64,000 nucleotides of DNA from Atriophallophorus winterbourni (taxonomy: Eukaryota > Platyhelminthes > Trematoda > Plagiorchiida > Microphallidae): the NCBI GenBank assembly GCA_013407085.1, contig JACCGJ010018160.1:42553-106552 (forward strand). The letters are read 5' to 3'. A model generated the notes under the pieces. The model made no database searches and was not told the origin of the DNA. It was given only the letters and a program-made list of their open reading frames with translations. Positions 1 to 64,000 of the stretch are shown here, one piece after another. Within the stretch, counting starts at the first letter, position 1. Every line of letters starts with the position of its first letter. Position numbers and translations under genes: made by a program.

Positions 1-716
1 CCTCCGGGTAATGAAAATAAAGTTGCAAAAGCCAGACAATCATTTAATCGATAAGTTCATACCGGGATCATTGTCCAATCACGTTTGTTGCTTCATGGGC
101 AATCATTTGTGTGGTGCGCTGCACGCGCGATTAGCAAATCGTAAGGAATGGCGTGACGAGCTAACAAGAATGTGGGATAGGGTAATCATCTTGCAATGAG
201 AGACCGTACGATTGTACGAGGATCGTGAGTAATTTTCACTCTCCCACATAAGGTGGGTCCAGGTCCAAATCCCACAGCAGTGGAATATTTGTTCCCAATC
301 TTGATTCCCACCTTACTAACCTTTGTGATAAAGGTAACAACAAAAATACCTGTGACGGAAGGGTACCCTGTTCAGCAAGTGAAATCTTGTCATCTCTACT
401 GTTTTGTGTTCGAGAAACCGAATACGCTTGTATTCGGTGAATAGGAATAACCAAAACACAGGCGGTAAAATCAGCCATCCACACAAGTTGCAAATTGAAA
501 CAAAGTTACGATGGCCAGCAATTATTCGTTATAAACACGTGTTTATTTAGCGTTTGGTGGAGAATAAGATATTTATGTTTGTGACAACTCATCCGCGCCA
601 AGGCCATCGAAATATTAACAAAGTTCATCACGACGGTCAGAGTTGAATTCCTTTCGGGGTCATCCGGTCAGTGAGCAGCACTGTTCAGTGGTGTGTGCAC
701 AAGCAGTGGATCTGTC
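1..716. other. Duplicated non-coding sequence with a conserved 62-codon ORF of unknown nature
   Basis: An ORF at 11-199 (+) is kept in copy 2 at 40404-40592 with about four amino-acid changes. It has no domain I recognise and no obvious splice context. Conservation may simply reflect the age of the duplication, so I do not call a gene. Confidence 0.35.
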
Positions 717-1883
717 TCGTTCTTGCTTGACTAACCTACTGGAGACACTGGATGACTGGACGCAGGCAGTGGATAATGGTGGTTGCGTGCATGCGTGTTA
801 CTTGGACATATCAGTGGCGTTTGATCGCGTGGACCATTCTATACTGCTGCGCAAGTTGCACGATGTTGGTATTAATGGGTGCCTTCTTGTCTGGCTGGGA
901 AGTTACCTTCTTGATCGCAAAGCAACTGTACGTATCGATGGTGTGATGTCTGGGGAAATCGAGGCCACTAGCGGTGTCCCACAAGGTTCGGTACTTGGTC
1001 CGGTTCTCTTTTTGGTCTACATCAACGACCTTCCGAAACTTGTCACAGCCAAAATGGGTCTCTTTGCGGATGATGTTAAAATTTGGATGCGAATCAAGTC
1101 AAGCGTGGACGGTTTGCGCTTACAAAGCGATTTGGATCTACTGAACAGCTGTTCGGAGAGAAATAAACTTCCATTCAACTTCCGAAAGTGTAAAATGTTG
1201 CAAATAGGCAAAGATTTTCCATTCTCATACAACCTTGGACCAAATCAACTGGAATGGACAACCAAAGAAAAAGACCACGGCATATGGATTAGTGGAAGTC
1301 TGAAGTTTAGCATGCAATGCGAAGCAGTGTACAATCGAGCTAGCCGCATGCTAGGTATGCTTCGGCGGATTTTCGGACATTTTTCCGGGAATCATTCCCC
1401 ATGCTGATAAATACGTATATTAACCCGGTGATGGATTACTCAGTGCAAGCTTGGTCACCGTGGCTACAAAAGGACATCAAGCTGCTCGAGAGGATCTATC
1501 ACAGAGCAACTAAAATGGTTGGCTGCCTCCGCAACCTACCATATGAGAATCGACTTTAGCAGCTTAATTTGGATACACTGCTTCGCAGAAGGGTTCGATT
1601 CGATCTAATACTAACCTACAAAATAATGAACTCCAAGGCGCACCCTCTGAGGCATCTATTTCGCCTCCGGTCAAGCCATGCCACACGTATTCACCCATTT
1701 GCATTTGATATTCCACATTCCCACCGGAACTGCCGTCGGTTCTTTTATTCGGTGCGCGTTTGTTTCTTATGGAACTCCCTACCGTCACATGTTGTCCAAT
1801 CATCTAGTGAAAGGATTTTCAGGAACAAACTGGATATATTTATGCGTAGTAATTCCACCCTACATCCCGTATATATAACATGA
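717..1883 (+). pseudogene. CR1-like reverse transcriptase, frameshifted
   Basis: The frame from the insertion point to 1407 carries RT motifs including an intact FADD. The downstream part (about 1380-1883) lies in other frames, with an in-frame TAG just before QLNLDTLLRRRVRF. The fragment lacks the endonuclease and the RT fingers, so it is a 5'-truncated retrocopy. Confidence 0.88.
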
Positions 1884-2090
1884 TTTTTTTTTCCAAACGA
1901 ATATTTTTTTACCCATCATACCGACATAATACATGGCATTTTTTGCAACTACAAAACTGTCGATCTTCCTGAAGAATCAATCTTTTTTTGTATATATATT
2001 TATTGTCCTTATACGAATATCCTGTGGTGTTGTACAGCTACGAGCTTTTTTATACCATAAATTCTTGAATCTTGAATCTTGAATCTTGAA
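717..2090 (+). mobile_element. CR1-like LINE, 5'-truncated, private to copy 1
   Basis: Copy 2 reads straight through this site (near 41119-41136), so this is an insertion. It begins inside the RT domain (RSCLTNLLETLDDW), continues with the motif A region CYLDISVAFDRVDHS, motif B GVPQGSVLGPVLF and motif C FADDVK, and ends with the CR1 C-terminal domain (DYSVQAWSPW). The 3' terminus is a run of TTGAATC heptamers (2062-2090), the short tandem tail expected of CR1-like elements. A frameshift near 1380 and a stop near 1558 make it non-coding. Confidence 0.9.
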
Positions 2091-3036
2091 TACCGTGAGC
2101 GCGACAAAAAAGCGGTGTTCACTAATAAGAGCAAAATCAGAATTGAATCCGGCGTTACGCTTCGGTAGTTGATCGCACGATGTTGAATATATAACCAGTC
2201 GATGGTGAAGAATAAGATCTTCCCGATGACGTTAATCCCTTTGAGTACTTGAAGAGTATTAAGAGAGTTGCACGCGTAGATCCAATATGGGAAAATCACT
2301 AGAAATCTGAATTTTCTCGTATTAACGAATCCCGCTACGAGAGTGGTATATCCAGAAAGCTGACTTCGAATGGAGTCCAACAAGGTATAATATATCCACG
2401 TAAATGTAAGTGTAAGAACAGTATATCGTGATAATCAGGAGCTCAAAATAAAGCGACCGCACGGCACGTATTCTCTTACTCGTTGCAAAGTGATTTCAAT
2501 CATGAGTATGGAAAGGGAACCGTTTTTGTTAAATCCAGAGTCCCCGCCGGACGACAAATGTTCCTACATCAAATTTTATTTCAAAAGATGAAGTCACACA
2601 TTCAGGAAGCCATTGACAAAATACTCCAATAAATGTTGTTCACGCCGGTGCATGCTTTTGCATGAGTGGTTTGATTTGGCTGACATTGATTATGTGCCAA
2701 GCAATGGCAGATTTTACGACATTTAACGAAATATCGATAAAACCAGAACAGTTGTTGTTTGAGAGAGTTGCGCGGTGCCAGTAATTTTGGACATCGAATT
2801 AAGGCTTTAAATTAGGTTACTCTGAATAAACTAACTATTACTGTGAAGAGAAAAAACACTTTCAAACTGATTGGTAAAACAGGTTGCGTGAAGAAAAGAC
2901 AGCGCTGAACCTGCAATCACAGTGCGATGCGCGATATTTGAACATCACGGTTTGTTGTAAGAACCTTAATTAGCCGTGGCGTCATCTCGATTATACCTTT
3001 TCCACAGCTTCAAATTGCAATCAAACGGATCACATT
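2091..3036. other. Duplicated intron or flank sequence, no gene seen
   Basis: Near-identical to about 41127-42070 in copy 2. A minus-strand ORF at 2009-2383 is partly shared between the copies but differs at its ends and has no recognisable domain. Confidence 0.4.
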
Positions 3037-3090
3037 GTCTCCACCTGATAATGTCAAACAGCCAGAAACCACACGTGGAATGAAAATGCA
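3037..3090 (+). ncRNA. Degenerate hammerhead ribozyme remnant
   Basis: The order CTCCAC, CTGATAA, short hairpin, GAAA, CACACGTGG matches the hammerhead repeats at 16.4-16.9 kb and 51 kb. The CTGANGA box has G changed to A and the stem II pairing is poor, so it is probably inactive. The duplicate is at 42077-42130. Confidence 0.55.
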
Positions 3091-3932
3091 GAAGGTGTAA
3101 GTAACAAAATTCTTCGGTAAATACGGTACGTTTGACCATTTAATCCCAGTAGTCAGATTTGTTCAAAAGTGTGACGGAGCTATGGCTAACAGCTATAACT
3201 GAATCCCTGAGATAACATTTCATGGACATGTACGTCAGAAGTCCGGGTCAGTGAAACCAACTTTAATGCACTTGCGCAGACTTAGACATAAACTGAAGAG
3301 TAGTCGAACATATTGTAGGAGCTCTCACTTCACCAGCAATATATAAAGTCAAAAATAGCTCTTGCCTTAGACATAATAGGTAAAAAAATACGTTTTTCAT
3401 TAGGCATCTCTGCCAAATCACATTCGCGTTCAAACTTTAGTTTCCACCTCATGTCTAACAGGAAAACTATTGGTATTTTTACTCACAACATGTGATGTTA
3501 GTCTGCGGCGGTTGTTTCCCGAATTGTCATTCTTCAAACATGGTTTGTGTGGGATAAAGGAAGCGGATAAAATCCCAAAATATATTTCATGGCATCTGAC
3601 AGAGCAACCTGCATTCAACAGATGAATAATTTAGTGTCCACATTACTCGAAGCCTTGAGCCACAATTTAATTGAATAGCATCCGTACATGTTTTTAACAA
3701 TACAAGCATTGAGTAACAAAGTGAACAATATGTTAAAATACTACCTCCATTGACTCCGTGGGAGTCCGGCCAGTAACCTCACCTTGAAAACTCGTATCGT
3801 ATTATACTGTATAGGGCAACTTATATATCGTTTGTATTCGAGTTGTGAAAAGCAAAACAAATGTTTTTCCTTTTCTGAAGAATATTTCCAAACTGTCTAG
3901 GTTCTGCATAGGCAAGAACCACGCGAACTCAC

Positions 3933-4129
3933 CCGAAATCTGCGACCCGTTATGAACGGATCCTCGGGATTTTGATGGCTGAGCAATTCTCGTAAATTTT
4001 CCACAATCACAAAAGTATCATCGTCGGCTTTCAGAAAGAAATCGTAGTCGTGCAGTTGCGCGGCTGCATGGTGAATAGCGAAAATTGTCTTGGACCAAAG
4101 TTGATCCCGGCCCTCTTCGTTGACCGCCA
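3933..4129 (-). CDS. C1GALT1: C1GALT1 copy 1, DxD exon
   Basis: 197 bp, acceptor ctgaactag, donor GTGAGT. It keeps EGRDQLW, ADDDTF and GRRFR. ITGRRF replaces IMGRRF of copy 2. Confidence 0.94.
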
Positions 4130-7100
4130 CTAGTTCAGAAGACATGGGAGGATGTACCAGAAATAACTCGAGCAAGTCAATTGAAAATTAAAAACAAATA
4201 TACTAGATAAGTTATGCAATTATAATATGCACTGTCATGATCAAAACTTTTGTTTCTAATTAAGAACGATAAAATGGTAGATAATTTATATCGTCTGCTC
4301 TCAACGGTAAGATCAACTTGAAGGAAGGTAATTTGGAAATAGTAGAACCTACCATTAGAAGCGAGTTTCTAAGCAAACGCTAATTTCATTTAGTTGTAAC
4401 AGACATATGAATAGAATACCGTTTACACTAATCGAAAAGACATGACTTCTCGCATATTCAGTAGCAACGGTGCTTCACATTCCGCAAACTAGGTTTACAC
4501 ATTGCTCCTCCTTCAAGTAATCATGTTCAAAGTGGAAACGAATGAAAATTGTGGAACCCCTATAAGTCAAAACATGTACACGCTTATGATAAGCAACTGG
4601 ATAATCAAAAATTCTTAGATACAGCCATTAGCGTATCTGATTGCTATTTTAAAGCACGGAATGACAAGCAACCACTAAGTGAGCGTACGATCTAAGCGGC
4701 ACAAAGTTGAACCGATTCAAAACAACAATTCTTTGGTTTTCGTGGTGTGACAACAAGAATTTAGTAAAAAACATTTGGCAAATAACAACAATTTACGGAA
4801 ATATAAGAGAGGCAAATACTTGATCCCGGTACAACAGTGATGGCACCCCATTTCAAAAGAGAAACCAATCCGAATAAAAATAGCAATTCAGCACAGAAAT
4901 CTATTATATATTCACTTGTTATTATGCGGAATATAGCGGCAGGTGCACTTGCTGGTATTTTTGTGTAAAATACCAGCGACCGGTCGGCTGGGTGCACTCA
5001 TCATCAAGGTCACATGAATTTCACCCGTGATCACACGGTCGATGGTGAATGTGGAGAGAAAAAAACTCTATCGCATGGATGCACGGATTTGGAATCGTGC
5101 AGTACAACGTGCTGTGCGGTTACACCGTGCAAAATTGATTGGTCAGAGGCAGTGAGCTGCATGCTGAAACAGGTTGGAGTCTCACTACTATATCCCGTTG
5201 TTCTTTCTTCCTGATATCTGTCTAGGCTTGGGCAAACTGACAGTAACTTAACCCACGTGCAGTCTCTGACTGTGCGGCACTTTGCCTGGATCTATCTTGT
5301 GCTTTCAGACCATACCATACCATACCTCTATCGCACGGTCCATGTGAATGATAAGAGAAACAATGATATTATCGTCTGATTCCAGTTGAATCGCAAACAA
5401 GCAATATATATATGTAGATTCATAGCGAACAGAGTGGAGTATCTTAGTCTATAACCAAACACAACGCTTAAATTTCTGCTCGTTTCAGGACAGAAAAACA
5501 AATTCATGAAAATTACAAAATGACCGCGGTTCTTTATCCCTGTATTATGCATCGCGCAATAGCATTAAAGTAGACAATGAAAATCTTAAGGTGAGTAGTG
5601 TTGGGCAAATATCGGAATACCGGCAACACTGAAATCTGAGGTATTTACACGGGAAGTTCAAAAGTATGACTGGCAAAGTAAGATTTTGTGTCTACAAGAG
5701 ATAGATTGCTTGAAGTTAAACACTTGAATGAAGTAGCCAAGACAAATCTGTGGACTGTTTTCTACACATAACATGAAAAGAGATTTAATCAATAGGTCGT
5801 AACACATCTCAGACTGTGACCAAGCTCTTTCGTGTGTACAAAACTGAACACTCGAGTTTACTGTGACAAAGGATTGAAGATAAACGTTTCTGCGAACCGG
5901 TATGCAATCTGAGCAAGCTTTCACAACCTAGCTCAGTGAAGCAGATAGATCAGGTTTCCAAAAAAATGAAAAAATGAAATTGTATGGTCCGAGTCGCCCT
6001 TACTACAGCACTCTGTTCAAGGAAATCGCAAATAAGTAATTGATTTAAATGTCAAAACTTCAGTGATGAGTGATGTTCTGGATGAGAAAAAACAAACACC
6101 TTTTATAAAGTTTAAGCACTTAACAAGAGATGAAAACTTGCACCATCTCGTAGTAATTCTAACATACAGATAGGTGATGCACACCTGCGTATTAGCGCGA
6201 AAATTTAAAAAAACAACTGTGGCTATATGTAAATTTCATCGTGTGTGATGGCATTAAGAGTCCCGTTAGAAAGATCAAACTTGAAACGACGCTTATTAAG
6301 TTCATCTCCGGTAATCTGAGATAAAACGCAACAGGTAATGAAACGGGTAAAAAATATTTCTCCCTTCTCTGAAATGACAAATCCTGAGAAAGTTGGGCGT
6401 TCACCAGACTTTTAAGTTTCTGGTGCCTTAAAATTTATAGATCTAAATATCATCATTTGAAAAGTTGTAGAGCATGAACTTGTCATGCGATTGTGGTGTA
6501 ATTCCATGGTTGACATCGAACGAAGGAGGCCATCGACAAAAATAACAAAAAATATGTCAAGAGACCGCATAGGTGGTGAAAACAATTTGTTCCTGATACT
6601 GATAGGTAGAGTCTACCCAAACGGGTGCGTGAAAGCTTGTTTTCGTGCTTCATAAAAAGGTAAAGGGTATAAAACACGTGCGTAGTAAATCTATTAATTT
6701 AGGACAGCAAAACCTAGATCAGCTACACAATACTCGAGCGGATGATAAATGCTTTTCATTTCGTGAGCATGTGCTGCAATTCGAAAATATTGTGGGTGCA
6801 AAAGTACCAAACGCAAAATTGATTGTTAAAACTGGCATACAAAACATGTTCAGGCTAATGCAACAACGGCATTCAAGCTGACTGGTCCTAAATATGGAAT
6901 CAGAACGGTCGTATTAGAAAGGATATAATTTGGGAAACCAAGTTTCGGTCAAACCACACATGCCAAAAAGGGTTGTAATAGCGATCTAAGAAATCTCGAC
7001 ATGGACCCTCCGACGAGAAAATGAACTAGCGCTAGAAAGCTCGAATTTCAGACAGTGTGAAACACATTCAAATTTGCGAATAGATTGTGTCTTATTGTAG

Positions 7101-9929
7101 TGTTTGGGAGTAGGGAGAAGACGGGACTCATTGCGAAGGTCATTTCAGGTGAACGATTGGAAGCCGGCGCACATCTGGCTAATTATCACATATCAGTTCA
7201 TCGGTTCAACGATAACCACGTCACACCCGCGCTGCACGCCAGCATATCGATTCATCCCTGATGTCAACTTGTCCAACGCTAATCCCGTTCACCCACGAAT
7301 CCCACAGGACAAGAGAAGCTGATTGGTCAAAAGCATTTATTACGCACAAGACAAATAACGAAACACGCTTATCACAACGTTCGTCCTCAACATGTCTGTC
7401 CCGGTTATCATTTCAATTTGATTTGTCAGTCACGGAGACACTGGATAATCGATGCTGATCAAACCGGTACCCCCTGTCGCTGTGGATGAAGCAACAGAGT
7501 TCGCCACTACCGATTCGGAATTCGTTGTCAAGAGAAGCGTGTTAAAGTGTGCTTGAGATGTTAATCTAAGGTTTACATCGATCAAAAGAGGCTAACACCC
7601 ATCCTGAACTTGTTCGTACAGTAGTAATAAGCAAGGGATTATAAACTCAAGGCTTTTTAAGGTTTCGTGTACACTAGCACCATTGGGTAGAGCGAATAAT
7701 TTCATCGAAGGAGAAACGCGATTGACAAAATGCCGTTCAACTATAAGTTCAGTAATCCAATAGCGTACGGTTTCAGTACGTTAAATTGATCGGTAGCATT
7801 TCGTTAATGAAACTGGGGATGGTAATTCGTAGTTCATACAACTCGATGTTCAAACTTTGAAGACAATTTAAACTATAACTAACATCACACCACACGTTCG
7901 TACGCCAATAAGAGATCACTCAGATTTTCAAGTTTTCTCATTTTGTCCTTCACATTTTAGTATGTGAATAATATATATCATAATATAGTATATATATATA
8001 TATATCTCTTTATATAATATATATATATATATATATATCTATATATCTATATATATATATATATATGATAAAGAAATAAGACAGGTATAAATGTATACAT
8101 TTGAGCCATTTTTAAATAGGTTTCCTATAACGAACAAAGTGGTTCAAACACAGAATCAAAAAGTCATTACTGGTCAAGATCTCAAGACGCGTATGGATAA
8201 CCAATCTAATGTGTTTCTAATACCTCAAGCACTTACACTTCACGTGTGGGCAACACCCTACATACGGTTGACACAGCTGCAAGTCCTTTGATTGATCTCT
8301 ATCTAATGGAAATATACCTACCGCGAAATAGAGTTGCCGTTCTTGGTGGTCGGTAAATTTGAGAAACTTGCGCACTGTTACGAAACTTGGTTATTGCTGT
8401 TGGATTCTGTCATTCGATGTCGACCATGGATGTACATCACAATCGCATTATTTTTCCATATTCCGCAGCTTTTCGAGTAACTGAAAAGTCCGATTCGGGA
8501 GTAACCATCTCTCCCGCAGCGCTCGTAACGATAGGCAGAACTCGGTCGATCGGCGTCAGTTGCACGCCTTTTGCGTGATCTGCGTTCAGCAGCCAAGAGC
8601 TATCTGCTCTTTTCCAGCTTGATCATCATCATCATCATCATCAACATCATCAGAGACAGTTTTACTGCGAAAGTCAGTCAGTCAGTCAGTCAGTCCTCTC
8701 CGTGCCGGGTGGCACATGAGGTGAAGACAACTTCACGCCAGTGGTTCCGGCCTGTCGCTGCTTCCGTTGCCGTCTGCACCGTGAATCCTTGTGCATGTAG
8801 TTCGCGTTCCAACGTTCTGCGCCAAGTTTCCTGGGACCGTCCCCCTTTTCGTTTACCTTGCGGATGCCAGTGCATGTCTACCTTCGTATGCGAACTGGGA
8901 TACATCCTGCAGACATGACCGTACCACGGATCTGTTGTCATCGTTTCCGTAGCAATGTAGGTTTTACGGGATAGGGTTGCTAGCCCTAAGTCCAAACCTC
9001 CTCCTTTCTCAGACGGGCTTGGGACCGTCCTTGGCGAAAACATGTAACAAATGTTTAACTGCCATACAAACATGACAAAAAGTAAAAGATTAAAAGATTA
9101 AGAAGGGTGGGACTTAAATAGCTACAGATTCTATATCAGAGTAAACACAAACAAACTGGAATGAAATGTCCGAGATTAAACATGCCGCTTTACACAGTGC
9201 CTCCAAAGTAAGCGGTTAAGAGCAAGTTGTTTTCAACTCGTAGGGCCAATGCCAAGAGCTTTCATATCGCTTTCGCGAACGTTTTTGTACCGCAAGTGCG
9301 ATTTGCCCAAATAATCGACTTGCTGATATCAACTAAGCATAAAGTAGAGTGTCTGAAGCACACCCGGGGTTATCGATAAGGTTAAAATCGGCAAAGGTAT
9401 GTAAAGGCGCCTTCTCCACATACCAACTGACGGCAGTGATCGATCCTCCTGACTGCTGATGAACACGTGCCCGTTACATCGAGACGCCCAGGTGTCTCGC
9501 ACAGCCACGGCCTTGGTGCTATGGGAAGATGGATTGGTCAGGATTAAACACATCACCCGGACTTGCTTGGCCAAACTGATGGCGACCGCAGCCTCCGATG
9601 GATCGTGAATCACTGAAAATGTTTTATTTTCGGAAATTTGAGAAAAAATATTGCGGATTCGCGTATAGTTGTTCAATATTTACATCAATACCGTTTAGTA
9701 AATGGCTAACTTAATGCAGGAGGAAAAATGAACAGTTTGAATTCAGTGAACACCGTGATCTAAATCTTTCAAATATATTATTTACAAATGATGGGTCTTC
9801 CGAACAGGCATGAAATTTCAGGATTACATTGATAACCAGCATTCCAAGCATATCTCTTAGGGAAGCAAACATGATCACAATAACGATAAAACAAAAGCAA
9901 CGAGAACATACCAGGATTCAATGAAAATG

Positions 9930-9996
<67 letters not shown>

Positions 9997-12900
9997 TTTC
10001 CCGTGCTAAATAGCGTACTAAAAGTAATAGAACCAAGCAGCAGCGAGAGCGAACGGATCTGGACGCGAAATCTGAAATATATTACTGGTAGCAATACGTT
10101 GGTCAACGATTATGAACCGTCGCTCTCTGCGACGTCTGCTTAAAAAGACGCTTTTTATAATAACATCACAACAATCCTCGAAAACGTGAAACTAAAAACT
10201 GTGGGTGATTTCAATGCTAGAGTTGGTGCAGATTACGACTCTTGGCGAAACTGTCTCGGGAGGTTCGGCGTATGTAAAACCAATGAAAATAGACAACGCC
10301 TTTTACAACTGTGCACACAGTTCACTCTTTGTGTAAGTAACATCATCATCATCAAAGACAACATTACACCGGTAGCACGTACCGAATGATTAACTGTCAC
10401 ACAATCATGAAAAAGTAAAATCCTAAAAAATGGGGAAGGGTGGGACTGAAATTGCAACGGCTACTATAGAAGAGATAGCACAAACAAACTTGGAAGAGGT
10501 GTTTACACCTCGAATGGAACATGCATTCAAACAAGTTTCGTGAACGAGTAGAGCAACATCAGTACGGCAGCTTCCTTGCGGCTCTCACTGTCATGCATCA
10601 TAACAAGCTTTTCTCGTCACTCCGCTTGAAAACATACAAGGTTAAGCAAACACTCCAAGAAGATGCTTAGTGCAAGACCGCCATTGAACACGGTTTCGGG
10701 ACATATCCTGAAACGTAACTAACCACTGCGATATCTGATCGAGGGGACACCAGCCTGGAAGACGCGCTGCGCCTACTTTGTAAAGGTTACTAGTAAGAAT
10801 TTTAACTACCTATGCCATGCGACGGTTTGGCCACCCCGAGATTTACGCCAATCAGGATGTGGCGTCGCAAAATGAATCTGTTTCGGAAGTCGGTGGTTCG
10901 ACATCCGTAAAACGTGACCCAACCAACGTAACCTATGCAGGTAGATCTGCTTCTCTATATCAACATTACTACCAAACAACTTATTTCGGAGAGCATCGGT
11001 GCGTATGCGATTGTAACTGCTAACTCCTAGGATTCAGCGGATACACCGTTTGTCAAATACTTGGAGACGCTGAATGTGTTCTTTGTGTAAGGTCCAGGTT
11101 TCGCACCCATAGAGTAACACAGCCCGAACGGTCGCTTTATAGACTCTACCCTTGAGTAACAGAGACAGTCCTTTCTGACGCCAGAGGTGACCTAGGTTGC
11201 GGAATGCTACGGACGCTTTCGAAATGCGTGCCGAGACCTCGTCATCTAACGATGCAGAATTATTGATACAACTACCGAGATACGTAAAACGATCTACAAT
11301 TTCAAGCGCCTGATTGTCAAGTAATAAAGTGTTGTTCGATAAGTCGATGTCCTGCAGCAGAACACTGTACATAGTGCGCGCAAAACGCAATCCAAATGCG
11401 GGCACAATACTAGATAGCTTGTTCAGTATCGCCTGTGCATCTGTGTACGAGTCGAAGAGCAGAACAATATCATCAGCATAATCCAAGTCGAGAAGCTTGA
11501 CGCCTGGTATTATGTGAACTCCGAAAGCTGGGGCACCTTCGTTGCATAATTCCATAATTGCATCAATTACATAATTGAACAAAAACGGAGAAATCGGGCA
11601 TCCTTGTAGGACGCCACTTGTGGTGTGGAATTTGGGTGAGAGTTCGTTGTAAACCCTAACGCATCCGGATGTATGAGCATAAAGTGCGCGAAGTATGTTC
11701 ACATACTTTTGTGGAACGCCTTTGCACAGCAAGGTGTTAAACATCAGCTTGATCTTATTCTTGTAAGGCGCACTAATATAGGAAGTGCACTCATCACCAA
11801 TTCATATCAAAGCGCAGACCGCGACACTGACCATTCGTTGGTTTGTGCAAAACTGAAGCTTCCCCGGTCGAGAGTTCACCTCGCCAGATTGTCTGCTAAG
11901 CCAATGATAGACGTCACTCGACATGTGAACCTAATCTAGCTGCGTGATTTGCAAAATCCTTCATAGCCGAGTTCAACAAGACAACCCCACTCAAGTCGGC
12001 TTCAGAAAACTGGGAATCGCTAAAAAGCTGCATTTGCCGATTCGCACATTCCACTTATGGTCAGAAGCAAGCTCGAACGAGCGACTGATTCAAAGCATAA
12101 TTTTATGATATGACATCTGTGATGGACGAGAAAAGGTCAGCATTCTTGAAGTTCAAAGGTATGCCAACAGATGAAAACTTACGACTTCGAAGAGCAGATA
12201 GAAATAAGGTCAAACAGACTGCAAAACGATGTGTAAATGACTTTTTGAGTGATGCTAGCCTCAGTGTTTAAAAGGCTGCGGATACAGGAATTTTAACGGT
12301 ATGTATGATGGGATAAGAGAGCCATTGGTCCAAACAAACATAACACGGCTTCCATTCAAAATTTCGAAACATCGAATGCCACTATACGCTGTTTTTATTG
12401 ATTTAACGGAGGCTTCGACCACTTCAACAGGGAGGGTCTTTTTAAAATGCTTGATCTGATAGGCTGCCATTCAAGACTGCTCACGCTAGTTATTTCGTTC
12501 CACTAAGGTATGAAGGGCACAGTCCATTTTAACGGTTTCAGTTCCGAAGCCTTTGAAATTCGCCGAAGTTTCAAACAATGGTGTTTTCTTGCTCTCACGC
12601 TGTTCGGCATTTTCTTTGTCCTGCTTCTGAAGCACACTTTTAGGACTAGAACAGAAGGCATTTACCTACGCACACGAAGTGATGTCAAGCTTTTCAACCT
12701 GAACCGGTTGAAAGCACGAACCGGGGCACGGGATGTGTTGATCCGTAACCTGCTGTTTGCTTAGGATGCAGCCACTATTGCTCACTCCCAAGAAAACCTC
12801 CATTTGCTAATATACTGTTTTTAGTCGGCATGCAAATAATTTGGGATAAAAATCAGCATGAGCAAGACCAAAGTCATTGGTCAAGGGATTGTATCTCCCA

Positions 12901-14236
12901 CAATCATCACTGTTGGAAACTGTCAGCTTGAACCAGTACATCGATTCACGTGTCTTGGTTCAACCATTGCGGATAACCTCTCGCTAGATTGATAAGCGGA
13001 TTGGCAGAGCAGCCGTTATTTTGTCGCGTTTGAACTCTCGTGTTTGGTGTAACGGCAAGTTGACTGTAAATACGAAGAGGATGGTGTAAAGCACGTGCGT
13101 CCTAAATGCTTAACGGCAGTGAAACATGGACCTCCCACGCGAGACACGAACGGAAGTTGAATGCTTTCCATCTACGATACATCCCTCGTATCGTGAACAT
13201 ATCGTGGATGGAAAAAGTGACTAATGCTGAAGTGCTTTTCAATGCTGGTCTAAAGAACATGTTCACAATAGTACGACAGTGCCATGTCTACAGAATGGAA
13301 AATGGACGTATTTAGAAAGATTTAATCCATTGTGAGTTGAAATTAGGAAGTTAACCATTGGGCAGATCGCACTTGAGGTAAGAAGACTTTTGCAAAAGAG
13401 ATATGAAAGCTTTCGGCATTGAACCCGTGAGTTGGGAACAACTTGGTTTTGACCGCTCACATTGGAGGCAGTGTGTAAGGCATCGTCTGCAAGCTGGGGA
13501 GGATCAGATACAGCTTTTGGCTGCTAAACGCAGATCACGCTGCCGGTGTGCAACTGACGCCGATCGACCGAGTTCTGCCTATCGTTTCAAGAGTTGTGGG
13601 AGAGATTGTTTCTCCCGAATCGGATTGTTTAGTCATTCAAAAAGCTGTATAACATGAAATTCATGCGATTTTGATGTACATCCATAGTAGACGTCGAACG
13701 AAGGAGGCCAACACAAAAACATAGAGGGAAAGATACGCATTCCCGATCGACCAGTAAATTGTTCAAATAATTGATAAGAAGTGCAGCCTTATAAAACTGA
13801 ATAAGGAGTTGCTCAAAATTACTCAAAGCCATTTTAGTATGTCTGTAGGCTATGGCGTATTAAGCGCGTTATTTTACATACATGTATTCTGCTTAATTTG
13901 AAATTCACAAGCAATTTTACAGTAAATTCTTCTCGGTAATCGATTAAATATGTTTACAAATAATGCTGTCGCATTAAAGCTATGAAACCTTGATACAATC
14001 GATAAGAGTTCAATCATTGGTTAAGAACATAAAACGCGGGACTTACTATTTGATCCGGTCGGTAGAATGTCATACTTTCTTATATAAGTCAAGAAGGGAA
14101 ATGTGGTTCTTACGCGTGCACCGTACACTTCATAGCAAGTCAATCCAGCGAGGAATCCGGATACAAACACAATGAATAGGACGAAGAAATATTTTCGTTT
14201 GGAACGATTGTGTAGCTGAGATAATCCATTTGTTTG
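3933..14236 (-). CDS. C1GALT1: C1GALT1-like galactosyltransferase, copy 1 (partial, three exons in window)
   Basis: Exons 14236-14047, 9612-9424 and 4129-3933 on the minus strand correspond one to one with the first three readable exons of copy 2, with the same splice phases and intact reading frames. They cover the signal anchor, the RDTWASRC region and the ADDDTF motif. The GYVLS, RFHPF and CCSD exons would fall left of position 1. I therefore cannot say whether this copy is complete or a truncated paralogue. The initiator exon should lie between 14237 and about 33000 and was not recognised. In this copy the intron between the last two exons carries more insertions than in copy 2. Confidence 0.88.
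5010..5335 (+). repeat. Unclassified interspersed-repeat-like block with (CATAC)n tail
   Basis: A GC-richer block, almost unchanged between the copies, that ends in tandem CATAC pentamers (5308-5325), a layout typical of SINE or LINE 3' ends. A box-B-like GGTTGGAGTCT (5173-5183) follows a possible box-A-like word about 32 bp earlier, closer than in a real tRNA. A 66-codon ORF (5014-5214) is identical in both copies but unrecognised. Confidence 0.4.
6481..7085 (+). mobile_element. Decayed RTE-like LINE fragments
   Basis: 6481-6545 resembles the 3'-UTR signature of the RTE copies in this window (catgcgattgtg, then gaaggaggcc). From about 6640 a frame reads [22 protein letters not shown] and then, with stops, a stretch resembling the RTE C-terminal tail ([16 protein letters not shown] at 35.2 kb). 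It is strongly degraded. The same region in copy 2 is 45080-45680. Confidence 0.6.
7086..7700. other. Conserved but unidentified stretch
   Basis: Two overlapping short ORFs (7104-7322 and 7261-7458) are kept in copy 2 (45700-45918 and 45857-46072) with several amino-acid changes. No domain, splice pattern or repeat ends were recognised. Confidence 0.3.
7970..8066. repeat. (TA)n microsatellite
   Basis: A long AT dinucleotide tract with short interruptions. It lies in a stretch of about 400 bp (7690-8140) that has no counterpart in copy 2. Confidence 0.95.
8140..8290 (+). repeat. Fragment of the hammerhead-carrying repeat (ribozyme part missing)
   Basis: Words such as cgtatggataaccaa, aatgtgtttct and acttacacttcacg follow the order seen in the 242-bp hammerhead monomer at 51.1-51.25 kb. 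No CTGATGA/GAAA core is present. The counterpart in copy 2 is 46318-46480. Confidence 0.5.
8395..8618 (-). mobile_element. RTE-like LINE 3' end (first part)
   Basis: Minus strand: the C-terminal tail [19 protein letters not shown], the Cys-containing ERCGRDG and FSYSKSC, then the 3'-UTR word near 8400-8440. It continues at 9187-9330 beyond a nested insertion. The counterpart in copy 2 is 46580-46805. Confidence 0.8.
8619..9186 (-). mobile_element. 3' tail of a second RTE-like LINE, nested in the first
   Basis: On the minus strand this piece ends in (GAT)n (8621-8650) and splits the RTE copy at 8395-8618/9187-9330. The same tail sequence recurs at 10336-10550. It is itself interrupted by the mini-element at 8673-9033. 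Copy 2 (46806-46974) has the tail without the mini-element. Confidence 0.7.
8673..9033 (-). mobile_element. RTE-derived non-autonomous mini-element
   Basis: 361 bp flanked by GCGAAA target duplications (8667-8672 and 9034-9039); copy 2 keeps the empty site at about 46830-46845. Read on the minus strand it joins a 5' leader (CCAAGGACGGTCC to ATTGCTACGGAAACGATG) directly to the end of an RT protein (GKRKGGRSQETWRRTLEREL to WREVVF), and it ends in tandem ACTG tetramers. The same leader-tail junction occurs at 56164-56518, so the deletion arose before spread. It encodes no functional protein and presumably used a full-length RTE's machinery. Confidence 0.85.
9187..9330 (-). mobile_element. RTE-like LINE 3' end (second part)
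   Basis: Minus-strand RTE coding remnant that would directly precede 8395-8618 once the nested pieces are removed; it includes the segment equivalent to WRHCVKRRL. Copy 2: 46975-47130. Confidence 0.75.
9424..9612 (-). CDS. C1GALT1: C1GALT1 copy 1, N-lobe exon
   Basis: 189 bp, acceptor ttttcag, donor GTATGT; the protein is identical to copy 2 as far as I can read. It sits about 90 bp from a minus-strand RTE fragment at 9187-9330. Confidence 0.92.
9934..9996. repeat. (TA)n(GA)n microsatellite
   Basis: A TA tract followed by a GA tract. Copy 2 has a longer version at 47719-47813 with two interruptions. Confidence 0.95.
10186..10335 (+). pseudogene. RTE-like LINE, endonuclease fragment (left part of an interrupted copy)
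   Basis: Encodes the AP-endonuclease stretch VGDFNARVGADYDSW, then NENRQRLLQLC and LCVSN. GDFN is a conserved endonuclease motif. The same element resumes near 11735 ([11 protein letters not shown]), so the segment 10336-11734 is nested inside it. The left part is deleted in copy 2. Confidence 0.85.
10336..11734 (-). mobile_element. RTE-like LINE (YADD), nested in a plus-strand RTE copy
   Basis: Minus strand from about 11744: [19 protein letters not shown], then [13 protein letters not shown], catalytic [20 protein letters not shown] and LYGCETWTL. Further down comes the C-terminal [11 protein letters not shown] and a WR-rich tail near 10650-10790, ending in (GAT)n at 10336-10352. It is 5'-truncated and broken by a stop at 11034. 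Possible short target repeats AACATCA flank it. Confidence 0.88.
11034..11744 (-). pseudogene. RTE-like reverse transcriptase, RT palm to thumb
   Basis: 236 residues open, with YADD intact. It lacks the endonuclease and the N-terminal RT. The stop after DKRCIR is absent in copy 2, where the frame runs on to 47993. Confidence 0.9.
11735..13715 (+). mobile_element. RTE-like LINE, right part of the interrupted copy
   Basis: Plus strand, many stops and shifts: endonuclease end [11 protein letters not shown], then [11 protein letters not shown] (catalytic DH); RT piece [16 protein letters not shown] (motif B region) and [15 protein letters not shown] (12510-12764). Then come [42 protein letters not shown] (13106-13315) and the tail [11 protein letters not shown] (to about 13650), followed by the 3'-UTR signature ending near 13715. 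It is a pseudogene throughout. Confidence 0.85.
14047..14236 (-). CDS. C1GALT1: C1GALT1 copy 1, signal-anchor exon
   Basis: 190 bp with the same acceptor and GTAAGT donor as copy 2. The basic patch and hydrophobic anchor are identical. Visible replacements are SQLHN for AQKHN before the anchor and ARVRTT for ASIRTT after it. Confidence 0.84.
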
Positions 14237-16313
14237 CTGTGCAATAAAAAGGACCTTATGAAGTGGTTATTTATTACTATACATAGAATCGTGACGTGCA
14301 TATGTGTAATAGTGGGCACTTAAATATACGCGTCGAGCTGTCGAAACAATAAATAGTTCCTGCTGGAACATAGGAGTCGAAAATAGCAGTTTTCAGCACG
14401 TAAGTTAGCCTATTAGAAGCCTCAGTTACAAGTGACAAGGTGTGACCATTAAACAAATGTTGGACACTATTGGAATCAGTTGTAAATGTGTTACTAATAT
14501 GAAAGTTTGAAATGAACCTAAGAGAAAGAATGAAAATCTCCGTTTGAAAAAATTATAAGTCTCATCTGTAAACCAAATTAGTATTTCTTAGAACGACGAA
14601 CATTGATAGCAAATCACGAAAATCATATTTACGAGATACGTTCGACCTGAAATCCGCCTTTTGATAACGGTATCGGACGCAGTGTCGAGAGCGATGATGA
14701 AACGCGTATGAATATGGTTACGTGATAAAGAGAGCAAGATATTCTGATTATTATTTCAAATTCGGCTGTTTTAGAAAAAGCTGAATACTTTGCAAAGTTC
14801 TCTCTGGTAAGGGGTGTAGAGTTAATGTTATATCGCAAAAGTGGCATGTCCTTCACCAATAAGATCGGTCAAGACAAGCTTCAGACCATTTCCTAGAATG
14901 GAGATCAGGTTGCTCTATTTTAATCTTGTACTAATTTTATAAAATGTGAATTATTAGATTTAAAAGGATGATTCTAGTGCGTCACCGCGGATATGTATGT
15001 TATCAACGTCTTTATGAATGGGAATTCCGATTACGCTGATTAGATCGAAAAAAGTAGGAAATTAAAAGCTAGAAAACATGTAGAAATGTAAGCAGAGACA
15101 CTGAAATTAGATTATATTTTTTACTTAACTTACATTCGATCAACTTATGTGCAACTTTCCCCGTCATGAACCACAACAAGCAGACAGCAATTATCACATG
15201 CCTGGAGCTTTTATAATCCCAGTTTCCTGAATGTCAGGCTTAACATCTGTACAATAACATTGCACCATGTTGATCTAAAAATTCTGTCTTTGGAGCTGCA
15301 GAGAAAAATCTGTTCTACCACCAATAACCTAAATTACAGAACGCTACAAGTTTTCCAAAAGTTTGTGCCGAATCCGTTATATAAACACGCGCTAAGTAGC
15401 CCAAGTAGCTCAATCAGTCAACGGTCGAAATTATATCATTATTGAGAACTCATGCACTTTCGATTGAATCCATATATTTTGATCAAACTTTGCACATGAA
15501 AAGTAAAAAGCGCAGTGAAAAATGATGAAATACCACACAGCGTTTATAGATTATCTAAATCATTTTGTGAAACAATAAAGACATAAAACGCCATCAACAT
15601 AAACCGAATCGATCCGTTTCTACTCACAGTACATCTTAATGTCATGTGTTGATATTTCAGCATTACATGTTTTTATTATAGTATCAATTAAATATTTCTA
15701 CAGAAATAAATTCGAAAACATGTACAAACTATACTTGGCAGATTTGGTTGATAGGCTAAAGACAATGAAAAATAGGAAGTATTTTTGGAAGAAAAATAGG
15801 TTTGCTGGAAGCAAAAGTTCAATTTATAGCAAACATACGAGAACCAACGAAGAAAATTAAACAGACCATCATCAAGAAATATACATTAATATTTATTAAA
15901 TTTGTTTTGAATAGCGTTGGGTCAAAAGCATTCCTGTAGTAGAAGAACAAGGCTCCGATGTCTGAATGATCATCTATCAAGCTATAGCCTATCTATTGGA
16001 AGTGAAACTGTAAGCAAACTAATGGTGAAGATTGTCAGAAACATACGTTGTGCACAATTCCGAGCAAAAAACACGGTGATACTTTGGAGCAATGAAAAAT
16101 GCTATAAACCGAAAACATTTCTTTTTGACCGATAAAATCTCAACTGTTTCTCAATCATTTTCAATGTTTCCGACATAGAGACGAGAAATACCGTTTCCAA
16201 CAGTCGAGTGATATAATGTGTAACTATCTTAGTAACCCCACGATTCATCATGTTTGGTCTGTGCAATCAGCATACAAATGGATTACCAGAACTTTGAAAA
16301 TATGTATATTGAG
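14237..16313. other. No gene recognised
   Basis: AT-rich sequence upstream of the signal-anchor exon of gene copy 1, with several short ORFs of no recognisable type. It should contain or adjoin the first exon or promoter of the gene, but no convincing ATG exon was found. The matching region in copy 2 is 51956-54030. Confidence 0.5.
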
Positions 16314-16460
16314 TTCAACAAGGAGCGCTTGTATGCCACTGTTGGATGAGGCTGGTACGACCAACCTGTTCAAAGCATGTGTCCAAACACATGGTAAATG
16401 GTGTTAAACCCATATCCATGGAACAAAATATTCATTTGCATGCTTTTCCGTCACACACAC

Positions 16461-16510
16461 ACCCCACGACCGGTTTCGTGCTGCTTGCACTCATCAGGTA
16501 TGAACAATAA
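16461..16510 (-). ncRNA. Hammerhead ribozyme, intact core
   Basis: Read on the minus strand: CTGATGA (16491-16497), stem II GTGC/GCAC perfectly paired around AAGCA (16478-16490), GAAA (16474-16477), palindromic ACCGGT for stem III, and cleavage triplet GTC just before 16467. The following GTGGGG can pair with CATAC upstream of the core, giving stem I with one mismatch. This is a minimal type I layout with a very short stem III, a form thought to work best as a dimer. Confidence 0.85.
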
Positions 16511-16666
16511 GATCAGGATCTGCATGCGCTTGAAACAATGGAGGAATGATAAACAAGGAGCGCTTGTATGCCATTGTTGAATGAGGCTGGTACGACCAAC
16601 CATACAAGCGCTCCTTGTTTACCATTGCTCCACTGTTTCAAGCACATGCAGATCCTGATCTTGCTG

Positions 16667-16712
16667 TCCCTACCTGATGCGTGCAAACAGCAAGAAACCA
16701 GTCGTGGGGTGT
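16667..16712 (+). ncRNA. Hammerhead ribozyme, damaged core
   Basis: CCCTAC then CTGATGC (last A of CTGANGA changed to C), GTGC AAACA GCAA, GAAA, CCAGTC, GTGGGG. Stem I (CCCTAC/GTGGGG) pairs completely, but the core change, the weak stem II base and the loss of ACCGGT symmetry suggest it is inactive. Confidence 0.75.
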
Positions 16713-16893
16713 GTGTAACGGAAAAGCATGCAAATGAATATTTTGTTCCATGGATATGGGTTTAACCCCATTTAACATGTGTTTTGACACATGCTTTGAA
16801 CAGGTTGGTCGTACCAGCCTTATCCAACAGTGGCATACAAGCGCTCCTTGTTCTTCCACTGTTTCAAGCTCATGCAGATCCTGATCTTACTGT

Positions 16894-16937
16894 CCCTACC
16901 TGATGAGTACAAACAGCACGAAACCGGTCGTGAGGTG
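16894..16937 (+). ncRNA. Hammerhead ribozyme, core intact
   Basis: CCCTAC, CTGATGA, GTAC AAACA GCAC (one A-C mismatch in stem II), GAAA, ACCGGT palindrome, GTC cleavage after 16929, then GTGAGG pairing with CCCTAC. All invariant core bases are present. Confidence 0.82.
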
Positions 16938-16980
16938 TGAATGACGGAAAAGCATGCAAATGAATATTATGTATATGGAG

Positions 16981-19115
16981 TTGTTTAGCATGCATATAGG
17001 TTTTTACGTCAGAGTCCAATTTCATCTGATCTAGCAATCATCTCGGCAATTTTGACTTAATAGGAAGGCACAAAGATTTATGCCATTCGAAATCACCCAG
17101 TTTCTATCAACATCGCAAAATACTCACATACGGTGTACTAAGCAGGTACCTATTCCAGCGTATCTTTATTTTTACTGAAATAATCCAGATGTTCTCCAGT
17201 GTTGATCATGAAGACGCTATTTGATTTTATGACTATTGTTTCAAATAAACAATAAGTAATTACCAAACTTTAAGGTTGCCCGAATGTATTACACAAAATT
17301 ACGAGGACCATTATTAGAGAAAACAGAGAAATTGATCAAGGAAACCAGTAGTTATAGTTTCATCATTACCTCGATAATTATGCCTGGTTCAGAAATCAAA
17401 TTTACAGTAGCGACATAATTGCCAATGCATACTTTCCTTAAATTATTGGAAATGATTTATCACACATTACACTCAAGTAACTGTGCATACAGAGAACTTG
17501 AAACGTTTCAAATTATTTAATGGAGGTTGAAAAAGCCAAACATACTTCGGTTAATCCATAAACAGTGAATTTGCAAAGTTGAGACAGGATTGAGAAGGGT
17601 GAAACAATAGATGCAAAGATCATAAGAAATAACAGCGAATTTTGATTGTACTTCGTAAGAAGATGAGCAATTTTGTATTTTTTACCAGAAAATTAAACCC
17701 AAAACAAAATGAATATCCAGAACCATCACGAAATTTATTGGGTTATACATGAAAATACGGAGTATTGTTACATCGGAATGATGGTTATTGTGTGAGCACT
17801 ATATACGCAGTACTACATTATCAATATAAATACACCGAAAACTAATTTTTTACATAATATGCAATTTCGGAATGCTTCAACAGTAAGATTTCTCCCTCAT
17901 AATTAGACATCAAACCTACAATAGGAGAAGGCAGTCCCTAAAGAATGCTTCAGGAAGAGTGATTCCTCAATGATTCAATAATAAGTCGAATATAAGAAAA
18001 TCACATTGAAGGCAGCACAATACTTAAATCGAAAGAAAACAATCAACTTACCATGTTACGCAGTGGAAATTGATTAATGAAAATGAATAGGCGGTCTGTA
18101 ACATAGAAAACGCATGTTACTTCTTGGTAATAATTAAAAAATTAAAAAGAAATAAAACGTTTGAAACAAAACGGGTTATTTTGGATTAAACTCCGGTTTA
18201 GAGATAGAAATAAGCAGTCTAAAGTGCACTTCATGCTAACCGAATCCGCATGATTGAATAATGTTACGGGAATTTCAGGACTTTTTAAGTGTTCGATTTA
18301 TTTTAATCCGTGCATCAATATGATGACTAGAAAATTGAGTAAAAATGCAAAAAATAAAATGGTCAATGTTGAGGACACCAAATTTACAAATATACAGTAA
18401 TCAATATGGAAGGTTGCATTTGAAAATTCAAGCCTATCTGCTTGATCAATCGCAAGGAAATATGAACTTCGATCTAACATTACCTAACGAAAATATACTT
18501 AAAATTTGGGATCATGGGCTTTTTTGTTTGTATCGAAACTTTTTATTTATTGTTTTAGAAATCAATATTACATACCATACATTACAAAGTAAATTCATTC
18601 ACTATGTATCCGGAAACGAAGCTACAACAGCGGAATAACCAATACCGCACTAAAACATTCGTCATTAATCCGATAATATTTTCAGAGGATGCTCGGGGAT
18701 CAGATACTTCTCTGATTTGTCCAATTTGAACTTGACTTAAATACGAGATAGGAAAACATAATTTAGATTAATTAGACACAAATCACATAATTAAGAGATA
18801 ACTGACAGTATAATTCCATAAAAAATACATATCAAGCGATACAACTTAGTGTATTTTAGTAGCAAGTTGAAAATACATTTCCGGGTTGACAACGTTTTCT
18901 AAAACATTGAGAAAACAAATTAAATAATTGTGTGTTTACATGTATAGTGACACGTTATAAAATATAATCTAATCATGATGGATTACCTTTGAATCGAAAT
19001 TAATGCACTGTTATTCGTTTCGCATTCAAAATCGCATACACAAAAGATATGTAACTAAGATTTATACTTATGCTGAAATTGAAGGTCAACATTAAATTGT
19101 TTTTACCGCAGAAAG
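16981..19115. other. No gene recognised
   Basis: AT-rich, duplicated at about 54045-59283 with more differences than elsewhere, including an extra stretch of about 180 bp near 17830-18010. ORFs are short and not conserved between copies. Confidence 0.5.
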
Positions 19116-19225
19116 TTTAGTTGAGTTGAGTTTTTTTAGTTTGCGCAGGACAGTGAGTGGATAACGAGCCAGTCCAACATCCAGAATTTCTTAAATGTTA
19201 AAAGATTCAGAGAAGCACCCACCAC
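19116..19225 (-). mobile_element. CR1-like 3'-UTR fragment
   Basis: On the minus strand it ends in CAACTCAACT-like repeats and matches the 3'-UTR pieces at 20500-20620 and 63806-64000 (the words around GGACAGTGAGTGG and GAAGCACCCACCAC). It sits exactly at the end of the duplication. Confidence 0.65.
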
Positions 19226-20620
19226 TGCTAAAACATATATTGATTGTCGATCCAAACGGAGGTGATAAGTGGGGTGCCTCAGGGGTCTGTGCTAGGTCCG
19301 CTGCTCTTTCTGATTTTTATCGGTGACTTGTCGCCTATCTTGGAGTGTCCGTGCTTCGTTTTTGCGAATGACGTGAAGTTCATTGCTTCAACGAATGAAG
19401 ATACTCTGTTGCACGACCTCGAGCGGGTCATTGACTGGTCCATACTTTGGGACCTCCCACTGAACCTCAATAAGTGCCAACTCTTATCTGCTCTGGTCGA
19501 CAAGATCACAGTCCAGGTGTCAGGTACTTCTATTAGCGTTGATGCCAAACAGCGAGTTAAGGACTTGGGTGTTCTAGTTAGAGCTGGCTTCAAATGTGAG
19601 GACCAATGCGCTGTTGCAGCGCAACGTGCACGCAATGTGCTCTTTCGGTTGAAGTCGGTGCTTTCCAGCAGAAGTCCCGACGTGTTCCTGCCACTTTACA
19701 AGGCGTTAGTCAGGCCGCATTTGGAATATTGTGTCCAGGCGTGGTGTCCTCACTACCAGAAGGATATCATTCGACTTGAAAGCGTCCAGCGACTAGCAAC
19801 ACGCATGATTGAGGGTCAGCGTGGGAAAAGTTATGCTGATCGCCTTTGGGCTCTGGGTCTTTTCTCTCTTAAGCGTCGTCGTTTGAGAGGTGATTTGATT
19901 GAAACCTTTAAGATCTTAAAGGGCTTAAGCGGCGTTAATCCAGATGACATCTTTACCTTAAGTCCTAAGCTGGGCACTCGCGGACACGCACTCAAGCTCG
20001 CTAAGGAACGATGTCGACTAGATTCTAGGAAAAACTTTTTCAGCTTCAGGGTGGTCAACTTCTGGAACAAGCTCCCTGAAGAACTTATCTCCTGTAGTTC
20101 CGTCTCAACTTTCAAGCAGGGTTTAGACCGTGACTGGGGTAAGTTATTCTCTGATTACATCCCATGATTACCATGCTTAGGTTGTCCTCCATTTTGCTCG
20201 CTATTCACTGTAGCAATTTTAGAGCATCTTCCTATTCTTGATTCTCCATCAGCTGAATTCTCACCGTGCTGGTGAGGAGAAACTGCCTTTTCTTTTTTCC
20301 AGCATCGATTATTGCGCGTTGCTGTTCTACTACTATCCTACTACTACAGCGCCTGGCACCGCGATCATCAGAGATTGCAAACAGAGAAAAAAGAAAATTA
20401 CCTTTTGGCAGTGCATCGATTATAGCGCGGTGCTCCTCCAACTACATTCTCCTAGTTCTACGACCATCAGAGGTTTCACACGGAGAAAAAGGATTGACCC
20501 ATTGGCAGTGGTGGGCGCTTCTCCGCAGCTTTCCACCGAAAGAAATTCTGACGCTCGATTGGCTTGTCAGCCACATACTGTCCTGTGCAAACTGAACTGA
20601 ACTAAACTGACATTTTCCGT
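19226..20620 (+). mobile_element. CR1-like LINE, 5'-truncated
   Basis: Begins within RT motif B, carries the long open frame 19244-20167, then a roughly 450-bp 3' UTR with internally repeated words (atcgattat, ttgca, gaaaaa) and a terminus of ACTGAACTGAA repeats near 20594-20612. The same 3' UTR recurs at 55535-55735 and on the minus strand at 20960-21135 and 63806-64000. Confidence 0.88.
19244..20167 (+). pseudogene. CR1-like reverse transcriptase C-terminal half
   Basis: 307 residues open: GVPQGSVLGPLLFLIFIGDL (motif B), then motif C reads FANDVKF instead of FADDVKF. The first catalytic aspartate is therefore replaced by asparagine, which should abolish polymerisation. The thumb and CR1 C-terminal region (HLEYCVQAWCPHYQKDI, SLKRRRLRGDLIETFK, RVVNFWNKLPEEL) are complete. 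It lacks the endonuclease and the N-terminal RT. The frame is otherwise undamaged, implying a fairly recent insertion. Confidence 0.9.
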
Positions 20621-20959
20621 TTCAAATTTTCGACGATCACGACGTCAATTGATTAGTTCAGTTCAGTTTATAGCAAATTCTACAGTCTTATATTTTGTAT
20701 CATCTTATTCCGTTAAATTAGACGTTATCGTTTCGTTTCGATTGTCCATAACTCCATATTGATTTATCACTCAAATTTCACAGATTTTCTGTTTGTTAAC
20801 TCAGTGAATGATGTTTATATTTTGAATACCGTTTGTACATAAACAACTCACTCAATAATTACGATACACTTTTGTCCACGCACGGTTTTCGTTCTTCTGT
20901 ATTTGTATTCGAGTCAAAATTGTATATGGATATACTTGGAATACACGCGGCCTCAAAAT

Positions 20960-21135
20960 CCATTCCTCATTAGGCACTACAATTTCAGTTGGCACAGAAG
21001 TGTAAATGGCCGATGAGACAATCGAGCGTTCAAAATTTCTGTTTGTGGAAAGCTTTAAATGGAGCGCCCAGAACGGCCAAAGTTTGTTCACTGTTCTCTG
21101 GTATCCTCGTCGTACGCGATGATACATCAGGTGTT
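20960..21135 (-). mobile_element. Diverged CR1-like 3'-UTR fragment
   Basis: On the minus strand it follows the same word order as the 3' UTR at 20480-20600 (gggcgct, agctttccac, gaaattttgaacgctcgatt), with many substitutions. Confidence 0.55.
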
Positions 21136-22240
21136 TTCCAGGCCTTTCTTCGGTTGGTTGTATTTATGAAACACCGTGTTAATGCCTATGTTGGAAAGTG
21201 AAAAAGCAGTTTTTTTTCATCATCACGAAAAGAAGTCAGCTGAAGAAGATTCTATTAAAACAGAAAACGCAAGCATTTAATTTCAGTAAGGGATAACGCT
21301 TAAAAAGGGAGCTCTGACTAAGCATGAATAGCAATGAGGAAGAGTACTCGGGCAATTACTTACGCCAGTTTTGATCTAAATCCAGTATAAAACTCGCGAA
21401 AGAACAGTTTCAGAAATTTACCAACCTAAGGCTGAAAAATTGTTTCCTAGAGTCTAGCCGACATCGATTTCACCTAGTTTAAGTGAATGGATCCAGGTGA
21501 CAGCCTTTTATTTAAGCTAACACAATCGGTCATAAGAATGCCACTTAACCACTTCAAGCTCTTAAAATTTTCAAATAAGTCACTTAATAAACGATGGCGC
21601 TTAAGGGTGTAGCGATTTGTGCTCACTTATTCTTGTATTACTTTTATCCATTAATTTATAAATTATCGTTTTGTTACGATAATCGCTATTGCCATATCGA
21701 TCTATCGATTTCTTCTTATCTTAACACTCATAGACTATCGATCTTCCGTTCGTGAAATGAGTTGTTGTTACTCATCCTCTGTTCGCATTCTGCAAATACT
21801 CAATAATTAACAATATACTTTGGTACGCGCGTTTCCTGGTTCTGCTGTTGTTCGTGGTGCTGCACCGCTTGTTGATCGTGAATCGAGACGGTTAACGGCA
21901 AGATTAGCGAGTTATCGCATCTTCTAGCTTTGCGGATTATTTGTCCCTGATTGATGTGAGACAGGAATCTTGTAGTTGAATCAATTTGCATGTGTGAATA
22001 ATTGCACCGGACACTAAATCTTCACTTTCCGTGAGTTCGTTCATTCATCCTGTATTCATTATAACATTTCATGTTATACCTTGCACTTATTCACTACGAG
22101 GGAGAAATGATCTAGAGATTTCGGGCGTGCAGCGTAACGTTTCTTTCGCTGACCCTCAGTCATAAATGTTGCGATACGCTCTGCTCTTTTAAGTAGAAAG
22201 ATATAATTCTTTTGTTAAGGACGCCACGCCAACCAATACC
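21136..22240. other. No gene recognised
   Basis: AT-rich, with only short ORFs and no repeat ends noticed. Confidence 0.5.
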
Positions 22241-22805
22241 ATCACTGAAAATCAGTAATCGAAGAGGACGGAGTACCGATCAGCTGGGGGTTCTCATGTT
22301 ATGAACATTATATCATCATCTCAAGGTTGTGCATCAATGAACCTGGATGCGTTAATCTGATAAACTTCACATTGTCGCTCGAAAATGGAGTTTGGTTACT
22401 GCAAGGCAGGCGACAGGCCATCATTGAAAATCAGGAATAGAAGAGGACGGACCCTTGCGGCACGCAGGTGATCACATCGGTTTAGCTAGATAACCTGGGT
22501 ACTACCGGAACTCTGCATGTCCGATGGAATGACTCATGTATGGAATGGTTTAACCAAGCAAGTAGATTACCCCTTTCGCGTTTTGCTGCATGCATGATGT
22601 CTTGAAAATGGAGACTCAGGGATTCATAAGCCTCGCTGAAATTTAGGTAGAAGGCCTCGACTGGTTTTCGTTTGTCCAAATTTTTAGTGGCAGTATTGAG
22701 AAAACTTAGAAGGTTTGTTAGGCAAGATCTAATCTTAAGAAATACACGTTGAGTTACAGTCAGCAGAGAATACCGATAAAGATGCTGAGAGAATTTGTCA
22801 CGCAT
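22240..22805 (-). pseudogene. CR1-like reverse transcriptase fragment
   Basis: Minus strand 22805-22482: RSCLTNLLSFLNTATKNLD, then PVEAFYLNFSEAYESL, the RT motif A region with the usual aspartate of YLDF replaced by Asn. Further down, PLLFLIFNDGLSPAL-like sequence appears with shifts. Two short words near 22240-22280 and 22415-22455 are repeated, suggesting an internal duplication. Confidence 0.75.
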
Positions 22806-23013
22806 TATTTCCCCATACTGTCGAGACGATGCTAGTTTGGAATTAATTAGAAATACGTGTCAAACAAAAGAGATGGTTATTAATAGGACGAAAACATGAT
22901 TGCAATTTTTGAAGGTAACCGAAAATTAAGTACAGATTAAAATACCATCATTAACCATACTCTCTATTGTCATCCAATACACCGGAATGTTTGATGATGA
23001 AAACGCTATCAAT

Positions 23014-23593
23014 TGTAAGATGATACTTTATGAATTTCTTCCTTTTTCCTTCATCTTTACCTTATATTTTGAAACAATTTCCAGAATCTAAATTTTGTTG
23101 ATTATCTTTTCCGGTATTTTTTATTTATGCTGTATTTGATGGAAAACATTTTTTTTGTTATTAAAAACTTGCTATTTGAAATCTTTTCTTTACACGCCTT
23201 TGGTCAATTATTTGTTTCAATTGTTCGTTTCGGCCATTGTCGGTCATTGTTGTTGAATTTGGTTGCCATTTTGGGCACTTGTAATTGGCTTGCATTTTGA
23301 CACCACTTTTGGGTGTCTTGTCTTTGATAGACATTTTAGACGGCAATTTTGGTAACCCCTTTCATTCTGTTTATATCTCGAGCCGTCATTGAACTTGTTT
23401 GCATTTGATATAATTGATTCTGGAGTATTTTGTCTCCTGTTTGCTGTAAGTTCCTTTACAGTTGAGGTTTGTATAATTATTGCTGTTGTAATTGTTGCTA
23501 ATTACAGTACCTTATAACATCCGAATTGTGGTTTTGAATTTGTCGAACTAAGAAACGGGTGGAATACGCGTTACTCACGTCACAGACGTTACA
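23014..23593 (+). repeat. BEL/Pao LTR, left
   Basis: 580 bp, begins TGTAAGATG and ends GACGTTACA. Confidence 0.88.
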
Positions 23594-23788
23594 GTACTCA
23601 ACATGGAATTCGATTTGTACCGTATTTGTCTCAATTGGAGAAAATACACTACTGAACTTGGAATTTGATTTTTCTCGAACTTGGCGAGAAGTGCAGTTGA
23701 AGATTCGCGAATCGATTCAGTTTACAATTTCGGTGACGTCCCTTTTTTCTTTTGTTTCCTTTTATCCCTTTGAATCCTTTTGTATAAA

Positions 23789-24766
23789 ATGCCTAAAGTT
23801 GCTTCCAAGGTAGCATTGACCGAGTGTGATAAGCCAGATGGTTTAGAGTTTAGCGATACACCTTCTCTATGCGCGTTGGATTTAGAGCGAGAATTATCCG
23901 TAGCTAGATCCACGATAGAGCGCTTGTAAAGGGAAAAGCGATAACCAGAGGGGAACAATTTGATAGCTTGCAAGAGCCGCAGGCCAGAACGGAGCGGGAC
24001 GACAACAACCGAATTGCAGCCCTCAATGAATATCAGCCTCGGACTACCCAAGGTTGAATTATCATACTTTGATGGTAATCCAATTGACTATTGGAAATTT
24101 ATGAGGCAATTTGAATGCTACATTGAATCGCGGCTTACGGACCCGGCACTAAGATGATTATATCTGATGTTTTATGGCCGTGATAAGGCTCGTAAAGCTA
24201 TTGATGCCTGCGTCATGCTGCAACCCACTGAGGGTTATATGAGAGCAAAAACCATAGTGCGAGATTTGTTCGGTTTACCGCATGTAATTGCTCGGTCTAC
24301 ACTGGATGAATTGTTCGGAGAAGCCAGAACGCTTTCACAAAAGGTAGATGGTTTATCTGAATTTGCAATAAAGATGGAAAATTGCCAAATTATGCTGACA
24401 CAAATGAAGTGCAAGGCCGACTTGAATTCGGTCAACACTTTGGAAGGTGTTGTAAGGTGCTTACCTGTAGCCTCACAGCAGCCGTGGGCCGATGCTACCG
24501 ACGCGATTACTGCCGATGGTTTGGATGTAAACTTTGAACGAATTTCCGAGTTTGTTTCTCGAAAGGCAAGAGTTGCTAGAAGTCGATTTGGTCAGCATTG
24601 TCGCTCTGACACGACGCAGAATTCAGCAGCAAATGCTTCAAATGTTTACGATCGAAGGAAATCTAATGCTACCCTTGTTGGCAGATCCATAAACAGCTTG
24701 GAATGCTGTAATTGCAAGGGACCGCACAAATTACATCAATGCATCGAATTTAAGAATCTCGACGTA
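23789..24766 (+). pseudogene. BEL/Pao gag, first internal copy
   Basis: Starts ATG at 23789 (MPKVASKVALTECDKPDG). It reads LPKVELSYFDGNPIDYW, the typical Pao gag core, then AKTIVRDLFG and a zinc knuckle with CCNCKGPHKLHQC. Stops break it (after IERL, before PEGNN, and TGA at 24155-24157), and the N-terminal part shifts frame near 23940. Confidence 0.85.
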
Positions 24767-24769
24767 TAG

Positions 24770-25867
24770 AGTCGTTGAGATCTGGCTAAACGGGTATCGG
24801 CTTGTTTTCTATGCCTTCGGAAGTTCCATAGGTCTGCCAATTGTATGAGTGGATCTCGATGCACTGCAGAAAATTGTGGCGGTCGGCACCACACGCTCCT
24901 GCATAACGATCAACTGGCAATAAATCCGCCGGCAAACATCAATTTCAGTCACGCAGCATTAAGTGCCAGGGTATGTTTAGGATCCGTGCCTGTCAAGATC
25001 GAGACGTCGTCCGGACTTATTGACGCAGTAGCCCTCCTGGATGGTGGTTCAGATACGACGTTAATTCTTAGTGAATTCGTTGAAAATTACAATATACTAA
25101 AGTGCCCTGCTCAAATGTCGCTTACAACTTTGGGCCATCAACGGGTAATGAACTGCTCTCGTCTGAACTCAAATATTCTTTCTGCAGATGGTGGAGAAGT
25201 CATTCAGGTTTCGAATGCTTACACCGTAGAAACCTTGCCGCATGTGTTACAATCGTCAACCGGTGCTCTGCGTGAACGTTATGATTATTTAAAGGGTGTT
25301 GAATTATTTGACGTTCATGATCAGCCGGTGACAGTGCTGATTGGTTGCGACTTTCCTGAAGCACACTAGGCGTTGGAACAGCGGCTCGGTGGAAGAAGCC
25401 GTCCGTTTGCAACGAAGACATTGCTGAGTTGGATATTGCAGGGGCCTGCGTGTGAAACGTCTGAGGATATTGACCTTTGTGTTGTCGGTTGTGATCAGGA
25501 AGCCGAGTTACCTGACACTGAATTAGCTCAGTCGGAATTTGTGATTGAATTTCCCGACACTAATTCGGATCAGATGGAGACCAAGCCTGGCTCACCTGAC
25601 ACCAAATCAGCCAAAATGAATAGTAGGCCTGGTTCACATGACAGTGAATCAGCCGAAGTAGGGACGACAGATGGTTGGCGTGACAATTCATATGATTGGC
25701 GCAAGACGTTCGGTTGTGTACCCGATGAGCCATTTGTGTTTCGGACACCGGATACACTTATTTTAATTTGCAGATTAGAGTTGTTTAGATGTCGCAAGAT
25801 GTCGCTATTTGAGGATGAAATACACAAAACTCGTTCGGCCGGGAATGCACGCATAAGTTTCTTGTAA
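24770..25867 (+). pseudogene. BEL/Pao second zinc-finger and protease region, first internal copy
   Basis: Reads ACFLCLRKFHRSANC, then CTAENCGGRHHTLLH (Cys/His fingers), and an aspartic-protease-like ALLDGGSDTTLI (DGG rather than the usual DTG/DSG) followed by LIGCDFPEAH. After a stop at 25367-25369 comes LLSWILQGPACE and an acidic SPDTK/SHDSE repeat stretch. Reverse transcriptase does not follow; the region ends near 25867 and the LTR begins at 26041. Confidence 0.82.
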
Positions 25868-26040
25868 GGAACGGTGGCAGAACCGGAGGACGTGGTGGGT
25901 CTGAGTCTAGCAAACTATTTCCCTAGCCACATGTGTCTAATGATGGCAATGCGACGTGGCGTGTTTGACTCGCCACTAAATAAAGTCATTTGATATTCTG
26001 GGTTTATACGTTGAGGTCCTAGGAAGAATTTGGCCGGAGG

Positions 26041-26620
26041 TGTGAGATGCAACTTTATGAAATTCTTCCTTTTTCCTTCATCTTTACCTTATATTTTGAA
26101 ACAATTTCCAGAATCTAAATTTTGTTGATTATCTTTTCCGGTATTTTATATTTATGCTGTATTTGATGGAAAACATTTTTTTTGTTATTAAAAACTTGCT
26201 ATTTGAAATCTTTTCTTTACACGCCTTTGGTCAATTATTTGTTTCAATTGTTCGTTTCGGCCATTGTCGGTCATTGTTGTTGAATTTGGTTGCCATTTTG
26301 GGCACTTGTAATTGGCTTGCATTTTGACACCACTTTTGGGTGTCTTGTCTTTGATAGACATTTTAGACGGCAATTTTGGTAACCCATTTCATTCTGTTTA
26401 TATCTCGAGTCGTCATTGAAATTGTTTGCATTTGATATAATTGATTCTGGAGTATTTTGTCTCCTGTTTGCTGTAAGTTCCTTTAGAGTTGAGGTTTGTA
26501 TAATTATTGCTGTTGTAATTGTTGCTAATTACAGTACCGTATAACATCCGAATTGTGGTTTTGAATTTGTCGAACTAAGAAACGGGTGGAATACGCGTTA
26601 CTCACGTCACAGACGTTACA
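26041..26620 (+). repeat. BEL/Pao LTR, middle
   Basis: 580 bp, begins TGTGAGATG and ends GACGTTACA. It follows a purine-rich stretch (ggaagaatttggccggagg) that can serve as the polypurine tract. Confidence 0.88.
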
Positions 26621-26815
26621 GTACTCAACATGGAATTCGATTTGTACCGTATTTGTCTTAATTGGAGAAAATACACTACTGAACTTGGAATTTGATTTTT
26701 CTCGAACTTGGCGAGAAGTGCAGTTGAAGATTCGCGAATCGATTCAGTTTACAATTTCGGTGACGTCCCTTTTTTCTTTTGTTTCCTTTTATCCCTTTGA
26801 ATCCTTTTGTATAAA

Positions 26816-27793
26816 ATGCCTAAAGTTGCTTCCAAGGTAGCATTGACCGAGTGTGATAAGCCAGATGGTTTAGAGTTTAGCAATACACCTTTTCTATGCG
26901 CGTTGGATTTAGAGCGAGAATTATCTGTAGCTAGATCCACGATAGAGCGCTTGGAAAGGGAAAAGAGATAACCAGAGGGGAACAATTTGATAGCTTGCAA
27001 GAGCCGCAGGCCAGAACGGAGCGGGACGACAACAACCGAATTGCAGCCCTCAATGAATATCAGCCTCGGACTACCCAAGGTTGAATTATCATACTTTGAT
27101 GGTAATCCAATTGACTATTGGAAATTTATGAGGCAATTTGAATGCTACATTGAATCGCGGCTTACGGACCCGGCACTAAGATGATTATATCTGATGTTTT
27201 ATGGCCGTGATAAGGCTCGTAAAGCTATTGATGCCTGCGTCATGCTGCAACCCACTGAGGGTTATATGAGAGCAAAAACCATAGTGCGAGATTTGTTCGG
27301 TTTACCGCATGTAATTGCTCGGTCTACACTGGATGAAATGTTCGGAGAAGCCAGAACGCTTTCACAAAAGGTAGATGGTTTATCTGAATTTGCAATAAAG
27401 ATGGAAAATTGCCAAATTATGCTGACACAAATGAAGTGCAAGGCCGACTTGAATTCGGTCAACACTTTGGAAGGTGTTGTAAGGTGCTTACCTGTAGCCT
27501 CACAGCAGCCGTGGGCCGATGCTTCCGACGCGATTACTGCCGATGGTTTGGATGTAAACTTTGAACGAATTTCCGAGTTTGTTTCTCGAAAGGCAAGAGT
27601 TGCTAGAAGTCGATTTGGTCAGCATTGTCGCTCTGACACGACGCAGAATTCAGCAGCATGCTTCAAATGTTTGCGATCGAAGGAAATCAATGCTTCCCTT
27701 GTTGGCAGATCCATAAACAGCTTGGAATGCTGTAATTGCAAGGGACCGCACAAATTACATCAATGCATCGAATTTAAGAATCTCGACGTATAG
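26816..27793 (+). pseudogene. BEL/Pao gag, second internal copy
   Basis: Same as the first copy, including the shared TGA at 27182-27184. The first stop of copy one (after IERL) is a sense codon here (ERLEREKR). The knuckle region carries ACFKCLRSKEI instead of the three-base-longer version. Confidence 0.85.
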
Positions 27794-27796
27794 AGT

Positions 27797-28890
27797 CGTT
27801 GGGATCTGGCTAAACGGGTATCGGCTTGTTTTCTATGCCTTCGGAAGTTCCATAGGTCTGCCAATTGTATGAGTGGATCTCGATGCACTGCAGAAAATTG
27901 TGGCGGTCGGCACCACACGCTCCTGCATAACGATCAACTGGCAATAAATCCGCCGGCAAACATCAATTTCAGTCACGCAGCATTAAGTGCCAGGGTATGT
28001 TTAGGATCCGTGCCTGTCAAGATCGAGACGTCGTCCGGACTTATTGACGCAGTAGCCCTCCTGGATGGTGGTTCAGATACGACGTTAATTCTTAGTGAAT
28101 TCGTTGAAAATTACAATATACTAAAGTGCCCTGCTCAAATGTCGCTTACAACTTTGGGCCATCAACGGGTAATGAACTGCTCTCGTCTGAACTCAAATAT
28201 TCTTTCTGCAGATGGTGGAGAAGTCATTCAGGTTTCAAATGCTTACACCGTAGAAACCTTGCCGCATGTGTTACAATCGTCAACCGGTGCTCTGCGTGAA
28301 CGTTATGATTATTTAAAGGGTGTTGAATTATTTGACGTTCATGATCAGCCGGTGACAGTGCTGATTGGTTGCGACTTTCCTGAAGCACACTAGGCGTTGG
28401 AACAGCGGCTCGGTGGAAGAAGCCGTCCGTTTGCAACGAAGACATTGCTGAGTTGGATATTGCAGGGGCCTGCGTGTGAAACGTCTGAGGATATTGACCT
28501 TTGTGTTGTCGGTTGTGATCAGGAAGCCGAGTTACCTGACACTGAATTAGCTCAGTCGGAATTTGTGATTGAATTTCCCGACACTAATTCGGATCAGATG
28601 GAGACCAAGCCTGGCTCACCTGACACCAAATCAGCCAAAATGAATAGTAGGCCTGGTTCACATGACAGTGAATCAGACGAAGTAGGGACGACAGATGGTT
28701 GGCGTGACAATTCATATGATTGGCGCAAGACGTTCGGTTGTGTACCCGATGAGCCATTTGTGTTTCGGACACCGGATACACTTATTTCAATTTGAAGATT
28801 AGAGTTGTTTAGATGTCGCAAGATGTCGCTATTTGAGGATGAATTACACAAAACTCGTTCGGCCGGGAATGCACGCATAAGTTTCTTGTA
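27797..28890 (+). pseudogene. BEL/Pao zinc-finger and protease region, second internal copy
   Basis: 27869-28393 is identical in protein sequence to 24845-25369 as far as I can read. The acidic tail frame stops earlier (28795) because of a TGA. The same pol deletion is present. Confidence 0.82.
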
Positions 28891-29064
28891 AGGAACGGTG
28901 GCAGAACCGGAGGACGTGGTGGGTCTGAGTCTAGCAAACTATTTCCCTAGCCACATGTGTCTAATGATGGCAATGCGACGTGGCGTGTTTGACTCGCCAC
29001 TAAATAAAGTCATTTGATATTCTGGGTTTATACGTTGAGGTCCTAGGAAGAATTTGGCCGGAGG

Positions 29065-29642
29065 TGTGAGATGCAACTTTATGAAATTCTTCCTTTTTCC
29101 TTCATCTTTACCTTATATTTTGAAACAATTTCCAGAATCTAAATTTTGTTGATTATCTTTTCCGGTATTTTATATTTTTTTGTATTTGATGGAAAACATT
29201 TTTTTGTTATTAAAAACTTGCTACTGCAAATCTTTTCTTTGCACGCCTTTGGTCAATTATTTGTTTCAGTTGTTCATTTCGGCCATTGTCGGTCATTGTT
29301 GTTGAATTTGGTTGCCATTTTGGGCACTTGTAATTGGCTTGCATTTTGACACCACTTTTGGGTGTCTTGTCTTTGATAGACATTTTAGACGGCAATTTTG
29401 GTAACCCCTTTCATTCTATTTATATCTCAGGTCGTCATTGAACTTGTTTGCATTTGATATAATTGATTCTGGAGTATTTGGTCTCCTGTTTGCTGTAAGT
29501 TCCTTTACAGTTGAGGTTTGTATAATTATTGCTGTTGTAATTGTTGCTAATTACAGTACCGTATAACATCCGAATTGTGGTTTTGAATTTGTCGAACTAA
29601 AAAACGGGTGGTAAACTCGCTACTCACGTCACAGACGTTACA
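29065..29642 (+). repeat. BEL/Pao LTR, right
   Basis: 578 bp with the same ends. It shows more differences than the left and middle LTRs show from each other, for example around 29170-29280. Confidence 0.88.
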
Positions 29643-29854
29643 TCAATCGAGTAGATTATTTCTTATAATGTCCATGTATTTCTGTTGAAAAGATGTATGG
29701 AACCACTGCTCTACTATCGTAATTACAGAAAATTTCATTTAGATGTGAAAGGAAAGTAAAACTTCATATTTAAATCGTCTCAGGTAACACATTTTTTCAA
29801 TCTCTCATTATTTGAGTTTTATTTGTGATTGTTATGCCTGTCTTTTACTAATAC

Positions 29855-30050
29855 TGGCCCAGCCGTCGGTTTGACAGAACACAACCGTTGCGGAACTCGT
29901 CTGTTCACCGAATGCAAAGAATATCACAAGTGAGCGACTGCGGGAATATCACAGTGAGTGAAAATCATAATTTGAACTCATATCGATATTGATCGGTGAA
30001 TAATCGATTGTTCGTTCGCTGTCTATACAACAGAGGGTGTCCTCCTAACA
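29855..30050 (-). repeat. LTR of the gag-only Gypsy element (3' LTR)
   Basis: 196 bp, about 20 bp longer than its partner because of inserted bases around the ATCGAT word. Confidence 0.78.
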
Positions 30051-30059
30051 CCGCGTTTA

Positions 30060-31137
30060 AGCTTAGTTGTGGTGTGGTTAATGGAACACGTCTGCGATCG
30101 GCCTTCTTGGTTTGCATTCCGCGGAATTAAATTGAGGCGGCTCTTCTTCAGCTGAATTTCCATCTTCTGGGGTCTCAAAAGAGGCGAAGACAGGATAAGG
30201 ATCATTGAACACTGATTTCTTAAAATAGTTTGGGCGGCAGTAGTTTTTGTCATGCCAGTTTTCTGTTGCACATCTGGCATCGGTGCTTCTTGAATGGGCA
30301 ATAACCTGCAAAGTGCCATTCGTCACATTGGCAACACTGGGATGGTGGCTTGGTTTCTTCATCGACACAATGACCATTCTGCCGGCTAGTTTGGTGCTTG
30401 ACGGCTAACACCACCGGCTTATTCTGGCAGAGGGTTTGCTCGACCAGCGCAGTGTCACGCTTCAAATTTAGCAGTCTCTGGCATTCGGTTCTGACTGACA
30501 TCATGTTGATGTTTGGATCTTGATCGAGTCATTACAGTGCGAATCTCTTGATCCTTCTCTGACTGGAAACCACATAAAATATCAGCGATTGAAATTGGTT
30601 TTCAGTCATGTTTTTGAATTTGAACTGTTCACACGCTCTATTAACTTTTCCTGCATTAGTCACAAAATCACCGCAATACTCATTGACCAATTTCATGCAG
30701 TTATATCGTCTGTAAAATAAAGAAGACTATTGACAAACGATTCCTTCTAGCAGTTGTACAATCTGGTCACAAGTAAATGCACTTGGAGATTTTGGCAAAA
30801 TGAAGTTGGTAAACTTCTCATGTTCCAACGGGCCCAGTTTTCTCAGCAGCAGTCTCGTTATTTGACCATCATCTGCGTTGTTGAGGTCGGATTGAAAAAT
30901 ATATTTGAATCTCTTGAACCAAGATTCGAAGGTGAGACCGCTTTCTGGGTCGTAATTGAATTCGGGGATGCTGTTGATGATTGCATTCACCGCTGGGTTT
31001 TGTACGTCAGTCTTCTTGTCTTCAGAAATGACACTCAGATTTTTTAAAAGTGTCTGTATCAACCTGGTCTGAGTTTCTTCGAATAGGCGTTGCTGTTGCT
31101 GAAGTATTGATTTCAATTCTACTGCTGTGTTTTCCAT
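30060..31137 (-). pseudogene. Ty3/Gypsy gag with CCHC knuckle
   Basis: ATG at 31137. The first 136 residues hold a Gln-rich helix, then LTFESWFKRFKYIFQSDL and LLLRKLGPLEHEKFTNFILP, a capsid form common in flatworm Gypsy elements. After stops near 30727, the frame 30504-30250 gives ECQRLLNLKRDT and a knuckle CCQCDEWHFAGYC followed by CQMC; another frame ends near 30078. It is broken by at least two stops or shifts. Confidence 0.85.
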
Positions 31138-31199
31138 TTCAAATTGCTGGGTTCTTTTCTTCCCGTCGCCAAGTCTTTATATCTGTGGTTTGCTACTAC

Positions 31200-31375
31200 T
31201 GGCCCAGCCGTGGGTTTGGCAGAACACAACCGTTGCGGAACTCGTCTGTTCACCGAATGCAAAGAATATCACAAGTAAGCGACTGCGTGAATATCACAGT
31301 GAGTGAAAATCATAATTTGAACTCACCATCGATAGTTCGTTCGCTGTCTATACAGTTGAGGTTGCCCTCTCAACA
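31200..31375 (-). repeat. LTR of the gag-only Gypsy element (5' LTR)
   Basis: 176 bp; shares the words GAACACAACCGTTGCGG and CGTTCGCTGTCTATACA with the other LTR. Confidence 0.78.
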
Positions 31376-33373
31376 TTGATAAGCATATCAGTGTATTTTA
31401 TGATGCACATTCGATACTCGGATAGCTTAATGCCAGATTTACTAATTTCCGTTTTGTGAATTTTTTTTAAAATTTGCCGGTGAATTTTTATTATGAAGAT
31501 ATCGCAACAGGGTTACTTTTTTCTGCTCTTTCGCTTTGAATTTAGAAAATATTTCAAGTCCACCATATAAAAACAAATAGGGGAATGTCGTTTCATGATT
31601 CAAGTATATTTGCCATTACAGCTAAAAACCAGTTGATCGCTCGTAATCGATGAGTGATTTAAAAGAGTTACTAAAATCCAAATTACAATGATCGAGATTT
31701 CGGAAGTAAATGACCACCAGAGAAAAAAATGTATAACGCATTGTTTTCAAAATTTTGTAAAAAATGTAAAGTTATGCACATTTTGCTCGAGTTCAAATAT
31801 TAAACCTTTGATTATTTAATAAAAACACTGGTTAGTATATACTTTAATATTAAATAAAAATTATTTGTGCACGCGAGTAATAAATTGATAAGAAATTTCC
31901 ACTGAAATAGTATGAAAAATCTTATTGAGTGACTTCATTTATTTCAAAAATAGGCATGGTGGGAAAATCAGGATTAGGCTTTGATGCACAATTCACGATC
32001 ATTTTCAAATCAAGCATATTGTATTTCACTTTAAAATGTACCCTTTTGTAGTAAAGTGTAAAACACATGCGCCCGCGATGATTATGATTTTCAGGTTATC
32101 TATTATCAACCCGTTTGTGATTAAATGGAGATGCTTGCATCACCAAACAGTGAATTATTTTAAACTTAATAATTTTATCTTACCCGATAGCAACGAAAAA
32201 TGCAGTATCAGATTTTATAACAAAAATAATTTATCCACCTATGTATTTGATCTTGAGGTGCTTAAGTGTGAACGGATGTGCGTTTGTGCACTAGTTTTGT
32301 ACCTAGCGGGTACCACTGTGTTATATAAACTGCTAGCGGTATTCAGCTACATATATATGTCATTTTCCCAAAGTCTGGGAAACCCGGAATTAACTTAGCC
32401 ATGTGTAACTTATAGCACTTTACCTGGACCAAGGCTGGTGGCGATCTAATACCATCCACTAAGTTCCAAGTCTCAAAAATTTATCGAATCGCATCTGCAT
32501 CTAGAACAACATGAAATGTAGGTCCGCTGATACTAAGCTTACTCTCTCCACCTGATGACGGCAAACAGTCCGAAACCGGTTGTAAAGTGTAAGTGCTGGT
32601 AACCAAAAATTAATTTTCTATAGAATATAATAAACCGTGCATAAGCACACAAGACAACACAAGAAAAGTTTGAGAATAACAGTTTGAGATATTGAAATCT
32701 AAATTGCGCTACTATTTCTGTGGCCGTAAACGCATTAAGCTCGAACCGATTGCTTCCAAAGTGATTTCCATGGGTATGACTCCTCGATTAGTCCCAAACC
32801 TATCCCAATTAAAAAGATTTTACGGGTCGTCAGAAGGCGAGGGTAGCAAGCAACAGTATTGCCAATCCAATATGGATAAAAGTGGCAAAGTAGCTACCGT
32901 AACTGAAACCTCACGCGAGAAACCCTAAAAAATTCAGACATAAATTCCTTCAAACCCAAGTCAATTGACGTAAAAGGAAAACTATCGATTGTGAAAATAT
33001 ACGTGACAGATCAATAACCCCACGGAGATCCAAATAAAATAAAGTCGGAAATAGATCGATAACCATTCTTATCAAACTACAAAAAAGGTAACGGATAATT
33101 TGAAAATACAAAAACATTTCTCCAGATGAAGATTGTGAAAATAATTGTTTGTTTGAAATTGAAAGTAACACAAGGGCATGATCAATGCCAGAGCAACAAG
33201 TAATCTCGCAGCAAAGTATCACAGCTGTATATTTAAGTGAAATCTACAAAAATATACAAAGACCTGAGTAGTTTCAATCATGAATAAGATTCATCGATTG
33301 ACAGAGTTTAAGATATGGGGTGTAAAGTGTAGACTGATTGTTTTGGGTGTATCTGATAATCAATGGCCGAGAA
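31376..33373. other. Region downstream of gene copy 2, no gene recognised
   Basis: AT-rich. ORFs at 32036-32398 and 32692-32928 have no recognisable domain. A hammerhead remnant lies at 32544-32590. A new gene copy 1 exon could lie here but none was identified. Confidence 0.45.
32544..32592 (+). ncRNA. Hammerhead ribozyme, partly degenerate
   Basis: CTCCAC, CTGATGA (32552-32558), CGGC AAACA GTCC, GAAA (32572-32575), ACCGGT palindrome, cleavage triplet GTT. The core is intact, stem II keeps three pairs, but stem I (CTCCAC/GTAAAG) no longer pairs well. A single isolated unit with no tandem partner seen. Confidence 0.65.
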
Positions 33374-33547
33374 CTAGTAAATCGCCGTGGTGGTTGTGAC
33401 ATTGTTGTTTTCAGCCACATTGGTCGACGGACAACCGTGTGAAATCCCGTACGGCCGTAGGTGATAGACAAAATAGTAGAAAGCGTACATATCTTCGTGA
33501 TTCAAGTAATGAAAGGAAACCGCATAATCGCTGCAGCAATTCAAACC
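33374..33547 (-). CDS. C1GALT1: C1GALT1 copy 2, terminal exon
   Basis: 174 bp including a TAG stop at 33374-33376; the acceptor follows cccactcccacag. It encodes [14 protein letters not shown], then [15 protein letters not shown], the diagnostic C-terminal part of T-synthase with the vicinal cysteines and the HLRPYG block. A short non-conserved tail rich in Asn and Thr follows. Confidence 0.95.
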
Positions 33548-36500
33548 CTGTGGGAGTGGGGGATAAAAACAGAAATGAGGCCTGGGTAGGACGTTGCGAT
33601 AGAGAACATTGCCACACTTGCATGCTTGAATTCTTTTTATTTATTAATCACTGTGTTTAAAAATGGAAGGCAACAAAACAACGTAACAAAAGTGAAAAAC
33701 CCTGGTTTCTGTTTAACTTTTTAATTGTACATCTTAAATTAATGATTGCGAGCAGAGTTAACAGAGAACATTTTCAACAATGAACATGAACCGTATTGTT
33801 ATTACTTACTTGCTCTGCGAAAAGTGAATAAATGGCAGGAAAGTGCTTCATATGAACGAATTTCACTCAGCTTAAATGACAAAAATCTCTAAATTACTTG
33901 CTTGTGTTTACATGAACTTTTAGATATACATTGTAAGGAAGTATTCCTCATGGTATACAGACAAGGTTTACTGTTGTTACTGAAGAAAAAGCAAGTAAAC
34001 TATCAACGATTACTGCATATATATACATACATAGGAAAGATTGATAGTAGTAAAGAAAACATCAGAAGAACAGAACGTTGTTGTAAGTTGTAAAAAATCC
34101 ACTGAATGTTCAAGTATCGGCAAACATAATCGATATTGAGAAGTAAAACCAGAACAAAGTCCCAGTGCAATGTGGCATGCGACGGATTCTAGTGCACACC
34201 CGACTGTGTTTAATTCAGACTAAGCCGTGTGTTTCTGTGTAGTGACGAAATCGGACGCAGAAGGGTAATATAGTGCAAAAAACTATGAAACAGATTAACT
34301 TCGATACGTACCACGGATAGTTTGTGATAATTGATTTTTTTAAACCAGCCAATACTATCCAGCGCCTTTTTGCTGATCATGGTTTTGGGTTGAAACGGAT
34401 GAAAACGTTCGAACCCGAAACGATCAAGACTATCGATGACCTTCACCCCCACTGCCTCCGCACATTGACCTGCAAAACAATTGTTTCACCAAATTTCGAA
34501 CAATTATTGAATGAGGAAACAACGAAGATTAATTTCCCTGAAAGTCTAAAACATTGAGGGTGAGCACAGCTAATGTAACAATATGCCAATAATATCCTAC
34601 AAGCGGTGCAGTAACTAAATCATCAAATGTCCGATGAACGGTTTAGTCAATCAAGATTTAATCCACCAAAATACTGACTCGCGATCTGATTAATAGCAAT
34701 GTTTCAAAATAACCCAAATAAGGATATTCAAGTAAATATGTGAGGCTATATGACAGTTTGGTCTGAAACAGTTAGCCAATAAAGCGTGGTTTGATCGTGT
34801 CCAAATTAAAGTTCAGAAGCACAAAATTGACGGATTTTCTCGGCATTTTGATTCACTCGACGAAGCAACTACTAATTGCACGCTATCATCTCGTCTTGAG
34901 TTGGATTCCGTTATAGAGATCGGGGCTCACTGCAACACCTATTACAAGTTCATTAATTTTGATATTACTTCAAACGTAGCCAATACAACAGTCTCACAGC
35001 CGTGTGTGACTTTTGCGTTGAAGTGGATCCATTCAGAGTTTAGTAATAAAAACATCGAAAGACATATATTTGTGATAAATAAATTGATGCACATTGCAAC
35101 CGAATCATTATCTGATACTCCACATAGTCTCACGTGATTCTACAGTTGTTGGCCTCCTTCGGTCGATGTCGACCATGGATGTACATCACAATCGCATGAA
35201 TGTTCATGTTCTACAGCTTTTCGAATGACTAAACAATCCTATTTGGGAGGAACAAACTCTCCCGCAGCGCTGGCAACAATAGTAGGAACTCGGTTGTATT
35301 GCATCAGTTGCACGCAGGCGGCGTGATCTGCGTTCAGCAGCCAAGAGCTGTATCTGCTCCTCCCCAGCTTGCAGACGACGCTTTACACAATGCCTCCAAT
35401 GTGAGTGGCCAAGAGCAAGTTCTTCCCAACTCGCCAGGTCAAGGCCAAGAGCTTTCATATCTCTTTTGCAAACGTCTTTGAACATCAAGCGCGATCTGCC
35501 CAATGGTCGACTTTCTAATTGCAACTCACCAAAGAGTAGATCTTTCGGAATTCGACCATTTTCCATTCTGTAGACATGACCAAGCCATCGCAGGCGGCGC
35601 TGTAGCAATCGGGTGAAAATGTTCTGTAGACCAGCTTTTGAAAGCACATCAGCATTAGTCACTCTGTCCATCCACGATATGTTCAAGATACAACGGATGC
35701 TTCGTAGATGGAAAGCATTCAGGTTCCGTTCGTGTCTTGCGTGGGTGGTCCAGGTTTCACTGCCGAATAGTAAAGCATTTACCGCTGTATACCATCATTT
35801 TGTCTTTACAGTCAGCTTGCAGTTACCCCAAACACGAGAGTTCAATCCAGACAATAACGAATACTTCGCTTTGGGATTTAAAACGAAGCGAAGTTGCGAA
35901 GCGAAGCGAATATTGTTGAATATTCGCTTCGCTATTGCCATGGCGAAGGGCAAAAATAAACTTTGCTAAACATTCGATATACTTCGCTTCGCTTAAAACG
36001 AAGTGCAAGTTAAAACTTCGCCGTAAACCAATATTAGCGAAGTCTTCGCTTAAAGCGAAGAGTGTTCATTTTTGTACTTTAATATTTTAACCCTTTGTCT
36101 ACGGGAACTGTTTTTGATGTTGACACTTGTTGACACTCGACTGGCTCTAAAGACTCCTGCGAAGATCAGATGTCAGACATCGCCAGACAAGTGCACTCCG
36201 ATGGTGACTGAAGGTACCGACGTAAGCTACTGAGCAACCGACTGCTTGTTTAATTGCTATAAGCTAACATTTGAGGTGGTAACTACAGTTACCGTCAGTA
36301 GACAAAGGGTTGTACTTTTTGTACTTTAATATTTTAAATGTATTCGCGTAGGTGTGTGGCCGGACGCGAAGGGCGTGGGTATTTTGATTTGCTTGGGTGC
36401 TTGCCGCCTTGCCTGGGCGTTTGTTTCTTTTGCGTGCGTGGTTGGAGGACTATAAATAGGATGAAAATTTAATTGTCTCATCATGAGCCCCCCGAAGACG

Positions 36501-39500
36501 CACCACAAGTCGGACAAGGACAAAGACTCGGCCTCGGCCAAGAAGTCCAAGAGGAGCCCGACCCTCAAGGTCAAGCTGCCGTCCAAAGACCCGTGGACCC
36601 CCAAGTCCTCCAGAAAGAGGTCTCCGCCGCCGTCAGATGATGATCATGATGACGACTTTCATCACACCACCTACCGGCACAAGCCTACCAGATCACCGAT
36701 CTGGAACTTTTTCAAGAAGGAGGCTGTGAAGAAAGGTGCGAAGGAAAGAGAAGCTCGAGCTTTTTTGCCAAGTCGAGGATTGTGGCCAGTCCATCGCCCG
36801 GCCTCCGGGAACCCCCCAAGGCATAGTCGGCCACATCATGTAGAAGCATCCGGACGTTTCTAAGCAGTTTCTGAACCAGAAGGTCAAGTTCGAGACTGAA
36901 AAGATTAGTTAGACTCAGTTTGACGCAACCTTCGCTATACTTCGTTTAAATTTTGCTATACTTCGCAATAACTCGCCATATACTTTGTTATAGATCGCTT
37001 AGTACTTCCAAATACTGTGCATGAACATCGTTATACTTTGCAATAGTTTGTTGGAAATGTAGCTCAACTGTTAATGGTCACATATTTTCCGATGGATTAT
37101 AATTGATTCTCGTTATTCGCCATACTTCGCTATAATATACGCTAATCTTCGCCATACTTCGATATTATTCGCTATACTTCGATATATTATTTTCTATTCT
37201 TAGATGTAGTATTGCTATACTTTGATATAGTATTGCTATACTTCGAAATAGTAGTTCAATTTTTGCAACCATGGACCCCCTGGAACCTAATACAAAATAC
37301 TCAACCTGTCTTATTTTCTTTTAGGATGGTCTACGCCATCCCGGCTACCTCGGCCTCATCAAAGAGGGTCTTCACGGAAGCTGCACTTGTGACCAAGCCC
37401 ACCCGGAGCCTTCTGAACAACGAGAGGGTCTAGGAGCTCGTCTACATTCATGAAAATTACGAGAGAGTGCTCCCCTACATGAAGAGGATGAAGCTCCGCA
37501 TCCAGGAGTTCACCAATGGCGAAGGTACCAGCACTCAGAGTCAGCAGCAGCTCAAAGACCAGGATGACCCTGAGGCCAACCTTGAGGATGTCGAGTTTGT
37601 CGACACCCAGGAGCTCACGGCGGGGGCCTACTACCCTCTGACTGGAGGCAGCCGGACCAGTTCCGGCACCAGGTCCAGGACCAGAACCCCGGTCTCACAG
37701 ACCGAGTCAGAGGAGGAGCCTAATTGCCTTTGAGATGAAGGTTTTGTATATTTCCAATGCCAAAGCTCATGAAAAAGTCCTCCCTTGTCAAATAAAAGTT
37801 CTCTCATGGTCAAAAAATAATTTATTGCGGAATTCGTTTTATTTCAGCGAAGAATAACGAATTTAAACGAATATTAGCGATTTAGAGCAATTTATAGCAA
37901 GGTTTTTTGTCGCAAACGAAGTTTTTGGGGGACATCTAAGTTGAGCGAAGATTATTCGCTAATATTCGTTATGGCGAAGTGCGAAGCTTCGCTTCGCTTC
38001 GCCACTGCGAAGGGCAGTTGAGGCACTTCGAAAATTCGCTTCGCACTTCGCTTCGCTCCAAAAAAGTGACATTCCTTATTGTCTGGTTCAATCGGGACAG
38101 AATGACAGATGCTCTGCCAATCCGCTTATCAATATCCGTGTCTACCGAGAGGTTATCCGCAATGGTTGAACCAAGGTATGTGAAATGATGTACTGATTCA
38201 AGCTGACAGTTTCCAACGGTGATGATGGGAGGTAATACAGTCCCTTGACCTATACAGTAATATTGCTGAATAACAATCGCTTCGAAAACGTTCAAAGCTA
38301 TATGAAACACCTATTTGATCGACAGCGTTTGTACGATGCCAGCATGAACTGCGTTCAGCAGCTCAAAGCAGTGTTTAGACCTACTAGCTATAAGATATCG
38401 AATGACACTGTGCATCCAAAGTGGGCGGTCAAGAGGTCGTTGGAGAAGAGAAAGTAGAAGGACAAATCTTTATCCGAAGCTCCGTTAAAACGCTTTGGAG
38501 ATTACATCCATTTAAGACGGCAATTCATTGGAATTAGGAGCAGTAATTTCAAGCCATTTATCTCGTTACAAAACAACTATTGCTTAAAATCATTCATGCA
38601 TAAAACAGTTTGGAACACAATGAAGCTCACAACGCTCAGGTCGTACAAGTTCAAGGTGAAATGGGCGGATACGGTGTTTCGCAAGAGCTTTAGGGTTAAT
38701 CGAGAGTTTGGGCGATGTTCACTGGCCAGTTTTCTTATTGTTTACTGCTGCAGTATTTATACGCCACCCAGTTTCCGGCTGCCAACACTCACCACAAGGA
38801 GACAGCAAACTTACGTTCAGCGAGCCTTCGATCAGTGGAAAAGCTGTAAACAAATTTTGACTTCGTAGGCAAAACAAATGATTGGTCAAAATGCTCATTT
38901 GCATGCACTTACATCACACAAACTCCATTGTTCACTTTTAACCTCTTCCAAGCCGAATGTTGATGACAGCGTGGTCAATTAGAAGCTAGATCAATAAATT
39001 AAACTGAGAAACCCATGTGATTAACAGTCAAATCTAGCTGAAACCCACCTTCGATTCAGGATGTTTTTCAGAAAAAATACTAAAAACACAATGTACCAAG
39101 ATACGAATGAAATTCTGTTATTAATTTCTAAGTCACCATTCAAGAAACAGCTACCGAATTAGCTAGCCTAAGATTGATAGCACGGGTCTGTTTTTGCTTA
39201 ATCCGACTCGCTTACATTCGAAATTTGTTTGCCAGTACCAAAGGAATTCCCTTCTTGCATAAACTTTAATCACTAGAACGAGATCATTACACCAAGGTGA
39301 CCAGTATGCTGACATTGCAATCATATTGGGCGCCAACTGTCAGATCACTTCGTAAGCAACGCTTGATAAATCTATATGCTCAACGCGATAATGACATATT
39401 TTAAATCTCCTTAACAACGCAAAGTAAAGAAAAACAATTAATTGAGTAGACGAATAGAGAAGAATTATATGTAACAGTACCTATTAAGCATACCTAGTAG

Positions 39501-42500
39501 GACATCTTCGGGGCCTCCTATTTCATTTCCAGCACACATTGTATTGTTGAGCAAACCTTGATTGATCAAATTCAGGGCGCTTCGCGAGAGAACGTAGCCT
39601 CCTCCACCAGACATGTAACCTTGTTTCACAAATGGCTAAAACAAATGCGAACACAACAGTTGAGAAGAACAATAGTTGAAACGTGTAAGTAAAAACTGGA
39701 ATTTCGAATATAATCGAGTGAATATTCTTCTTTTCGGTCAAGCAAGTATACAACGTGACGTGATTAGAGTGATACAACACCGGATCATTGCGCTTTGGTT
39801 GCTCTATACACATTCACTATAAGAAGACATGGATGAGCACATGTTCAACCTAGCTATTTCATATACAGTTGTGGAGATATGTGATCTCAAAATAGAGTGT
39901 CAGCACACGACATTGAATGGCGTTCAAAACAGAGGTTTGAAGATACCCGACAGATACTCTTTTAACTTCATGCTTGGCTATGCATAACCGGCTTCACTTA
40001 GGCGTTGAACTGTTATATGCAATGAACATTTTTTCATTTAAATGAGGCTAACACCGGGAATTTTAAGATCTGAATTTCCGAAATGTTCAAAGAAACTGCA
40101 GAAAGTTAACTTGACGGAAATGTGATTAGCAAACGTAATCTCATTAAAAGAAGACATGCCATGTAACACGCAGATAATGTTTCGACGACTACTCCAAAAT
40201 TAAACTTTTCTCCTTACATCTCATCAATTTTCATATTAAAGTATTACGTGGATACACGTTTTTAAGTTATCTGAATGCTTTAATATAATTAAACTAATTG
40301 CGATTTGATTCCAACTCGCAGTTAGTGTAAATGTATCACCATTCATGCGTTATAAAATTTAATCGAGAAAGATCACGCGCCTTCACCAACTACCCTCCGG
40401 GTAATGAAAATAAGGTTACAAGAGCCAGACAAACATTTAATCGATAAGTTCATACCCGGATCATTGTCCAATCACGTTTGTTGCTCCATGGGCAATCATT
40501 TGTGTGGTGCGCTGCACGCGCGATTAGCAAATCGTAAGGAATGGCGTGACGAGCTAACGAGAATGTGGGATAGGGTGATCATCTTGCAATGAGAGACCGT
40601 ACGATTTTACGAGGATGGTGAGCAATTTTCACTTTTCCACATAAGGTGGGTCCACGTCAGAATCCCAGAGCAGTGGAATATTGGTTCCCAATCTTGATTC
40701 CCACCTTACCCACCTTTGTGATAAAAAATAACTGTGACGGACTGGTACCCTGTTCAGTAAGTGAAATTTTGTCATCTCTACTGTTTTGTGTTCGAGAAAC
40801 CGAATACAAGCACAATCCACATGGCTCCCAACGATGTGAATAGGAATAACCAAAACACAGGCGGTAAAATCAGCCATCCACACAAGTTGCAAATTGAAAC
40901 AAAGTTACGATGGCCAGCAATTATTCGTTATAAACACGTGTTTATCCAGCGTTTGGTGGAGAATAAGATATTTGTGTTTGTGACAACTCATCCGCGCCAA
41001 GGCCATCGAAATATTAACAAAGCTCATCACGACGGTCATAGTTGAATTCCTTTCGGGGTCATCCGGTCAGTGAGCAGCACTGTTCAGTGGTGTGTGCACA
41101 AGCAGTGGATCTGTCGAGCGATCGATGATGAATACCGTGAGCGCGACAAAAAGCGGTGTTCACTAATAAGAGCAAAATCAGAATTGAATCCGGCGTTACG
41201 CTTCGGTAGTTGATCGCACGATGTTGAATATATAACCAGTCGATGGTGAAGAATAAGATATTCCCGATGACGTTAATCCCTTTGAGTACTTGACGAGTAT
41301 TAAGAGCGTTGCACGCGTAGATCCAATATGGGAAAATCACTAGAAATCTGAATTTTCTCGTATTAACGAATCCCGCTACGAGAGTGGTATATCCAGAAAG
41401 CTGACTTCGAATGGAGTCCAACAAGGTATAATATATCCACGTAAATGTAAGTGTAAGAACAGTATATCGTGATAATCAGGAGCTCAAAATAAAGCGACCG
41501 CACGGCACGTATTCTCTTACTCGTTGCAAAGTGATTTCAATCATGATTATGGAAAGGGAACCGTTTTTGTTAAATCCAGAGTCCCCGCCGGACGACAAAT
41601 GTTCCTACATCAAATTTTATTTCAAAAGATGAAGTCACACATTCAAGAAGCCATTGACAAAATACTCCAATAAATGTTGTTCACGCCGGTGCATGCTTTC
41701 GCTTGAGTGGTTTAATTTGGCCGACATTGATTATGTGCCAAGCAATGACAGATTTCACGACATTTAACGAAATATCGATAAAACCAGAACAGTCGTTGTT
41801 TGAGAGAGTTGCGCGGTGCCAGTAATTTTGGACATCGAATTAAGGCTTTAAATTAGGTTACTCTGAATAAACTAACTATTACTGTAAAGAGAAAAAACAC
41901 TTTCAAACTGATTGGTAAAACAGGTTGCGTGAAGAAAAGACAGCGCTGAACCTGCAATCACAGTGCGATGCGCGATATTTCAACATCGCGGTTTGTTGTA
42001 AGAACCTTAATTAGCCGTGGCGTCATCTCGATTATACCTTTTCCACAGCTTCAAAGTGCAATCAAACGGATCACATTGTCTCCACCTGATAATGTCGAAC
42101 AGACAGAAACCACATGTGGAATGAAAATGCAGAAGGTGTAAGTAACAAAATTCTTCGGTAAACACAGTACGTTTGACCATTTAATCCCAGTAGTCAGATT
42201 TGTTCAAAAGTGTGACGGAGCTATGGCCAACAGCTATAACTGAATCCCCGAGATAACATTTCGTGGACATGTACGTCAGAAGTCTGGGTCAGTGAAACCA
42301 ACTTTAATGCACTTGCGCAGACTTAGACATAAACTGAAGAGTAGTCGAACATATTGTAGGAGCTCTCACTTCACCAGCAATATATAAAGTCAAAAATAGC
42401 TCTTGCCTTAGACATAATAGGTAAAAAAATACGTTTTTCATTAGGCATCTCTGCCAAATCACATTCGCGTTCAAACTTTAGTTTCCACCTCATGTCTAAC

Positions 42501-45500
42501 AGGAAAACTATTGGTATTTTTACTCACAACATGTGATGTTAGTCTGCGGCGGTTGTTTCCCGAATTGTCATTCTTCAAACATGGTTTGTGTGGGATAAAG
42601 GAAGCGGATAAAATCCCAAAATATATTTCATGGCATCTGACAGAGCAACCTGCATTCAACAGATGAATAATTTAGTGTCCACATTACTCGAAGCCTTGAG
42701 CCACAATTTAATTGAATAGCATCCGTACATGTTTTTAACAATACAAGCATTGAGTAACAAAGTGAACAATATGTTAAAATACTACCTCCATTGACTCCGT
42801 GGGAGTCCGGCCAGTAACCTCACCTTGAAAACTCGTATCGTATTATACTGTATAGGGCAACTAAATGTGACTTATATATCGTTTGAATTCGAGTTGTAAA
42901 AAGCTAAACAAATGTTTTTCCTTTTCTAAAGAATATTTTCAAACTGTCGAGGTTCTGCAAAGGCAAGAACCACGCGAACTCACCCGAAATCTGCGACCCA
43001 TTATGAACGGATCCTCGGGATTTTGATGGCTGAGCAATTCTCGTAAATTTTCCACAATCACAAAAGTATCATCGTCGGCTTTCAGAAAGAAATCGTAGTC
43101 GTGCAGTTGCGCGGCTGCATGGTGAATAGCGAAAATTGTCTTGGACCAAAGTTGATCCCGGCCCTCTTCGTTGACCGCCACTAAATCAGAAGACATGGGA
43201 GGATGTACCAGAAATAACTCGAGCAAGTCAATTGAAAATTAAAAACAAATATACTAGATAAGTTATGCAATTATAATATGCACTGTCATGATCAAAACTT
43301 TTGTTTCTAATTAAGAACGATAAAATGGTAGATAATTTATATCGTCTGCTCTCAACGGTAAGATCAACTTGAAGGAAGGTAATTTGGAAATAGTAGAACC
43401 TACCATTAGAAGCGAGTTTCTAAGCAAACGCTAATTTCATTTAGTTGTAACAGACATATGAATAGAATACCGTTTACACTAATCGAAAAGACATGACTTC
43501 TCGCATATTCAGTAGCAACGGTGCTTCACATTCCGCAAACTAGGTTTACACATTGCTCCTCCTTCAAGTAATCATGTTCAAAGTGGAAACGAATGAAAAT
43601 TGTGGAACCCCTATAAGTCAAAACATGTACACGCTTATGATAAGCAACTGGATAATCAAAAATTCTTAGATACAGCCATTAGCGTATCTGATTGCTATTT
43701 TAAAGCACGGAATGACAAGCAACCACTAAGTGAGCGTACGATCTAAGCGGCACAAAGTTGAACCGATTCAAAACAACAATTCTTTGGTTATCGTGGTGTG
43801 ACAACAAGAATTTAGTAAAAAACATTTGGCAAATAACAACAATTTACGGAAATATAAGAGAGGCAAATACTTGATCCCAGTACAACAGTGATGGCACCCC
43901 ATTTCAAAAGAGAAACCAATCCGAATAAAAATAGCAATTCAGCACAGAAATCTATTATATATTTACTTGTTATTATGCGGAATATAGCGGCAGGTGCACT
44001 TGCTGGTATTTTAAAATACCAGCGACCGGTCGGCTGGGTGCACTCATCATCAAGGTCACATGAATTTCACCCGTGATCACACGGTCGATGGTGAGTGTGG
44101 AGAGAAAAAAACTCTATCGCATGGATGCACGGATTTGGAATCGTGCAGTACAACGTGCTGTGCGGTTACACCGTGCAAAATTGATTGGTCAGAGGCAGTG
44201 AGCTGCATGCTGAAACAGGTTGGAGTCTCACTACTATATCCCGTTGTTCTTTCTTCCTGATATCTGTCTAGGCTTGGGCAAACTGACAGTAACTTAACCC
44301 ACGTGCAGTCTCTGACTGTGCGGCACTTTGCCTGGATCAGTCTTGTGCTTTCATTCCATACCATACCATACATCTATCGCACGGCTTGTCTAGAACATAG
44401 TTTCAGCATTGGTCCATGTGAAGGATAAAAGAAACATTGATATTATCGTCTGATTCCAGTTGAATCACAAACAAGCAATATATATATGTAGATGCATAGC
44501 GAATGGAGTGGAGTATCTTAGTCTATAATCAAACACAACGCTTAAATTTCTGTTTGTTTCAGGACAGAAAAACAAATTCATGAAAATTATAAAATGACCG
44601 CGGTTCTTTATCCCTGTATTATGCATCGCGCAATAGCATTAAAGTAGACAATGAAAATCTTAAGGTGAGAAGTGTTGGGCAAATATCGGAATACCGGCAA
44701 CACTGAAATCTGAGGTATTTACACGGGAAGTTCAAAAGTATGACTGGCAAAGTAAGATTTTGTGTCTACAAGAGATAGGCTGCTTGAAGCTAAACACTTG
44801 AATGGAGCAGCCAAGAGATATCGGTGGACTATTTTCTACACATCACATGAAAGGAGATTCAATCAATAGATCATAACCAAGCTCAGACTGTGACCAAGCT
44901 CTCTGGTGTGTACAAAACTGAAAACTCTCAAGTTTCCTGGGACAAAGGATTGAAGATCAAACTTGAATCTCTTCACTAAAATGACAAATGCTGAGACAGT
45001 TGGGCGTTCACCAAACTTTGAAGTTTCTGGTGCCTTAAAATCTATAGATCTAAATATCGTCAATTGAAAAGTTGTAGAGCATGAACTTGCCATGCATTTC
45101 CGTGGTTGACATCGACCGAAGGAGGCCATCGACAAAAATAACAAAAAATATGTCAAGAGACCGCATAGACGGTGAAAAGAATTTGTTCCTGATACTAACA
45201 GGTGGAGTCTACTCAAACGGGTGCGTGATAGCTTATTTTCGTGTTTCATAAAATGGTAAATGGTATAAAACACTTGCGTAGTAAATCTATTAATTTAGGA
45301 CAGCAAAACCTAGATCAGCAAAACAATACTCGAGCGGATGATGAATGCTTTTCATTTCGTGAGCATGTGCTGCATTTCGAAAATATTGTGGATGCAAGAG
45401 TACCAAACGCAAAATTGCTTGTTAAAACTGGCATACAAAACATGTTCAGGCTAATGCAACAACGGCATTCAAGCTGACTGGTCCTAAATATGGAATCAAA

Positions 45501-47715
45501 ACGGTCGTATTAGAAAGGATATAATTTGGGAAACCAAGTTTCGGTCAAACCACACATGCCAAAAAGGGTTGTAATAGCGATCTAAGAAATCTCGACATGG
45601 ACCCTCCGACGAGAAAATGAACTAGCGCTAGAAAGCTCGAATTTCAGACAGTGTGAAACACATTCAAATTTGCGAATAGATTGTGTCTTATTGTAGCGTT
45701 TGGGAGTAGAGAGAAGACAGGACTCATTGCGAAGGTCATTTCAGGTGAACGATTGGAAGCGGGCGCACATCTGGCTAATTATGACATATCTGTTCATCGG
45801 TTCAACGATAACCATGTCACACCCGCGCTGCACGCCAGCATATCGATCCATCCCTGATGTCAACCTGTCCAACGCTAATCCCGTTCACCCACGAATCCCA
45901 CAGGAAAAGAGAAGCTGATTGGTCAAAGGCATTTATTACGCACAAGACAAATAACGAAACACGCTTATCTTATATAGGCAAACAATCACAACGTTGGTCC
46001 TCAACATGTCTGTCCCGGTTATCATTTCTATTTGATTTGTCAGTCACGGGGGCACTGGATAATCGATGCTGATCAAACCGGTACCCCATGTCGCTGCGGA
46101 TGGAGCAACAGAGTTCGTCACTACCGATTCGGAATTCGTTGTCAAGAGAAGCGTGTTAAAGTGTGCTTGAGATGGTAATCTATGGTTTACATACATTAAA
46201 AGAGGATAACACAGCCTGACCGTGTTCGTATAGTAGTAACTAGCATGGAGATCATTATTTGTAATATAAACTCAAGGCTTTTTAAGGTTTCGTGTACACT
46301 AGCACCATTGGGTAGAGCACATTGGTTCAAACTTAGAATCAATGAGTAATTACTGGTCAAGCTCTCAAGACGCTTATGGATAACCAATCTAATGTGTTTC
46401 TCACACCTCAAGCACTAACACTTCACGTGTGGGCAACACACTAGCTAAAATTGACACAGCTGTAATTCATTTGATTGATCTCTACCTAATGGAAGTGTAC
46501 CTACCAAGAAATACAGTTGCAGTGCTTGATGGTTGGTTAATTTGAGCAGCTTGCTCACTGCTTCGAAATTTGTTTGTTGTTATTGTTGGATTCTTTCGGT
46601 CGATGTCGACCAAGGATGTAGTTCACAATCGCATGATTTTTTCACGTTCACATAGCTTTTAAAACGACTAAACAGTCCGATTCGGGAGTGACAATCTGTC
46701 CTGCAGCGCTCAAAGCGATAGACAGCACTCGGTCGATCGGCGTCAGTTGCACGCCGTTTGCGTGATCTGCGTTCAGCAGCCAAGAGCTATCTGTTCTTTC
46801 CAAACTTGATCATCATCATCATCAGAGACAGTATTACAGCGGTAACATGTAACATACAAACATGACAGAAATTAAAAGATTAAAAGATTAGGAAGGGTGG
46901 GATTCAAATGGCTACAGATTCTATAGCAGAGTATATACAAACAAACTGGGATGAAATGGCCGAGATTGAACATGCCGCTTTACACAGTGCCTCCAAAGTA
47001 AGCGGTTAAGAGCAAGTTGTTTTCAACTCGTAGGGCCAGAGCCAAGAGCTTTCATATCGCTTTCGCGAACGTTTTTGTACCGCAAGTGCGATTTGCCCAA
47101 ATAATCAACTTGCTCATTTCAACTTAGCACAAAGTAGAGTGTCTAAAGCACACCCGAGGTTATTGATAAGGTTAAAATCGGCAAAGGTATGAAAAGGCGC
47201 CGTCTCCACATACCAACTGACGGTAGTGATCGATCCTCCTGACTGCTGATGAACACGTGCCCGTTACATCGAGACGCCCAGGTGTCTCGCACAGCCACGG
47301 CCTTGGTGCTATGGGAAGATGGATTGGTCAGGATTAAACACATCACCCGGACTTGCTTGGCCAAACTGATGGCGACCGCAGCCTCCGATGGATCGTGAAT
47401 CACTGAAAATGTTTTTCGGAAATTTGTGAAAAAATATTGCGGATTCGCGTATAGTTGTTCAATATTAACATCAATACCGTTTAGTAAATGGCTAACTTAA
47501 TGCAGGAGGAAAAATGAACAGTTTGAATTCAGTGAACACCGTGATCTAAATCTTCCAAATATATTATTTACAAATGATGGGTCTTCCGAACAGGCATGAA
47601 ATTGCAGGATTACATTGATAAACAGCATTCCAAGCACATCTCTTAGGGAAGCGAACATGATCACAATAACGATAAAACAAAAGCAATGAGAACATACGAG
47701 GGTTCAATGAAAATC

Positions 47716-47814
<99 letters not shown>

Positions 47815-50800
47815 AATGCTTGCCGTACTAAAAGTAACAGAACCTAGCAGCAGCATTACTGGTACCAATACTTTGGTCAACGATTATGAACCGTCGCTCT
47901 CTGCGACGTCTGCTTAAAAAGACGCTTTTTATAATAACATCACAACAATCCTCGGAAATGTGAAACTAAAGGTTACTAGTAAGAATTTTTAACTACCTAT
48001 GCCATGCGACGGTTTGGCCACCCCGAGATTTACGCCAATCAGGATGTGGCGTCGCAAAATGAATCTGTTTCGGAAGTCGGTGGTTCGGCATCCGTAAAAC
48101 GTGACCCAACCAGCGTAACCTATGCAGGTAGATCTGCTTCTCTATATCAACATTACTACCGAACAACTTATTTCGGAGAGCATCGGTGCGTATGCGATTG
48201 TAACAGCTAACTCCTAGGATGCAGCGGAGACACCGTTTGTCAAATACTTGGAGACGCTGAATGTGTTCTTTGCGTAAGGTCCAGGTTTCGCACCCATAGA
48301 GTAACACAGCCCGAACTGTCGCTTTATAGACTCTACCCTTGAGTAACAGAGACAATCCTTTCTGACGCCAGAGGTGACCTAGGTTGCGGAATGCTACGGT
48401 CGCTTTCGAAATGCGTGCCGAGACCTCGTCATCTAACGATGCAAAATTATTGATACAACTACCGAGATACGTAAAACGATCTACAATTTCAAGCGCCTGA
48501 TTGTCAAGTAATAAAGTGTTGTTCGATAAGTCGATGTCCTGCAGCAGAACACTGTACATAGAGCGCGCAAAACGCAATCCAAATGCGGGCACAATACTAG
48601 ATAGCTTGTTCAGTATCGCCTGTGCATCTGTGTACGAGTCGAAGAGCAGAACAATATCATCAGCATAATCCAAGTCGAGAAGCTTGACGCCTGGTATTAT
48701 GTGAACTCCGAAAGCTGGGGCACCTTCGTTGCATAATTCCATAATTGCATCAATTACATAATTGAACAAAAACGGAGAAATCGGGCATCCTTGTCGGACG
48801 CCACTTGTGGTGTGGAATTTGGGTGAGAGTTCGTTGTAAACTCTAACGCATCCGGATGTATTAGCTTAAAGTGCGCGTAGTATGTTGACATACTTTTGTG
48901 GAACGCATTTGCACAGCAAGGTGTTAAACATCAGCTTGATCTTATTCTTGTAAGGCGCACTAATATAGGAAGTGTACTCATCACCAATTCATATCAAAGC
49001 GCAGACCGCGACACTGACCATTCGCTGGTTTGTGCAAAATTGAAGCTTCCCCCGTCGAGAGTTCACCTCGCCAAATTGTCTGCTAAGCCAATGATAGACG
49101 TCACTCGACATGTGAACCTAATCTAGATGCGTGATTTGCAAAAGCCTCCATAGCCGAGTTCAACAAGACAACCCCTCTCCAATCGGCTTCAGAAAACTGG
49201 GAATCGCTAAAAAGCTGCATTTGCCGATTCGCACATTCCACTTATGGTCAGAAGCAAGCTCGAACGAGCGACTGATTCAAAGCATAATTTTATGATATGA
49301 CATCTGTGATGGACAAGGAAAGGTCTGCATTCTTGAAGTTCAAAGGTATGCCAACAGATGAAAACTTACGACTTCAAAGAGCAGATAGAAATAAGGTCCA
49401 ACAGACTGCAAGACGATGTGTAAATGACTATTTGACTGATGCTAGCCTCAGTGTTCAAAAGGCTGCGGATACTGGAATTTTAACGGTATGTATGATGGGA
49501 TAAGAGAGCCATTGGTCCAAACAAACATAACACGGCTTCCATTCAAAATTTCGCAACATCGAATGCCACTATACGCTGTTTTTATTGATTTAACGGAGGC
49601 TTCGACTACGTCAACAGGGAGGGTCTTTTTAAAATGCTTGATCTGATAGGCTGCCATTCAAGACTGCTCACGCTAGTTATTTCGTTCCACTGAGGTATGA
49701 AGAGCAAAGACCATTTTAACGGTTTGAGTTCCGAAGCCTTTGAAATTCGTCGAAGATTCAAACAATGGTGTTTTCTTGCTCTCACGCTGTTCGGCATTTT
49801 CTTTGTCCTGCCTCTGAAGCACACTTTTAGGACTAGAACAGAAGGCATTTACCTACGCACATGAAGTGATGTCAAGCTTTTCAACCTGAACCGGTTGAAA
49901 GTACAAACCGAAGCACGGGATGTGTTGATCCGTAACCTGCTGTTTGCTGAGGATGCAGCCACTATTGCTCACTCCCAAGAAAACCTCCAGTTGCTAATAT
50001 ACTGTTTTTAGTCGGCATGCAAATAATTTGGGATAAAAATCAGCATGAGCAAGACCAAAGTCATTGGTCAAGGGATTGTATCTCCCTCAATCATCACTGT
50101 TGGAAACTGTCAGCTTGAACCAGTACATCGATTCACGTGTCTTGGTTCAACCATTGCGGATAACCTCTCGCTAGATTGATAAGCGGATTGGCAGAGCAGC
50201 CGTTATTTTGTCGCGTTTGAACTCTCGTGTTTGGTGTAACGGCAAGTTGACTGTAAATACGAAGAGGATGGTGTACAGCACGTGCGTCCTAAATGCTTAA
50301 CGGCAGTGAAACATGGACCTCCCACGCGAGACACGAACGGAAGTTGAATGCTTTCCATCTACGATACATCCCTCGTATCGTGAACATATCGTGGATGGAA
50401 AAAGTGACTAATGCTGAAGTGCTTTTCAATGCTGGTCTAAAGAACATGTTCACAATAGTACGACAGTGCCATGTCTACAGAATGGAAAATGGACGTATTT
50501 AGAAAGATTTAATCCATTGTGAGTTGACATTAGGAAGTCGACCATTGGGCAGATCGCACTTGAGGTAAGAAGACTTTTGCAAAAGAGATATGAAAGCTTT
50601 CGGCATTGAACCCGTGAGTTGGGAACAACTTGCTTTTGACCGCTCACGTTAGAGGCAGTATGTAGGGCATCGTCTGCAAGCTGGGGAGGATCAGATACAG
50701 CTCTTGGCTGCTGAACGCAGATCACGCTGCCGGTGTGCAACTGAGGCCGATCGACCGAGTTCTGCCTATCGTTTCAAGAGTTGTGGGAGAGATTGTTTCT

Positions 50801-51955
50801 CCCGAATCGGACTGTTTAGTCATTCAAAAAGCTGTATAACATGAAATTCATGCGATTTTGATGTACATCCATAGTAGACGTCGAACGAAGGAGGCCAACA
50901 CAAAAACAGAGAGAAAGATACGCATTTCCGATCGTCCAGTAAATTGTAAATACAAACTTACCAAAGTAATGTGTTTCTCACATCCCCATCCCTTACACAC
51001 GACTACCGGTTTCTTGCTGTTTGCCGTCGTCAGGTGGAGACATTCAGATCAGGTTTAGTGAGACGTGAAACAGTGGTAAAGTGTTAAAGAAAGTTATGCT
51101 TTTATGCCACTGTTATATAGCGTTCGTACAACCAACCACGATGTTCAGACACAGAATCACAAAGTGATTCTTGGTGAAAGCACTCAAGGCGCTTATGGAT
51201 GACCAAAGTAATGTGTTGCTCACATCCCCATCCCTTACACACCACTACCGGTTTCTGGCTGTTTGCTGTCGCAGGTGGAGACAGTAAGATCAGGTTCAGT
51301 GAGCCTTGAAACAGTGTTAAAGTGGTAAACAAAATTTTGCTTGTATGCTAATGTTATACAGGGTTCGTACATGAAAAAATCATGCGATTGTGATATACAT
51401 CCATAGTAAATGTCGAACGTAGGAAGCCAACACACAAACATAGAGGGAAAGATACGCATTCCCGATCGACCAGTAAATTGTTCAGATAATTGATAAGAAG
51501 TGCAGCCTCATAAAACTAAATAAGGAGTTGCTTAAAATTACTTAAAGCGATTTTAGTATGTCTGTAGACTATGACATATTAAACGCGTTATTTTACGAAC
51601 ATGTATTCAGCTTAATTTGAAATTCACAAGCAATTTTACAGTAAAATCTTCTCGATAATCGATTAAATATGTTTGCAAATCAAGCTGTCGCATTAAAACT
51701 ATGAAACCTTGATACAATCGATAAGAGTTCAATCATCGGCTAAGAACATAAAACGCGGGACTTACTATTTGATCCGGTTGGTAGAATGTCATACTTTCTT
51801 ATATAAGTCAAGAAGGGAAATGTGGTTCTTATGCTTGCACCGTACACTTCATAGCAAGTCAATCCAGCGAGGAATCCGGATACAAACACAATGAATAGGA
51901 CGAAGAAATATTTTCGTTTGGAACGATTGTGTTTTTGAGCTAATCCATTTGTTTG
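33374..51955 (-). CDS. C1GALT1: C1GALT1-like core-1 beta-1,3-galactosyltransferase, copy 2 (six exons, N-terminal exon not found)
   Basis: Joining 51955-51766, 47402-47214, 43180-42984, 39635-39494, 34469-34312 and 33547-33374 on the minus strand gives 1050 nt, i.e. 349 residues plus stop, with every junction in phase. Known C1GALT1 (T-synthase) transfers galactose to Ser/Thr-linked GalNAc in the Golgi, and the human enzyme has 363 residues. The family order is visible: signal-anchor helix, [15 protein letters not shown], metal-binding ADDDTF (DxD type), [20 protein letters not shown] across a splice, [23 protein letters not shown] and VYHLRPYG. No in-frame ATG precedes the anchor in the first exon, so translation must start in an unseen upstream exon. 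Introns contain many transposons, including the nested RTE/hAT/MITE at 35150-38262. No broken codon or splice site was seen. Confidence 0.92.
34312..34469 (-). CDS. C1GALT1: C1GALT1 copy 2, RFHPF exon
   Basis: 158 bp, acceptor ttgttttgcag, donor GTACGT. It encodes [18 protein letters not shown], then [13 protein letters not shown] and WFKKINYHK, matching the human stretch from RCMEIMNVEAGDSRD to FHPFVPEHHLI. Reading through the donor stays open for about 35 more codons to a stop at 34210, so an intron-retained product is possible. The spliced form is better supported by the next exon. Confidence 0.9.
35204..35686 (-). pseudogene. RTE-like C-terminal domain
   Basis: 160 open residues, the best preserved RTE tail in the window, including RCGRVC and HSKSC Cys/His residues of the terminal finger-like motif. 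No polymerase motifs. Confidence 0.85.
36091..36309. mobile_element. piggyBac-like MITE inside the hAT element
   Basis: 219 bp beginning CCCTTTGTCTAC and ending GTAGACAAAGGG (12-bp perfect inverted repeats, then a partial repeat with AACTG). TTAA precedes it; the right side reads TTGT, one or two changes from TTAA. CCC ends plus TTAA fit piggyBac-type MITEs. A 20-bp word ending in ATATTTTAA occurs on both sides. Confidence 0.7.
36451..36458 (+). promoter_or_regulatory. TATA box of the hAT transposase gene
   Basis: TATAAATA lies 25 bp before the ATG at 36483, close for a TATA box, so the 5' UTR would be very short or the true start codon lies further down. Confidence 0.6.
36483..36910 (+). 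pseudogene. hAT transposase, N-terminal exon with broken BED finger
   Basis: [15 protein letters not shown] opens a Lys/Ser-rich leader, then [17 protein letters not shown]. One base shift later the frame gives [15 protein letters not shown] and [17 protein letters not shown], a BED-type zinc finger with its Cys pair and His pair visible. A frameshift near 36765 and a TAG at 36839-36841 disable it. Codons are strikingly GC-rich compared with the surroundings. Confidence 0.85.
37325..37733 (+). pseudogene. hAT transposase, C-terminal dimerisation exon
   Basis: Preceded by a good acceptor (ttattttcttttag). It reads [19 protein letters not shown], the signature of the hAT C-terminal dimerisation domain, then [23 protein letters not shown] with a TAG at 37431-37433 in the conserved block, and an acidic, Ser/Thr-rich tail to a TGA. 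The RNase H-like catalytic domain expected between this and the BED finger is absent, so the element depends on another transposase. Confidence 0.92.
37791..37796 (+). promoter_or_regulatory. Poly(A) signal of the hAT gene
   Basis: AATAAA 57 bp after the stop codon of the dimerisation exon. Confidence 0.6.
38761..38812 (-). ncRNA. Hammerhead ribozyme remnant
   Basis: Minus strand: GTCTCCTTGTGGTGAGTG, then GGCAGCCGGAAACTGG, in the order of the family, but the CTGATGA box is lost. The flanking words (cagtggaaaagctgtaaaca) also match the repeat. Inactive. Confidence 0.45.
39494..39635 (-). CDS. C1GALT1: C1GALT1 copy 2, GYVLS exon
   Basis: 142 bp, acceptor ttgttttag, donor GTATGC. It starts [18 protein letters not shown], the acceptor-side glycine-rich motif of the family, and ends GGPEDVLLG. 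The PED triplet sits where the human enzyme has IED, the likely catalytic-base region. The copy 1 counterpart would lie left of the window. Confidence 0.93.
39636..42983. other. Intron of gene copy 2, including the start of duplicated sequence
   Basis: No exon recognised. The duplicated part begins at 40394 and mirrors 1-3932 without the CR1 insertion. A hammerhead remnant lies at 42077-42130. Confidence 0.5.
42077..42130 (+). ncRNA. Degenerate hammerhead remnant, copy 2
   Basis: Counterpart of 3037-3090 with the same CTGATAA box; three or four further differences. Confidence 0.5.
42984..43180 (-). CDS. C1GALT1: C1GALT1 copy 2, DxD exon
   Basis: 197 bp, acceptor ctgatttag, donor GTGAGT. It encodes [15 protein letters not shown], then [17 protein letters not shown], and ends [12 protein letters not shown] is the metal/UDP-sugar binding motif. 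Copy 1 has Thr where this copy has Met just before GRRF. Confidence 0.95.
44056..44395 (+). repeat. Copy 2 of the (CATAC)n-tailed repeat-like block
   Basis: Counterpart of 5010-5335, with the same 66-codon ORF at 44060-44260 and the same pentamer tail, followed by about 30 bp missing from copy 1. Confidence 0.4.
45080..45680 (+). mobile_element. Decayed RTE-like LINE fragments, copy 2
   Basis: Counterpart of 6481-7085 with the same 3'-UTR-like word and the same degraded C-terminal coding stretch (45241-45477). Confidence 0.55.
46318..46480 (+). repeat. Fragment of the hammerhead-carrying repeat, copy 2
   Basis: Counterpart of 8140-8290; closer to the 51-kb monomer in several words (gctctcaagacgcttatggat, tctcacacctcaagcac is interrupted by changes). 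No ribozyme core. Confidence 0.5.
46580..47130 (-). mobile_element. Nested RTE-like 3' ends, copy 2
   Basis: Counterpart of 8395-9330: RTE tail at 46580-46805, (GAT)n-ended second RTE tail at about 46806-46974, and the remaining RTE tail at 46975-47130. Without the 361-bp mini-element. Confidence 0.75.
47214..47402 (-). CDS. C1GALT1: C1GALT1 copy 2, N-lobe exon
   Basis: 189 bp, acceptor ttttcag, donor GTATGT. It encodes the start of the glycosyltransferase domain ([11 protein letters not shown], then [13 protein letters not shown] and [11 protein letters not shown]), colinear with the human segment containing TWAQRCNKVLFMSSEE. It differs from copy 1 by one synonymous change that I could see. 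Confidence 0.92.
47719..47813. repeat. (TA)n(GA)n microsatellite, copy 2
   Basis: An expanded counterpart of 9934-9996. Confidence 0.95.
47975..48905 (-). mobile_element. RTE-like LINE (YADD), copy 2 counterpart with 3' end deleted
   Basis: Counterpart of 10336-11734. The frame 48769-47993 (258 residues) runs from [11 protein letters not shown] through [11 protein letters not shown] to [11 protein letters not shown] and WRKSRGGQT. The C-terminal tail and (GAT)n terminus kept in copy 1 are missing here through the deletion at about 47967. Confidence 0.88.
47993..48769 (-). pseudogene. RTE-like reverse transcriptase fragment
   Basis: YADD is intact and the frame is longer downstream than in copy 1, but there is no endonuclease and no upstream RT; a stop precedes the motif B region. 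It should not be expressed as an active enzyme. Confidence 0.88.
48906..50900 (+). mobile_element. RTE-like LINE, right part, copy 2
   Basis: Counterpart of 11735-13715 with the same order: [11 protein letters not shown] (from about 48916), RT pieces near 49700-49850, [17 protein letters not shown] at 50293-50502 and the SHSKSC tail near 50830. It carries some different stops, so both copies decayed on their own. Confidence 0.83.
50990..51040 (-). ncRNA. Hammerhead ribozyme, weakened
   Basis: Minus strand: CTCCAC, CTGACGA, CGGC AAACA GCAA, GAAA, ACCGGT, cleavage triplet GTA. The CTGANGA box is intact; stem II retains only two good pairs. Confidence 0.65.
51232..51280 (-). ncRNA. Hammerhead ribozyme, damaged core
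   Basis: Minus strand: CTCCAC, CTGCGA (one core base missing), CAGC AAACA GCCA, GAAA, ACCGGT, GTA. Probably inactive. Confidence 0.6.
51766..51955 (-). CDS. C1GALT1: C1GALT1 copy 2, signal-anchor exon
   Basis: 190 bp. The acceptor is a pyrimidine-rich stretch ending in cacag and the donor is GTAAGT. It encodes a basic patch (RSKRKY) followed by a hydrophobic span [16 protein letters not shown], the expected type II Golgi anchor, then a short stem ending PTGSN. It ends in phase 1 and joins TG of the next exon to make an ATG (Met) codon. Confidence 0.85.
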
Positions 51956-54900
51956 CTGTGCAATAAAAAGGACCTTATGAAGTGGTTATTTATTACTATA
52001 CATAGAATCGTGACGTGCTTATGTGTAATAGTGGGCACTTAAATATACGCGTCGAGCTGTCGAAACAATAAATAGTTCCTGCTGAAACATAGGAGTCGAA
52101 AATAGCAGTTTTCAACACGTAAGTTAGCCTATTAGAAGCCTCAGTTACAAGTGACAAGGTGTTGTTTCAGTGTTGCAAACAATTGCTGGACACTATTGGA
52201 ATCAGTTGTAAATTTATTACTAATATGAAAGTTTTAAACAAACCTAAGAGAATAAATGAAAATCTTTGTTTGAAAACACTATAAATCTCATTTTCAAAAC
52301 CGAATTAGTATTTCTTAGAACGACGAACATTGATAGCAAATCACAAAAATCATATTTACGAGATAAAATTGACCTGAAATCCCTCTTTTGATAACGATTT
52401 TGGACGCAATGTCGAAAGTGATGATGAAACGCGTATGAATATGGTTACGTGATAAAGAGAGCAAGACATTGAGATTATGATTTCAAATTAGGTTGTTTCA
52501 GAAAAAGCTGGATACTTGGCAAAGTTCTCTCTGGTAAGGTGTGTAGAGTTGATGTTATATCGCAAAAGTGTCATGTCCTTCATCAATGAGATCGGTCAAG
52601 ACAAGCTTTATACCATTTTCTAGAATAGAGATCAGGTTGCTCTTTTTTAATATTGTATTAATTTTATAAAATGTGAATTAATATAGATTTAAAAGGATAA
52701 TTCCAGTGCGCCACAGCGGATATGTATGTTATTAACGTCTTTATGAATGGGAATTCCAATTACGCTGATTAGTTCGAAAAAAGAAGGAAATAAAAAGCTA
52801 GAAAACATGTAGAAATGTAAGCAGAGACACTGAAATTAGATTATATTTTTTACTGAACTTACATTCAATCAACTTATGTGCAACTTTCCCTGTCATAAAC
52901 CACAACAACCAGACAGCAGCTATCACATGCCTGGAGCTTTTATAATCCATGTTTTCTGAATGTCAGACTTAACATCTGTACAACAATATTTTACCGTGTT
53001 TTTATAACAATTCTGTTTCGGAGCTGCAGAGAAAAATCTGTTCTACCACCAATAACCTAACTTACAGAACGTTACAAGTTTTCCAAAAGTTTGTGCCGAA
53101 TCCGTTAGATAAACACGCGCTAAGTAGCCCAAGTAGCTAAATCAGTCAACGGTCGAAATTATATATTTATTAAGAATTCATGCACTTTTGATTGAATATA
53201 TATATTTTGATCAAACTTTGCACATAAAAAGTAAATAGCGCAGTGAAAAATGATGAAATACCACACAGCGTTTATAGATTATCTAAATCATTTTGTGAAA
53301 CAATAAAGACATAAAAACGCCATCAACATAAACATAATCGACCCGTTTGTAATCACAGTACATCTTAATGTCATGTGTTGATATTTCAGCATTACATGCT
53401 TTAATTATAGTATCAATTAAATATTTCTACAGAAATAAATTCGAAGACACATGTACAAACTATGCGTGGCAGATTTGGTTGATAGGCTAAAGACAATGAA
53501 AAATAGAAAGTATTTTTGGAAGAAAAATAGGTTTGCTGGAAGCAAGAGTTCATTTTATAGCAAACATACGAGAACCAACGAAGGAAATTAAACGGACCAT
53601 GATCAAGAAATATACATTAATATTTATTAAATTTGTTTTGAATAGCGTCAGGTCAAAAGCATTCCTGTAGTAAAAGAACCAGGCTTCAATGTCTGAATGA
53701 TCATCTATCAAGCTATAGCCAATCTATTGAAAGTAAAACTGTAAGCAAACTAATAGTGCAAATTGTCAGAAACATACGTTGGGCACAATTCCGAGCAAAA
53801 ACACTGTGATAATTGGGAGCAATAAAAAATGCTATCAACCGAAAATTCGCTACAAATTTCTTTCTGACCGATGAAATCTCAACTATTTCCCAATCATTTG
53901 CAATGTTTCCGACATAATGACGAGAATTACCGTTGCCAACAGTTGAGTGATATAATGTGTAACGATCTTAGGAACCCCACGATTCATGTTTGGTCCGTGC
54001 ATTCAGCATACAAATGAATTACCAGAACTTTGAAAATATGTATATGGAGTTGTTTGGCACGCATATATGTTTTATACGTCAGAGCCCAATTTTATCTAAT
54101 CTAGCAATCATTTGGGCAATTTCGACTTACTAGGAAGGCAAAAAGATTTGATGTCATTCACAATCACCCAGTTTCTATCAACATCGCAAAATATTCAAAT
54201 ACGGTTTACTAAGCAGGTACCTCTTCCGGTGTATCCTCAGTTTTACTGAAATAAGCCAAATGTTCTCCAGTGTTGCTCATGAAGACGCTATTTTATTTTA
54301 TGACTATTGTTTTAAATTAAGAATAAGTAAGTATCAAACTTTAAAGTTGTTCGAATGTACGACATAAAAAATTACGAGGACCATTCTTAGAGAAAATAGA
54401 GAAAAAATTATCAAGGAAACCAGTAGTTATATTTTCATCATTACCTCGATATTTATGCCTGGCTCAACAATCAAATTTACAGCAGCGACATAATTTCCAA
54501 AACATACATTCTTAAAATTATTGAAAATGATTTATCACACATTGCACTTATGTAAATGTGCATACAGAGAATTTAAAGCTTTTCAAATTATTTGATGGAG
54601 GTTGAAAACACCAAACATTCTCCGGTTAATCTATAAAAAGTGATTTTGCAAAGTTGAGACGGGATTGAGAAGGATGAAACAATAGATGTAAAGATCATAC
54701 GAAATAACAGCGAATATCGATTTTACTTCGTACGACGATTAGCAATTTTGTATTTTTTGATCGGAAAATTAAACCAAAAACAAAATGAATATCCAGAATC
54801 ATCACGAAATTAATTGGGTTATACATGAAAATACTGAGTATTGTTACATTGGAACGGTGGTTATTGTGCGAGCCCTATATACGCAGTACTACATTATGAA

Positions 54901-55534
54901 ATATCACATTGAAGGCAGCAAAATACTGAAATCGAAAGAAAACAATCAACTTACCATGTTACGCAGTGGAAATTGATTAATTAAAATGAATAAGGCAGGT
55001 CTGTAACATAGAAAACGCATGTTGTTTCTTGGTAATAATAATTAAAACATTTAAAAGAAAAAACGTTTGAAACAAAATGGGTTATTTTGAACTAAACTCG
55101 GGTTTAGAGATAGAAATAAGCAGTCTAAAGTGCACTTCAGGCTAACCGAACCCGGCTGATTAAATAATGTTATGGGAATTTTTAGGTGTTCGATTCATTT
55201 TAATCAGTGCATCAATATGATGACTAGAAATTGAGTAAAAATGCAACAAATTAAAAGAGGTCAGTGTTAAGGACACCGAATTTACAAATATACATCAAGC
55301 AATATGGAAGGTTGCATTTGAAAATTCAAGCCTAACTGCTTGAATTAATCGCCACGCAATATGAACGTCGATACGTTGAGAAAGGATGCAGAAATAACAA
55401 AAAATATCTAGAAGTTACGGTGATTTTTTAAGTATAGCTATTGAAAGAATGAATATTTAACGTCATCGCGGATTGCGTTACACGAATTTTGGGACCTATT
55501 TACCCAAATAAACTTGAAAAAGTTTATCAACTGA
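51956..55534. other. No gene recognised
   Basis: Upstream sequence of gene copy 2, homologous to 14237-18480 without the hammerhead array. The start-codon exon and promoter are expected here or further right but were not identified. The 54785-54976 ORF has no domain and is broken in copy 1. Confidence 0.5.
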
Positions 55535-55735
55535 TTATAACGGTTATAACGCGGTGCTCCTAACTACAACCCGGATAATCTATTGGCGTCGTGATCGTCA
55601 TAGATTCTAAACAGACAAAAGAAAAAACGTTTTGGCAGTAGTGGGTGCTTCTCTGCATCTTTCGACGAAAAGAACTTCTGGACACCCGATTGGCTCGTTG
55701 GTCACATACTGTCCTGCCCAAACTAAACTGAACGG
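55535..55735 (+). mobile_element. CR1-like 3'-UTR insertion, private to copy 2
   Basis: Follows the 3' UTR of the CR1 at 19226-20620 (ataacgcggtgctcc, then ttttggcagtagtgggtgcttctc, gattggctcg and a terminus of AAACTAAACTGAA). About 440 bp around it (55370-55810) has no counterpart at 18475 in copy 1. Confidence 0.75.
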
Positions 55736-55991
55736 TACTGATTTACAGGTGTAATAAATTCCAACAAGCTACGTGGCGAATGACTTGGAGTTGTATTCCG
55801 GACCCTATTAACACAAGCTAACCTAACGAATATATACTCAAAATTTAAGATCATGGGCACTTTTTGTTTGTATCGACACTTTTCATTCATTGTTTTAGAA
55901 ATCAATATTACATCCCAGAGGGACGAAAGTAAATTTATTCACTATGTATCCGGAAACGAAGGCACAAAACCTGATTAACCGATACCGCACT

Positions 55992-56552
55992 TGTAGTAGA
56001 CTGGTTTGTAGACTAGACCACTACAATAATATTCTCAAGAACGTTGGAGAAAAGGCACAGGAGATAAATGGTTTATCGCGGTAGCCAAAACGTGTACAGA
56101 GCGTTTCGATGCACGCACGCACGAACGGAAGTTAATAATTAATCAAGGTCAATGTTTTGATGAACTCCGCCAAGGACGGTCCCAAGCCCGTCTGAGAAAG
56201 GAGGAGGGTTGGGCTTAGGGCTAGCAACCCTATCCCGTAAAACCTACATTGCTACGGAAACGATGACAACAGATCCGTGGTTCGGTCATGTCTGCAGGAT
56301 GGATCCCAGTTCGCGTACGAAGGTAGCCATGCACTGGCATCCGCAAGGTAAACGAAAAAGGGGACGGCCCAAGGAAACTTGGCGCAGAACGTTGGAACGC
56401 GAACTACATGCACAAGGATTCACAGTGCAGACGGCAACGGAAGCAGCGACAGACCGGAACCACTGGCGTGAAGTTGTCTTCGCCTCATGTGCCACCCGGC
56501 ACGGAGAGGACTGAATGAAATGTTTTGATGAGGCAAAACAAGCGGTGTTACA
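55992..56552 (-). repeat. Gypsy 3' LTR, interrupted by a mini-element
   Basis: About 193 bp of LTR once 56151-56518 is removed; it contains the words TCAAGAACGTT and GCGGTAGCCAAAACGTG shared with the other LTR. Confidence 0.85.
56164..56518 (+). mobile_element. RTE-derived mini-element, second copy
   Basis: 355 bp flanked by AATGTTTTGATGA (56151-56163 and 56519-56531). The intact LTR at 58770-58795 shows the empty site. Same leader-to-tail junction as 8673-9033: the leader CCAAGGACGGTCC to ACGATGACAACAG joins TDPWFGHVCRMD, then GKRKRGRPKETWRRTLEREL and WREVVFASC. A 101-codon frame (56209-56514) spans it, ending GED and a stop in the ACTG tail. Confidence 0.88.
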
Positions 56553-57212
56553 CAGCCCCCTCCAAAAAATCTGGTCAGCGAGGACTTCTGATCGGGAGTT
56601 GCCAGTAGCGTGGCGAATGCGGGTGTCAGGTTACCCCGGGTAGAAACGTAGTCTCTCAGCAACCAGTCACATAGAAGTCAGCCAGGGCGCTCGGTCTGCG
56701 TGGGTCGATCTTCGGTTGTTCGAGAGTAGGATGTACGGTGAACCGATCCGGACTAAGCCAAGTAGCGTCTCACGTGTGAGTGAACGTACTGCCGAGCCGT
56801 CTCACATGGAGTGAACCGCTGCTAGCGGGATTTTCCTGTTTGGCGTGGTCTTAGTATGAACCCAATTTGAACAGAAACAGGCGCATTCGTAGGCTTGACA
56901 ACAAGAACCAGAAGCTTCGTAAAACACAGTCCCTACTCAGAATTTCCTGCGTTTCGAAGAAGAATAAACGGCCGCGCCAGGAGAATCGGTTGGCGTGTCA
57001 ATCTGAGCTGGTAAGGACCTTGTGTGACATGGTAGGCGTGTTGGAAATATTGTGCTCGTGTTGGTGGTTAGGGCTACCGGGTGAGTTGAAGGCAAGCGTA
57101 GGTGGACCAGGAAGGGTGCGCGATTCGGTGGCATCAGCGGTGGGTAGGTGCGTACCTAAGGAAAGAAATAAAAAGAAAAATCCCTGGTGCATGAATTTAG
57201 TGCCACGACCGA

Positions 57213-57515
57213 GTGATTAGAATGAGGTACGAAATAATGCACGCGTGTATGCCAAAAGATATGAAAGTATTTACTATTTACAACAAAATCAGCGAATCAA
57301 ACGGGTTGCCGTTTGGCACGTTTGGTTCCTGTAGTGGCCGGCTCTGGGTTAGCTGTGGGTACAGGAAGGGTGCCGGGGTTGGCGTTGGGTCATGTGGGAT
57401 ATCTTCTTTGTCCATGAAAGCCGGCTTGACTCTGTCGATTGAGATAGTGTCATGCTTGCCGACACGGTCAATGACGACCGTCTTGGAAGATCGCCCGTGT
57501 TAAGCGGCGTGTGCT
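57213..57515 (-). pseudogene. Gypsy integrase C-terminal part
   Basis: Minus strand: KTVVIDRVGKHDTISIDRVK followed by PAFMDKED and a Pro/Thr-rich tail (PTPTPAP), the usual end of a Gypsy integrase ending in a stop. The catalytic core that should join it to 57840-58468 is missing. Confidence 0.82.
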
Positions 57516-57524
57516 CGCGTTTAC

Positions 57525-57830
57525 CGAGAGGATGGCAACAGGTGTCGGCAATCCAGGGGTGGCGCGTGCCACGGTTTTAACTGCGGGAGGTACATGCGTA
57601 CGAAGAGGATACACTAAGGATGCGTGCATTCCAGGTTACCCGGACAGGATGGCGACAAGCGTTGGTGATCCGGGGGTGGCGCGTGCCACGTTTTCCAAAG
57701 CTGGAGGTGCATGTGCGCCTGAGAAGTGAGAAGAAAAATCTCTCTGGTGCATGGATTTTTGGCCACGACCGAGTTATAGTGATGAAGTACAAAAAGATGC
57801 ACGGGATATACCAAGCGATAATAACGTGTT
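57525..57830. repeat. Internal duplications within the Gypsy element
   Basis: A unit with GGATGGCRACARG, then GGGGTGGCGCGTGCCACG occurs at about 57528-57590 and 57647-57710. A second pair (TGGTGCATG, then GCCACGACCGAG) occurs at 57184-57215 and 57745-57775. Confidence 0.7.
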
Positions 57831-58468
57831 AAATACCCGCTACATAATTGGCAAATGTGCCGTTCCGGACGCATACTCACTGTGGAGATGCCGGATTGTG
57901 GGTATATACTTGATGTACAAGCGGTTATTATACTAAATGGCGTAGGTGCCATGACAGTGTCATGCTGCATGTATTCACTGGCTTTCGACCATACAAATTT
58001 TCCCGTATGAAACATAACGCAAGCACGAATGTCAGGATGGGAAAGATTGCGTATGGTGTGACTAATGCACCGTCTAAAAGCAGACAGGGTAAGTAGCCGG
58101 AAAGCGCTTTGCGATAGGTCGCAAAGGATATTGCTCAAGACATCGGGCAATCGGAGAGGTGTGATGAAATAATAGGCGTCCCAGAGCTGTGCGATGTCGG
58201 CATCGGTAGCTTGCACTGCAGCGATTTCGCTGAGTTCGAGCGAGAGTGGCCAGTCTATCACACACGTTGTAAGGATAAAAATTGTGGCACCTAAGATATA
58301 TCGTGTTAGTCGTAGAATGACTGACAAAATCCTGGTGCATAGTCTCTCTAGGAGAGTACCTACCCGACGATCCGTTGTTTGATGTACGAGGGGCTTACAA
58401 GCAGTACACAAAGTAAACTGTCTGCCCTGTAGATTGTGTTCTAACCCGACATGTGAATTAATCAACAA
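57614..58468 (-). pseudogene. Gypsy RNase H-integrase linker and zinc-finger region
   Basis: 284-codon frame. LELSEIAAVQATDADIAQLW, then RRCISHTIRNLSHPDIRACV and HTGKFVWSKASEY correspond to the linker and the HH-CC finger region of Gypsy integrase (SHPGIRAT and RFVWP in typical members). The DDE core is absent; beyond about residue 190 the frame no longer resembles integrase. Confidence 0.8.
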
Positions 58469-58652
58469 GTCTAGTTATGCGATGCATATGACGTTTTGAT
58501 GCAAAACGTGTTAACGGAAGTTAAAAAAATTATCCTGAAATAACGTCGATGTAAATAGGGAAAAGACTGACCGGAAACAAAATCTCGAATTGTGCGTGGC
58601 TTACCAATAGTAGTACACGAAGGATTTGCGCATCACGTCAAGCTCATCAATT

Positions 58653-58809
58653 TGTGGTAGACCTGATTACTACAATAATGTCCTCAAGAACGTTGCAGAA
58701 AAGGCACAGGAGATGAAAGGTTTATCGCGGTAGCCAAAACGTGTACAGAGCGTTTCGATGTACGCACGCGAAGTCAATGTTTTGATGAGGCAAAACAAGC
58801 GGTGTTACA
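58653..58809 (-). repeat. Gypsy 5' LTR
   Basis: 157 bp, TGTGGTAGAC to GTGTTACA on the plus strand; uninterrupted. Confidence 0.85.
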
Positions 58810-59745
58810 CACTATAAAGTTTTTCATCGAAACGATAATATTTTTAGAGGATGTTAGGGATCAGATACTTCTCTGATATGTCTAATTTGGACTTTACTTA
58901 AATACGAGATAGAAAAACATAAATTAATTTCGAATAATTAGAGACAAATTACAGGATTTCAAGATAAATGACAATATAATTCTATCAAGAATACATAATG
59001 AGCGATACAACTTAGTGCATTTCAGTAGCAAGTTGAAAATACATTTCCGGGTTGATAACGTTTTCTAAAAGATTGTGAGAAAACAAATTAAATGATTGTG
59101 TATTTACATGTCTAGAGACACATTATGAAAAATAATCTAATCATGATCGATCACCTTTAAATCGCAATAAATGCACTGTTATTCGTTTCGCATGCAAAAT
59201 CGCATACACAAGAGATATGTAACTAAGATTTATACTTATGCTGAAATTAAAGGTCAACATTGAATGGTTTTTACCGCAGAAAGTTCAAGTTCAAGTTCAA
59301 GTTGCACAGAGCTGAAGATCGCCAAAAGACAATCACGCGTTCAGATTGCCTTCGACGGTATGCGGTTGAGCACCCGGCACTTCGATATCGAGTATACAGT
59401 TCGTACTTTTCACACGTTCTTGTTTCCAAATATCTGGAACGTAAGGTAGGGTTTCTCTTCACCAGCGCGGTGAGAGCTCAGCTATTCAGGAAACAATGCA
59501 ATAATATGCGTGAACAATGTGTAGTGTATAAAATCACTAGCCTAGTGGAGGTAAAGTGAAACAGTCATAGACTGCATGTGGGCTAATTTACTGTCAGGTT
59601 GTCCAGGCCTAGACAGATATGATAAAAATGTAAAAATACGTTTTTTTATGTTTTTTTAAAGTTTTTCATTAGTCAATATGCGCAAATATGATAGACCATA
59701 TAACGTCTAATTCCATTTTGAAGCTCAACACATTTGGGAGGCTTA

Positions 59746-60238
59746 CTATACAATCTGGTACCTGTTCCAGAAGTTGACCACACGGTTGCTGAAAAAGTGC
59801 TCACGTGCCAGCAACCTGGGCTTACTCTTAAGAAATTTCATGGAATTACCCCTCGTAGCTGCTTTAGGGGCAAGTTCAAGGATTTCAGTGATATTATCAC
59901 CAGTAAGACCTTTTAGATTGTTGAAGGCTTTTATTAGGTCACCTCGCAGCCGCCGTCTCTTTAGTGACAACAAACCGAGGTCCTTGAGTCTAGCCTCATA
60001 AGTTTTACCTGCCCGACCCTCAACCATCCGAGACGCAAGGCGCTGGACCCTTTCGAGACATGCTATATCCTCTTTTAAGTACGGTGCCCGGGATTGAACG
60101 CATTACTCCAAGTGAGGCCGCACGACTACTTTGTGTAAGGGAATGAATATTGAAGGATTTCGGCACGATAACGCTGAGCGAAGTCTGAACAATTCTCTGC
60201 GAGCCTTGTTTGCAGCTTAGGCACATTGAGTAGACCAT
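59746..60238 (-). pseudogene. CR1-like RT C-terminal domain
   Basis: Segments MVEGRAGKTYEARLKDLGLL, SLKRRRLRGDLIKAFNNLKG and FFSNRVVNFWNR match 19830-20090 in the other CR1; a shift near 60025 separates them from the preceding piece. Confidence 0.85.
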
Positions 60239-61634
60239 TTAGAATCGCCTGTTATAGTTATACCAAGATTCTTCACTTTCTGAGCAGCCGATATTCTGAT
60301 AGTTCCTTCACAAACTCCTAGTTGGGTTGTCGCTAAATCAGTCGTCAGAAGACAGATCTTCCCCAGGTTTAGTGGCAAGTCCGAAGTCTTTGTCCACTTG
60401 ATTACTTTTTCTAAATCAGAGATAAGCGTATCTCTACTGTCGGTTCTTAGGATTTTAACATCATCAGAAAACAGGAAGCAGCGTAAACACAAGCACGCTG
60501 CCAGGTTGTTTACAAAAATAGGAAAACGTAATGGACCAAGCACCGAGCCTCGACGTATTCCACTGAGAATCAGTGATTATTGCGAGCACTCCCCTGCAAT
60601 TCTAACAAAGTTAGTGCAATTAGTTAAGAAGCTGTCTAACCATCGATGTAGGTCAACGGTGACGCCACACATACTAAGTTTGTGCAAAAGGTACCTATGG
60701 TTCATCGAGTCAAATGCCTTTTGAAAATCAAGATAGCAGACTTCGACTACTCTCCCTTCATCGAGGCGTAATGTCACTTCGTCCAGAAAGCTTAGAAGAT
60801 TGGTTAGGCAGGACCTTCCTTTCCAGAATCCGTGCTGGGCATCGGATAGTAAGGAATTGGCTACCGAATGTTTACATACCTGTTGCCGAATGATTTTTTC
60901 CAAGCACTTGCAAAGAATGCTTGTCAGGCTTACTGGCCTGTAGTTGCGTACATCCGAAATGGGACCTTTTTTGTATATGGCTATTACCGCCGCTCGTTTC
61001 CAATCATCCGGTAGTATACCCTGGAGTAAGGTAGCTTCGAAAAGATTTCTGATTGCAAGGCTAACTATATTCGCGAGCGGTTGAAGAATAGCCGGATGTA
61101 TACCGTCGGGGCCAGCTGACTTATTTTTAACCAGCTGCGACAGAACTGTGGTGATCATTTCCTGATTAACCTCCACCGAGCTAAAGGGAGGTGCTCTGCA
61201 CTCGTGAGTTTCTAAACAGTTACCTGAATCACGCCGATAAACACTGCAGAAGAATAAATGCAACGCATCGGCTTTTTCCAATGCATTCAAAGCCGTATTG
61301 CCATCGTCCAGCACTAACGTACCTGTTTCTTCTCTTAATGATCGCTTGGACTGAACATAGCCATGAAAAGCTCTCAAGTTAATCTTTGATTTTTGGCAAG
61401 TCGGGATTCGAAGTCCCTTTTAGCTTTCCTTTGCAGCGCAACAGCTGAATTTCTTGTCTGTATGTACTGCAGTCTAGATCTGTGAGTTCCACAGAATTTG
61501 TAAGCCCTCCAGTTACGGTCACGAGATCTAATAGCCTTGCGAATAGACGCGCTCCGCCGGGGTGGTTTTCCTCGCGTTCTCACTGGTTGTAGAGGAGCAA
61601 AATTATCCTGTAGTTGTAAAAGGTTTCCTTTCAT
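60217..61634 (-). pseudogene. CR1-like reverse transcriptase
   Basis: 61377-60577 reads KSAGPDGIHPAIL, NYRPVSLTSILCKCLEKII, GRSCLTNLLSFLDEV and motif A CYLDFQKAFDSMNH. After a shift, 60543-60217 gives LGPLRFPIFVNNL and motif C FLFSDDVKI (FSDD instead of FADD, both aspartates kept). An upstream frame (61634-61374) holds the Arg-rich segment before the RT. Confidence 0.88.
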
Positions 61635-61775
61635 AATATTTCACCTGATTTCTACACTAGGTTCTAATTCGTCTGGTTCCCAACTTGGATTCATTGCTTT
61701 AGTTTGTAGTTGGACGATGTCCATTTGACCAAAGTTGCGGGACATCTTTACTTGGGGACTAGGATGCACTAAAGT

Positions 61776-62450
61776 TCAGTCAAGAAGAATTACAGCGTGG
61801 TCGCTCTTGCCTAGTGGCGAAAGGTGTTTGATTCCATAAATATCTCTTTCATGAGACGATAGAACCAAATCTAAAGTTGACGGAGTATATCCTGTCCTAA
61901 ACATTATATGTTCCCTGACATGTTGATAAAAGGCCCCGACATGAAAGCAGTCTAGATATTGCGACTCAACTGACTGGTGAAGAAATTTCAGTACGTCAAT
62001 CAATGCCCGGGAGATTGAAGTCTCCGACAATTAGTAATGCGTTGCATTGCCCTTTTAGTACATCCAATGTGTCCATCAGTATTTGGTCATCTAATGATGA
62101 AGCAGTCGGGCTTCTATAAGCACATGCAAGTGCCAGTCTTCTCCTAGCGACAGTAAGAAATACCGATGTTAGTTGGATTGAGTGAGAATCGATCTTTATC
62201 GATGTCTCACTGTAGGGTGAGATCTTCATTTATCATAATTGCCACGCCCCCTCCCGTAGCACCAGTATCCCTATCCTGACGATAGATGGCATACTTAGTT
62301 GATACAAATGACGGAACATGATCATCTGGTTTCAACCATGATTCGGAGATGGAAACTATGTCGACCTGAATTTCCAGTGCAGCAAGCTGCAGCTCACACT
62401 ATTTATTACGTATACTGCAAGCATTTGTGTACACTACACGGGTATTTCTA
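61776..62450 (-). pseudogene. CR1-like apurinic endonuclease
   Basis: N-terminal CSIRNK (then a stop) and VDIVSISESWLKPDD (catalytic Glu). Further on YRSPTASSLDD, LLIVGDFNLPGID (catalytic Asp/Asn), a frameshift near 62010, then TLDLVLSS and KSDHAVILLD (catalytic Asp-His). All motifs are present but broken by shifts. Confidence 0.85.
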
Positions 62451-62474
62451 TTCTGCGCACTTTTTAAACTAACT

Positions 62475-63017
62475 TTATTCGGGGTGGGAGCACCGTCGCT
62501 GATACCCCGTTTTTAAAACCGGAGAGGTTGATAAGTGGCTAGACTGCCCTTGCGAACGAGCTTGCACCGGCCTAATGGCAGTTGTACATAGATTTCCCTC
62601 GTTCAGAAGCTTACTGAAAAGCGAGTTTTTCATGCGCTCGTATTCTACTGGCGGCCCATTTTGGAGTACATCTTCACTGACAACTACCGCAGATGACTTA
62701 AACATTTTATGGTGGCTAAGGTTGATCCCTTTTATGGGAGTTTTCAAGCCAGTCATAGGCGCTTTTGAACGCTTTCCATGAAAATGTGGTTGAGGCCCCT
62801 TATCTTGGACAACTTTGAATCGCATTTTTGTGTAGCGCTCAAGGTAAGCACTTTTTAAAAGAAGCGTATCCCTGTCCTGCTGGTTTATAAATTCTACCAA
62901 GATCGGACGAGCGCTACTTACAGTTGGGTTCCACCGCCCTACACGATGGACTCTTTTTACCTGGCAGTTAATTAGCCCTGCCATGCGCAAAATTTTTTGA
63001 ACCCTGGAACGGTCCAT
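62475..63017 (-). pseudogene. CR1-like ORF1, C-terminal part
   Basis: RVQKILRMAGL, then RPILVEFINQQDRDTLLLKS resembles the RRM-like nucleic-acid binding segment of ORF1 proteins, followed by a basic Ser-rich tail. 180 open residues. Confidence 0.7.
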
Positions 63018-63303
63018 TTGGCGCCATGATTTTCGGCTCTTCCCTATTTAGGATGAGAAGAGTACGAGATGGCCTCGTTTCCGCCATTTTATGGGATGCA
63101 GCAAGCTTACTAACTTGCTCAGCTAAGTCATTTATTTGCCTTTCTTAAGCAACGTAGTTAGCTTGCTGTGTTATTACCGGACATTTGCCGTTATCGACGG
63201 TTTTCTTTTTAGCGTTTCCCCCCCCGTGTGTTGCTTTTTGATTCTCACCGATGGTACTGCGGAAGGGGGCCGGGTTTCGTTGACAGGGTGTTTTTTGTAC
63301 GAC

Positions 63304-63606
63304 CTAGGCGTAGGACAACGGAGAACTCTTACTATTTGCTACAACATTGTTTATACGACTAGCAGAGGTCCTCAGGAATACTTCCCTTGCGTTTCTCTTA
63401 CACTTCCAGCATACCCATTCCATGAAAATATTTTTACAATAAGTTTCATAATGCTTGGCAAGAATGCCAGAGCATTTTGGATGCGCCCATCTCTGGCACA
63501 CATCACAAGCTATGCCTTTCACAACCTTCTCACCACATTCAATTGAAATGCAGGGATATGAAACTTTAGGCATAGTTCGATTGTTTTTAAAATTTGAATA
63601 ACACAA
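63304..63606 (-). pseudogene. CR1-like ORF1, PHD-type zinc finger
   Basis: After MPKVSYPCISIECG comes GIACDVCQRWAHPKC and EWVCWKCKRN, a Cys4-His-Cys3 pattern of the PHD type found in ORF1 of CR1-group LINEs. The likely start is the Met at 63571-63573. Frame lost near 63304. Confidence 0.8.
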
Positions 63607-63805
63607 AATTTGAATAGCAATAAATATATATAAATATTTTCAAAAACATAATAGAATATGTTGATTCTAGTTACGATGTGTATAAAATGCGATAAATTGA
63701 TTAACAATTTACAGTAAAATCAGAGAACAGCGATTTGGAAATAGATTATGTGGAAGAGCGTGGGAATTACAAACAAGTTGAACGTACCGCACGGCGTTCA
63801 GCTAA
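63607..63805. other. AT-rich spacer, nothing recognised
   Basis: No ORF, repeat end or splice exon noted; it may include the 5' UTR of the CR1 element. Confidence 0.4.
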
Positions 63806-64000
63806 GTTCAGTTCAGTTCAGTAGGCACGGGACAGTGAGTGGCTGACAAGCCAATGGAGCGCCCTGAAGTTCTTTCGGTGGAAAGCAGCGGAGAAGCACT
63901 CACCACGGCCAAAGGGTCAATCCTTTTTCTCCGTGTGAAACCTCTGATGGTCGTGGGACTAGGAGAATGTAGTTGAGGAGCACCGCGCTATAATCGATGC
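63806..64000 (-). mobile_element. CR1-like 3' end, running off the window
   Basis: Tandem CAGTT repeats (63810-63822) mark the 3' terminus on the minus strand; the rest is the reverse complement of the 3' UTR at about 20410-20600 with few differences. Coding sequence would lie beyond 64000. Confidence 0.85.

Follow-up and report, generated by a model that had tools for sequence, protein, structure and literature searches.

The closest described systems are known here from passages of the papers cited. Metazoan non-LTR retrozymes are described as non-coding tandem units of a few hundred base pairs with a type I hammerhead, a GC content below 50% and target duplications longer than 4 bp (Cervera and de la Pena 2020, PMC7229834). 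The same source names autonomous Penelope-like elements as a strong candidate, without proof, for mobilising animal retrozymes. According to passages of a review, the majority of hammerheads in invertebrate retrozymes are able to fold a stable helix III, and the minimal Penelope-type hammerheads are without most of helix III and possibly cleave as dimers (PMC7761336). Rotifer Penelope copies that bear an endonuclease have, for example, 218-bp pseudo-LTRs adjoined by an inverted pseudo-LTR, which is most commonly head-to-head; palindromes occur at the inverted junction, target duplications measure 8-10 bp or are lacking, and the authors favour self-priming on an antisense template for this layout (PMC3846280). 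In Anolis, a purified Penelope protein cuts AT-rich target DNA on both strands and extends each of them, using internal RNA sites downstream of the hammerhead; in vitro the hammerhead cut was dispensable for insertion, unprocessed RNA was the main substrate and the start sites, as calculated from that paper, lie about 85-92 nt past the cut and are the same on both strands (PMC11167929). In flukes, the schistosome SMalpha and W-elements are non-coding repeats with minimal type I hammerheads, extremely short in stem III in the W-elements (PMC8490949).

We analysed a window of 64,000 nt of Atriophallophorus winterbourni DNA, meaning the whole stretch. Self-comparison of the window revealed a segmental duplication over much of its length, with blocks within 1-18473 matching 40394-55372. 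A 653-bp insert was found at 16316-16968 (Table 1). The initial annotation had placed an uninserted counterpart near 54030, and this was borne out by an empty site at 54038-54051 in which ATGTATATGGAGTT occurs once with continuous adjoining flanks (identity 105/113 on the left and 106/119 on the right). Target repeats, previously given as 12 bp, are present but measure 14 bp with one mismatch. Insertion of 16316-16968 was precise and took place in AT-rich target DNA, of which 14 bp were duplicated; the paralogue does not have the insert. Taken together with the hammerhead motifs described below, we consider the 653-bp feature to be very probably a hammerhead retroelement insertion.

Table 1. 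Features of the insert, its empty site and related sequences (window coordinates; unit position 1 is the first base following the predicted hammerhead cut)
Feature	Position	Strand	Remarks
Left target-site duplication ATGTATATTGAGTT	16302-16315	none	14 bp
Inverted arm, ~1.25 units	16316-16600	minus	descending unit positions, ~149 to 1 and on from 226 to ~100
Hammerhead A, intact	16461-16510	minus	core 16473-16497; stem II GTGC/GCAC; palindromic stem III ACCGGT; predicted cut 16468/16467
Spacer of 30 nt, head-to-head junction	16571-16600	none	ends at hairpin-forming sequence (unit 99-117)
Direct arm	16601-16968	plus	unit 131-226, full unit 1-226, unit 1-39
Hammerhead B, degenerate	16664-16715	plus	CTGATGC, CCAGTC; first stem II position unpaired
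Complete 226-bp monomer	16704-16929	plus	between successive predicted cuts
Hammerhead C	16890-16941	plus	intact core 16900-16924; one A x C stem II mismatch; predicted cut 16929/16930
Right target-site duplication ATGTATATGGAGTT	16969-16982	none	13/14 identical to left copy
Uninserted (empty) target site	54038-54051	none	single copy of ATGTATATGGAGTT; segmental paralogue, flanks continuous
Related direct dimer, period 242 bp	~50960-51369	minus	in paralogue; two hammerhead relics with CCGGTA, one minus a core A
Partial relative	32522-32616	plus	core CTGATGA...CGAAACCGGTT
Old relative with hammerhead relic	2915-3118	plus	CTGATAA
Copy of 2915-3118 relative	41956-42159	plus	by segmental duplication
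Partial relative without recognisable hammerhead	8066-8243	minus	242-bp unit ~2-173, weaker past ~104
Counterpart of 8066-8243 relative	46325-46426	minus	by segmental duplication; unit ~2-104
Partial relative	38840-38927	minus	226-bp unit ~2-94

The insert consists of a minus-strand arm of about 285 bp joined head-to-head to a plus-strand arm of 368 bp, with the 5' ends of the arms meeting around the spacer. A head-to-tail 226-bp monomer had been recognised before; that period is present in the plus arm only, and the other arm is inverted. The arms are complementary at 96% of positions between 16317-16463 and 16706-16852 and at 90% between 16455-16570 and 16601-16716, and the inverted and direct parts overlap by 19 nt. 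Differences between the arms number 5/147 on one side of the ribozyme and 12/103 on the ribozyme side (Fisher p 0.019), and because the arms differ in this way the mirror image is not a fold-back artefact of sequencing reads. When the alignment is inspected by eye, one of the three unit copies stands alone at most differing sites, as expected from three copies that would have been alike at the time of insertion, and the uneven arm divergence leaves room for a mixed template. The inter-arm divergence brackets that of the paralogue flanks (61/990 left, 91/841 right), which would fit insertion of the element after the segmental duplication.

Where the inverted arm has its inner end, unit positions 99-117 can form a hairpin with an 8-bp stem and a 3-nt loop; if overlapping hairpins are included, the window has about 1.8 of this size for every 226 bases. 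No corresponding hairpin was found at that place in the related 242-bp unit, and the direct arm begins at unit 131, outside the hairpin-forming stretch. The unit has a GC content of 0.45, and the stop-to-stop frames that overlap the insert are 92 aa or shorter. A simple tandem repeat was considered and rejected, as Tandem Repeats Finder lists nothing at the locus, probably owing to the presence of fewer than two direct copies.

Three hammerheads had been reported at the locus, and they proved unequal: A holds an intact core and stem II, while B is degenerate and C carries a stem II mismatch. Motif A has CTGATGA and GAAA cores, a 4-bp stem II and a stem I with 5/6 positions paired, two of them by wobble. 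Stem I is likewise paired at 5/6 positions in C and is best in B (6/6, one wobble). A strict descriptor (core, stem II of at least three Watson-Crick pairs, AC..GU stem III and NUH) gave one match in the real window, motif A, which alone among the three motifs has every one of these features, as compared to two matches in 200 dinucleotide shuffles (about 0.01 per shuffled window). A looser family pattern gave seven matches at three or fewer mismatches against 0.06 expected, three of them with zero mismatches; this pattern was derived from family members and the comparison is partly circular. Rfam returned zero matches in the whole window at gathering thresholds. Below threshold, Hammerhead_1 scored 22.0 bits at C and 16.4 bits at B (gathering 34), and A was matched only by Hammerhead_HH9 at 15.7 bits (gathering 52, E 1.6).

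Stem III, GAAACCGGTC, is a six-base palindrome without a loop. As the ACCGGU palindrome leaves no loop for an intramolecular stem III, this stem should need two ribozymes, and the minimal type I hammerhead of the ~226-nt unit would work, if at all, as a dimer. Folding as dimers, a check put forward in the initial annotation, agreed with this in part. The two-strand energy minimum of A kept stem II and a 6-bp intermolecular stem III, but stem I was shifted, and the drawn hammerhead dimer of A reached -14.5 kcal/mol against -28.1 kcal/mol for the minimum. The corresponding values for C were -5.7 and -19.1 kcal/mol, and the minima of C-C and B-C were without hammerhead stems. Folding the 226-bp unit as a circle gave -58.6 kcal/mol, which was not significant against 100 dinucleotide shuffles (z -1.5; related unit z +0.4), and circular-RNA fold stability was dropped as evidence. 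For the plus strand of the locus, folding gave a long RNA hairpin of -449 kcal/mol (z -36 relative to 20 shuffles), in which most of both arms, motifs A and B included, pair together. A minus-strand transcript should fold likewise, given the inverted repeat. We judge the present copy likelier to be a relic, or to give rise to double-stranded RNA, than to be active as an element. Below-threshold Rfam matches resembling mir-556 and mir-BART16 sit on the long hairpin and were not taken as microRNAs.

Judged by sequence similarity, the locus is one member of a dispersed family within the window. The 242-bp-period dimer is missing from the other paralogue, around 13.65-13.77 kb, and about 110 bp of flank is repeated on both sides of it. 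We do not claim a target duplication for this dimer, as the ~110-bp repeat coincides with the end of a paralogous block (10781-13769 / 47967-50952) that is 97% identical, against 89% and 92% in the adjoining blocks; this pattern suggests a later gene conversion, exchange or rearrangement that ended beside the dimer. Measured from the predicted cut, the 3' end is 39 nt downstream in the 653-bp insert and 44 nt downstream in the 242-bp dimer if GUA is the cleavage triplet of the dimer, a common 3' end that rests on two insertions (about 5% by chance, a rough estimate). The 5' end of the dimer aligns inside the stretch matching unit 99-117. The relative at 2915-3118 was dropped as an ambiguous third case of the common 3' end: it aligns to the 242-bp unit as far as the dimer's end position, and the sequence beyond that point has a weak likeness to the 226-bp unit (39/1000 shuffles score as well). 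The 8066-8243 relative extends past the position where the dimer ends. Searches of viral, bacterial and archaeal contig collections found no relatives. The 3' end of the dimer runs into a splice-donor-like GTAAGT at 50956-50961 (minus strand), probably by chance.

The block 10781-13769 / 47967-50952 also holds a reverse-transcriptase fragment, read as RTE-like. A reverse-transcriptase fragment at 47996-48865 (minus strand) had 707 protein matches; among the best 120 of these, named fluke matches reached at most 57% identity and came from Schistosoma, Heterobilharzia, Trichobilharzia, Opisthorchis, Dicrocoelium, Paragonimus and Fasciola. Flukes made up the organism names read among these 120 except for two bacterial labels, which points to a digenean fluke host with no close representative among the matches. 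Two fluke-like reverse transcriptases among the same best 120 of 707 (P0010, P0022) carry a Streptococcus dysgalactiae label, and are probably contamination of bacterial assemblies.

The insert resembles the metazoan retrozymes, as the passages cited describe them, in its type I hammerhead (intact in motif A), its non-coding tandem units (226 and 242 bp here), its GC content and its 14-bp target duplication (PMC7229834). It differs from them in that the published copies are direct tandems, which is how they are described and not a strict criterion, whereas 16316-16600 is inverted here; the dimer at 50960-51369 is direct. The word 'inverted' is absent from the main text of that paper, and we found no inverted retrozyme in passages of the open literature that included PMC11722881, PMC4918200, PMC7761336, PMC3846280, PMC12910113 and PMC11167929, subscription papers lying mostly outside this set. 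The loop-less palindromic stem III also differs from the stable helix III open to most hammerheads of invertebrate retrozymes (PMC7761336). With Penelope-like elements the insert shares repeats of about 220 bp that carry minimal hammerheads with little or no stem III in a tandem and head-to-head inverted arrangement, a short target duplication with an empty site in AT-rich DNA (PMC3846280, PMC11167929), a 3' end tens of nucleotides past the hammerhead and possibly a hairpin at the inverted junction. Unlike these elements, as far as the cited passages describe them, the insert is without a reverse transcriptase/GIY-YIG reading frame, and its target duplication is 14 bp as compared to 8-10 bp in rotifers (PMC3846280). 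Its 3' end about 40 nt past the cut differs from the Anolis start sites at about 85-92 nt, and its arms end at unit 39 and ~149 whereas the Anolis sites are the same on both strands (PMC11167929). The schistosome repeats are alike by description in their fluke host, minimal type I hammerheads, extremely short stem III, non-coding nature and mixture of intact and mutated copies, and W25.2 has a flanking duplication at one copy (PMC8490949). They differ in that they are reported to hold tRNA sequence (PMC4918200), while no tRNA gene was found in the window using ARAGORN (bacterial code). The insertion belongs to a known kind of element, and its architecture is an informative variant.

The initial annotation had proposed a non-coding hammerhead retroelement inserted as a multimer, and support for that proposal comes from the target duplications, the uninserted site of the paralogue, the 226-bp period and the relatives elsewhere in the window. 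As the explanation of the whole we think it rather probable that the locus is a decayed non-coding, non-autonomous hammerhead retroelement of the metazoan-retrozyme or Penelope pseudo-LTR kind, moved by a Penelope-like enzyme acting in trans; that such an enzyme made this insertion is, taken separately, slightly favoured. The RNA reverse transcribed at a staggered cut in AT-rich DNA would have exceeded one unit in length, as an uncleaved multimer or as a 226-nt circle copied for more than one turn. The inverted arm would have arisen by extension of both target strands, or of one strand followed by fold-back or second priming, with the enzyme most likely supplied by a Penelope-like element. The unit may act as a stand-alone pseudo-LTR with its hammerhead near the 3' end and the hairpin-forming sequence near the 5' end. 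Because three predicted ribozyme junctions stand uncut in the insert (16467/16468, 16703/16704 and 16929/16930), we infer that cleaved linear monomers did not serve as the template; a circle and an uncleaved multimer would fit equally. By analogy, the unprocessed-RNA substrate described in passages on Anolis Penelope would favour the multimer over the circle (PMC11167929).

A Penelope-type enzyme is favoured by the inverted layout, the hairpin at the inner end, the 5' end of the dimer and the 3' ends about 40 nt past the cut, of which the hairpin, the dimer 5' end and the common 3' end are each weak alone. Against it, the outer arm ends at unit 39 and ~149 do not coincide. A motif scan of the window detected neither a Penelope reverse transcriptase nor a GIY-YIG gene, and Pfam detected none in the 30 frames searched out of 149 window frames of at least 75 aa.

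The main rival, which we hold to be possible though rather unlikely, is a retrozyme-like RNA inserted by LINE machinery of RTE or CR1 type via twin priming. In twin priming an internal position of the RNA is used for priming by the second target strand, and the LINE copy has its 5' part inverted. The order of flank, inverted 5' part and direct 3' part with a 19-nt overlap is that of a twin-priming product, and the unequal unit positions of the outer ends would be in keeping with a second priming event at an arbitrary place on the RNA. Pfam RVT_1 was detected in 5/10 frames of one scan, read as LINE-type, two of the frames being paralogues. A target duplication of 14 bp falls within the range of LINEs; passages on Nematostella hammerhead repeats report 15-bp target duplications, likened by their authors to those of LINEs (PMC4918200). 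However, neither a poly(A) nor a simple-repeat tail was found at the 3' end of the insert at 16968, and blastn within the window found no tail common to the insert and any window LINE, its matches outside the insert all falling in the hammerhead relatives of Table 1 except for a 19-nt match at 45253-45271 (E 0.43). RTE or CR1 elements had been suggested as the mobiliser at first; the window does hold reverse transcriptases that look LINE-type, but the inverted half of the insert, which had been overlooked and is the most informative feature, shifts the likelihood towards a Penelope-like element.

That the locus is the relic of an autonomous Penelope-like element, its pseudo-LTRs left after loss of the reading frame, we regard as improbable. 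Pseudo-LTRs of similar size with tandem minimal hammerheads, often inverted, are described in passages of PMC7761336 and PMC3846280. The divergent dimer at 50960-51369, alike in unit layout with its 242-bp unit, is also without a coding insert, and the motif scan of the window found no Penelope coding remnant, a scan that would miss strongly decayed ones. DNA transposons too can combine target duplications with long inverted repeats, two hammerheads out of three are imperfect here and strict-descriptor matches do occur at about 0.01 per shuffled window, but a satellite or MITE-like palindrome made by DNA rearrangement, with chance hammerhead similarity, is highly improbable given three zero-mismatch matches to the family-derived pattern against 0.06 expected per window at three or fewer mismatches, and outer ends (unit ~149 and 39) that are not mutual inverted copies as in a terminal-inverted-repeat transposon.

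Returning to a hammerhead retroelement moved by a Penelope-like enzyme in trans, its exact ends, target duplication, empty site and Penelope-like inverted layout lead to countable predictions on the mobiliser, concerning the head-to-head fraction, the end positions relative to the ribozyme and a matching Penelope pseudo-LTR in the genome. A more specific version, which we offer tentatively, is that the element is a stand-alone Penelope pseudo-LTR without an open reading frame whose ~226-nt circular hammerhead RNA would be copied both ways by a borrowed Penelope-like enzyme, giving a mirror-image multimer. If this is true, the locus would be sequence evidence for the proposed, unproven link between retrozymes and Penelope, and its transcript would form an RNA duplex of about 250 bp that could feed small-RNA silencing of the family.

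Other repeats were also observed in the window. A tandem duplication with a 3-kb offset (23014-26620 / 26041-29642) is 98.6% identical, and open frames within 23014-29642 look like LTR-retrotransposon gag/protease, with no Pfam match in the four frames tested. Type-P1 twister-like matches were detected at 56158-56212 on the plus strand (41.4 bits, E 5e-6) and at 8993-9044 on the minus strand (22.1 bits, E 1.8), both under the Rfam gathering score of 67.2 and both at the edge of a repeat common to 56168-56518 and 8686-9036. As truncated twisters are described at the 5' end of RTE retrotransposons in passages of a review (PMC7761336), ribozymes of two classes may be carried by mobile repeats of this window.
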